The position numbers were made by a program, and so were the translations under genes. The notes under the pieces were generated by a model. It did not search any database, was not told the origin of the DNA, and saw nothing but the letters and a program-made list of their open reading frames with translations. Below, in pieces: positions 1 to 64,000 of a stretch of DNA of 64,000 nt. The stretch comes from Halichondria panicea (taxonomy: Eukaryota > Porifera > Demospongiae > Suberitida > Halichondriidae): assembly GCF_963675165.1 (NCBI RefSeq), contig NC_087387.1, positions 5,048,990 through 5,112,989 on the forward strand. The letters run 5' to 3'. Numbering within the stretch: position 1 is the stretch's first letter; every line of letters starts with the position of its first letter.

Positions 1-743
1 TTGTAAAGAACGCATATACGAGTCAGCTGGGAGTGTTTCCCCCCAATTCGGAAGGTCATTCGTGACGTCACATTACACTCGTTTTTCACACCTTAATTAA
101 ATAGGGATAAATACCTTCATTAGCCTTCATTATGACTAATCACAGAGCCTGTGTGTGGGGGGGGGAAGTTGTATACAGTATGCATACCTTGCACGTAGGG
201 GTGGTCCCAATATCGTCTCCTGCATAATCGAGTGATCCCTGTGGCTAGCCATCAGTCGTGTCTAAGCCGGGTGCCCTCAGCTGGGGGGGGGGGGATATTT
301 AGCAACACAGTTCAATATGTACAGTACATTAGGTATAAAGCCTGTTGTGTGTGTAGGGAGGGGGGGCTATGTACAGTACATTAGGTATAAGCCTGCCATG
401 TACATACATGTAGGAGGTGATGAAGCAAAGTGGTATCACAACCTAAAAATAGCTAACCACACATTACAGGGTTTATGCTAAGTCCTGGTAGAACAAGATA
501 GATCTTGAATAGAAATTGAGCAATAATTTAGAACCACAATGTACCTGTGCTGGACATGATGAAGCATGATGTATGATAAAAATAGTATAAGCCTGTGTGT
601 GGGGGGGGGGGAGGTTGTGTACAGTATATTAGCTATGAGCTTGTGTGTGTGGGGGGAAGGTTGTGTACAGTATATTACATCTCACCAAGTTGTATCAGAG
701 AGAAAGATTTCAGTGCAAAGCAAGGTTTCACAGTGCAATCAGC
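1..743. other. Non-coding region with G-rich repeated segments
   Basis: No convincing gene is seen. A short module, a TG run followed by a G homopolymer and then a stretch like gtacagtatattag, recurs at about 150-185, 270-330, 345-390, 590-625 and 635-675. This looks like local duplication of a G-rich simple repeat. Short open frames here run through the repeat and are not credible proteins. The interval may include promoter and 5' UTR of the gene whose first coding exon is proposed at 744. Confidence 0.6.
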
Positions 744-3700
744 ATGGACGAAGAGGTTTGTACCCTGTACAATAGAGTGGCATGTGAACACATTATTTTG
801 TCACAACAAGTATACGTAATGTACACTTTCCGATAATTATTATTAATTAACTCTACAGAAACTTGAAGAACAGGCCAGGCTGCCAGAGTACGACTCGGCC
901 TCTACTCCAAAGATGCGAGAGATACAGGTGAGAATTTTTATATGCTAGCAAATACCAAATATACACCCATAATAATTGCAATGACTCGCTCACCTTCACA
1001 GGAGGAGAGTGCCTTTGACCTGTCGCAGAGTCCTAACCACAACCTCACTCCAGAGGAGGAATCTTACCTGAAACAGGTAAGCAATCACAGTACGAAACTC
1101 ATGTGCATCTTTGTAGGATTGCAATTCTGCACAGAAGTTTAACACTATTTGTATGCTCTCAATTGGAGGGTTGCATGCATACATGTAATGAACAATAAAC
1201 TCAGTCTAGTGTCCCCAGTTGCTCTTTAAAATGGAATGGTAGGTCGAAAAATAGGCCTGGGGTACCTGGGGGCGTGGTTGAAATTCGTTTCCAAGGTAAA
1301 CTAGGCAATTGTAGTTCCTGAAGGTGCCACACATCGGTAACGTGTACTACTGTAGGTTTAACCGTTTTGGCACCATACGAAGCATAGAAATTTACCGTAC
1401 CGTACGGTTGCACGTTTTGTTGCGCTTTCGATTAAAAACTGTTGAGCGACAATACATGTAGAACGCTTATGTCAGTTCTGTACCGATCCTTGTACAGTAG
1501 CCGCTCTCAAATAGTAGCCTCAGTGAACGTTGAGGCTAGCACGTGGCAGCCATATTAATACTAGCTAGGTAGAAGCTAGTCAGTGCTTTACAAAGACTTT
1601 CTTGTGGCAGAGTTTGAGTTTGTGCAGGTGAAAGAGCAACTTGAAGGTGCTGGAATGTTTTATAGGCGAGGGTATTAATCGCCTCTCTCGAATTGTAGCC
1701 TCTTTTACGCATATACAGTATGTACAACAAGGAAATAAAACGCATGGTGCGTTGTTTTATTTCCCCATTCACAGGTTCCTTAATCAGTATCATCAGTCTA
1801 TGTGAATCCTATAATTATATATAACTGAGCTTAGAAAAATATGCTACATTATAGGACATTGGTGACTCACCTCTCACCCCAACAACCGAGCCATCCAGCC
1901 CATATCAGGTTTGTACATGTACGTCTGCTGTCTGCATGATTAAACACAATTTGTCGCTATATAATTATATTTGAGCTATATACATGTAATTAGACACTAG
2001 TTGATAAGATATACGTGGGAAGTACATGGGAAAAGTGCCTCAGAGCAGTAGTATCTAGACACTGTGTGTCCATGTGGATTTAGAAGCCCTCAGCGACACC
2101 TCCAAAACAGTGTCTAACTATTATTTACTTTGTCGGACACGTTACAGCATAGATACTCAGGGTGTCATACAGGGGAGGGGGAAAGGGGCCCCTTTGGCTC
2201 CAAATTTGCATGTCCATAGCTGGCAATCGAAAATACAATTGACCGTTTTTTAGCTACATGTAGCAAAAGCATGCCTTGTGAATCCTACCTATATATATTT
2301 TATTGCATTATAGGACATTGATGACTCACCTCTCACCCCAAAAACCGAGCCATCCAGCTTCTGCCGTCAAGACCCATATCAGGTGTGTATGTCCTTACGT
2401 CCTGCATGACATAATTTGTCGCTATAAATATATAGTACGTACACTATTTTGCTTTTATAAGAGTGCTTGGTGCTTGCTATGGACATCATGTAATTATTTT
2501 GTTGGGCACATTCACCACAAACAACAATTAGCATACACGTAGATAGTGTGGAGAGGAATTGGAAACGAATTAATCAGTTAAACTTATGTGAATCGATCCT
2601 ATATATATAATTGAGCGCTTTATTACATTATAGGACATTGATAACTCACGCAAAAACGTTTCAAAAGGCATTCCCGCAAACATTTACACCCTTGAAATAT
2701 ACGGTATATACATTGTAATAGTATATGCATTGTAATAGCTAGAGTGGTTATAATTATTATACTTACGAGATACTAACTACAGGAGTACTCTGAACAGGCC
2801 AGGCTGCAAGAGTCCGACTCAACCCCTACTCCAAAGAAGAGATGTCTGCGAGAGATACAGGTGAGTGATGGTTACAACAAAGCACAACCACGGTGTACGC
2901 ATGTATTCTTAGTATGCTAGAATACACCCACACTAATTGCAATGACTAATTAATCACCTTCACAGGAGGAGGGTCGGTCGCAGAGTTCTAACCACAACCT
3001 CAGTTCAGAGGAGGATTCTGACCTGAAACAGGTAAATTATGCAATCAGGGTATAAAAGTCATGTGCAGTATATGCTTGATCAGAGGCTGCGGCTACTAAA
3101 TGTTTCATTTTGCTGGCAGAGTAAGGCGTTTATTAGGCCTACTAACACCTCAACCCTTTACAATTCAATCTTTCAGTCCTAACCCTGTAGCACACACAAC
3201 TATTATACATGTACATGTACTAGGGATTAACGTCACAGCATTTGTTGGTATGTACTTGGTCATCGTAAGTAATTTTCACCTGCCATGAGAAAGTCTTTCA
3301 TAAAAGCACTATACAACCTCATGTAGCCTCAAATTTCACTAAGGTTATACTATTTGAGAGTAGCTCTATTGCACTGAATATGGGCTGTTTTATTTGAGGG
3401 CATCAGATTTTACAGAGAGGTAGTAGAAGGACTGTAGATACTATATTGATTTCCCCGCCTGTCACATAATTATACGGTATACATAGACATTTAAAACGGA
3501 TCGTACATGTCATGTAATTGCAAGGACTTACTCACCTTCACAGGAGAGTGCCTTCGACCCGTGGCCGAGTTCTAACCACAGCCTCAGTTCAGAGGAGGAT
3601 TCTGACCTGAAACAGGTAAATAAATCACAGTATGCATCGAAAATTAGAACGAATCGTATTCGACGTACATGTCATGAGATTGCAATGACTTACTCACCTT

Positions 3701-6700
3701 CACAGGAGAGTGCCTTTGACCCGTGCCTCGATCAGTTCAGAGGAGGATTCTGACCTGAAACAGGTAAATAAATCACAGTATGCACAGTATGCATCTTAGT
3801 AGGATTACTACAGAAAATTAGAACGAATCGTATTCGACGTACATGTCATGTGATTGCAATGACTTACTCACCTTCACAGGATAACCCTTCACAGGATAAC
3901 CACAGCCTCAGTTCAGAGGAGGATTCTGACCTGAAACAGGTAATTTATGCAATCACAGCAGGTAGTACATGTATACGAGTAATCGAAACCTAATAAGTAT
4001 TTACTTTAATTAAACGCCCAGGCTCTGTCTTTGTTAATAAACGCTCAACTCGCTCATGTATGGGGCGTGGCACTGTGGATGGAGCTCAAGTAGCACGTGG
4101 AACCAGTTGCAACCATGGCAGCATAGAACTATTTATGACGCATCGATGGCAGAGAGAGAGATACCGACACAGATGGCACTCTTATGGCTTATATAATTAT
4201 ATTAAAGCTATTTAAGCTGAGACAGTTAGCCAAGAAGAGCCACAATAGCTGCTGTGCAAGCATTTGGAGTAGACAGAACAATAAACGCCAGACTTCCACA
4301 TGAAATAAACGTCGGGCGTTTAATCAAGTAAATACGGTACACATTTGTGCTGAATGAACTCTAGGATGCTTACATGGATGAATGCATTGTATGTACTGTC
4401 AGCATGTGTAATTCAGATTCACTCTTCTATTGCTTAGCAGCAACAGGAGTCTACTCCTCCTGTACAATCAACTCCAAGACAAAGCCTACGGGACACACCC
4501 AAACCAAGGAGACTGCGTTTACGCAAAATGCAGAGAACAGAGGTACGTGAAAGGCCACCATACACCAGGCAACTTTCAGGCAATTCATTGCCTACAATGG
4601 TTGTAGGCAATGAATTGCCTGAAAGATCAATGATTTACCAATTATTTGCTATAAAAAACCACACTATCCATGCTGTTATAATTATCTGAACAAGTATCAA
4701 AATGGCCATTTGTGAGTGGTAGAGGCTAGTGAACTGATCAATGTGTTGAAGAGAGACCCTGCTTTTACAATTTAAAGTCCAAGAATTAATTTCGTATCCA
4801 CTTTTTGGTCCAAATGACTCTATTTTGATGATTTCCCCTCCTTTTCCTTAGTTTCGTAAACAGAGCGAGTAGCAAACAACAAACTTTTAACCACAATTTT
4901 TAAGGTCAAGGTACAAGTATTGTGTTTCTTGCGGGTTGCTTTGCATGCCTGAAAGTTGCCTGATGGTGGCCTTAATAAGAGACAATGCTGCTGCTGCTAG
5001 ACACAAACAACTGTACAAACTGGATTATTAGTGCTTAGTCAAGTGTATGGCATGCAGTCGATTTAAGTGCTTTCCCATAGAATTGAACCAGCTATAGCTA
5101 GCTCGTACTGTGCTTGCTGGTGATATCCATCTTGGAAGGACTCTTGGGTACGCTGTTACCTTGTCTGAGAGTAGCAGGGAGAATGTTAGATGAGGACCCT
5201 TTTTGTTGCAGGTGCTGGTCAACCAATACAAAAATTATACTTACAATGTTCCTGACAAATTTAGCATACGTAACACAACTAGAGCTAGTCAGTTCATTAC
5301 TGAAATGACTGCAGTACAAACAAGCGCATCCTAAACTTTCTACGGTATGCAACTAACTCTAAATGCTTCTTTATTCACGCACTGATTAGTGAGTTAACCA
5401 ATTTGTCTTTGCCGACCCACAGATGACTTCGTCAAGTTCGAGTGACACCGATTTCGATGACAAGTCCGGGAGTGAGTACATTCCAACTCCGCTTCGACTC
5501 CCACAAAGGCGTCCCAGCCCTGTCAAAGAGGCCAAAACTCTCACTCCCTACTCCGTCCCACACCATTGCCTTTTTGTCGACACCAGACAACTTGAACACT
5601 TTGTTGAACAATTGAACGACACTATGGGGTGTAAAACAGCCGGATGTCAAGGGAAACTTGTTGTTCGTGATGTAACGACTCGTGGTATGGGAGGAACAGC
5701 TACTGTCGTATGTATGTGCACTGGATGCCGAACCATGTTGGAATTTCCGACTTCATCCAGAAACACCACACTTGCCAAAAATGACATCAAGTTGGCAGCA
5801 CAGGTGGCATTCCTCGCTGCAGGGTGCACATACGAAACGTACGCCAAGGTGCTCAAACACGTTTTAGGAATTAAGGTGGTGAGCCATTCCGAATTCATAA
5901 AAACTATCGGAACTCTACACCCCATTGTCGAGAAGATGGTAAACGAACTGTGTGAAGGAGAGAAGAACCGTATGAAAGATATGAACGATGATGAGCTGGG
6001 GTCGTGGAAACGCGCCGTAACATGTGCAGATGGCGTCTGGATGACTCGGGGGTTCCACAGCCAGAATGCCACGTACTCCATACGGAATTACTTCACTGGT
6101 GCACTCCTCTACTACTTACACATCTGTCAGAAAGGTAGTGACAAAATCATTGATGAAGAGCTGTACAAAGGACCGTCTAAATCTGCGGAGGGGTACGCGG
6201 CACGAGTGCTAGTAAAGAAGGCAAAGGAGGAAGGAATGAACATCGAGATCCACTGGCAGGATGCAGACTCTTCATCGAGTAAACCTTTAAAAGAGATTTT
6301 CCCAGGCGCCACAGTGATGATCTGCGGAGGACACGCCGGCAGAGCTCACCTCCACCAACTGCAGATCCTCTCAAAGAGCAAAATTTTGACAAACTCGTAC
6401 AAAAATAAACACAAAGATGATTTCCCGGAAGTAAACACTGTGATTTGTTGTTGCAAAAGACACCATGTGGGATGCGGATGCATGACGGACGCTTTCTGCC
6501 AAAGGGCGCGAAACAACTTCTCTAAAATTTTCTCGAGCAGTGACTCACCCCAAGAATTTTCTGAGCGCTTGCTAAACATGGTACACCACGTGCAGGGTGT
6601 TCACAAATGGGAAGGAGGGCAATGCCAATTCCACGCGCTGAGAGTATGCAGCTGTAATAAATGCCCAGACAAGAGCCCGCCTCAGTGCGAAGGTAAAGAC

Positions 6701-7954
6701 TACACAACAAGAGAGGCACTGACTTGCCCTCTCCACTTGCTGGTGTACAAAATTGAGTGCCACGTTAGGGCCCAAATGGCCTCCAAGCTAATCCACCCAA
6801 TTTTGAAGCGTGGCCACTCTAACTGGTTGGAAAGCTCGCACAATGTCATTATGCGGTTCAGGAACAAGCACATACATCTAGAACGGCTACACTACCACGT
6901 CTCCACTAACCTAGGTCTGCTGCAAGCCAACATGACGCAGGAAGGCAACCAACAAGGCCTAAAATACCATTGGAAGACGGACCTCCTCCAGCGATTGGGT
7001 CTTCCTATATATGATGGTGTGTTGGAATACCTTGAGAGTCACAACCGTACCAGAATGAAGGGACTCGCCAGGGTGAAAACAGCAAAAGGCAAGAAGAGGA
7101 GGGTGGAGCTGAAAACACTGAGAACACAAAACGCCAAAAAGAGAGTGTTGTGGACCGGGAAACACGGACGGGACACCTACGGCGAGGAGGACAAGAGAGA
7201 GGACATTAAACCGGCCCCCAAAAAGTCCAAGAACACTGCGGCCTCAAAAAAGTCCAAGAGCACTGTTACTGAAAATGACAACCTGACCGTCGCACCAGCA
7301 CCCCCACCTGACCTCCCAGACAAGGATACTGTGCACCCAATAAAATCCGAAGATACTGTGGTCCCAAAAAAGTCCAAGAAGAACAGAGACACGGCGGCCT
7401 CAAAAAAGTCCACGAAGAACAAAGACACTGCGGCCTCAAAAAAGTCCAAGAGGACTGTTACTGAAAATGACAACCTGACCATCACACCAGCCGTGGACCC
7501 AGACAAGAACCTGGTTTGTAACTGCGGAGCCAGTTTCAACAGAGGACACAAAAGGACATGTCCTTTAAGCTCCAGGACACGCTACACTAGGAAACCAAGT
7601 CTAAAGCGTGGCGATTATGTGTGCATACATCATAAGATGAAAGACATGCACATGTGCTGCCGCATAGTCGATCACACGCCCGGATCTATAGCCACCATGT
7701 ACAGCTTATGCTGTATAGCTGGTGTGCTAGAGGGCATGCAATCAGAAACAGAGGTGACTATATCCGCACCAACAACTCCCCCAATTTCTACAAAAAGGTG
7801 GCGGAACAAAGGTAGAATAACGCTTAACATCAGATGGGGCCACTTCCTGTTTAGCAGCATAATTGTGGTCAAATGCAAGGCCAGGTATAAGGATCATGTG
7901 TTGCACATAATGCGCATAATACAATCATTGTGCATGCACTATAGCTACTGCTAG
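744..7954 (+). CDS. Predicted multi-exon gene: phase-0 microexon array joined to a MULE-like transposase exon
   Basis: Gene model inferred from splice signals. Proposed exons: 744-755 (MDEE, then donor gtttgt), 859-927, 1002-1076, 1855-1908, 2314-2382, 2783-2860, 2966-3031, 3544-3615, 3880-3939 (or 3895-3939), 4438/4441-4542 and 5423-7954. Every exon starts after AG, ends before GT and has length divisible by three, so any combination stays in frame with the large last exon. The encoded N-terminal part is acidic, rich in S, E, P and Q, and low-complexity, with three repeated peptide modules: EQARL..., a module ending SEEDSDLKQ, and DSPLTP.TEPSS. A further copy at 3706-3763 is 58 nt long and would shift the frame. 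The last exon supplies the recognisable domain. The exon set is consistent but unproven; transcripts could start nearer the large exon. Function of the N-terminus is unknown. Confidence 0.5.
859..3939 (+). repeat. Tandemly duplicated phase-0 microexons (types A, B and C)
   Basis: Type A: 859-927 and 2783-2860 (share EQARL and end REIQ). Type B: 1002-1076, 2966-3031, 3544-3615, 3706-3763 (defective) and 3880-3939 (end ...SDLKQ or ...SYLKQ). Type C: 1855-1908, 2314-2382 and a decayed copy beginning 2634 that has lost its donor. The order A-B-C-C-C'-A-B-B-B'-B shows both block duplication and local tandem duplication. The last three B exons lie in units of about 162-174 bp whose flanking intron sequence is also nearly identical, so those duplications are recent. 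Exon 2783 has a textbook branch site, tactaac, just upstream. Confidence 0.75.
3997..4335. mobile_element. Small inverted-repeat (MITE-like) element in an intron
   Basis: The left end reads gtatttactttaattaaacg and the right end is its near-perfect reverse complement, ending at gtaaatac (4335). The interior is non-coding and contains repeated aataaacgc motifs. It lies in the proposed intron between microexons 3880-3939 and 4441-4542. The superfamily cannot be assigned and the target duplication is not clear. Confidence 0.6.
4551..4973. mobile_element. MITE-like element with about 28-bp terminal inverted repeats and an internal hairpin
   Basis: The left end aaggccaccatacaccaggc (4551) is matched in reverse complement by the right end, which finishes gatggtggcctt at 4973. 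Just inside the left end, 4574-4625 forms a near-perfect palindrome around ttgcctacaatggttgtagg. There is no coding capacity. It sits in the intron directly upstream of the transposase exon. No target duplication was identified. Confidence 0.65.
5423..7954 (+). CDS. Mutator/MULE-like DDE transposase-domain protein (main exon)
   Basis: This 843-codon open exon follows an acceptor (acccacag). Visible order: an S/D-rich start; a Cys-containing region near residues 70-110 (CxxxxC and CMCTGC); then a likely RNase-H-type DDE core. The core has CADGVW (Asp203), WQDADSSS (Asp280, Asp282), the CGGHAGRAH segment (His304) and NWLESSHN (Glu470), matching the pattern of the Mutator-like transposase domain found in many aquatic invertebrate proteins. 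A lysine-rich linker of repeats such as KKSKNTAASKKSK (about 580-690) follows, then a zinc-knuckle-like CNCGASF...HKRTCPL (from residue 699). A C-terminal KRGDYVCIHH/CRIV region resembles the accessory C-terminus of the same family. The catalytic assignment is an inference from motif order. The frame is intact. It could be an autonomous transposon or, given upstream host-like introns, a domesticated gene. No flanking terminal inverted repeats were found. Confidence 0.75.
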   Translation: MTSSSSSDTDFDDKSGSEYIPTPLRLPQRRPSPVKEAKTLTPYSVPHHCLFVDTRQLEHFVEQLNDTMGCKTAGCQGKLVVRDVTTRGMGGTATVVCMCTGCRTMLEFPTSSRNTTLAKNDIKLAAQVAFLAAGCTYETYAKVLKHVLGIKVVSHSEFIKTIGTLHPIVEKMVNELCEGEKNRMKDMNDDELGSWKRAVTCADGVWMTRGFHSQNATYSIRNYFTGALLYYLHICQKGSDKIIDEELYKGPSKSAEGYAARVLVKKAKEEGMNIEIHWQDADSSSSKPLKEIFPGATVMICGGHAGRAHLHQLQILSKSKILTNSYKNKHKDDFPEVNTVICCCKRHHVGCGCMTDAFCQRARNNFSKIFSSSDSPQEFSERLLNMVHHVQGVHKWEGGQCQFHALRVCSCNKCPDKSPPQCEGKDYTTREALTCPLHLLVYKIECHVRAQMASKLIHPILKRGHSNWLESSHNVIMRFRNKHIHLERLHYHVSTNLGLLQANMTQEGNQQGLKYHWKTDLLQRLGLPIYDGVLEYLESHNRTRMKGLARVKTAKGKKRRVELKTLRTQNAKKRVLWTGKHGRDTYGEEDKREDIKPAPKKSKNTAASKKSKSTVTENDNLTVAPAPPPDLPDKDTVHPIKSEDTVVPKKSKKNRDTAASKKSTKNKDTAASKKSKRTVTENDNLTITPAVDPDKNLVCNCGASFNRGHKRTCPLSSRTRYTRKPSLKRGDYVCIHHKMKDMHMCCRIVDHTPGSIATMYSLCCIAGVLEGMQSETEVTISAPTTPPISTKRWRNKGRITLNIRWGHFLFSSIIVVKCKARYKDHVLHIMRIIQSLCMHYSYC

Positions 7955-8600
7955 CTCTATCACAAGCATAAACATATTCATTTGTCAGCTGCAAAGTCTT
8001 CCCTCCCTTCCCACCCTTATATATAGCATGGTTTGAAAATGTTGTTATTTACGCTTATTTTGTATATTTACCATACTTCTCCGCCTTCGGGCGTGATCGC
8101 TGTCGGGGCATTGCACCACTCTCTCACACTTATGGGAGCTTAAGCTTCACTCCCCCAGATTATAGTATAGGTAATTACTAAGCATAATTATAATAAAAAC
8201 TATAATGAATGTGGTGTGTAGTATTGTATTACAAACATGCATTCATAAGTTCATGCTGTCATACACATGGACGTACATTGGAGTTTAGCATTCAATGTTT
8301 GAATACTATTATTACATAAACTCTTTAGTTACATACAGCTATTTATTTTGTTACTAATATCATGCACTGTGAATTGATGGTATACAAAAACATTTGATTC
8401 AGAACTTCTATTCTAAAAACGTTGGGAGCAAATAACTTTGTCAAATTTTAGATATTTTCTAGGTAGGACAATAGGCGTGTATTCCAAACATGCATTGATG
8501 AGTGCATGTGTGTGTCACTGATGGAAAGAGTTTATGTAAAGGCCACTTGACCTTAGCTAATTAAGGTCACTAATTGGATTTATCCAAACCTCTCTTGCAG
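7955..8600. other. Intergenic; rearranged copy of the beta-helix gene promoter region
   Basis: There is no gene here. About 8212-8540 is near-identical in content to 13440-13770, but part of it (about 8212-8325) is inverted and moved to the other side of the block. The segment includes the gtattccaaacatgcat motif that forms palindromes upstream of the other family copies. Confidence 0.65.
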
Positions 8601-8607
8601 ACTACTA

Positions 8608-11600
8608 CAAGTTTTACAATGAGTAAATGTGGTTACGCTAAACGCCGTCTGCATATACCTCCGAGTCTCCTGAAATGTTTCTCCGGTTATTGGAGTGCCT
8701 TGCTTTCCAGTTTTAAATTCATGGCAGCAATATCGATATCACTGGTCAGCGTTACTAACCTAAATATCCAAAACATAACCATTATTAACAGTGTAGGGTA
8801 CGGATTATTCGCTTTCAACATAATGGGAGAATCACTAATCAATTCCTCTATCTTTGGAGAGAACAAGGCAACAGCATCAGAGCAAGCTGGAGGTAATGCT
8901 ATCTTCATTTTTTTGAATTCTTCTCAAACTATGATGAAGCAAATGCTTACTATTCAAAACTCTTTCTTCTACAATGGAAGTGATATTTTTCAATGTGGGA
9001 AGAAGTGTAAAAGCAATCAATTCGGTAGGCAAATCAATTCAAATGGCTTAGGAATAATTACAATACAAAATAACTACGCTGTAAAAGTATTTGTACACAA
9101 TGTGACATTCTCTGGAAATATTGCATCGAGAAATTATCTTTCAATACTTATTAAGGATCACAGCGGTATTGCCAATAGCTTTCAGTTCATTAACTGTAAA
9201 TTTGTACAAGACGGAGCCTTAAAGATAGAGAGAAATTCTAAAGGAAAATTTAATAATTCCAACATAAATGGACATCAATTGGTCAACCTTGAAAATTGTA
9301 CTTTCTCTGAGGGAGTTGATACTGGAATTTATGTATTCCTTGAAGACGAAAACTTTTTCCAAGACATTGTAATCAGTAACTGCACTTTCAAACACTTCCA
9401 TTCAAACTCAATAGCGGTGTAGGCATAAGCAGCTCATGTCCACGAATAAGAATGAAAATCACAAATTCGATTTTTTTTAATAACTTAATACCATGCTCCA
9501 AGTTTGAGCTCACAACATTACCATATAGTACCAACAAATGTCCATCAATAATAATTGATAACTGTATATACGAGCAAAATCACAGTCCAAATGACTATTT
9601 GATTTCAACAGTCAAATATAAATCTTTATATGGAGAATCAGATACTAAGTTTGTAGAAAAATATGAGGAAGAATACAGACTCAATCGGCGTTTTCTTGAC
9701 CAAGTGGCATTTCAGAGTACCTCATTTATCAGTAATACATTGGGTCCCGAGTCATTCAAAGGAATAGTTGGTGCAACACACATGTGTACATATCATTCAC
9801 TAACTGCTATTTTGTAAATTCCACAGGAACAGCGATACAAGCAAATAATTCAGTAATTAGTCTTTTTGAAACTAATCACTTCATCAACAATACTGGCAAA
9901 GAAGGTGGAGCATTGTCCCTCCTAGAGTCAAGACTACATCTCAATAACAACTCAACAACTTTCTTTGATCGCAATAAGGCAAATTATGGGGGTGTTATAT
10001 TTGCTACTCCACTCTATTCAAACATTACTCTTGCGTACAGTACAACACTTCCTCTTTGTACATTGGGCCTTCCTAGTTACGGAATAAATACCTCGACTGA
10101 TTTCAACGTATTAGTAAATGTCACCGTATATAGTGACACACAAGCATTATACACTGGGAATACCATATTCTATGGAGCATTTGAACATTGCTTATATATG
10201 TCGCTTACCAATGATGGTACCTCAACCTCATTGGTTCAAACAAACCTACAAGAACTACTATTCCCATCACATTACATATATTCTGTACCATCCAACTTAA
10301 TTCTATGTGGCGCATCTCAGTTTGAAAATAGAGTAGTATTGTCAACATACCCTGGGGCAAACTTTAATCTAAGCATTAAAACAGTTGGAGAAAGTTACGC
10401 AAACATTCTTCCAGTTTTAATAAGAGAGAAGCTTTGTGTTGACGATTCTCGAAAATGTAAATTAGACTATTTAAGTGAGTTACGATATGGAGTAGGAAAA
10501 GAACTGGTAACAACTGATTGCAACAACATCACATACAGTGTTCACGCTCTTTCCAAAAAAATATTTTTGGATATACAAATACACCAATAAATTGAAGAAA
10601 GTCCTTCCATAAAACTTAATGCTACACCTGTGATAGTTGAGGTAAATCTCCAACCATGTCCAATTGGATACGAAATGTCGAAGGAGAAACCATATTCTTG
10701 TGTATGTACTGAATACTTATCAAATTTTGAAATTAAGTGCAATCTTAATGAGAATGGAAAAATATTAAGACTAAACCAAATGTGGATAGGATTCCATTAC
10801 AAACATCCAAGCAACATAAGTGTACACAAATCGTGTCCATTCGACTATTGTGTACCCGATCAAGGATACATTAGTCTCAGTCAGCCTTACGAGCAATGTA
10901 TAAGCCAACGATCAGGTGTTCTTTGTGGAAATTGCAGTGGTAATCTGAGCATTGTCCTAGGAACCTCGAACTGCAAGGAATGCACTAATTTGTATCTATT
11001 TCTGATCATACCATTTGCACTTGCTGGAATAGCTCTTGTGGTTTTGCTATTAAAGTGCAACCTTACAGTAGCTAACGGACACATTAATGGCATCATTTTC
11101 TACGCTAACATTGTTCACATCAATAAACCGCTCTTCTTTTCCACACCAAGTAATGCTGCTAGTTTAATATTTTCCACCTTCATAGCGTGGCTTAATCTCG
11201 ACCTCGGTATTGAGACTTGTTTCTTTGAGAACATGGACGCTTATGCGAAAGTGTGGCTACAATTTGTCTTTCCAGTTTATCTGTGGACCATTGTTGGTGC
11301 CACTATTCTCTTCGCTAAATTCTCATCACGAGTTAGTCGATTCATTGGCAACAACTCTGTTCCTGTACTAGCTACTCTGTTTATCTTTTCATACGCTAAA
11401 CTACTCCGAAATGTCATTGCTGTAGTATCTTTTACTTACATTGAGTTTGAAGATGGTTCATATAGTACAGTCTGGTTGCAGGATGGAAATGTAGAGTATT
11501 TCAGTGCAAAACATGCAGTGCTTTTCCTAATTGCAATGCTCTTCACAATTGGCTACTTATTCCCCATGACATTGTTTGTTTTCTTTGCTCCCTGCTTACA

Positions 11601-12161
11601 GTCTTGGTCAAACCACAAAGCTTTCAGGTGGGTGAACAGGTTGAAGCCACTTCTGATGCTTACCAAGGACCTTATAATGACAACTTTCGGTTTTGGACAG
11701 GACTCATGATATTTTTACGACTACTACTTTTTATTGTGTTTGCAACGAATTTCAACAATGATTCTTCAATGAACTTCTTCTGGAGTAACTTTTTGGTTTC
11801 GCCATTCGCAGTGCTTTGCTTTATAAAGAGTGTTTACAGGCAAAAATTTGCTAACTTGCTTGAGGCCTTTTCCCTTCTGAACCTCGTCATGTTGTGCACT
11901 GTTAGCTGGCTGGTAAGGTCGACTGTTTACAATAAGCTACACGAGATTATACCAAAAGTGACATACATCTCAATCGCCCTAACATTACTGGCATTTCTGA
12001 GCATTTTGATTTACCAAGTCACGCTAAAAGTATGTCCCCAGATTCTTATCAGAAACAAACCAAACGATAATGAGCCAGCTGAGCAAGAATTTATTGAGAG
12101 AGAACCAGCAGAACCAACGGTTACGTACGTGGAACTGAGGGAGCCACTATTGGATTTGTAG
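8608..12161 (+). pseudogene. Broken copy 1 of the beta-helix/polytopic membrane protein family
   Basis: It aligns throughout with the two intact tandem copies at 16342 and 21492 but lacks their first ~145 codons, including the signal peptide; homology begins near 8608. Further lesions visible by comparison: a deletion of about 16 nt at 9420 just before taggcataagc; a 2-nt insertion near 9777 (acacacatg versus acacatg); a stop codon at 10588-10590 where the other copies read CAA-TTA-ATT; and a 1-nt deletion near 11650 (cttctgatgc versus cttctcgatgc). Between lesions the reading segments are open, so the decay is recent. It cannot make the full protein. Short open segments (8574-9422, 9452-9817, 9784-10590, 10630-11709, 11604-12161) are pieces of this one gene. 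Confidence 0.85.
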
Positions 12162-12353
12162 ATAGTGTTGTAGCTCAAGCACAAATTAGACATTGTGAGT
12201 TTTGCACCAATTAGCTGTAATACCGTTAATTCATGATTATAAGTACTTTTTTTAGATGTTCTGTCTCGAGTATAATAATTATTTCTTGAAAAATCAACGT
12301 ATATACACTCATAATAAATGATGTAGATATAGTTATGAATAAGGTTCTGGTTG

Positions 12354-12480
12354 CTAAAGCACTTCTTCAAACAAGACAGTCTGTACCTCAGAGTGTTCAC
12401 TATAATTATCGATGCTGCTCCTAATCAGACTGCACTACTATCATATGAGGGTTGATGTTCACCATGGAGAAATAAACAGA
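12354..12480 (-). pseudogene. Remnant of the terminal exon of the Calx-beta gene
   Basis: The reverse strand matches the last coding exon of the gene at 25595-31077. MVNINPH and then SEVQTV.FEEV followed by a stop are recognisable, but an in-frame stop and frameshifts separate them. It lies tail to tail with broken copy 1, in the same relative position as the intact Calx-beta gene next to copy 3. This indicates that the unit beta-helix gene plus Calx-beta 3' end was duplicated. Confidence 0.7.
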
Positions 12481-12766
12481 AGAGGGGTGGTTCTATTCCG
12501 TACCTCGGCTACTCCATTTAGGAGGGGGTGGTTCTATTCCGTACCTCGGCTACTCCATTGAGGAGGGGGTGGTTCTATTCCGTACCTCGGCTACTCCATT
12601 GAGGAGGGGGTGGTTCTATTCCGTACCTAGGCTACTCCATTGAGGAAGGGGTGGTTCTATTCCGTACCTCGGCTACTCCATTGAGGAGGGGGTGGTTCTA
12701 TTCCGTACCTCGACTACTCCATTGAGGAGGGGGTGGTTCTATTCCGTACCTCGGCTACTCCATTGA
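12480..12766. repeat. Minisatellite, 41-bp unit, seven copies
   Basis: Seven head-to-tail copies of a 41-bp unit containing gggtggttctattccgtacc. Copies differ at only a few positions. The unit is recognisably derived from the coding sequence of the Calx-beta terminal exon: compare 25711-25755, reverse strand, where the related stretch occurs once. The array therefore grew inside a dead exon fragment. Confidence 0.9.
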
Positions 12767-14135
12767 CTCTGCATGTAAACCTGTTCAGGCCGACAGAAGG
12801 ATGTATATATGTAGGTAGAGAGACATTAATTTATGATGAGTGTGTCCTATATAAATGATAATTTATAATGATTCTATTCTGATTATATATTATATGGATA
12901 GAGAGTTTGTGATGAGTGTGTCCTAAACGATAAAAGAATGAAAATTACATTCAATACGTATATATATCATTTTGTGTGTTGGAACTTGAAATTGCAGTGT
13001 GCTTGGTTGTCTCTCTCAATTGATTAACTCCCGTAAAACTGCATGGTATACCACCAAAGAACTATAAGGTACAAAGATTCATCTGATAAATCCTCAAGGC
13101 TTAATAAGGATCTGACGTTCAACAAAATATACGACAATCAGATTGTATTGCGCCAGTATATATACTGCTTACGATTATACATGGTTATATACCTGCATGG
13201 TGAGAATATGTACTTATCACTTATCGAGTGACTGCATGGTTGCAATCTTCTTGTAGTAACTTTATGTGGGGAGTTAAGTGAAGAGCATTGGTGCTTGAAT
13301 ATGGTTCTGGCGCCAATGATGCTTCATTCAAAATTAATATCTGCCTTATATATGGCAGTGGCCCATATGACAGGCTGACAAAATATAGACGAATGAATCC
13401 ATGCATGCATGTGCGCCTCCTAATTTTCTCGCTTGGCCCAATAGAAAATAGTTACATACAGCTATTTATTTTGTTACTAATATCATGCACTGTGAATTGA
13501 TGGTATACAAAAACATTTGATTCAGAACTTCTATTCTAAAAACGTTGGGAGCAAATAACTTTGTCAAATTTTAGATATTTTCAAGGTAGAACAATAGGCG
13601 TGTATTCCAAACATGCATTGATGAGTGCATGTGTGTGTCACTGATGGAAAGAGTTTATGTAATAATAGTATTCAAACATTGAATGCTAAACTCCAATCTA
13701 CGTCCATATGTATGACAGCATGAACTTTATGAATGCATGTTTGTAATACAATACTACACACCACTGGAAACATTAAAGCAGATATAGGAAACATGCAAAG
13801 GTCTGACAACCTGCACAACGGTATCTCCACTTCTATTGTGTAGCGAAAACATATTTCAATTTTAGATTCCAATACCCAAAACAAGAGTTTTGTATAAAAT
13901 GAGCTGATACCATGCAAAAGAAGAAAAGCTCTAACATCACTGAAGTAACCAGCTCTTCACCAACTCCAAAAGAAATTAGAGACTGATACCGAATCGAACA
14001 TCGGATCCAAGATGGTATTGCATACACCACAGTTCATGTATAGTTGTATATATACATATGCTATACTGAGGACAATCACATCGTACATCTATACAATGTC
14101 ATACATGTCAATGTGAGTCAATTACTTTGCAGACA
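12767..14135. other. Intergenic with duplicated promoter-like block
   Basis: There is no supported gene from 12767 to about 13430. The stretch 13440-13655 repeats 8330-8540 almost exactly, and 13657-13770 is the inverted form of 8212-8325. Palindrome arms gtattccaaacatgcattga (about 13607) and aatgcatgtttgtaatac (about 13735) are present. Sequence after 13765 (ggaaacattaaagcagata) resembles the leader of intact copies 2 and 3. Here the block leads instead into the small secreted-protein gene at 14136. Confidence 0.65.
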
Positions 14136-14999
14136 ATGAAGATTGTGTTTGTGGTACTGGTGGCTTGCTTTGCCGTCATCAATTGTCAACTCAACTGCGT
14201 AATTGAAAAAACTACTGGAAATCAGGCCCTTGACGCGTGCGTTGTCAAGTTTGGTGTAAGTTCACGTATACTGCATGCATGTCAGGCATGCATGCTACAA
14301 CTTATATACCTGCTTCTTCACATGCAACTACATGCACGCATGCAGTCCTACACCAGCCTTCAAGAACTATGTGCACTGCCCTGCATGTATCGACGATTTT
14401 AAAGCAATATTCGACATGTGTAATTATTCACCAAACCCAGTAACTCAGAGTAAGTTTTTATCAAATACGGGTATATATAAGAATATATGCATGCATAATT
14501 ATACATGTACATAACTACCGTATAGCGGGTAATTTTCGGGGGACAAAATATTCGTGGTTCAGCAATATTGAGACATTCGTGGATAATATTTTCGTGGTTG
14601 CTGCTTGGATTGTAGGTAAAGGTAAGCAAGGTCGCTTCATTCGTGGGTAAAATATTCGTGGTCAGACCTCCAACCACGAAAACCACGAATATTTTGCCCC
14701 ACGAAAATTACCAGCTATACGGTATAATGCTCATTCATACATATTATATATACATGTATGTTTATGGCCATTAGCATGTGTATAATTATTATGTGATATG
14801 CTAGAAATCTATTTACTATTCACAATTAATTCACAATGCATACAAGTTTGCTATTATTTTGAGAGGACACGTACAGTCCATAGTTATAACAGAGGGCTCT
14901 CTGCTGAAATAACAACTTTTTTTATCGATTTCTATACCAGCTTGCAGTGGTGCTCCGTCTATCCTTGCCAAATTGATGGCTCTGGCCAAACTGTTTTAA
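14136..14999 (+). CDS. Small secreted cysteine-containing protein, three exons
   Basis: Exons 14136-14253, 14357-14449 and 14941-14999 join in frame (phase 1 at both junctions; donors gtgtaag and gtaagt; acceptors caccag and ataccag) to give 89 residues. The start MKIVFVVLVACFAVINC is a clear signal peptide. The mature part has cysteines in NCVIEK, ACVVKF, HCPACIDDF, MCNYS and TCSG, and a hydrophobic end, SILAKLMALAKLF. The first ATG after the acceptor-like tttgcag was chosen, so an upstream non-coding exon is possible. Family not recognised; the layout suits a small extracellular peptide or defence-type protein, which is inference only. It lies inside the duplicated block between broken copy 1 and intact copy 2, and intron 2 holds a MITE. 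Confidence 0.6.
14518..14722. mobile_element. MITE with TA target duplication
   Basis: The left end CCGTATAGCGGGTAATTTTC is matched by the reverse complement of the right end (...GAAAATTACCAGCTATACGG), and the element is bounded by TA on both sides. That suggests a TA-targeting superfamily such as Tc1/mariner-like. Internal attcgtgg motifs repeat in both orientations. It is about 205 bp, non-coding, and lies within intron 2 of the small secreted-protein gene. Confidence 0.8.
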
Positions 15000-15634
15000 A
15001 CAGCCCCGAAAAGACATGTATATAGTCTACATGTACTTAGATTCAGACACGTACAGTATAATTATAGTGCAATCAGTTATATATAGAGTATACATGCATG
15101 TATACAATGTCATTATAATTATACATAATAATATATAATCTAGATGGTCAGAGCTATGTTGTGCGATCGTTTTTAGAATTTGTCGTATCATTAATTATAG
15201 ATATTGAATGCCCAACTATAAGCAAACTAGTCTAGTGCATGCATGAGCAACAGAGCCAACCATAATAATCAGTATAATATTGAACCATCTTCAAAGTCAA
15301 GTTGTTGCCCAGTAAGTGGGCAGATCAAAGCAATCCATGCAGTGCTTTGTAAATGGCATGTTGCATGCATCACTACCATAGCAACCATTGTAAATGCAGT
15401 GGATGAAATCCGCAATATAAGGCAAGTTGCACTGTGTGTAAATGCGAAATCTGCTTTTGGACTCATGCCCCACCCTATACCACCCAATATTAATTGTTGA
15501 TATTCACCATGGAGATCATGCATGATGGGGGCTAATTATCAATGTCTGTCTATGCATCCATTTTATGTACTCCATAATTAACTCCCATAAGAATTGCAGG
15601 TATAGATTATCTTATGCATTAGGCATGCTTATAC
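15000..15634. other. Intergenic part of the duplicated block
   Basis: No gene is supported. About 15490-15530 resembles the sequence around ttcaccatggagatcatgca at 20565, part of the duplicated Calx-beta 3' flank. Open frames on both strands near 15243-15523 overlap each other and carry no recognisable domain. Confidence 0.5.
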
Positions 15635-15720
15635 CTGTGAATTTGTACTTCTTGGTTGCACTCCTCCAACAGCATAGCACAAGAATTACGACAATGACAA
15701 TCACCAGTGAGAATGTAAGG
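15635..15720 (-). pseudogene. Remnant of the Calx-beta gene transmembrane exon (copy A)
   Basis: The reverse strand encodes a transmembrane stretch with VVILVLCCW and ends at KKYKFTG followed by the donor gtataagc, as in the intact exon 26726-26887. Eighteen nucleotides coding the basic stop-transfer segment are missing. The upstream extracellular exons are absent, so this is an orphan exon in a duplicated block. Confidence 0.75.
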
Positions 15721-16341
15721 GGAAGTTTGACAAAGCATTGCAGCATCAGAAATCAAGAACACATGCAGTGGTTGAAAAAGGTATTAGAGTTTTCTCATAC
15801 TGCATGTATTTGGTCTTAACTTACGCAGACGTTGCTTCAATCAAAGTTCTGCCGTATCAACTTTCGATTGTATGAATCTAGTCCTACATGCATGGAGTTA
15901 GACTATACTGAGTGTATATAATTAGTTCAGAGCATCATTAGTATGCCTTTGACATCAACATAATAAAAATATACATGCATGAGCGCCTCCTAGTTTCTCG
16001 CTAGGTAGGCAGGCTTTCATCAGCCCTATCATACACCCCAACAGAAAACAGTTGTAGGGTTGTGAAAAACAATTGGTAGTCCCAATTTTGTAATCTATAA
16101 TATCATGCACATTATCATAGCAAATAACTAAGTCAAATTTGGGAACGCGAGCTAGTCATTGAACTATGTAGGATCATGGTGTATTTGTATTACAAACATT
16201 AACGCGTGTTTGTAATACAAGTACTATACACAACTGGAAACATACAAGAAACAATGGCTTGACATTTTATACATTGCATGCATGTATTTGAAGTATAATA
16301 GCTACAAGATAATACATACAACGTCATAGTTTTAGTCCAAG
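15721..16341 (+). promoter_or_regulatory. Upstream region of intact copy 2
   Basis: It shares blocks with the region upstream of copy 3 (20990-21491): a caggctttcatcagccct segment, the cagaaaacagttgtag segment, a palindrome (16185-16220), and a short leader before the ATG. The same order in both copies shows that the promoter was duplicated with the gene. No TATA box was identified with confidence. Confidence 0.55.
16185..16220. promoter_or_regulatory. Promoter palindrome upstream of copy 2
   Basis: A 14-bp arm, ttgtattacaaaca, and its reverse complement, tgtttgtaatacaa, are separated by a short spacer about 120 bp upstream of the ATG. A counterpart with longer arms is at 21265-21311 upstream of copy 3, and arm sequences also occur near 8224, 8480, 13607 and 13735. 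It may be a dimeric factor site or a rearrangement-prone hairpin. Confidence 0.55.
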
Positions 16342-19300
16342 ATGTTTACAGTGTTCTACTTTTTGCATTTGGCTATATTAAGCATCCTTAGCACAAATGG
16401 ATACCAGCATGTTGTTAAGGTAGCTCCTACTGTTCAAGTCCAAGGAATGGAGTCTCCACAGTATCAAACACTCTGTCACTACATCAACACCACGAATAGT
16501 ATGAATACAACAAATACAACTGTTGAATTTCTTCCTGGAATACATGAAGTTGATCATTGCACCAGCAGCCAGTTAGTGGTGGAACATGTCAGCAACATAG
16601 TTTGGAAAGGCTCACAATCACTAAAGAAGGAATGGCCAATAATAGTGTGCAATAAACGATTCAACTTTATCTTTAGAAGAGTTGCCAACTTAATGTTAAC
16701 AGGTCTTACACTGAGTAATTGTGGTTACGCTAACCGCAGTATGGTGCTACCTAACGAGAGAAGTTACACCTGGTATTGGGAATATATCATGCTTTCCAAT
16801 TTTAAATTTATGGCAGCAATATCCCTGGTCAGCGTTACTAACCTAAATTTTGAAAACATAGCCATTATTAAAAGCGTAGGGTACGGATTATTCGCTTGCA
16901 ACATAATGGGAGAATCACTAATCAATTCCTCTACCTTTGGGGAGAACAAGGCAACAACATCAGATAAGCATGCTGGGGGTAATGCTATCTTCATTTTTCT
17001 TAATGATTCTCAAATGGTGATGAAGCAACCTCATCTCACTATTCAAAACTCCTTTTTTTACAATGGAACTGATAATTTCCTTTGTGAGTGGAAGTGTGAA
17101 ATCAAGAAATTCGGTAGGCAAATCCGTTCAAATGGCTTAGGAATAATTACAATACAAAATAAATACGCTGTAAATGTATTTATTCACAATGTGACGTTCT
17201 CTGGAAATTTTGCACAGAGAAATCGTCTTTCAATACTTATTAATGACCACAGCGGTATTGGCAATAGCTTTCAGTTCATTAACTGTAAATTTGTACAAGA
17301 CGGAGCATTAAAGATAGAGCGAAATTCTGAAGGAAATAATACCATCATAAATGGACATCAATCCACTTTATTGGTCAACGTTGAAAATTGTATTTTCTCT
17401 GAGGGTTTATATACTGGAATTCATGTATTCCTTGAAGACGAAAACCTTTTCCAAGACATTGTAATCAGTAACTGCACTTTCAAACACTTCCGATTAAGAT
17501 CAAAAGCGGTGTTGCAGGTTGTACAACTAGGCATAAGCAGCTCATGTCCACGAATAAGGATGAAAATCACGAATTCGAATTTTTTGAATAACTTAATACC
17601 ATGCTCCAAGTTTGAGCTCACAACATTACCATATAATACCAACAAATGTCCATCAATAATAATTGATAACTGTACTTACGAGAACAATCACAGTCCAAAT
17701 GACTATTTGATTTCATCAGTCAAATCTAAATTGATATATATATATGGAGTTATGTTTGTAGAAAAATATGAAGACGAGTACATACGCAACGGGGGTTTTC
17801 TTGACCAAGTAGCCTTTCGGAGTACATCATTTATCAGTAACACGTTGGGTCCCCAGTCATTCAAAGGAATAGTTGGTGCAACACGTGTGTACATATCATT
17901 CACTAACTGTTATTTCGCAAATTCCACAGGAACAGCGATACAAGCAAATCATTCAGTAATTAGTCTTTTTGAAACTAATCAATTCATCAACAATACTGGC
18001 AAAGAAGGTGGAGCACTGTCCCTCTTGGAGTCAAGATTACATCTCAATAACAACTCAACAACATTTTTTGATCGCAATAAGGCAAACTATGGGGGTGTGA
18101 TATTTGCTACTCCGTACTACTCACGTGGAAATCATAGAGAAATTCCGTTTTGTACATTGGGCCTTCCTAGTTACGGAATAAATACCTCAACAGATTTGAA
18201 AGACTTCAACCTAATAGTAAATGTCACCCTGTATAGTGACACACAAGCATTATACACTGGGAATACTATATTCTATGGAGCATTTAAACATTGCTTACGT
18301 GTGTCGCTTGTCAATGAAAGATATGACGATACTGCCTTGGTTCAAACAAACCTACAAACACTATTATTCCCATCACAATATATATATTCGGTACCATCCA
18401 GCTTAATCCTATGTGGTGCATCTCAGTTTGAAAATAGATTAGTTTTGTCAACATACTCCGGAGCTAATTTTAATCTAAGCATTAAAACAATTGGAGAAAG
18501 CTACGCAGACATTCTACCAGTTTTAATAAGAGAGAAGCTTTGTGTTGAGTACTCCGACGATTCTCGGAAATGCAAATTAGACTATTTAAGTGAGTTACGA
18601 TATGGAGCAGGAAAACATTTGGTAACAACCGATTGCAACAATATCGCATACAGTGTTCACACTCTTTCTAAGAAAATATTTTTGGTAATCCAAATACACC
18701 AATTAATTGAAGAAAGTTCTTCCATAAAACTCAATGCTGCACCTGTGATGGTTGAGGTAAATCTCCAATCATGTCCAATTGGATACGAAATGTCGAAGGA
18801 GAAACCATATTCTTGTATATGTACCGAATACTTGTCAAGTTTTAAAATTGAGTGTAATCTTAATGAAAATGGGAAAATATTGAGGCTTAACCAAATGTGG
18901 ATAGGATTCCATTACAGACATCCAAGCAACATAAGTGTACACAACTCGTGTCCATTCGATTATTGTGTACCCAATCAAGGATACATTAGTCTCAGTCAGC
19001 CTGACGAGCAATGTAGAAGCCAACGAAAAGGTATTCTTTGTGGAGATTGCAGTGGTAATCTGAGCATTGTCCTAGGAACCTCCAACTGCAAGGAATGCAC
19101 TAATTTGTATCTATTTCTGATCATACCATTTGCACTTGCTGGAATAGCTCTTGTGGTTTTACTATTAAAGTGCAACCTTACAGTAGCTAACGGACATATT
19201 AATGGCATCATTTTCTATGCTAACATTGTTCACATCAATAAACCGCTCTTCTTTTCCACATCGAGTAATGCTGCTAGTGTAATATTCTCCACCTTCATAG

Positions 19301-20286
19301 CATGGCTTAATCTCGACCTCGGTATTGAGACTTGTTTCTTTGAGAACATGGACGCTTATGCAAAAGTATGGCTACAATTTGTGTTTCCAGTTTATCTGTG
19401 GACCATTGTTGGTGCCACGATTCTCCTCGCTAAATTCTCATCACGAGTTAGTCAATTCATTGGCAACAACTCTGTTCCTGTACTAGCTACTCTGTTCATC
19501 TTTTCATACGCCAAACTACTCCGAAACATAATTGCTGTAGTGTCTTTTACTTACATTGAGTTTGAAGATGGTTCATCTAGTACAGTCTGGTTGCAGGATG
19601 GAAATGTGCAGTATTTCAGTGCAAAACATGCAGTGCTTTTTCTAATGGCAATGCTCTTCACAATTGGCTACTTATTCCCCATGACATTGTTTGTATTCTT
19701 TGCTCCCTGCTTACAAGGTTGGTCAAACCACAAAGCTTTCAGGTGGGTGAACAGGTTGAAGCCACTTCTCGATGCTTACCAAGGACCCTATACCAAAAAA
19801 TTTCGGTCCTGGACTGGACTCATGATATTTTTACGACTACTACTGTTCATTGTGTTTGCAATGAATTTCAACAATGATGCTTCAATGAACTTATTCTGGA
19901 TCAACTTTTTGATTTCGCCATTTGCAGTGCTTTGCTTTATAATGAGTGTTTACAGGAACAAATTTGCTAACTTTCTTGAGGCCTTTTCCCTTCTGAACCT
20001 CGTCACACTGTGCACTGTTAGCTGGCTGGTAAGATGCACTGTTTACAATAAGCCACACGAGATTATACCAGAAGTGACATACGTCTCCATTGCCCTGACA
20101 ATACTGGCATTTCTGAGTATTTTGATTTACCAAGTCAAACTGAAAGTATTAAATTATTTTCGCCAGATTCTTATCAGAAAGAAACCAAACGATAATGAGC
20201 CAGCCGAGCTAGAAATTATTGAGAGAGTACCAGCAAAACCAACGGTTACGTACGTGGAACTGAGGGAGCCACTATTGGATTTGTAG
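16342..20286 (+). CDS. Intact copy 2: secreted beta-helix ectodomain with polytopic membrane C-terminus
   Basis: Single-exon open frame, 1314 aa. The signal peptide covers roughly residues 1-20 (MFTVFYFLHLAILSILS). A long Asn-rich ectodomain (about 25-830) has many N-glycosylation sequons and short beta-strand repeats of the right-handed parallel beta-helix/Pmp type, for example FINNTGKEGGALSLLES and NKANYGGVIF. A cysteine-rich juxtamembrane region (about 790-920) contains CPIGYEM, CPFDYC, ILCGDCSGN and CKECTN. From about residue 922 there are seven to nine hydrophobic segments, with a charged loop DAYQGPYTKKFRSW before the later ones. The cytoplasmic tail ends VELREPLLDL. The likely site is the plasma membrane, with an adhesion or recognition role inferred from architecture only. 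The polytopic domain was not matched to a named channel or receptor family. Confidence 0.85.
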   Translation: MFTVFYFLHLAILSILSTNGYQHVVKVAPTVQVQGMESPQYQTLCHYINTTNSMNTTNTTVEFLPGIHEVDHCTSSQLVVEHVSNIVWKGSQSLKKEWPIIVCNKRFNFIFRRVANLMLTGLTLSNCGYANRSMVLPNERSYTWYWEYIMLSNFKFMAAISLVSVTNLNFENIAIIKSVGYGLFACNIMGESLINSSTFGENKATTSDKHAGGNAIFIFLNDSQMVMKQPHLTIQNSFFYNGTDNFLCEWKCEIKKFGRQIRSNGLGIITIQNKYAVNVFIHNVTFSGNFAQRNRLSILINDHSGIGNSFQFINCKFVQDGALKIERNSEGNNTIINGHQSTLLVNVENCIFSEGLYTGIHVFLEDENLFQDIVISNCTFKHFRLRSKAVLQVVQLGISSSCPRIRMKITNSNFLNNLIPCSKFELTTLPYNTNKCPSIIIDNCTYENNHSPNDYLISSVKSKLIYIYGVMFVEKYEDEYIRNGGFLDQVAFRSTSFISNTLGPQSFKGIVGATRVYISFTNCYFANSTGTAIQANHSVISLFETNQFINNTGKEGGALSLLESRLHLNNNSTTFFDRNKANYGGVIFATPYYSRGNHREIPFCTLGLPSYGINTSTDLKDFNLIVNVTLYSDTQALYTGNTIFYGAFKHCLRVSLVNERYDDTALVQTNLQTLLFPSQYIYSVPSSLILCGASQFENRLVLSTYSGANFNLSIKTIGESYADILPVLIREKLCVEYSDDSRKCKLDYLSELRYGAGKHLVTTDCNNIAYSVHTLSKKIFLVIQIHQLIEESSSIKLNAAPVMVEVNLQSCPIGYEMSKEKPYSCICTEYLSSFKIECNLNENGKILRLNQMWIGFHYRHPSNISVHNSCPFDYCVPNQGYISLSQPDEQCRSQRKGILCGDCSGNLSIVLGTSNCKECTNLYLFLIIPFALAGIALVVLLLKCNLTVANGHINGIIFYANIVHINKPLFFSTSSNAASVIFSTFIAWLNLDLGIETCFFENMDAYAKVWLQFVFPVYLWTIVGATILLAKFSSRVSQFIGNNSVPVLATLFIFSYAKLLRNIIAVVSFTYIEFEDGSSSTVWLQDGNVQYFSAKHAVLFLMAMLFTIGYLFPMTLFVFFAPCLQGWSNHKAFRWVNRLKPLLDAYQGPYTKKFRSWTGLMIFLRLLLFIVFAMNFNNDASMNLFWINFLISPFAVLCFIMSVYRNKFANFLEAFSLLNLVTLCTVSWLVRCTVYNKPHEIIPEVTYVSIALTILAFLSILIYQVKLKVLNYFRQILIRKKPNDNEPAELEIIERVPAKPTVTYVELREPLLDL

Positions 20287-20480
20287 ATAGTGTTGTAGCT
20301 CAACACATTCCTAAGCACAAACTAGACATTGTTCGTTTTGCACCAATTAGCTTAATACCTTTAATTATAAGCACTTTTTTTAGATGTTCTGTCTCGAGTA
20401 AAATATTTTTAATCGTATAATTATACATGCATACACTAGTAAGTGATGTATTATATAGCTGATAATGAACGATCTGGTTG

Positions 20481-20791
20481 CTAAAGCACTTCCTCAAACG
20501 AGACAGTCGTATACACTGTACCTCAGAGTGTTCACTAATTGGTAACATGAGGGTTGATGTTCACCATGGAGATCATGCATGATGGGGGTTATCAATTTCT
20601 GTCTATGCATGCATTTTATGTACTTCATAATTAACTCCCATAAGAATTGCAGGTATAAATTGTCTATGCATGGATTATGCATGCTTATACCTGTGAATTT
20701 GTACTTCTCGGTTGCACCCCTCTTGTAGTGTCTCCACCAACAGCACAGTACAAGAATCACGACAATAACAATCACCAGTGAGAATTAATGT
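20481..20791 (-). pseudogene. Calx-beta gene 3' remnant (copy B)
   Basis: On the reverse strand 20691-20791 keeps the transmembrane exon (VVILVLCCWWRHYKR... KYKFTG, donor gtataagc), and 20481-20575 keeps part of the last exon (MVNINPHV, then SEVQ and SFEEVL plus stop) with disruptions. The extracellular exons are missing. It lies tail to tail with intact copy 2. Confidence 0.75.
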
Positions 20792-21264
20792 CAGGGGAAG
20801 TTTGACAAAAAGAACAGCATTGCAGCATCATTCAGTGTACTATAAGAACACAGTGGAAAATCAAATCTTCTGTTCTGCCTTAATTATCAACTTTCGATGG
20901 TCTAGTGGCCCACATGGATTATATTTAGAGTGTATAATTATAGTTCTTCCATATAACAGCCATTCTGGCCAGAGCATTATTGGTATGCCTTTGACATAAA
21001 CATGAATGAAATGATAAATGAATGTCTATGAGTGCCCCCCTGCTAGGTAAGCAGGCTTTCATCAGCCCTCCGTACGTCCAAACAGAAAACAGTTGTAGAG
21101 TTGTGAAAAACAATCGGTAGATCTAGTCCCAATTTTTTAATCTATAATACCATGCACATTATCTATGAATGATACCAAACATTTGATTCTATGTTGAAAC
21201 CGTTGGGAAAAAATGAGTTGGGAACTCGAGCTAGTCTAAAAGCTAAGTAGGATCATGGTTGATG

Positions 21265-21311
21265 TTTTGTATTCCAAACATGCACTTATAATGCATGTTT
21301 GGAATACAAAA
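21265..21311. promoter_or_regulatory. Promoter palindrome upstream of copy 3
   Basis: Arms ttttgtattccaaacatgca and its reverse complement flank a spacer of about 6 bp, about 180 bp before the ATG of copy 3. It corresponds in position to the 16185-16220 palindrome of copy 2. The two palindromes differ in sequence but keep symmetry, which suggests that the fold or dyad is maintained. Confidence 0.6.
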
Positions 21312-21337
21312 ATGAAGATAGCATTACCCCCAGCATG
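21308..21337 (-). other. 30-nt antisense fragment of the family coding sequence in the copy 3 promoter
   Basis: The reverse complement of this stretch is identical over 30 nt to coding positions 16969-16998 of copy 2 (starting catgctgggggtaatgctat). The equivalent coding site of copy 3 itself differs. It immediately abuts the palindrome, which fits template switching at a hairpin. Confidence 0.75.
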
Positions 21338-21491
21338 TTCATACACTATACATACCTGGAAACGTAAAGGCAGAATTGCATGGGAAACAAATGTCTGACA
21401 GTTTTAAAGATTGCTGCATTATTATGTAATAGCTGCATAAAAGAGAGACAAGATATATTCAAGTCATAGTTCTATAAAAAAAAAGTCTAAA

Positions 21492-24400
21492 ATGTTTACG
21501 GTGTTCTACTTTTTGCATTTGGCTATAGGCATCCTTAGCATAAATGGATACCAGCATGTTGTTAAGGTAGCTCCTACTGTTCAAGTCCAAGGAATGGAGT
21601 CTCCACAATATCAAACACTCTGTCACTACATCAAAGCTACGAATAGTCTGAATACAACAAATACAACCGTTGAATTTCTTCCTGGAATACATGAAGTTGA
21701 TCATTGCACCAGTAGCCAGTTAGTGGTGGAACATGTCAGCAACATAGTTTGGAAAGGCTCACAATCATTAAAGAAGGAATGGCCAATGATAGTGTGTAAT
21801 AATCGGTTTAACTTTATCTTCAGAAGAGTTGAAAACCTGACGCTAACAGGTCTTACATTGAGTAAATGTGGTAAATACGCTAAACGCAATCTGCAAGTAC
21901 CTCTTCAGAAAAGTTTCACTTGTTATTGGAGTGCCATACTTTCCAGTTTTAAATTCATGGCAGCAATATCACTAGTCAGCGTTACTAACCTAAATCTCCA
22001 AAACATAAACATTTCTGAAAGCGTAGGGTACGGATTATTCGCTCGAAACATAATTGGAGAATCACTAATAAATTCCTCTATCTTTGGAGAGAACAAGGCA
22101 ACAGCATTAAATCAGTTTGCAGGAGGTAATGCTATCTTCATTTTTCTTGATTCTTCTCAAATGGTGATGAAGCAACCTCATCTCACTATTCAAAACTCTT
22201 TCTTCTACAATGGAAGTGATAATTTTCAATGTGAGGAGAAGTGTGAAGTCAATAAATTTGGTAGGCAAATCCGTTCAAATGGCCTAGGAATAATTACAAT
22301 ACAAAATAACTATGCTGTAAAAGTATTTGTACACAATGTGACATTCTCTGGAAATGTTGCATGGAGAAATCGTCTTTCAATACTTATTAATGACCACAGC
22401 GGTATTGCCAATAGCTTCCAGTTCATTAACTGTAAATTTATACAAGACGGAGCCTTAAAGATAGAGCGAAATTCTAAAGGAAATAATACCAACATAAAAT
22501 CAACGTTATTGTTCAACGTTGAAAATTGTATTTTCTCTGAGGGCTTATATACTGGAATTTATGTATTCATTGAAGACGAAAACCTTTTCCAAGACATTAT
22601 AATCAGTAACTGCACTTTCAAACACTTCCATTCAAGATCAAGATCAATAGCGGTGTTGCAGGTAGTACAACTAGGCACAAGCAGCTCTTGTCCACGAATA
22701 AGAATGAAAATCATGAATTCAATTTTTTTTAATAACTCAATATGTTCCAACTTTGAGCTTACAACAACACCATATAGTGCCAACAAATGTCCATCAATAA
22801 TAATTGATAATTGTACTTACGAGAACAATCACAGTCCAAATGACTATTTGATTTCATCTGCCAAATATAAATCTTTATATGGACAATCAGATATTACTTT
22901 TGTAGAAAAGTATGAGGAAGAATACATACTCAATCGGGGTTTTCTTGACCAAGTGGCATTTCGGAGTACATCATTTATCAGTAACACGTTGGGCCCCGAG
23001 TCATTCAAAGGAATAGTTGGTGCAACACATGTGTTCATATCATTCACTAACTGCTATTTCGCAAATTCCATAGGAACAGCGATACAAGCAAATAATTCTG
23101 TAATCAGTCTTTTTGAAACTAATCAATTCATCAACAATACTGGCAAAGAAGGTGGAGCACTGTCCCTCTTAGAGTCAAGACTACATCTTAATAGCAACTC
23201 AACAACTTTCTTTGATCACAATAAGGCAAACTATGGGGGTGTTATATTTGCTACTCCACTCTATTCATACATTGCTCTTACGTACAGTACAACACTTCCT
23301 CTTTGTACATTGGGCCTTCCTAGTTACGGAATAAATATCTCAACAGATTTAAACATATTAGTAAATGTCACCATATATAGTGACACACAAGCATTATACA
23401 CTGGGAATACTATATTCTATGGAGCCTTTGAGTATTGCTTACATGTTTCACTTGCCAATGATACATTTGCCTGGGGTCTCCCAACCTCCATGGTTCAAAC
23501 AAACCTACAAGGACTATTATTCCCATCACAATACATATATTCTGTACCATCAAACTTAATTCTATGTGGTAAATCTCCTTTTGGAAATAGAGCAGTATTG
23601 TTAACATACTCTGGGGCAAACTTTAATCTCAGCATAAAAACAGTTGGAAAAAGTTACGGAAACATTCTTCCAGTTTTAATACGAGAGAAGCTTTGTGTTG
23701 TGTACTTCAACGATTCTCGAAAATGCAAATTAGACTATTTAAGTGAGTTACGATATGGAGCAGGAAAGCAGTTAATAACAACTGATTGCAATAATATCAC
23801 ATACAGTGTTCACGCTCTTCCCAAGAAAATATTTTTGGAAATCGAAATACATCAACTAATTGAAGAAAGTTCTTCCATAAATTTTAAATATGCTACACCT
23901 GTGATAGTTGAGGTAAATCTCCTACCATGTCCTATTGGATACGAAATGTCGAAGGAGAAACCATATTCTTGTGTATGTACCGAATATTTGTCGAGTTTTG
24001 AAATTGCGTGCAATCTTAATGAGAATGGGAAAGTATTAAGACTCCATCAAATGTGGATAGGATTCCATTACAGACATCCAAGCAACATAAGTGTGCACAA
24101 CTCGTGTCCATTCGACTATTGTGTACCCAATCAAGGATACATTAGTCTCAGTCAGCCTGACGAGCAATGTGGAAGCCAACGAACAGGTATTCTTTGTGGA
24201 AATTGCAGTGGTAATCTGAGCATTGTCCTAGGAACCTCGAACTGCAAGGAATGCACTAATTTGTATCTGTTTCTGATCATACCATTCGCACTTGCTGGAA
24301 TAGCTCTTGTGGTTTTGCTATTAAAGTGCAACCTTACAGTAGCTAACGGACACATTAATGGCATCATTTTCTACGCTAACATTATTCACATCAATAAACC

Positions 24401-25427
24401 GCTCTTCTTTTCCACATCGAGTAATGCTGCTAGTGTAATATTCTCCACCTTCATAGCGTGGCTTAATCTCGACCTCGGTATTGAGACTTGTTTCTTTGAG
24501 AAAATGGATGCTTATGCAAAAGTATGGCTACAATTTGTGTTTCCAGTTTATCTGTGGACCATTGTTGGTGCCACTATTCTCCTCGCTAAATTCTCATCAC
24601 GAGTTAGTCGATTCATTGGCAACAACTCTGTTCCTGTACTAGCTACTCTGCTCATCTTTTCATACGCCAAACTACTCCGAAACATAATTGCTGTAGTGTC
24701 TTTTACTTACATTGAGTTTGAAGATGGTTCATCTATTGCCGTCTGGTTGCAGGATGGAAGTGTAGAGTATTTCAGTGCAAAACATGCAGTGCTTTTTCTA
24801 ATGGCAATGCTCTTCACAATTGGCTACATATTCCCCATGACATTGTTTGTATTCTTTGCTCCCTGCTTACAAGCTTGGTCAAACCACAAAGCTTTCAGGT
24901 GGGTGAACAGGTTGAAGCCACTTCTCGATGCTTACCAAGGACCCTATACCAACAAGTTTCGGTCCTGGACTGGACTAATGATATTCTTACGACTACTACT
25001 GTTCATTGTGTTTGCAATGAATTTCAACAATGATGCTTCGATGAACTTTTTTTGGATTAACATTTTGATTTCACCGTTCACAGTGCTTTGCTTTATAAAG
25101 AGTGTTTACAGGAAAAAATTTGCTAACTTTCTTGAGGCCTTTTCCCTTCTAAACCTCGTCATGTTGTGCGCTGTTAGCTGGCTGGTAAGATCAACTGTTT
25201 ACAATAAGCTACACGAGATTATACCAGAGGTGACATACGTCTCCATCGCCCTAACATTACTGGCATTTCTGAGCATTTTGATTTACCAAGTCAAACTGAA
25301 AGTATTTCCCCAGATTCTTATTAGAAAGAAACCAAACGATAATGAGCCAGCTGAGCAAGAAATTATTGAGAGAGTACCAGCAAAACCAACGGTTACGTAC
25401 GTGGAACTGACGGAGTCACTATTATAA
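21492..25427 (+). CDS. Intact copy 3: secreted beta-helix ectodomain with polytopic membrane C-terminus
   Basis: Single-exon frame of 1311 aa, closely similar to copy 2 over its length. Signal peptide MFTVFYFLHLAIGILS, Asn-rich beta-helix ectodomain with the GGALSLLES and GGVIFATP repeats, the same cysteine-rich stalk (CPIGYEM, CPFDYC, ILCGNCSGN, CKECTN), polytopic region from about residue 922, and tail ending VELTESLL rather than VELREPLLDL. The tail change alters the most conserved end of the family and may affect sorting. Differences from copy 2 concentrate in the ectodomain (for example around 22240-22700 and 23440-23500), while the membrane region is almost unchanged. This pattern would suit a variable recognition surface on a constant transducer, but that is inference. 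Confidence 0.85.
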   Translation: MFTVFYFLHLAIGILSINGYQHVVKVAPTVQVQGMESPQYQTLCHYIKATNSLNTTNTTVEFLPGIHEVDHCTSSQLVVEHVSNIVWKGSQSLKKEWPMIVCNNRFNFIFRRVENLTLTGLTLSKCGKYAKRNLQVPLQKSFTCYWSAILSSFKFMAAISLVSVTNLNLQNINISESVGYGLFARNIIGESLINSSIFGENKATALNQFAGGNAIFIFLDSSQMVMKQPHLTIQNSFFYNGSDNFQCEEKCEVNKFGRQIRSNGLGIITIQNNYAVKVFVHNVTFSGNVAWRNRLSILINDHSGIANSFQFINCKFIQDGALKIERNSKGNNTNIKSTLLFNVENCIFSEGLYTGIYVFIEDENLFQDIIISNCTFKHFHSRSRSIAVLQVVQLGTSSSCPRIRMKIMNSIFFNNSICSNFELTTTPYSANKCPSIIIDNCTYENNHSPNDYLISSAKYKSLYGQSDITFVEKYEEEYILNRGFLDQVAFRSTSFISNTLGPESFKGIVGATHVFISFTNCYFANSIGTAIQANNSVISLFETNQFINNTGKEGGALSLLESRLHLNSNSTTFFDHNKANYGGVIFATPLYSYIALTYSTTLPLCTLGLPSYGINISTDLNILVNVTIYSDTQALYTGNTIFYGAFEYCLHVSLANDTFAWGLPTSMVQTNLQGLLFPSQYIYSVPSNLILCGKSPFGNRAVLLTYSGANFNLSIKTVGKSYGNILPVLIREKLCVVYFNDSRKCKLDYLSELRYGAGKQLITTDCNNITYSVHALPKKIFLEIEIHQLIEESSSINFKYATPVIVEVNLLPCPIGYEMSKEKPYSCVCTEYLSSFEIACNLNENGKVLRLHQMWIGFHYRHPSNISVHNSCPFDYCVPNQGYISLSQPDEQCGSQRTGILCGNCSGNLSIVLGTSNCKECTNLYLFLIIPFALAGIALVVLLLKCNLTVANGHINGIIFYANIIHINKPLFFSTSSNAASVIFSTFIAWLNLDLGIETCFFEKMDAYAKVWLQFVFPVYLWTIVGATILLAKFSSRVSRFIGNNSVPVLATLLIFSYAKLLRNIIAVVSFTYIEFEDGSSIAVWLQDGSVEYFSAKHAVLFLMAMLFTIGYIFPMTLFVFFAPCLQAWSNHKAFRWVNRLKPLLDAYQGPYTNKFRSWTGLMIFLRLLLFIVFAMNFNNDASMNFFWINILISPFTVLCFIKSVYRKKFANFLEAFSLLNLVMLCAVSWLVRSTVYNKLHEIIPEVTYVSIALTLLAFLSILIYQVKLKVFPQILIRKKPNDNEPAEQEIIERVPAKPTVTYVELTESLL

Positions 25428-25594
25428 TTGGCATGTTGTAACTATATTAACACATTAATTTTGGATTCCCTTATTTTGCATCATAATTTTTGCTTACATA
25501 TATTATTTTTGTATGTGTATAGCAGTGCAACAATTTATGCAAATTGTACCTGCATAATTATATACTAAGTTCAAAAGTGATATTAAAATAACGT

Positions 25595-28500
25595 TCAAAA
25601 CACTTCCTCAAACGAGACAGTCTGTACCTCAGAGTATTCACTATTGATGCTGCTCCTATCCACCTGCACTGTCACATGAGGGTTGATGTTCACCATGGAG
25701 AGACAAACAGAGGAGGGGGTGGTTCTATGTGTTGCTATCCCGTACCTCGGCTGTTGGATGGACCCTGTAAAGCCCGTGCTCCTGTTCTGGCTGACAGAAG
25801 AAATGTGACCTGTATAGATATGTATAGGTAGAGAGACATCATTTTTGTGATGACAGCATGTGTCCTAATATACGAATTTCGTTCATTTTATTTTGTCTAT
25901 GGAAATATGTCTGCTAGTTGTCTCTCAAGTATAGTCCATAAAAACGGATACACCACACCACCAGAAAAAAGATATACATATCGGAATATATAGATTTTCC
26001 AGTATCGATTCTCAAGGCGAAATAACCCTAATGTGATAGCCTTAATACAAGCCGCAGAGATAACCGTGAATAATAATTACATATAGTACGGTATAGACGT
26101 CAATGTTTACTTTACTGTATACTTAGCCTCGAATCCAGGCCGATTAAAATACGGCCTGGTCTCTATTGCATGTGTAATTAATCATAGGCATGGTCCATAC
26201 ACTGACGCCCACGTACTATCTACTATGTACATGAAGCTTTATAGCCTAGCTAGCTATAGCTAGCTGTGGCATTCTATGGTGTTGTGGAGAAGGCTTGCAC
26301 ACTAGTCTGAAACCAGAAGAGGCTCGCATCTACCTCTATGATGGTTGGATGGTCGTAATGTTTAACTTGGTTTCTGTACAAATGTGAGCTTCTTCTGGCT
26401 TCAGACTATTGTGCAAGCCTTCTCGACAACACCATAGAGGGCCACAGCTAGCCAGCAAGTCTTCTTGACAAGGCAATAGAGAGCATAAGCCACAGCTTCA
26501 CAGGAGACAAATATTTGTTAAAATTAGTACGGAAAGAAACTAATAAACAAACTAGTTTACGGTATAATTTTATAAAGTATAACGAGTTACCCAGATTCTG
26601 AGTAACTCAGTTCGCGCATGTGCACTATCACCCTTGCAATAGAGGCCAGGCCGTATTTTAATTGGCTTGGTCTCGAGGCTACTGTATACTAGTCAAATAT
26701 TATACACCTGCTATAATGCTTATACCTGTGAATTTGTACTTCTCGAGTGAGTAGGTTGCACTCCTCTTGTAGTATCTCCACCAACAGCACAGCACAAGAA
26801 TCACGACAAAAACAATCACCAGTGAGAATGTCAGGGGGAGGGCAATGACCAGAGCCAGGTGGAGGGTGTTTTCATTAGTCTCTACACCTGTGGAGATGAA
26901 CAATTGTATTAGTGTGAGGTCAGAACAAATATTGGCAGAATTGCAGTATCATTCATTTATCAGTGTACTAGAATACAGTAGTAAAAAAAGTGTTAGGAAC
27001 ACGGACGAAATAATTATCATTAACTGTCAATTTGAACCAAGCTTTACATTTACTATAATTATACACACACTATAATTTCTAGTAGAGCTATGGACTCACT
27101 AATACAGAGTGGCACATTGTCGGACCATAGTCCCGAGGCCTGGCACTCTCTAGTGGACACTCCTATGAGGAAAAAGCCATCTCTGCAGCTGTATTGGGCC
27201 ACGGACTGAAAGGTTGTCGAGGGCAGGTCCACAGCTCCGTCAACGGGAGGGGGCGGGGGGCCACAATCGACAGCTACATGCATGCATGGAGTATCATACT
27301 TAGTCTAGCTGCTATAATTATGCTCACACATTTAGAATTAACCACTAATACGCAAATAATTATGTGTTAATTAACTGCCGAATAGGTATACCACTGTCTG
27401 ATATAGCAACAATACATAACATGTCCACAACATTATTATTATTACTTACGATCATCATTAAGAATCACTACAATGCCTGTTCCCCCCTTCTCCAGACTGT
27501 CTGAAGGATTAGTTGCTCTGAAAGTAAAATTGAACGATTCTGCTGTCTCATAAACTGTGTCACCAAGGATTGTGATATCAGAGCATCGCATCTCTTCATT
27601 TACCAGCCCAGAAGGTAAGACGAGAAGACCGTCCATCACTGGCAAAAAATCATCTCTATCTGGATTACACAATAGTTATGCATCTCACAACACCACCAGC
27701 TGTGCATAATGCATGTACATGTATACAGTATAATTATACAGGTATTGTTGTTGACACGTCAATAGTTAATTGAGCTGTATAATTATAGTAGTCAAAGAGT
27801 CTTCTGGACTCTATTAACGTAACTATATAATATGGTATCAACACGATAATTATAGTGTTTTAATTACGTATAGCAACTATACCTGTTGTGATGCCTGTTG
27901 TAGTTAGCAGTAGAGGCACCTCTCTCTCTAGTCCACTGCTTTCAGGTGCCACGCCCCCTCCAGACACCAGCTGGGCACACAGGGTGAGGACGGTGTTGAC
28001 GTCTCCCTCAGTCAATGTAAACAAACTGGTAGCACTGCCAGTACCGTTGACTACCCTCACAACAGCTCCTGAGACATTTTGACAATTAATTATAATCCAT
28101 GCATTCAAGTTAGCATATCATATCTTCAGCCAGTTATCTAGCTAAGGTGATTACCCATGCGTGCACAGCGCGCAGCAGGAGTAGAGCGATTGGTGTGTGT
28201 GTGTCGGTTTGTGCGTGTGTGTGTGGATACAAAAATGAGCTGTTTGACTGAACTAGACACGTTCATGAACTGCTAATGAGAGCAAAACTTGACCATGCAA
28301 AGCAAACATATTAAAGTACTACAAATTCTTCTGCTAGGTACAAACTTATACGCACCATTTGCATCTGTAATGAACACCTTGGTAGTGTTCCCACGGTTCG
28401 TGCTAATTTCCCCATCCACCATCAGCTGAGCATAGAAGAACTCTGTGTCCTCCACAAGGCTGTCGTTTTGGATGGTGAGGGAGGCACAAATGCGAGTGGG

Positions 28501-31077
28501 ACCATTAGGGATGAACAACTTGTCATATATGAAAGGAATGTAGTCCAGTATGTCTGTAAATAATTGAGGTTTGAATTATAGAGCCAGAAACAACTAAATT
28601 GTAATCAGAACATCTATAGCTCTTTCAACAGACCCTCCTGGAAAGAAACACACAATAATATAGTACAACTTATAATTATGCAATGACAGCGTGGTGTTAT
28701 ACAGTTGGAACAATGTACCTGAAGCGTTTCCCAGTGCTGTCCTTACAGTGAAGCTCACATCTCTATCCATGGCTCCATTTACGGTCACCACACACACATT
28801 AGCTGCTCTGTCAGTCTCAGAAAAGATGTACTGCAACTCCTCAAAGGCAATAATCGGAACTACAAGAAAGTGATTGCGTTCACTATACTCACTGTAAATT
28901 AAGTCTCTTTGGATTTAGACAACTCAGCATTTAAGTCACAACACAACACAATCCAATGCATGCAATATGCCGCAATAAAATTACAGTGCTCTAGAGCTTG
29001 CGCAGTCACACCAAATTAATGATGCTTTATGTTACTGAGTTCTTGCATCTATATTATATAACTTACTATCATTGTCCTGGATGATAATAGATGCTGTTCG
29101 GACAAATGACGAGTTGCCATTGACTATTACGGCCTTCAGCATAAAGAACTCAAACTGTTCGACTTGAGTGTCATCGATAATGGACAGGGTCACAGATTGG
29201 CGATCAGTGCCTGGAGGAAACTCCATTCTTAAATTAACAGGTATGAAATCCTGTGAGCCTGAAGGGTCGAATGTATTGATCATGAGCTTTGTAACGGGTC
29301 AGGATAATTTAACAACTAGCTTCTTCTATGCGATTGCCTCACACTTAACTTTCATGAGATCGACTCCCGCGAGATCAATTCGTACCAGAGCAACTTTGCA
29401 TGAGGTCAACTGTCAGTAGATCAGTTCTCAGATTCAATAGGATCAACTTAACTCTCTTGAAATTAACTCCAATCTTAGAAATTAGGTGTAGCTGACCTCT
29501 ATTTTTAGCAAATTTACATCGTGCATGCATCCATGCCAAAGGTTGACAGGTATTGAGCTCCTACTATAATAGCACAATGCACATGCACTCATTCACAATA
29601 GGCTCAATTCATCAAGAATTCAAGACTAATCATTGAGGGGTATATCTACACGAAAATAAGAAACGTACGATTTATGGTATCTATCCACTGACATTGGTTA
29701 AAACAACCTGGCTTGTCGTCCAGGACGCTCCGAACATTCCAAAAGTTGACGAGCTAATAGACTATGTCATTTATAAGTACCCCCTGGATCAATACAAATG
29801 ATTCACTGGAATTATTTCAATCAACATCAGCCCAGAACCAACAACCATGTTGAGGGATGGCATGCATGCATTTTAAGAAATTCACTCACCAAAAATGGTT
29901 CGAATACCGCAGAGAGAGGGGGCAGTGACCAAAACAAAGATTCAGAGCTACATGTCACATATGAAAGAGAATGAAAGCGACACTGTTTGACCGCTTCAAC
30001 ACAGGAGGCATGACTCTGAATTATTTATCAGTCATCAAGCATCCTTTACTCTTACTTTTGTAACATTTCTTTGTAGCGTCTTTGAGTGATCTTAGTTGAA
30101 TTAAGATTCTGTGAGAGTTGATCTACTGACAGTTGACCTCATGCAAAGTTGATCTAGTAAGAATTGATCTCGTGGGAGTTGATCTCATGAAAGTTGATCT
30201 CGTATGCACACACTTAGAATATCAGGCCAAGTTAGAGAAGTTAATTGACGTCATTATGAAGAGGGGTGGCTTCGGTACTTGGCGGCTGGTGACCGATCAT
30301 TTCGCGATCCCTTTTTGCCCGTCCCCTCTTCCAAAATGATCCTGGCTACACTCTTATGCATGTAGGATAGCTTTAGTGCCCATCGGCATTATAAATATAT
30401 ATATTTGGGGAACATTTTTAATGCACACTGCATTATAATAATGCCTCCTATAGTATACACGAGAGATTTAGGGGCGGATGGGCATTAAAGCTCTCCTATA
30501 ATTATACTATACGAAACCCTTTGTAATCTGTAGGTGCTAATGCAAGCCAATGCCCAAACATTCTTGGAATTAATTTGCACGTCAAGAGCAAATTAAAATG
30601 TCACAATTCACATTTTCACTTTTTGACACCCCCTAGCTAAACACCTTTTGCTGATCCAGAGATCTCGAAGGTAGCCACATTCACAAATACTGGTGATGAA
30701 AAGTTGGCGGTGCTGAGAGTAACGTTGACCTCCAGGCTGCCAACTTCTTCATTGACTAGCGAGGTTTGCTGTTCGAAACTCACCGTCACTGCGAAGACAT
30801 GAGACATAATTTATACAGTCATGCAATACTATGATTGTGTATTCTTCTTATTTCGATGGACAGGAGTATATTGATTAAACACTTATAATAACGATAGCTA
30901 GTTAGTCATAATGTATTTTGAGAAAAATTCAAACGTGTTTCTGCAAAGATCGCATTCAGCTTACATAATACACTTAAGTCTATACAGTAAATTCAATGAT
31001 GTTATATCTATACCTTGACTGTCTGCTTGAGTGCAGAGAAGGGCTAGAACCAGCTGCAGCAGCAGTGGAGGTTCCAT
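25595..31077 (-). CDS. Calx-beta/Sushi single-pass membrane protein, ten exons
   Basis: Exons (reverse order): 31014-31077, 30645-30788, 29067-29258, 28719-28859, 28356-28553, 27883-28068, 27450-27659, 27100-27273, 26726-26887 and 25595-25764. All junctions are phase 1, giving 546 aa. Start MEPPLLLQLVLALLC is a signal peptide. Exons 2-3, 4-5 and 6-7 each make a Calx-beta-type unit: strands such as VTVSFEQ, then a DF/DY-IP turn (SQDFIPV, LDYIPF, DDFLPV) and an acidic end such as TQVEQFEFF. Exon 8 is a Sushi/CCP domain (CGPPPPPVDG... ECQASGLWSDNVPLC). Exon 9 is the transmembrane helix with stop-transfer CCWWRYYKR; exon 10 is a short tail ending SEVQTVSFEEVF. Calx-beta modules bind calcium or act in adhesion in known proteins; the ligand is unknown. 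Intron 2 and intron 9 carry inverted-repeat elements. Confidence 0.8.
26117..26688. mobile_element. Nested inverted-repeat element in intron 9 of the Calx-beta gene
   Basis: Outer arms: tatacttagcctcgaatcc... (26117) and the reverse complement of ...tctcgaggctactgtata (ending 26688), with aaaatacggcctgg inside both. An inner inverted repeat at about 26252-26455 is built from tagctgtggcattctatggt and its complement. There is no coding capacity. It looks like one MITE inserted in another or a foldback element. Confidence 0.65.
28594..28637 (-). other. Possible alternative terminal exon of the Calx-beta gene
   Basis: After a strong acceptor (tttctttccag) the reverse strand continues in the correct phase from exon 4 to read GGSVERAIDVLITI and then a stop. 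It lies within intron 4. Use of it would truncate the protein in the extracellular part, giving a soluble form; alternatively it is the relic of an exon. Confidence 0.4.
29339..30204. mobile_element. DNA element with about 90-bp terminal inverted repeats in intron 2
   Basis: 29339-29431 and 30109-30204 are inverted copies of each other, each built from tandem gatcaact/gatctcatgaaagttg-like submotifs (for example tttgcatgaggtcaactgtc on the left). The interior has no convincing transposase. It is inserted between the two exons that together encode the first Calx-beta unit. Confidence 0.75.
30232..30352. mobile_element. Fragment related to the right end of the hAT-like element
   Basis: The stretch aattgacgtcattatgaaga... 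ending cttccaaaatgatcctggct matches the right end of the element at 32300-33528 (aattatgacgtcataattaa... cttccaaaaaatcctggcta). Only this end is present. Confidence 0.5.
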
Positions 31078-34012
31078 AATGGTGGTGAGGTGGTAGAAGA
31101 AACTAACACATGGGTGTTGTGTGCAATTAGGGGTGGATCTTCCAGGCATAGATACAGGAAGTCATGCAAATGCAGAACAGTTGGCACACTTGTATCTATT
31201 GAAAAGAGGTTGACTGTAACAGTCATGGTGAAAATGCATGCTGCAATGTTCTAACAATGTTTGTTATAATATTGTACTGCCACATTCTTGATTCAGCTTA
31301 TATTTAATTACATGCAGTTCTGTTGGAGGGATTCTGCAAACTAAACAGCTAGCCTGCCCTTGAATGGTGAGTTACACAGTAATTGTAGGAAGGTATCATC
31401 TGTAAACAAGTTACTGTAGTGTACTTGACAGGGCACTGTACGTTGAGCTTGTGATTCAATGTGCACACATTGTTGGACCAGAGTCTATTCATTGACTTAT
31501 TTGTCGAGGCTTTGGTGACTTTTTTACCGATTTTGCTTTTTACAAATTTTGCTTCTTATGAAGAGTTGGTTTTACTCATAATGTTTTACAACTCACAAGG
31601 AACATCAGATAAATTATTTACACAATTTCACGACAGGCAGTGTGCAAGTGGCCTTGTTCTAAGGCAAGCACAGGATGTGGCATTGGCTGCACAATCGAAC
31701 GCAATAAATAGTCCATCTAAAATACGTCTATTATGCTATTTTGCTAAATTTAACAGCCCATTTTGCTAGTCATTGCTTTACAAGTCCCCGTTTTACTCAA
31801 AATATTTCTAGTCAATCAATAATACTATATTATAGTCTCATGAATCAGCAGCCCTAGCTTTCTTGGAGTGTTTGAGGATCGCAATCGAGCACTCTTAGCT
31901 TGTTAAAGTTTTGTTCAATATGCTGGAATTCCGGTGTCTCAATCAGATTGACTATTCTTATCAGGCAATATTTTCAAAGGCAGTAAAGAACTTGTTTTAA
32001 AGTAAAGTAAAGAACTTAAGTTGCTTAGGGTATCATTGTGCATTACGCATGGTAAACTCTGCCTCATGCATAAGCTGCTGTACCACATTCAAAACACAAA
32101 TATAGAGGTGGTTGATCTTGCACAAAGAGAGAGATGAGCCTTGAAGTGAGCTTGACATAATACAGAAATAAATGGATGCGTAAGGTCATGGATTTGATTG
32201 GTTTTGTGAGAAATCAAAGATATTACTTCAAAACAAAAGCGCTCAGACGCTCTGCTCTCTGCCCCCTAAGGAAGGGTGGCTGATTCATCACATGAGACGC
32301 AGTGGCGTAGCCAGGGGGTGGCAAAGGGGGCAAATGCCCCCCCTTTTCCTGGATCTCTACTGCTCTGCTCAAGTTATTGTATCTGATTATCTTGCTGAGC
32401 ACTCCCTTTCTTTGGAATCTTGCTGCAGTTAGCTATAGCTAGTAGGCAAGCAAAACGATTTAGTCTCTAAACTGTGAGTTCTTGTTCTTTGCTAAACCAT
32501 AGATATAAGAAGGGAGAGGGATGGGAAACGCTACGTAAATAGCATTGACGATCTGCGTTTCGGTCAATGTTTTCTTCTTTATTTCCTCCAACCCATGCTT
32601 TTAGCTAGTACTAGGCTATAAACTAGCTACTGAGCTCCATGTATTAGCAATGGCTAGTGGAACAGTCACAACAAGGTAGCAGCAATAGTTAGTGAGACCC
32701 CTCCAAGCAGTAAAAAGCAGCTTGGACAGGCAAATTCTTGAGAGGAGCTCTGTCTGTACCGTTGAGTATTCCAGTACAGTCACAGACATGATAGAGAATT
32801 ATAGAAATATAGCAAAGTTTTATCGTAAATTACTGTGCCGATACGATGAACCAACTATCAATGAATACAAAGAGACATTTACCTACATTCAATCATTGAT
32901 GTAACTTTCTAAATGGGTACACAAAAAGTCTGCTTTTAAAAACCAGCTTACTAAGACAAAAATGAACATTACTTACCAACCTAAAGCCAAGTGGCTTTGA
33001 TTTTACTTGCATACAATGCCCAGCTACTTAAGAAAGAGGGAATCATTAATATTTTGGGCTGTAGTCACAGCCTCTCCTTGTAGAAGGTACACAAAGCCAC
33101 TAGATAGAGCCGAAACGATAATACAACACTCAAAAAACTGCCTTTGAAAGTTTTCAAGCTCTTGGTGAGATACACAACGCTTCTCACAGTAGGTGTGGAT
33201 GTGTACTAAGAGTCCCAATGGGGAGCTGTGAATGATAGTAATAACATTTCCCGCTGGGTTGGCGGGGTGTCTAGAGCCGCAACGCGGATCAACCTTTTGG
33301 CATTACATAGAAGTGATTGTGCGCACATGCTCCGTTTCCCATCCCTCTCCCTTCTTATATCTATGGCTAAACTAGCTTCTTCTATGCAAATAAAACATCA
33401 GGCCACACCTAACTAATAGAGAAGTCAATTATGACGTCATAATTAAGAGGCGTGGCTTCTGGTCAAAATTTCGGCGCTGCGCGGCTGATAAGTTTTGCCT
33501 CCTCTTCCAAAAAATCCTGGCTACGCTCCTGAGACGTGTAGATATATATGTACCTCAAGCTCAATTAACAATACTGAATTACACAATGCACAGAAACAGG
33601 TCCAGTAAAATGTATATAATGTTTAATAACACTCTCATGTAGTCACTGGTTTTGTGTGATTGTACATAATGTGTACCAGTAGCAGGCCAGTCTGGACTCA
33701 ATTCATGCTAACCCTCAACCATGCACGTAGTCAGTGTCATAGCAATACTCACAAAAGAGTTAAATGCACTAAATCTAGCATGCATAATTATAGTCGTATC
33801 AGTTTTAAAAGTAAGCCCCAGCAGCTCCCTTTTAGAAATTGTATAGGATTTGTACACGCGTGTTGTCAGAAGTACAACTTTCACAGTTGTATGCAATAAT
33901 GTCTTTAAGATAATGATCTGTTCGATTCAATTTATGTACTACTATACATGTAACTGCATGATACAGTGCTGCAAGCACTCATATCGCTAACTATCTATTC
34001 ACTTGACTGTGT
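31078..34012. other. Gene-poor region containing a hAT-like element
   Basis: 31078-32299 has no gene I can support; a 102-codon open frame at 31461-31769 lacks any domain, signal or splice support. 32300-33528 is a non-autonomous transposon. 33537-34012 is AT-rich non-coding sequence. Confidence 0.55.
32300..33528. mobile_element. Non-autonomous hAT-like transposon with 8-bp target duplication
   Basis: The left end cagtggcgtagccagg (32300) and the right end cctggctacgctc (33528) are inverted repeats. They are flanked by atgagacg (32292-32299) and ctgagacg (33529-33536), an 8-bp duplication with one mismatch, as expected for hAT. An inner inverted repeat pairs about 32508-32555 with 33330-33368 (ccatagatataagaagggag and its complement), suggesting a nested element. 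No transposase is encoded; open frames inside (for example 32692-32904) look spurious. Confidence 0.75.
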
Positions 34013-34567
34013 TCACTCAATGTCATTAGTTTTCACACCAATCTTGAGTCCTTTCAGGCCTCTAGCTTTAGCAATCACTTTCAATAGTTTTTCTATCTCC
34101 TTTATCTTCGTTTCCCCACTATCGTCTGGTAGCCCTTGGCTCTCCTCTTGCTCCTGAAACTTCTTCAAAATCGATTCAACTTTTTGTTGCTTGTCAGGGT
34201 TAGAAGAATCAGGAAAGCTGATTGCCATTCCAGTAATTCCCTTCTTATCAGCAGTCATGCGCAGTGCCTCCTCGATTTCCATGATCACTTCTTTCTCCTT
34301 CTCCGTCAATGCACCTCCTGTGCTTTGCAACTGATCCAACTTCTCCCTAATCTTTTGTATGCGATCTTCAATATCGGTGTCATCGGTATCCAATAAACTA
34401 TCATCTTCATCTTCTTCTTCTTCGTCTTCTTCTTGTTGCATATAGCTCTTTTCCTGAGCCTGCATCCGCTGAAAGTATGCTTCTGCCGCAGCTTCTAAAT
34501 TCTCATACCTCGGAGCAGCATAGGCTATGGCAGCCAATGCAAGGACCAAGAGAACAGTCTTCGTCAT
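34013..34567 (-). CDS. Secreted acidic coiled-coil protein, 184 aa
   Basis: Single exon. MTKTVLLVLALAAIAYA is a signal peptide. Next comes an acidic block (about residues 45-68) with runs of E and D such as EEDEEEEDEDD, then charged heptad-like stretches (DRIQKIREKLDQLQ, EKEVIMEIEEALR, QQKVESILKKFQEQ, KIKEIEKLLKVIAKARGLKG) predicted to form helices or coiled coils. No cysteines are seen in the mature part. A TATA box lies about 90 bp upstream (34653-34661). The family is not recognised; the acidic tract could bind calcium or a basic partner, but that is a guess. It is the first of several small secreted-protein genes on this strand over 34-45 kb. Confidence 0.75.
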   Translation of the reverse strand: MTKTVLLVLALAAIAYAAPRYENLEAAAEAYFQRMQAQEKSYMQQEEDEEEEDEDDSLLDTDDTDIEDRIQKIREKLDQLQSTGGALTEKEKEVIMEIEEALRMTADKKGITGMAISFPDSSNPDKQQKVESILKKFQEQEESQGLPDDSGETKIKEIEKLLKVIAKARGLKGLKIGVKTNDIE

Positions 34568-37188
34568 TTTGAAGTGGTGTTTGTTTTTTTAAAGCTAGAA
34601 TTCCTTGAAATCAGTCAGAAAGACTCTATGTTACACGATGTGTTGTGTGCCTCTTTTATAGGGGTTGCTGTTGCAGATTTGTGGTGCTGCCTTGTTTTAT
34701 GTTTACTCACCGGTAAGTAAATGTTTCTTCCTATGTAATAGTACAAGTGTTCCTTGTTTCTTGTTGCTTAACACGTCACTGTTGCTTGTCATGTTGTGAT
34801 TTTTTTCCTTGAGTATATAGATATCCAGCGTTTGCTTCGTCTACATGCATTGCAGTACCGTAGTGTACACTGTATACGTGATTGATGACAGCAATCGTTA
34901 TGCTGTAATCAATTCTATTCAACTTCATTCAACTGGCTGTCTGACAGGTACATAAATTATGTGTATAAGAGTTGGAGCAACAAAACAAAATGTATATACA
35001 TAATTTATTTGGGAGGTTTATTTTATACTAGCGACAGATGACAACCGACAGCCTTGGCAGGACATGTTTTGAAAGGTCTTCAATCTCATTGCACTGCAGT
35101 ATTAACAGTAATCGCATAATATTTGAGGTGTATATACACTCAGTCTGCCAGAACAAGCACCGTATTTGCATCGAACTCATAGAGCTCAGCTGGCAGATCA
35201 GGGAAGAGACTGGACTCGGGTGGTAATAAAAAATCCGGGGAGAACTGTAGTCTAGAGGTATGAATGAAACTCTGCACATGCATGTAATGAGGGGGTGGTT
35301 GGGTGTGGTAAGAATTCTGTCATTTCCATTTTGTTTACTTATGTATACTGTATATACCTTATATAAAAGTGATGGGGACACCCATAGCAAATCCACAATA
35401 TGACCGTATACGTAAATTAGACCTAGCACTATTTGTACTTATTTTAGTTTAGAATGGGCGCGCTGTGATAAATTATGCTTGGATATAATGTGTAGGTATG
35501 TCAATTTTTGGTAACGATCGTTTTTCAGTTTTGCAATAACAAGATCCTATATAACGGGGAAAAAATGGCTGATGGCGAATATTCTAGATCAATTCAAGTC
35601 ACCAAGATAACACTTAGCCTCGTTCCCAAGCCAATTTGTCTCCAATTTAACGCTAGGTCGCCTCCGTTAAATTGTAGACAAATCGGCCTAGGAATGAGGC
35701 TAACACTGAGAATCATGATTATACTTGTATGTGTAGTTGTGTGCTGTATTCATGTCCACCTCATAATTTTAGGAATGACATAATCCCATTTCTTTGTCTA
35801 CATGCATGTGTGTTATTTCGCCGCTGTGTATGTATAGTAGATATATATGTATCAGAATCTGCAGTGAATAATATAGCAGGCCCGGAGGAAGTGATCCGGC
35901 AGGTCCGGAAACTGCATGCTGGATCAATATTGTCAAACCTCCAGGTGTAGACTAGCCATAGCTATAATTATTCAAACTCTAGCTAACTGAAAACTACCAG
36001 CTACGTACATGTACGTTAGTCTGAGGGGAAGACCTTTTCTCAGAGGGGGGGGAAGAGGAGAAAGAGGTAGTAGATATGTAATTAAGCAATACTCTTATTT
36101 CATTGGCTGTATCCAAATTCCACAAATACAGGCAATACAAAACAAGTTTTTTCCCCTATGTAGATATAGTACTCTACACAATTAAGTAGCAAGATGTAAA
36201 GTTTTTCTAGCTTCTCTGCGTTCTAAATGGCTATAAACATGGTGACAAAAGAATATCTTGTCAGTTTCACCCCGATACCTATCGATTGTATCATGTTCCC
36301 AGGCCAAGTTTTATAGCATGACTTCATTATGATAAGCTGTTTAAGTACAATTATGAGAAATAAATGTAAAATGGAACAAGATTGTAATTAAAAACCGCAT
36401 TACGTGATAGTGTAAAGAACAGTGGCGTATAGGCAGAGCTCAGGGGGGCTGCCGGGGCTAGAGCTCCCCCCCCTTTTGTGCTCCATCAACTCCAACTTAG
36501 TCAATTTACTAGTCACTATTCAATAAATGATGGGGCACTTATAATATTATGCTATACTAATAGGTATTGCAGCTTCTTTGTACCGTATTAGCATGCATGC
36601 ATGTACACGTGTGTTGCTGGAATGTGTTCATTATCACTCCCTGATACTTGATACACTGTTGCTAGGAACACATTACCATGGTGCTAGCTTAGGTAACCAA
36701 ACATACCAACACACATTGCTGATTCTACTAGCAGAATAACACTGCAAAAATCAAAAGCTAGAAACATCTTGCTAGCAGCTGGTAAGACTGCAATGTTGCT
36801 CAACATTTACATAAGCTCTTTCATGTATTAAAGATTATAGGTGGTAAATATTAATAAAATTCATGAGTTGTTGTCACTTTCATTTGCTTACGGTATGTAA
36901 TATAGCTGCCATCTTAGATTGTTGTATTATCCTACAGTTACATGTTTACTTTCATCGTTAGCTAGCTCTTGAGATTATCTGTACCACCAACATCTTTTTG
37001 GGACACAGAAAAAAAAGGGACACTGATCTAGTTCACTCTTCCTGCTGTGGAATCACAAGTGTATAATGGCATGTAAATAGCATTCCTGTGGGCTTAGAGG
37101 TGTGGTTGAAACAATTATAGGATGCTTGTGTAAATTTAGTTCTTTTTAGCATTAGCTTGCAATCTATCTAGAGCTAGCACAGTTTAGA
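34568..37188. other. Intergenic region with small repeats
   Basis: No gene is supported. A hairpin of about 120 bp at 35588-35712 pairs cttagcctcgttcccaagcc... with ...ggcctaggaatgaggctaac, probably a foldback MITE. 36419-36485 has an agtggcgta...ccccccttttg segment like the left end of the hAT-like element at 32300. Remaining open frames are short and domain-free. The 3' part must contain the promoter of the VioB-like gene. Confidence 0.5.
34653..34661 (-). promoter_or_regulatory. TATA box of the acidic secreted-protein gene
   Basis: The reverse strand reads cccctataaaagagg, a consensus TATA box about 90 bp before the start codon. Confidence 0.65.
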
Positions 37189-40100
37189 ATGAAAGTGTTT
37201 TACTTGTCTTGTTGTCTCTGTCTCTGGTAAGTAGAATAACTCTATACACCTTTGTTTATCCATATAGATAGTCTTATACTCTACTAGATCTAGATGTTTC
37301 GGTATAACGTATCACTGTATATCTAAATGTTACTTTCACTCTCTGAAGGTTCCAACTCTTAGGAGCATCCTACTTACAAAGACCAAGGATCAATTTCGCT
37401 GGAGAGTTTAAGGCCGATGTCTCCACTATGAACAACAGAGTCGAGAACTATGAACGCTCTATGGAGACTGGGGAGAACCTGCAATTGCACAAGTGGTGGA
37501 ATTGGAACCCTGAAAGTCCAAATACTTGGACAATGATGGACTGTGTAGTAACTTCAGTTGTGTTGGAAAACGGTTTAACCATGAACGATGAAATTGTTGG
37601 CAAGCCAATTGTGATTAATCCAGGTAGCTCCCTGCCTAAGATCGTGGATATTGATACAGCTCACAGAAATTCCAGTAGCGTTTTTGGCATGAAGCTAGGT
37701 GTAAATTGGAGCACAGATGGAAAATCAAGGAATTCTTTTTTCGGAGATTTTATCCCGTCACCATTAACTCATGAGCCATGGATACGTCAGACAGATGGAT
37801 CAATGTTTGCCAATTTAGGCGCTCGTGGTGTTTCTCAGCTTTCTAACGTACGATGGTCTGATCACCTGACTTCTGAAGCTTTGGAGAGGTTGAAAACACT
37901 TACAAGTCGTGACAAAACAAATGGTTACACTCTCTCGATCATGCTTTCACTATTTGATTACACAATGAGCTCTGACAGGCGGTTTTATGGTAAACTGGTT
38001 GGGAGTATTGGTATTACAACACTTGGAGAATCTTTGGTGTTTCCTGCAAACAGAGTGTTGTTGTTTACAAAGAATCCTCCATTACCTGTACCTTACCAGA
38101 GTCGAATGTGTATGTACAATTGGACTAATACTGCTTACTTTGATATCTTTGCCTCGAGAATGACTATTGATTTAAGTAACTCTCTTGCTTTGAACATCAA
38201 TAGTGATGTATGTCATTTTTATCCCTACTATGCTGGCGTTTTGACAGACCAGCAAACCGTTGAAATTTTAGGTGAGATTCCATACATGGAGAAAGACTGG
38301 TACTGGAAAACAAGTGGCATTCAAGATATCAATCTCACAAGGTCTCAATTAGAGCGTGCTAAAAGTCATCAAATTGTTGTTGTTGTCTTCAAAGAAGAAC
38401 CTCCCTCGGAAATTAACCATCTAAGATTTCCAATCTGTGAAAACTCTCTCACAAATGACATTGATAGTTGCTTGTATGTTATTCTAAGAGAAACTGCCTA
38501 CCTCGTACGCCCACTTAACAGATATATCTATCGACTAGAGAAAGGAGACTTGGTTCAAGTTAATTTGAAAGTGAAACATTACGGAAATCAACCAAGCAAG
38601 CACATACCCGTCACACTTTGTGATAGCAGTCGCAATGTGCCTGCAAAAAAATCTGATCTCGAGTTTCAGAGCACACAAATAACAAACGATGCTGGCATTG
38701 CAACGTTCACTTTTGTTGCTGGTGATGTTGGAAGTCCTAGGAAAGGTATTGACGGGCAACTGTTCCAATTCAACTATTGTGTATGCGAAGACTGTGAGAC
38801 TGTCAATTGCTCTCAGTGCGAGGCAAAGGGTGGTAATCAAATTGTATTTCTGGTGTGGAGTGATATTAAATATCAAATGCCGTATTATTGGGACACACAC
38901 GTTAAACCTATTTTCACTCAATATCAAAATCTTTATCCAGCGATGAACAAGATTGTAAAACTAGGTGATTATGATGATGTCACTAAACCTCGAAATATCG
39001 ACATGATTCTGTTTTCAATGTCTTTAGATACCAATCACTCCAGCTACATGCCAGTGACGAGAGATCTTTCACCATTAAAAAGAAAAATGATAATTAAATG
39101 GTTGAAAACTCCCGACCACCCCCGTAATCGAGAAGACGACATGCTGTACGAATCACCTCCATTCTGCCATCAAACATACTTGTATAACGAAGAGAAACAA
39201 AAAATTGAGGAAGCTAGAATACAAATAGAAGACTCGTTTCCATGGATGAAACAATACCGTTCCAGTGGGTACATGAGAATGCTTTTAGGTGAAACAGAAG
39301 ATATTCTACCAACACTTGCAGATTCCCAAGTAACTCGTTCTTTTTTCGATGTTGCCACAGTTACACTGCCGACTTATGACAGGATACCACGGAGTGTCAG
39401 TCCACATAAATCAGGTTACTCCCGTCTCTTATCTGCCATTTTAAACCTAGATAGAAAACCACTACCAAACTGGTACACATATCACTGTTCCAAACAACTG
39501 CTCAAAGAGATGTTACAGCTAGCCGTACAGTTAGAATTCTCTACCATTCCACCGTATCTGACAGCTCTCTACTCTATTAAGGATGGCTACAATCGAGAGG
39601 CGTACGAACTCATTCGCTCTGTCGTCATGCAAGAAATGCTTCACCTGGCACAAGCTGCCAACCTGCTGATTGCTATCGGTGGACGGCCAGTAATTGACAG
39701 TGCACAGGCTGTCCCATCTTACCCCGGGAAGATACCGGGAGGAGTGTTACCTGGTCTCAATGTAACACTACAGAAAGCATCTCCCAAGTATATAGCTGAT
39801 GTGTTCATGATGATAGAATTCCCTGACAACATCATTTACAAGGACCACCATACGGAAAAAGGAATTGAAGCTCACGTAGTTACAATTGGAAAGCTTTACA
39901 AACGTATACAACAGTGTATGATTGAACTGTACGAAAAAGAAAGAGATAATTTGTTCAAAACAGAAGTCAAGCAGCTCTCATGGCCGTGGAAAGAACACGA
40001 AGAAGGTATTAAGCTGACGACTGTGACCAATATAGAAGAAGCAATAGAGGCCATAAATATGATAATTGAAGAGGGAGAAGGAACTCCACAAAGAGACCCA

Positions 40101-40520
40101 ACCTACTTGAAAACATTAGAGCTTGCTCACTTCTTCAAGTTTGAAATGCTCGCCTGCAAACATCATTTGAGAGTCCTCCATGATAACGATCAGTACATGT
40201 ACGATTTCCGTGGTAAAAAGATAGAGTTCACATCCGAAGGCGTGTGGCCAATGAGAAATAATCCATCATCGAAAACTATTCCCAGAAAATCACTTGCGTA
40301 CCGAGAGACTAAAATATTTCACAGCTTGTATCGTTCTCTGTTGAGTTTATTCCAAGAATCGTTTGATGGACGACCTGACGCTATCAAGGAGGCTGTTCCA
40401 ATCATGGAGGCAATGCAGCTACAAGCAAAGAACCTGATGACTATGGAAGTACCCTCTAAACCTGGTCACCCAAAACAAACTTACGGTCCAACATTTGAGT
40501 ATGAAATGCTAGAAGCATAA
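37189..40520 (+). CDS. Secreted VioB-like protein (iminophenyl-pyruvate dimer synthase family), ferritin-like domain
   Basis: Exons 37189-37226 and 37349-40520 (donor gtaagt, acceptor ctgaag, phase 2) give 1069 aa, close to bacterial VioB (~1000 aa) and RebD/StaD. The short first exon plus the start of exon 2 encode a signal peptide (MKVFYLSCCLCLWFQLLG). Residues ~25-80 match the VioB N-terminus in style (RINFAGEFKADVSTMNN, NWNPESPNTW, DCVVTSVVLENG). From ~725 there is a ferritin-like domain (PF12902 type): QLEFSTIPPYL with Glu742, MQEMLHLAQ with Glu775 and His778, AIGGRP, and HFFKFEMLACKHH with Glu945. Known family members couple two oxidised amino-acid imines on the way to violacein or chromopyrrolic acid. 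Substrate here is unknown, and secretion would be unusual. Bacterial origin by transfer is possible. I recognise the family from motifs, not a search. Confidence 0.75.
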
Positions 40521-40984
40521 AGTACATTACATTTTGTGTATTCATTACTATACCATGCCCCAGCTTGTACTTACATGACACATCTTATTTCACACAAATA
40601 TTTATGTTGAATATTAATGGTCATTCCATTTCTGGCAAGTACATAATTATAATGAATACCACATCTTTATGATTTAATACTGTATATCAATTATATACGT
40701 GTTGATCCCGTCACGCCCATTCATACTGTCAAGAGCTATAATTATAGAGTGTAACAAGTAAAATTGGGGAAAATCAAACAAGATGAGTTGGTGTTGATAT
40801 TAGCATGGTTCAAGTGAGGTCCAGCATGCACTATGTTTTGTCAGAATGGATGGATTTCAAATTTTGACTTTGATGTAAGAGTACTATCTAGATATAGATC
40901 TACATGATTTATACGTTTATTGATTTGATCTTACTTCCTAATAATTATTTGATCTTGCTTATGTACCAAGGGTGCATAAGAGAA

Positions 40985-41170
40985 GCTTGTACCATTCTCT
41001 GTTGAGTTTATTCCAAGAATCATTTGATGGACGACCTAGCTGACGCTATCAATTAAAGAGGCTGTTCCAATCATAGAGGCATGCAGCTACAAGCAAAGAA
41101 GCTGATGACTATGGAAGTACCCTCTAAACCTGGTCACCAAAACAAACTTTATGGTCCAACATTTGAATAA
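40985..41170 (+). pseudogene. Decayed duplicate of the 3' end of the VioB-like gene
   Basis: It repeats the last ~190 nt of the gene coding region (ttctctgttgagtttattcc... and ctctaaacctggtcacc...), with small insertions, an early stop and a truncated end, about 460 bp downstream of the intact stop. It shows that a second copy or partial duplication once existed here. Confidence 0.8.
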
Positions 41171-41405
41171 AATAGCTGTGTATTGTGTATTCTGCATATG
41201 AATCTCTTTGTTAGGCAGAACTAGATTACGTTGTATATAAATTATTACCTATGATGTTCGTATTACGACGTATATTCTCAGCAGTTGTATAATTATATTG
41301 AATACCACATCTTTGCCAAAGTAAATTAATAATTACACTTTAGCAAGAGCTATAGTATTTTAGTATCTACAAAATGAGTCTGTTCCTCTCTATTATGTTC
41401 GGGAC

Positions 41406-41855
41406 TCAACCTTTGAGTTTATCAAGTATTGCTGGGAGAAATGAAAGAACAAGAGACGGGGAAAACTGCTTCTCTGCCACTTCCTCCTCACTGTCTTCCT
41501 CCACAGCAGCAACCTCCTCCTCCAACTCCAACGCCATCTTCTGCAGCATCTCATTCAACTCTTCTTCAGCAGAATTCATATAATCGGGTTGCCGTCTGGG
41601 AGTGGGTGGGAGACAGTTGACAAAGCCTTGCAAAATCCTCCTCAAGTTGAACCCCTCAATATCCACTTCATAAGATGGCTTATCCCTGCGGCCGATCTTC
41701 TGCAAAGCACATCCAGCAGTGTTCAGGATCTGAAAGAATTTAGATTTGAATCCATTGATTCTAGCCAGTTCTTCTTCGTCTTGATCGGTGAGGAGTGGTT
41801 TGCTGTGCACACTCACAAGCACAGCGAGCAAAGCAAGAGCAATGTAAAGCTTCAT
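41406..41855 (-). CDS. Small secreted precursor protein, type 1 (149 aa)
   Basis: Single exon from the ATG that opens a signal peptide, MKLYIALALLAVLVSVHS; an upstream in-frame ATG at 42017 would bury it and is unlikely. The mature part has two cysteines (TAGCALQK and FVNCLPPTP) around an RRIL motif. A strongly acidic helix follows (EELNEMLQKMALELEEE... EEDSEEEVAEKQ), then a 19-residue hydrophobic/basic end, FSPSLVLSFLPAILDKLKG. The gene at 43206 shares this plan and several motifs, so the two are paralogues. The layout resembles precursors of secreted bioactive peptides, with an acidic propiece before a C-terminal amphipathic peptide whose last Gly could donate an amide. That role is inferred, not shown. 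A TATA-like site lies ~65 bp upstream. Confidence 0.7.
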   Translation of the reverse strand: MKLYIALALLAVLVSVHSKPLLTDQDEEELARINGFKSKFFQILNTAGCALQKIGRRDKPSYEVDIEGFNLRRILQGFVNCLPPTPRRQPDYMNSAEEELNEMLQKMALELEEEVAAVEEDSEEEVAEKQFSPSLVLSFLPAILDKLKG

Positions 41856-41920
41856 TCTTCGTTTGAATTCTTGACTCGATCTTCTTTCACAAAAAATGAA
41901 CAGAGTTTGTTCGGCAGAAG

Positions 41921-41930
41921 TATATAAATT
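41921..41930 (-). promoter_or_regulatory. TATA-like element of the type 1 precursor gene
   Basis: The reverse strand reads gaatttatatactt about 66 bp upstream of the start codon, comparable in position to TATA boxes of neighbouring secreted-protein genes. Confidence 0.45.
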
Positions 41931-42244
41931 CTCAATGTTGTCACTTGACAAATTGATGTTTGTGAAATGTTTTCTTGTATTTAGTTTCGGTTTCCTGAAC
42001 ATTTTCCAAAAAGTCATAGATAAGCCTTGGGAAATAACTGTTGAATAGAGTCAACGTCAATGTTATTAACTTTACAAGATAGCTAGTGAGTTTTCACAAA
42101 GAGTTTACATAAGGCCTTCACAATTAATGCATTGTAAATATCATGGGCATTCGGTATCAATGGTGGTTATAGTGTCTCTCAGCCCTCGATCGGGCGTAAG
42201 TGCTATAATGAGTAATTAATGGTGTTTTTGTAAGTCAGACTTGA

Positions 42245-42313
42245 TGTACATGTACCTGAATTCAGTGTACATGTACATATATACTATTATTACACTGAAT
42301 TCAGGTATACGTG
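42245..42313. repeat. Inverted repeat
   Basis: Arms around gtacctgaattcagtgta and tacactgaattcaggtatac lie about 25 bp apart and could form a hairpin. It is in the spacer between two precursor-type genes; no function is seen. Confidence 0.6.
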
Positions 42314-42429
42314 CATGACTGCCCCTACCTATATAGATAAGGTAAAGGTATATAGATACGCAAGAGCAGATCACATGGAAATTATATATATGGGACTCAA
42401 CAAAACAACTTCACAAAAATGAACGGCAA

Positions 42430-42870
42430 TATAACTAGATGAAAAAACTGTTTGTTAGCCAGTTCCTCAGTTTGTCTCCCTCCACCTCCTCCACCTGCTG
42501 CCATGAACAGCTAGCTCCCTCACTAAATCACTCCCAACCTCATCAGCTTTGTCTCCCTCTACCTCCTCCACCTGCTGCCATGAACAGCTAGCTCCCTCAC
42601 TAAATCACTCCCAACCTGATCAGCTTTTCCCCCACTCTCAATCTCACCATGGATGCAACAGAATCTGGAAGGAAGTTTAACAGTTTAACAAAACATTGCG
42701 AACATGGAATCGTTTGGCTTTCACCATTTGCTCATCTTCCTTCCTTCTAAAACCTTCTGCAAGGCACAACCGGCATGAAGTTCCAAGGAAACTTCTGAAG
42801 TAAAGCTGTCAGTATTACTGCATGGGCCTACTGACACCCTCCAAGAGATGCAAGCAGAGCAGCAGCAACA
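42430..42870 (-). pseudogene. Decayed third member of the small precursor family
   Basis: The reverse strand around 42757-42790 reads HAGCALQKVL, matching TAGCALQK of the 41406 protein. Upstream and downstream frames are interrupted. Its distal part contains a two-copy tandem repeat of about 78 bp (42471-42545 and 42549-42625, with cacctgctgccatgaacagc). A signal peptide is not recoverable. Confidence 0.6.
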
Positions 42871-43205
42871 AAGTATCAATTATATAAGGTCTCAGGAAAA
42901 CTGCAGAAGGGATTTTGCTATAGGTGCCTAAAATGCATGCATTCATGCGCTTATAAATACGTTTCTAATCAAGTTACCCATGATCTACAAAGACGCATGC
43001 ATGGGTATGGGAAGTTTACTTTATGCTATAGAGATACACTAGTGTATTAAGAAGTCCCTCCCTATTAATTTTGTACAAGCATAATCATTAAATGAACAGA
43101 ATAATGACTGCAACTGTTGAAGGTATAATATTATAATACCGTACTAATGGAAACACACACACAAAAATGTCTCAGTGTTCTTGACACTAGCTACGTATGG
43201 GCAGC

Positions 43206-43661
43206 TCAGCCAATTCTGTTAGCACCTTCCCGAAGTATCATCTTGCCAACATCTTTTAGAAAATTTTTAAAATCCTTTTTACGTTGTTCATTAGCCACTT
43301 CTTCCTGGCTATTGTCCTCCATCTCGGCAACTTGCTGCTCCTCCAGCTCTTGAACAATCTCCTCATTCAGCAAGTCGTTCAGAGCTTCCTCAATGGCGGC
43401 TTTTTCTTTGCTGGGTAAAAGAGGCGTTTCCATTGTATAAACACATGCCATAATGGCCGGGAGAATCCTGTCGAAAGTCATTTCTGAGCCAGAGCTAGAA
43501 AAAACACAGCTAGCAATTTGGAGAATAGCAGACAATGGGTTTGCATTTTGTTGAGTTTCCACATTATTGGAGGGATTAGGGAAACGTAAGAAGGGCGAGA
43601 ATGGTTTGCTGCACACGCCTCCTAGAGCGGCCAGAAGAGCGATACCAACGATTACCTTCAT
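43206..43661 (-). CDS. Small secreted precursor protein, type 2 (151 aa)
   Basis: Single exon. Signal peptide MKVIVGIALLAALGGVCS is followed by KPF (as KPL in the 41406 protein). Two cysteines (IASCVFSS and MACVYTM) flank DRILPAI, parallel to RRILQGF of the paralogue. An acidic helix follows (AAIEEALNDLLNEEIVQELEE) with MEDNSQEEVANEQ. The basic amphipathic C-terminus, RKKDFKNFLKDVGKMILRE, is followed by GANRIG. The conserved D/N-S-x-EEVA-x-x-Q motif just before the C-terminal segment in both paralogues may be a processing boundary. The cationic end could act on membranes or as a signal peptide hormone. Both ideas are inference; no known family was recognised. Confidence 0.7.
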   Translation of the reverse strand: MKVIVGIALLAALGGVCSKPFSPFLRFPNPSNNVETQQNANPLSAILQIASCVFSSSGSEMTFDRILPAIMACVYTMETPLLPSKEKAAIEEALNDLLNEEIVQELEEQQVAEMEDNSQEEVANEQRKKDFKNFLKDVGKMILREGANRIG

Positions 43662-43770
43662 TATCGTTTATATGGTTCCCTGTGAAGAGTTTGTTATTGA
43701 CTGGTGAGTATAGAGATCGATCTCTTGCTGAAAGCTGGTGATAAGCGTATACTCTGCAAGCATTAATACT

Positions 43771-43779
43771 ATTTATAGA
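43771..43779 (-). promoter_or_regulatory. TATA box of the type 2 precursor gene
   Basis: The reverse strand reads atctataaatagt about 110 bp before the start codon. Confidence 0.5.
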
Positions 43780-44178
43780 TAATGTATGTATTGTGTTTGT
43801 TAAGTGAACTGTTTCCCAAGAAAATTTGTTTCAAACCAATCTAACTATTGTTTCCCTGTTGAGAATAGAACTTGAAGTGCTTACAATGGATATAATTATA
43901 ATACTACTGTACAGATGATGTTATAATTATAATTATAATGCAATAATATCATGTTGTTAAGTGAAAGTGTTTCCCAAAATTTTTTATTTTTCGATCTTTT
44001 TATTTGACGATCTAGTGCACACACTAGTAGCATGCACACAACATGTGTTGCATATGGAGGCTAAGTAATTCTTCAATGTATGTAATCAAATCATTGTAAT
44101 ACATTATACTACTATAGTTAATGGTTTGCACATGCATAAAGTCAATTAACGATTCAATTATATAAAAGTGCAGTGTTA

Positions 44179-44875
44179 TCATACCAATTCCAGCTGTGCG
44201 TCAGCCTGCAAGCGAGACACTAGCTCACTCACCATCTCCTTCTGATCTCCCCAAACAACATTAATGCCAGCTTGGAAGATATTGCTCTGCTTCAACGCTT
44301 TGCTTTTTTTCGCTCGTAGCCTAGCTTACAGATTTTCAAATTTTCCAAGCACTTGAGGGCATTCACTATTACCTGGTAGTATTATGTGCCACCTTTAGAT
44401 GGCCTCCAGACAGATCATACACGAGACACTGCATGCATGATTCGCTGAACACCATCTTGTTGTATGCGTGGTCGCGGCTCATGTCACCATCCACTTCATG
44501 CAGCCAAGAGTTGTTAGAAAGTCTCTACATGCACGTGCTGTTTGTTGTAACTCTCTTTAAGAGTTTTTTCCCTGACACACTCGATTGATAAGATCTTGCT
44601 CACAGCTTACATTATAAACTACATTGTCATTCATTACACAGATATCGAGATCTTCCAGACATTGCAGACCCCTCTTCAGAAGATCGTAATATTTCGTTAT
44701 CACATTTTCAACTGGAGCTCCTGTCGTTCTCGCCATACCCTGATCGAGATGATACACTGAGTGATTTGACCAATCACTGTCTTGTTTTGCCGCAGGTGTT
44801 TAGTATGTTATCCAGAGACCAACTGTACACACTTCCAAGGATTGCGAATAAACTCACAATAATGAACAGCTTCAT
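44179..44875 (-). CDS. Secreted cysteine-containing protein, four proposed exons (170 aa)
   Basis: Proposed exons 44833-44875, 44581-44756, 44373-44524 and 44179-44320, joined with phases 1, 0 and 2. Start MKLFIIVSLFAILG matches the signal peptide of the 41406 precursor. The mature part includes RGLQCLEDLDICVMND, VSCEQDL, HAYNKMVFSESCMQCLVYDL and an end EMVSELVSRLQADAQLELV. Introns are only about 50-80 nt. The first intron is the weakest part: it has a branch-like atactaaac and acceptor cactcag. If it is not spliced, the frame reads SVYSWSLDNILNTC and hits a stop, and the gene would be broken by a frameshift. The latter reading resembles the QILNTAGC of the paralogue, so shared ancestry at the 5' end is likely. 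A strong TATA box sits upstream. Function unknown. Confidence 0.5.
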
Positions 44876-44925
44876 ATGACATGAATTCCATTGAAATACA
44901 TAATACATGCCGAGACAGAGTGGTG

Positions 44926-44934
44926 CTTTTATAG
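44926..44934 (-). promoter_or_regulatory. TATA box of the four-exon secreted-protein gene
   Basis: The reverse strand reads tgttctataaaagcacc about 55 bp upstream of the ATG, nearly the same core as at 34653. Confidence 0.65.
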
Positions 44935-45653
44935 AACAGGCTTATATCAAATTAAGTTTGGGAGTAAAATTTGAAGTGAAAAGTAAACCATCATTATCAG
45001 TAGACATGCACTAATAATTATGAAGTATATACTATAATTATTAGCACCGCTAGATTTAGTCTCAAAAAGTATAATAATTATAGTTGACAATTAAATGACA
45101 CTAATACAACTGTACGTATACAGTATAATTATTAATTTTTGATAATATTTTATTATACTCATCAACTGCATGCTACTGTTGGATAGTGTGCCAGTATACA
45201 CTGACTCTCTGCTTTATACATATGCAGTATACAGATGCATGCATGTAACTGTAATTATAGCCACTTGTATATGTATGTACTGGGACGTCAATATACGAGG
45301 ACCTGAGTACAAAACGAAGAAGAAAGCTAAGCGCATTGATCTACATGTATATAATATATAAATAATGTATAATATTATGATACAGCTACTGTAGTAGATG
45401 AGCCTGTTATGTTATTAGTGGGTGGGGAGGGGCTACTGTAGGTCAGTGTGCATGATCATAGAGATAAAAGTTTATATCTATAATGATGGCATAATTTAAA
45501 CTATATATTAATGATATTCATAGCAGGGAAGGGTGGGGCTGAGAATTAAAAGATTATTTTCTATTATGTGCACAAACGAACTCAATAAAAACACAATAGA
45601 CTGTACAATACACAATGGAGAGTATAGATTCTAAGAGAAGAGTCATGACTTCT
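44935..45653. other. Intergenic, AT-rich
   Basis: It separates the small secreted-protein cluster from the 3' end of cullin-1. No gene is supported; it must include the cullin 3' UTR, and tttattgagttc-type A/T-rich sequence near 45585 could hold the poly(A) signal on the - strand. Confidence 0.45.
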
Positions 45654-57414
<11,761 letters not shown>

Positions 57415-58743
57415 AGTGTGAGGGTGTGGAGAGTGTGACTGTGTGTGTGTGGGAGGTGGGTGGAGCAAAGTGTGAGGAGTGTGTGAGAGGTGGGGGTGCG
57501 AATAGGTGTGTGAGTGGGTGGGGGTGGGAATAAGTGTGAGATGGGTGAGGGTGGGGTATGGCTTAGGTGTGAGGTGTGAGGTGTGAGGCTAAACAAGCCC
57601 TTGCCAACGTACTGATACAAGGAATGCTATTGTAATTACCCAGCCAGTGTATGTATTTTCATCAGACACTCACCTTTGATTGTGTGGATATGGTGAAGCA
57701 CTTTAGGTACTAGAATGACATATACGGACTATTGTAGAATCACTTCTAGTTATGAATCAACAGTCCAGCTCTCCATCAAACATGGTACAAGAAATGCTTA
57801 GTCACCCCGACCGTAACCTATCTAATTATGTATTTTTGTTTCAATATTTCAGGTAGGTCAACTTTGTATTTTTATATTAACGATCAATACCATCCTAATT
57901 TCGGCCTACTGCGCATGTGCAAATGCAACAACAAAATCAGAGCTGTGACGACCAGGACTAGCTGCAAAAGCACTGCAATTTGGAAGTTTAAAGGTGAGTA
58001 ACGCAGAACTATAGTGTCTAGCTAGAGGACTGCTTGTAGCTATCTCTAGTACTTTTGTTCAGTAGTCATTATTATATTAGCAATGTGTACTTCAGTATTT
58101 GAGTGTATTCAACAATTTACACAAAAGTATATACTATTTTTAGGCCTGGTGAACTATCTTGCTGAAATTCCTGGAATGTGTCTATAAGCTATACAGTTTA
58201 TTGCTATAGCCAGTGGGTGTTGGATTTGTACTATGCATGTATACACTGTTAAAATGGTGTGTTAATGAACGCACTTAGTGTGGCTCGTTCCACTGCTTAT
58301 ATTAAGCCTTTTCTGTACTAATAATGGTGGTAAAATACAGGTAGTACAATAATTATCTATTGGCCTTTTCAATACCTGCTAAATATACGTTCCATGTTCA
58401 AGTATACTGGTGTGAATGCAGCCTGTTAACTTTCAGTTTTCTGTTAGATTGCTTAATATTCAATTTGTTAGTATACTTATACAAATCAAAAGTATACATT
58501 CCAAACATGTATGTGGGTGCCCATGATGCATTTAGTTGGTAAAGACAAATATAGTAATGACATTTGTTTAGGTGTGGAATAACACTGTTTGTGTCTTAAA
58601 TAATAATTACAACTGTTGATCTTGAAGCTAAGTTGCCAATGTTTGCTGAAAGAATAAACATTAGTCATTGTAGTAATAGGAAATGATAACATTCAAAACA
58701 AGTTTTCATAACAATATTGTTCCCTCAGACATAGCCGATCAAG
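57415..58743. other. Divergent intergenic region and probable 5' UTR exon of the downstream gene
   Basis: It lies between the CUL1 start (- strand) and the next + strand gene. A donor-like tttaaag/gtgagt at 57993 pairs plausibly with the acceptor tccctcag at 58728, 15 bp before the ATG at 58744, giving a non-coding first exon. 57420-57590 is a GT-rich low-complexity leader of CUL1. No other gene is seen. Confidence 0.5.
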
Positions 58744-61700
58744 ATGCCTCTTTTTGCACTTACTCTGTTAGTGCTGGTGGCTTTTTCAAGTGGAAACCAA
58801 AATTGTAGCAACATTCGTGATTTGAATTCTTGCATCAAAGTAAACATTTCTGAGAACCAAGAATTAGCGGCTGTGGTTGAAATTAGCAATATCGACTCAG
58901 TTATGCTAAAAGCATTTTCTGACCCAGTGATTATCACATGCATCAATGGAGGAGCTCTTGCTTTTAGTAATATGACAAGGGTAACGATCCATAACATGGC
59001 TTTCGTCTCGTGCGGTAACCACAGCAACTCAGACTACGGATTACGATTCACAAATGTCAGTGATGTGGAACTCAGCAACATTGTTCTCTCAAATAACTCA
59101 TTTGGTGCTTTAAGTGTAGTTGGTGGAAATGTGAGCATCACAAACATCAGTATAACGGACAATACAGGTGGTGGTCAAAATGTAGTTTCCCTAATCAACT
59201 GTCCTATGGTGCACATTTTAGGCAGAAACGAAATCTGCAATAATTGGCTTGAAAGTAATTTACGCTGCCACAACTCGAAAGCTAAGGTACACTTTAATAA
59301 TCTCAAAACAGTGATGTTTGTTAACAACAGTGAGATAATGATTATCGATGGTTCATTGAATGTGAATGACAACATGGGCTTCTCAGGCATTATATACATC
59401 AAGAACGTACGCATGTTTAATATTTACGGAGAAGGAAAGTTTCACGGAAATAAAGTTTGTGTAAATGGAGCTCTACATTTTGAAAAAGTAAATGCTTTGC
59501 TCAGTGGAAACTTTGTATTTCAAAACAATTCAGGTGGTGAATACTATTTTCAGAAGCGCCCGACTGCAGCTGCAAGTATTAGCGTTCGTGGAAGCTCGCT
59601 TACAGTGATTGGTTCTATTCATTTCGAGCACAATCGTGGGGACATAACAGCAATGTACATTAATCAAGAATCAGCGGTATATATCACCGGGACATTGCAT
59701 ATAACTAGACAGACCGACGGGTTTGCAGGAGTATTCATAAGAGGTGAATCAAATTTGACAATTAATGGAGCTGGAGAATTCTTAAACAATGGAGTGCACA
59801 ATGCTGTGATACGAGTAGAGACTGGAATTATGGATACCAATGGAAATATGACATTCTTGAACAACTACGGCAACAGTCCTTGTGTGTTTAGAATCAGAAG
59901 CTATGTTCGTATGCACGGCTCTATCTTATTTCAAAACAACTCAGGCGTTTTCTATATTGTCGATAGTACGGTAGAAGTGGATGGAGAAGCTACATTTGAC
60001 TCAAACAATGTTCGTGATTTTGGTATTGGTGGGGCGATTGCTATGTTCAGAAGTGAGCTATATCTGAGTGGACAGTACACGTTCTCAAACAACAGTGTTA
60101 GCGATGTTGACGGTGGTGTGGTGTATGGTCACCTTAGCTCACTCATATTTGCTGGTAATGGATCTTTTATCGGAAACAGTGCTAGATACGGAGGTGCCAT
60201 ATATCTTCAAAACAAACCAGTGATCAAGTTGAGAGAAGGAGCGTCTCTACAATTTGTTAGCAATACAGCAATTAAAGGAGGTGCATTATACATATTTGGT
60301 TCACGCGATAGCTTCAAATGCAATAACAAAACTGCTGACGTTGACTTTGATACTCCACCATGCTTCATCACCTCGAATGGTACTATTGACAGATACTCCG
60401 TTACATTTCGCAACAACACAGCCAAAGAAGGTGGCGGGGGCAGCGTACTACAAGTGAGGGTGGTTGAGGATTTCGATATTACGAACAGAAATGAAAGCAT
60501 GCTAACCAGTTGCAATGATTGTGCAGTAAGCTTGTTTGACAGAGAAAATTCCAAAACTAATTCAAATCCTCTCCTCTCGTCTGATACGTTCCGATTATGT
60601 TTCTGCAACAAAGGAAAGCCTGATTGCTTAATGAATGATCTATCTATAAGTGCCATAAGAGGAGAATCTTTCACTGTTGAAGTCACTTCCTTTACGTTTA
60701 ACCTGTTTGAAGCGAATCCGTCACACGCAGTTCGAACTTATTTCCAGACTATCGATACTGATTCTAGACGCGTGATCGAAGGCACCTCGCAGACATTGCA
60801 AGAGCATTGTACAACTCTCAATTATACTGTACAATCCACTGACGTAAAAGAAATGATAGTGATATCTGCAGATGAGTCGTGTGAAATATCCAACGCCCAG
60901 TTGACGATGGAGGTCACTCTAAACGAATGTCCTCACGGGTTCTCTAGATCTGAGGGTATGTGTGTCTGCGATGACCACATCAGCCGATTGGTTCGAGAGT
61001 GCAATGTGAACTCAAGAGAATTGATAAAAAGAGACATTTACAGAAACACCTGGATGACATCATACAATGAAAGTGACAAGAAAGGGATACTATATTACGA
61101 GTACTGTCCTTTGGAATATTGCTTGACGTCAGAATCAGCTGTGCTCCCATTAAACCCTGACAGTCAATGTGCAGGCAATCGAACAGGAACGGTGTGTGGG
61201 AAATGTAGGGATGGCTACAGTCTTCTCCTGGGAACTCCACGGTGCAGTAAATGTACAAACTCTTATCTCGCCTTACTGATCCCATTTGCCCTTGTTGGTA
61301 TCTTACTTGTTTGCTTCTTATTTCTGACACAGCTGACAGTTGCAACAGGCACTATTCACGGTGTCATTCTTTACGCTAACATAGTGAATGCTCACCGAGA
61401 TATCTTCTTTACGAAAAACTTTTGCCCAATTTACACTATCTTTATATCATGGCTTAACCTTGACTTTGGAATCAACACTTGTTTCTACGATGGAATGGAT
61501 CACCTGGCATACAATGGGTGGCAATTTATATTCCCTCTTTATTTGTGGTTCGTTGTCGGGTGCATGATTGTTATCTGTCACTGTTCTGTACGAGTATCAA
61601 AGTTTTTCGGTAAAAGTGATCCTGTTGCCGTGCTTGCTACGATAATTTTGCTTTCTTATAACAAACTGCTACAAACCATCATTGCAATATTCTCCATTGC

Positions 61701-62511
61701 TCATCTTAACTATCCACCATCACACAATTCGACATTTGAGGATAGCAATGTATGGTACTATGACGCTAATGTTATGTACGGAAAGGGCGCTCATATTATA
61801 CTGTGTTGCGTGGCGGTGGTAGTACTGCTACTGCTGTTCTTACCCTACACTTCCATTCTAGTGTTTGCCCAAGTTCTTCAAAAGAGTTCTCATATTTCAG
61901 CCTGTCTGCTTCGCTCTCGATTAATCCCATTCATTAAATCTTATCAAGCACCTTACAAATCAAAAACCCGATTCTGGATTGGGCTGTGCCTTCTATTGCG
62001 ATGTGCTATACTATCCACAATTGCTGGAGCTGACAATGCCAACTATGGATTACTTGCAACTACCATTCTTTGTTTTGTGCTAATCTGCATAATCGCCGTT
62101 TCTGGAGGAATCTATTCGAAGCGTAGAATAAATATTTTGGAAGTCTCTTTTATCATGAATCTTGGAATATTATCAGTTGTTACGTATCACTTTCAAGTTA
62201 CAGGGATCCCCCCAACTGCCTTGACGTATGTGTCGGTAAGCATTGCTCTCGTCACGTTTTGTGGAATCATCACTGCTCGAGTTGTAATAAGAGTGAAGAA
62301 ACTTTCACTGTTTAAAAAAGTGTCAGAGAAAATAAAAGGTAAAATTAATGCTAAAAAAGAAGAATCTCCCTTAGAGGTCGATGGTTCATTAGAGGATCAG
62401 AAGAGTGGACAGTTGGCGACCTCTCAAAACCTGGTAATGATGGATGACAGCTTCCATCTTGAGCTCAGGGAACCATTGCTGGAGGACATTTCCATTAGTA
62501 CAAGCCGCTAA
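58744..62511 (+). CDS. Divergent intact member of the beta-helix/polytopic membrane family (1255 aa)
   Basis: Single coding exon. Signal peptide MPLFALTLLVLVAFSSG. The ectodomain (about 20-600) has parallel beta-helix repeats with clear Pmp-like motifs: FIGNSARYGGAIYL, FVSNTAIKGGALYIFG and FRNNTAKEGGGGS, plus many N-glycosylation sites. The cysteine-rich stalk repeats the family pattern: NECPHGFSRSEGMCVC, CPLEYC, GTVCGKCRDGYS and CSKCTN (about 817-838). A polytopic region follows from about 839, with AAYK-like loop SYQAPYKSKTRFW. The lysine-rich cytoplasmic tail (KKLSLFKKVSEKIK) ends in MMDD and LELREPLLED. Compared with the 16-25 kb copies the sequence is well diverged in the ectodomain but alignable in the stalk, membrane part and LREPLL tail. 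Function is inferred as cell-surface recognition or adhesion; no named family was identified. Confidence 0.85.
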   Translation: MPLFALTLLVLVAFSSGNQNCSNIRDLNSCIKVNISENQELAAVVEISNIDSVMLKAFSDPVIITCINGGALAFSNMTRVTIHNMAFVSCGNHSNSDYGLRFTNVSDVELSNIVLSNNSFGALSVVGGNVSITNISITDNTGGGQNVVSLINCPMVHILGRNEICNNWLESNLRCHNSKAKVHFNNLKTVMFVNNSEIMIIDGSLNVNDNMGFSGIIYIKNVRMFNIYGEGKFHGNKVCVNGALHFEKVNALLSGNFVFQNNSGGEYYFQKRPTAAASISVRGSSLTVIGSIHFEHNRGDITAMYINQESAVYITGTLHITRQTDGFAGVFIRGESNLTINGAGEFLNNGVHNAVIRVETGIMDTNGNMTFLNNYGNSPCVFRIRSYVRMHGSILFQNNSGVFYIVDSTVEVDGEATFDSNNVRDFGIGGAIAMFRSELYLSGQYTFSNNSVSDVDGGVVYGHLSSLIFAGNGSFIGNSARYGGAIYLQNKPVIKLREGASLQFVSNTAIKGGALYIFGSRDSFKCNNKTADVDFDTPPCFITSNGTIDRYSVTFRNNTAKEGGGGSVLQVRVVEDFDITNRNESMLTSCNDCAVSLFDRENSKTNSNPLLSSDTFRLCFCNKGKPDCLMNDLSISAIRGESFTVEVTSFTFNLFEANPSHAVRTYFQTIDTDSRRVIEGTSQTLQEHCTTLNYTVQSTDVKEMIVISADESCEISNAQLTMEVTLNECPHGFSRSEGMCVCDDHISRLVRECNVNSRELIKRDIYRNTWMTSYNESDKKGILYYEYCPLEYCLTSESAVLPLNPDSQCAGNRTGTVCGKCRDGYSLLLGTPRCSKCTNSYLALLIPFALVGILLVCFLFLTQLTVATGTIHGVILYANIVNAHRDIFFTKNFCPIYTIFISWLNLDFGINTCFYDGMDHLAYNGWQFIFPLYLWFVVGCMIVICHCSVRVSKFFGKSDPVAVLATIILLSYNKLLQTIIAIFSIAHLNYPPSHNSTFEDSNVWYYDANVMYGKGAHIILCCVAVVVLLLLFLPYTSILVFAQVLQKSSHISACLLRSRLIPFIKSYQAPYKSKTRFWIGLCLLLRCAILSTIAGADNANYGLLATTILCFVLICIIAVSGGIYSKRRINILEVSFIMNLGILSVVTYHFQVTGIPPTALTYVSVSIALVTFCGIITARVVIRVKKLSLFKKVSEKIKGKINAKKEESPLEVDGSLEDQKSGQLATSQNLVMMDDSFHLELREPLLEDISISTSR

Positions 62512-63764
62512 ATAAAAACTGACTGTGTGTAACTACGATAATTAACATGCATGGGTAGCTAGCACATTAATTAGTTTTGTCATTAACATTTTTTTAATCT
62601 TTTTTCGCTTTAATCACATGGTACATGCTCAGTAGCTAATTGTCACCATGTATCATGAACTATGCATGCCGGACAATAAACTAGAATCTAGTCAACAGGC
62701 CGGTGTATGTTAGAGAAGTTGCTCAGTTGAATACTCCATGCATCTGGGTGCTTAAAGTCTTTTGTACACTTATTATTTGAATTATTATAGTTTAGTATAG
62801 ATGTAAAAATGGGCAGGCATTGATACAATCTTTGGCTATGCAAATTTGTAAAGCATATAGCTATAATGTGCATAATTATGTCTATTGAAGCAAACATGAT
62901 CATTAGAAAAAACCCTTGCACTGGTGCTTTATTGAGCATGAGGTTACTGAAGCCTCTGGAAAGGCACCAACTAGCTCCAGATCTATAGCCTGATAGTGTA
63001 GGAACAAGTGTATGATGAAGAAAATAATCATTAACAAGCATGATAATAAGTGCAGTGTACACGTGGGACACACATAAATATTATGAGACTTCAAAAGTGT
63101 TTGCCTCCTTATTTTGCAGTGAGCCAACTACTTATTTAGTGAATTTGTAATAAACGCTAACGAAAGGAAAAGCCGTGTGTAGAGGGGCAACAGAATCACG
63201 GCTCCGGCGGATCCCCATGCACACATCAATCGACACAAGCTATAATATTATAGTAAAGCATCTATAAGTATTACCAAAGATAACTTTGTGTATGTGATTA
63301 TACTTGCTATAGTTATGCCTCGGTGGGCATGCGCAAGTGAGGTATACAGTATTGTGTTTGTGTGTATGCATGTGTGTAGCTGTAAGAGTGAGAAGAGAGG
63401 CAGAGCTGCAAGGCTCTGTTGATGCAGCCATTAATTTTAGACTTGGACTTATTACATTTTAAAACAATCACGGTCCATCATTACCCACTCTTTCTCTGCA
63501 ATCATGCAGCTAAAATGCCAAAAAATTAAATAGTCAAAGAAAGCAAGTAATATAGTTATGCAATATATAATAAGTGGAAGTAGCAAATCAAAGAAAGAAA
63601 ATAATTATGTAACGTGTGGAAATAGCAAATCAAAGAAAGCAAATATAATTATTCTACAAACAATTAAATACGTTATTGATTCAAGTCATCACGCTCTCTA
63701 GTATAGAACATGTACTACTTACACAGTTGCCAGCTTGTTAATTATTTAGCGGCTTGTATATTAG
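62512..63764. other. Convergent intergenic region
   Basis: It lies between two convergent members of the beta-helix family. No gene is supported; open frames near 62688-63127 (- strand) overlap each other in different frames and lack domains. A short direct repeat aatcaaagaaagaaaataat / aatcaaagaaagcaaatata occurs near 63585-63650. Confidence 0.5.
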
Positions 63765-64000
63765 TCAAGGAGTGTCCTCCAGCAGTGGTTCCCTGAGCTG
63801 GAAAGTGTTGTCGTCCATCATCACTAGGTCTTGAGTAGTCACGAACTGTCGACTCTTCTCATCTTCTAATGGAGTTTCGATCTTCAAGAAGGACTCTTCT
63901 TTTTGAAGTTTTTTGCTCTTCATTTTCTCCGACACTTTTTTAAACATTGAAAGTTTCTTCACTCTTATTAAAATTCGAGCAGCGATGATTCCACAAAACG
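63765..64000 (-). CDS. C-terminal end of a further beta-helix/polytopic family member (partial)
   Basis: The open frame runs off the window edge. It encodes the end of the last transmembrane helix (FCGIIAARILIRV), the basic tail KKLSMFKKVSEKMKSKK, and VMMDD...FQLREPLLEDTP before the stop. It closely matches the end of the 58744-62511 protein, in opposite orientation, so the two genes are convergent paralogues. The rest lies outside the window. Confidence 0.85.
   Translation of the reverse strand, partial: FCGIIAARILIRVKKLSMFKKVSEKMKSKKLQKEESFLKIETPLEDEKSRQFVTTQDLVMMDDNTFQLREPLLEDTP

Follow-up and report, generated by a model that had tools for sequence, protein, structure and literature searches.

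The genome of the sponge Halichondria panicea holds eight full-length copies of a gene that, with a probability of roughly 0.4, encodes an expanded animal family of secreted VioB-superfamily proteins of bacterial ancestry, which would carry out metal-dependent oxidative coupling or another oxidation of a small molecule. One copy lies at positions 37189-40520 of the window (the whole stretch of 64,000 nucleotides that was analysed). This gene is confirmed as real: seven more full-length copies, 44-87% identical to it, exclude chance. Exon 1 (37189..37226, + strand) contains the ATG and the hydrophobic core of a putative signal peptide, MKVFYLSCCLCLW, with its last codon split in phase 2. It is followed by a 122-bp phase 2 intron (37227..37348, +; GTAAGT...AG) and by exon 2 (37349..40520, +), a single uninterrupted exon that carries the remainder of the protein through the stop codon, in an open frame spanning 37347-40520. 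Joined over the GT-AG intron, the two exons give 3210 nt, or 1069 amino acids, the length stated in an earlier, sequence-only reading of this DNA, whose signal-like exon and single intron are supported as well. Exon 1 shares 32 of 38 bases with the first exon of the 87% identical paralogue, the donor is GTAAGT in both, and the splice acceptor falls at the same codon in all eight paralogues. Genome search and flank comparison also revealed a remnant of a second copy (40987..41170, +), which consists of the gene's C-terminal end and includes a stop codon.

Across the 131-Mb genome, we found the eight full-length copies, on five contigs of 6.5-18 Mb, and three fragments; every full-length copy exceeded the PF12902 cut-off in a profile search (8/8). 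Four close paralogue pairs have dN/dS values of 0.257-0.332. The GC3 of the copies is 0.355-0.410 and the surrounding region has 38-40% GC. Wnt, to our knowledge a family restricted to animals, has matches on three contigs (C3, C6, and C12), and C3 and C6 also hold copies of the VioB-like gene. These observations bear on whether the gene stems from a bacterial contaminant, a symbiont, or an error of assembly, contamination being the counter-explanation that the sequence-only reading had named. The bacterial ancestry of the family speaks for such an origin, but the spread of copies over five contigs of this size, the spliced first exon, a GC3 in keeping with the surroundings, and Wnt matches on two copy-bearing contigs refute it, and we give it practically no chance. 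The gene thus belongs to the animal genome, as had been proposed.

The encoded protein has three recognizable regions: (i) an N-terminal beta-rich domain with a PRxNFxG...TxxNN signature (37377..38021, +), seen in an AlphaFold2 model of precursor residues 20-393 with a mean pLDDT of 62.2; (ii) a middle Ig-like or macroglobulin-like beta domain (38493..38864, +), seen in a structure model; and (iii) a PF12902 ferritin-like domain (39513..40151, +), supported by profile, alignment, and structural match. Regions (i) and (ii) were modelled in the window copy alone, and the models are of modest confidence except in region (iii). The PF12902 match, whose absence would have counted against the sequence-only reading, is strong (E 1.2e-53; 182.7 bits against a Pfam gathering cut-off of 22.3), and model residues 710-1050 superpose on the structure 3hl1 with Z 27.4 over 263 residues (rmsd 2.4 A). 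The middle domain matches many unrelated Ig-like domains (VIA-align Z 8.1-9.6), as expected of a common fold. For the N-terminal domain, Foldseek returned no match at E <= 0.001, and the best structural matches of a second look reached Z 7.7 and below. Likeness to an AbyU, dirigent, or allene-oxide-cyclase barrel (Z 5.9-7.3) fell below that to two proteins of unknown function (7.5-7.7); we took it as a mere hint and set the assignment aside. No catalase fold appeared for this domain among the best 50 matches listed in either structural search.

Six positions of the ferritin-like domain, Glu742, Glu775, His778, Glu836, Glu923, and His940 (precursor numbering), are kept in all 27 rows of an alignment of 8 animal, 15 bacterial VioB-like, and 4 VioB/RebD sequences, and are putative metal ligands. 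The sequence-only reading had listed Glu742, Glu775, His778, and Glu945: all four residues are present and the first three are among the conserved sites, but Glu945 is Gly in two paralogues and various residues in bacteria, and we dropped it as a ligand. Glu836, Glu923, and His940 are conserved sites that it had not mentioned. Conservation between animal and bacterial proteins extends along the 1056-residue body, with the N-terminal signature and an MPxxRxLS stretch among the shared parts. Together with the PF12902 match, the homology of the N-terminal and middle regions to bacterial proteins upholds the full-length VioB-superfamily architecture seen earlier.

A plausible hydrophobic first exon is present at the same phase 2 splice site in seven of the eight copies; none was found for copy C3b, and in three other copies another candidate ranked above the proposed exon. 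In the window copy, the N-terminus has a moderate 19-residue hydropathy (1.54), no segment of the protein is more hydrophobic, and the C-terminus reads MLEA, without KDEL. Hydrophobicity and conservation among paralogues suggest a putative signal peptide on the animal proteins. Ten Cys positions are invariant across the eight animal copies and present in 0-1 of 19 bacterial rows, while sequon counts fail to separate animal from bacterial proteins. The animal protein would accordingly be expected, if the signal is functional, to enter the ER and form disulfides.

The nearest relatives that we saw are uncharacterised bacterial VioB-like proteins. A profile of the eight copies scored 411 bits on a Streptomyces locus (profile positions 7-245, 452-600, 730-842, and 853-1065), and 207-231 and 222-226 bits on the N-terminal and C-terminal ORFs, respectively, of Chromobacterium; best-segment identity to eight full-length bacterial loci is 25-36%. 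We know of no enzyme with known activity in this bacterial group. Genes of the ebo type lie close to the VioB-like gene at 10 of 17 full-length bacterial loci, with all six Ebo proteins at two of the ten and EboE model scores of 455 and 434 bits. The adjacency extends over four phyla, in Cyanobacteriota with just EboB and EboD, and the literature matches listed contain no report of it. A LodA-type oxidase gene adjoins one full-length locus (L015, by Pfam) and four loci with the ferritin-like domain only (L019 by Pfam; L017, L052, and L053 by tblastn). The ebo genes have been implicated in exporting the scytonemin monomer to periplasmic oxidative dimerisation (PMC6282210). The adjacency of VioB-like and ebo genes suggests, in parallel, an oxidative coupling step tied to ebo-dependent export.

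VioB, RebD, and StaD are bis-indole pathway enzymes, and violacein and rebeccamycin owe their dimeric scaffold to these relatives of the animal protein. The sequence-only reading had called the protein VioB/RebD-like, a label that proved too narrow. A true orthologue forming the indolylpyruvate imine dimer would share the overall architecture, and VioB does align with the window protein along most of its length (25% identity). On the VioB model TIGR04492, however, the window protein reaches 25.1 bits against an equivalog cut-off of 1250, and a genuine VioB (locus L023) reaches 1701.4. The phylogeny with bacterial homologues that had been proposed as a check separates, in both trees and with support 100, the four VioB/RebD rows from the animal rows, with bacterial VioB-like proteins nearer to the latter; the branches separating the groups measure 1.1-1.7 changes per column. 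Score and placement led us to reject VioB/RebD orthology as an assignment, and we regard that function as very improbable. The RebD-like rows come from plasmids. Their records call them 'ferritin-like domain-containing protein' or 'VioB - polyketide synthase'; we labelled them RebD-like because FAD oxidoreductase, FAD monooxygenase, or P450 genes lie next to them. A search for RebD/StaD in 396 actinomycete genomes with a VioB query gave matches in five, all partial, and a sequence search of a PDB copy found no solved VioB structure.

We also considered what surrounds the animal copies. The sequence-only reading had pointed to the adjacent secreted-peptide genes, but a functional tie to them found no support: the protein at 43206-43661 matches itself alone at a meaningful E-value genome-wide (second match E 0.71), and near the other seven copies none of the three neighbouring genes has a match at E <= 1 in the stretches compared. 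With no recurrence there, we rejected a functional cluster with these small secreted proteins. When 562 ORFs of the flanks, taken from nine stretches, were compared with one another, the matches were, by our reading, remnants of this gene, places where two stretches overlap, short hits of a repeat-like kind, a single match to the Sushi ORF of the window, and, at a tandem pair on C3, a low-complexity ORF that is duplicated and matches nothing in Pfam. Shared biosynthetic neighbours or precursor-pathway genes were not recognised in the stretches around the copies, nor were amino-acid oxidase or tailoring genes of a bis-indole cluster among the selected ORFs scanned in the window. Searches of the animal genome for EboE and LodA_N, of a kind that can miss intron-split genes, gave no match. 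At least one L-amino-acid-oxidase-like ORF is present, about 1.4 Mb distant on a contig that holds two copies. Its first ATG lacks a hydrophobic start; hence, on present evidence, the secreted enzyme and this putative precursor supply are not co-located.

How these proteins act can be proposed only tentatively. Each copy has a single long exon, without interruption, for the beta-rich N-terminal part, the Ig-like region, and the ferritin-like domain with its six putative ligands. The protein may load iron or another metal pair, possibly also heme, as reported for VioB. Its substrate would be some small derivative of an aromatic amino acid, coupled oxidatively or otherwise oxidised either within the secretory pathway or once outside the cell. 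Where bacteria carry ebo genes, export of the matching monomer may come first. The intermediates used by the relatives VioB and RebD derive from amino acids (PMC9705886, PMC10784701), and the animal protein may catalyse bis-indole or aryl-imine chemistry. We know of no activity in the nearest group, and the branches between the groups are long; any such chemistry is therefore a projection over a deep evolutionary divide.

Two other readings share much of this evidence. The protein could be a re-purposed extracellular metalloprotein that makes no specific metabolite and instead acts on peroxide or iron in the manner of a catalase, peroxidase, or ferroxidase, with a role in mucus, matrix, or defence. 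This agrees with the heme b and catalase activity reported for VioB (PMC9705886), with the retention of all six ligand positions, with the secretion and disulfide signature, and with the failure to recognise precursor-pathway genes beside the copies; yet conservation through the whole body exceeds the need of a simple metal-binding bundle, and the bacterial kin often sit in metabolite-export loci, and we hold it somewhat unlikely. A non-catalytic structural or binding protein, such as a scavenger or matrix component acting through its Ig-like and barrel-like domains, would suit the Ig-like middle domain, the family expansion with remnants, and the extracellular features, but leaves the invariance of the ligand positions in every aligned row unaccounted for; we think it improbable.

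An oxidative role for the secreted family would make a coupling enzyme of bacterial origin part of host physiology, with its putative active site intact and a putative export signal, and small molecules may then be made or processed outside the animal's cells by a route not described before. A bolder version, which we consider rather unlikely, is that the lineage captured an ebo-linked bacterial VioB-like enzyme, gave it a signal exon, multiplied the gene to eight copies, and uses the enzyme to build extracellular dimeric aromatic metabolites. If true, the host's own genes would provide a route to bis-aryl or bis-indole chemistry of the sponge type, for which symbionts are usually credited. 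The gene family is a testable candidate for who makes certain sponge metabolites.

Among the literature matches listed, none describes an animal VioB-like protein, and the only animal report is a PF12902 claim, the domain being listed among those of Schistosoma haematobium vesicle proteins (PMC7563238); it is known to us by description alone and could concern an ordinary ferritin under that accession. The fungal PF12902 genes of Gymnopus luxurians lie beside lodA/lodB (PMC4417212); likened by description alone, they are also eukaryotic but, unlike the animal copies, LodA-linked. The Caulobacter vibrioides ferritin-like protein CC_0557 (3hl1) shares the fold of the C-terminal domain, but its 317-residue chain lacks the N-terminal 700 residues of the animal protein. 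VioB, RebD, and StaD resemble the animal proteins in length, domain order, and ferritin-like domain, with ligand positions shared in the VioB/RebD rows, but form a separate group, and no vio- or reb-type neighbours were recognised around the animal copies. The bacterial VioB-like proteins, most of them a 'hypothetical protein' and 'ferritin-like protein' pair (Chromobacterium, Mycetohabitans, Aureibacter, Gloeothece, Azospirillum, and Caulobacter) and a single ORF in Streptomyces, start at or near the motif in the ORFs examined, without the signal exon or the ten invariant Cys, but have in common with the animal proteins full-length homology, the N-terminal SYLxxPRxxFxGxFxxDxST(V)NN motif, PF12902, and the six ligand positions.

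The window contains a frame at 37347-40520 that runs for 1057 codons without a stop. It is preceded by a 38-base exon 1, which begins at the ATG at 37189 and is followed by the donor GTAAGT, and by a 122-base intron with an AG acceptor, which enters the long frame in phase 2. The spliced product is 1069 residues long, with the N-terminus MKVFYLSCCLCLWFQLLGASYLQRPRINFAG, and PF12902, a ferritin-like family, is its sole Pfam family (E 1.2e-53). The coordinates and architecture proposed by the sequence-only reading were correct on each of these points.

We searched the host assembly (131 Mb, 39 contigs) with the protein and obtained 11 matches, eight full-length and three fragments. The full-length copies, at 100, 87, 60, 60, 60, 53, 44, and 44% identity, lie on contigs C11, C6, C14, C1, and C3, and all eight PF12902 matches in the assembly fall within them. 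The sequence-only reading had named a bacterial or symbiont contaminant contig as a possibility that would refute its proposal. Wnt, to our knowledge a family confined to animals, gave 10 exon-level matches on contigs C3, C6, and C12 and none in 14 control genomes, and VioB-like copies are also present on C3 and C6. GC3 of the copies is 0.355-0.410; GC of 2-kb window blocks ranges from 35 to 48%, with 38-40% around the gene. The spread of copies across contigs, the Wnt-bearing contigs, and these compositions exclude contamination. To judge by its gene families, the host animal is probably a sponge. The dN/dS ratio (NG86) was 0.287 for the window gene versus the C11 copy and 0.192 (dS 1.55) for the window gene versus C14a, a paralogue on C14; three more close pairs gave 0.295, 0.257, and 0.332, and one further pair had no usable dS. 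By these ratios, purifying selection acts on the copies that were compared. The fragments (window 40987-41170, and ~993-1232 and ~2984-3333 of host stretches L002 and L008) are extra-copy remnants, signs of gene birth and loss. We conclude that the VioB-like family is real, host-encoded, constrained, and expanded.

Three small proteins encoded on the minus strand of the window (34013-34567, 41406-42017, and 43206-43661) have acidic stretches and signal-like starts, that of 41406-42017 from an internal Met, and two have Gly-ending C-termini. By these features they look like secreted peptide precursors; none has a Pfam match, and the 43206-43661 protein matched only itself in the host genome at a meaningful E-value. 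Large plus-strand proteins with a hydrophobic C-terminal half are encoded at 8574-12161, 16336-20286, 21441-25427, and 58735-62511, and three of these resemble one another and stand in tandem; one piece gave a weak Beta_helix match (E 0.0044), and the other scanned pieces had no Pfam match. Elsewhere in the host, a low-complexity, transcription-factor-looking ORF lies upstream of the C3 copies and is duplicated along with them (L007 5731-7500, minus strand; L006 ~8559-8951).

We scanned bacterial and archaeal genomes with an alignment of eight copies as query, and 14 loci were confirmed, with the match spanning roughly residues 7-1050 in eight of them. Of 72,556 plasmid records, 165 matched, and in 7 the match covered at least 80% of the query. 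Centre genomes counted, 8 of 296 genomes in the Streptomyces phylum matched the window protein and 14 of 398 in the Chromobacterium phylum matched an alignment, in both cases mostly by the ferritin-like domain alone. Chromobacterium and Caulobacter encode the VioB-like protein in two neighbouring ORFs, the N-terminal one first and the ferritin-like one second; both Streptomyces loci have a single ORF, which in L011 counts 946 residues from its first start. Against the two Streptomyces proteins the animal profile scored 411 and 407 bits, and against a genuine Chromobacterium subtsugae VioB, identified by the VioB equivalog model TIGR04492 (1701 bits), it scored 34.6 bits.

We built a tree of 27 rows (8 animal, 15 bacterial VioB-like, and 4 VioB/RebD-like), with the root placed on VioB/RebD by choice. 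The animal rows form one group and the VioB/RebD rows another, each with support 100, and both groups had 100/100 when we removed one long-branch row and reran the tree with 1000 ultrafast bootstraps. The phylogeny therefore speaks against the proposed membership of VioB/RebD. On TIGR04492 the window protein reaches 25 bits, versus a cut-off of 1250, so the earlier VioB/RebD-like filing holds for the superfamily but not for the branch. The animal group may lie within the bacterial VioB-like rows, which a single branch set apart in 16% of 200 bootstrap trees. Finer placement of the animal group is unsafe, because letter composition varies between rows and the branch to this group is long (1.34).

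Glu742, Glu775, and His778, which the sequence-only reading had singled out, are kept in all 27 aligned proteins, as are Glu836, Glu923, and His940; these are the putative metal-site residues, in precursor numbering. Glu945, listed with them, fails as a conserved site, since two animal copies have Gly there and the residue varies among bacteria. The AlphaFold2 model of the window protein has a mean pLDDT of 67.9 and a pTM of 0.50; by blocks of ten, the ferritin-like part is mostly at 70-94, with loops down to 35. The model matches 3hl1 (Foldseek E 3e-8; Z 27.4 across 263 residues, rmsd 2.4 A), and a sequence search of the PDB returned no VioB structure. The middle part, residues 382-505 in the numbering of the model, is Ig-like and resembles a wide range of unrelated domains at Z 8.1-9.6. 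Modelled alone, the N-terminal part is beta-rich (pLDDT 62.2). A second structural search placed two proteins of unknown function on top (Z 7.5-7.7), above AbyU (7.0-7.3), dirigent proteins (6.2-6.8), and allene oxide cyclase (5.9-6.0). Any resemblance to the latter three is a hint only, because they rank below the two proteins of unknown function and Foldseek gave no match at E <= 0.001.

We searched the VioB-like loci with Ebo proteins as queries and found ebo metabolite-export genes at 10 of 17 full-length loci: 7 of 8 from the genome scan (L009-L015, not L018), 3 of the 5 plasmid loci read (L063, L064, and L065, not the Azospirillum loci L062 and L069), and 0 of 4 at L028, L030, L031, and L045, stretches of 4.7-9 kb. 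L063 and L064 carry all six Ebo proteins and L065 only EboB and EboD. The ebo-bearing loci span Pseudomonadota, Actinomycetota, Bacteroidota, and Cyanobacteriota (the last with EboB and EboD only). Word counts found neither VioB nor ferritin in the main text of the ebo papers checked, and the association looks undescribed within the searchable literature. A LodA-type oxidase gene adjoins the full-length locus L015 (oxidase gene at 609-4043, minus strand; Pfam) and the ferritin-like-domain-only loci L019 (Pfam) and L017, L052, and L053 (tblastn). LodA-type enzymes are quinoprotein amino-acid oxidases, and this bacterial pairing with PF12902 parallels that reported in fungi (PMC4417212).

The splice acceptor falls at the identical codon in all eight host copies. 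We searched up to 4 kb upstream, ranked ATG-to-donor candidates by hydrophobicity, and chose by eye, obtaining a plausible first exon in seven copies (MKVFYLSCCLCLW, MKVLYLSCCLYFW, MKTSTHWLCLFFFW, MKTSTHWWLCLFICW, MKTSTPWLYLFIIW, MHKFQWVQLLVLLW, and MQGDRSLLLLLAW); the C6 and C1 picks are below top rank, and the C14a pick is nested within the top-ranked candidate. No convincing first exon was found within that distance for C3b, a C3 paralogue. The window gene and the 87% copy share 32 of 38 bases in exon 1, 81 of 115 in the aligned intron, and 169 of 267 in the upstream 300 bases. Ten Cys are invariant across the animal proteins; in a separate alignment, nine were in 8/8 and the tenth, Cys726, in 6/8. 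Only 0 or 1 of 19 bacterial rows has Cys at these positions. Sequons (3-7 per animal protein versus 0-9 in bacteria) are non-discriminating. The 19-residue hydropathy maximum, 1.54, is at the N-terminus; the next-highest region, 1.39, lies within the ferritin-like part, at residue 771, and the window protein ends in MLEA. Taken jointly, the first exons, Cys, hydropathy, and C-terminus point, by inference, to a soluble secreted protein.

The animal family likely originated by gene transfer from bacteria, since the relatives seen are bacterial (the host was the only eukaryote in the search) and the gene body is intronless. However, fungal PF12902 genes are reported to adjoin lodA (PMC4417212), and PF12902 is listed for a schistosome (PMC7563238). 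That domain count aside, the matches listed in the open literature include no animal VioB-like protein; sponge proteins of this kind may already carry automatic annotations. The main text of an Amphimedon transfer paper (PMC4784904) mentions neither ferritin, violacein, nor VioB. Host-made alkaloids have precedent, because sponges are reported to make oroidin alkaloids with animal genes in a 2026 paper that mentions neither VioB nor ferritin (PMC12833800).

VioB is reported to dimerise the indolepyruvate imine made by VioA and to have catalase activity with heme b (PMC9705886), and chromopyrrolic acid was obtained from tryptophan with RebO and RebD jointly (PMC10784701). In the host, imine or peroxide might come from an L-amino-acid-oxidase-like ORF, a single open frame of 527 codons (L070 243-1826, minus strand; PF01593, 144.7 bits), whose best PDB matches are L-amino-acid oxidases; it lies on C3 at 1.85 Mb, and the C3 VioB-like copies at 3.25-3.26 Mb. 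Translation of this ORF from its first ATG gives no hydrophobic start, and EboE and LodA_N had no match in the host genome, in searches that can miss genes divided by introns. Nearly as likely as a coupling enzyme is an extracellular peroxide- or iron-handling protein. The coupling reading, which we propose by analogy with VioB and RebO/RebD, would have the animal protein perform a secreted, metal-dependent oxidative coupling step. The family is apparently a secreted animal form, marked by its cysteines, of an uncharacterised bacterial VioB-like group.
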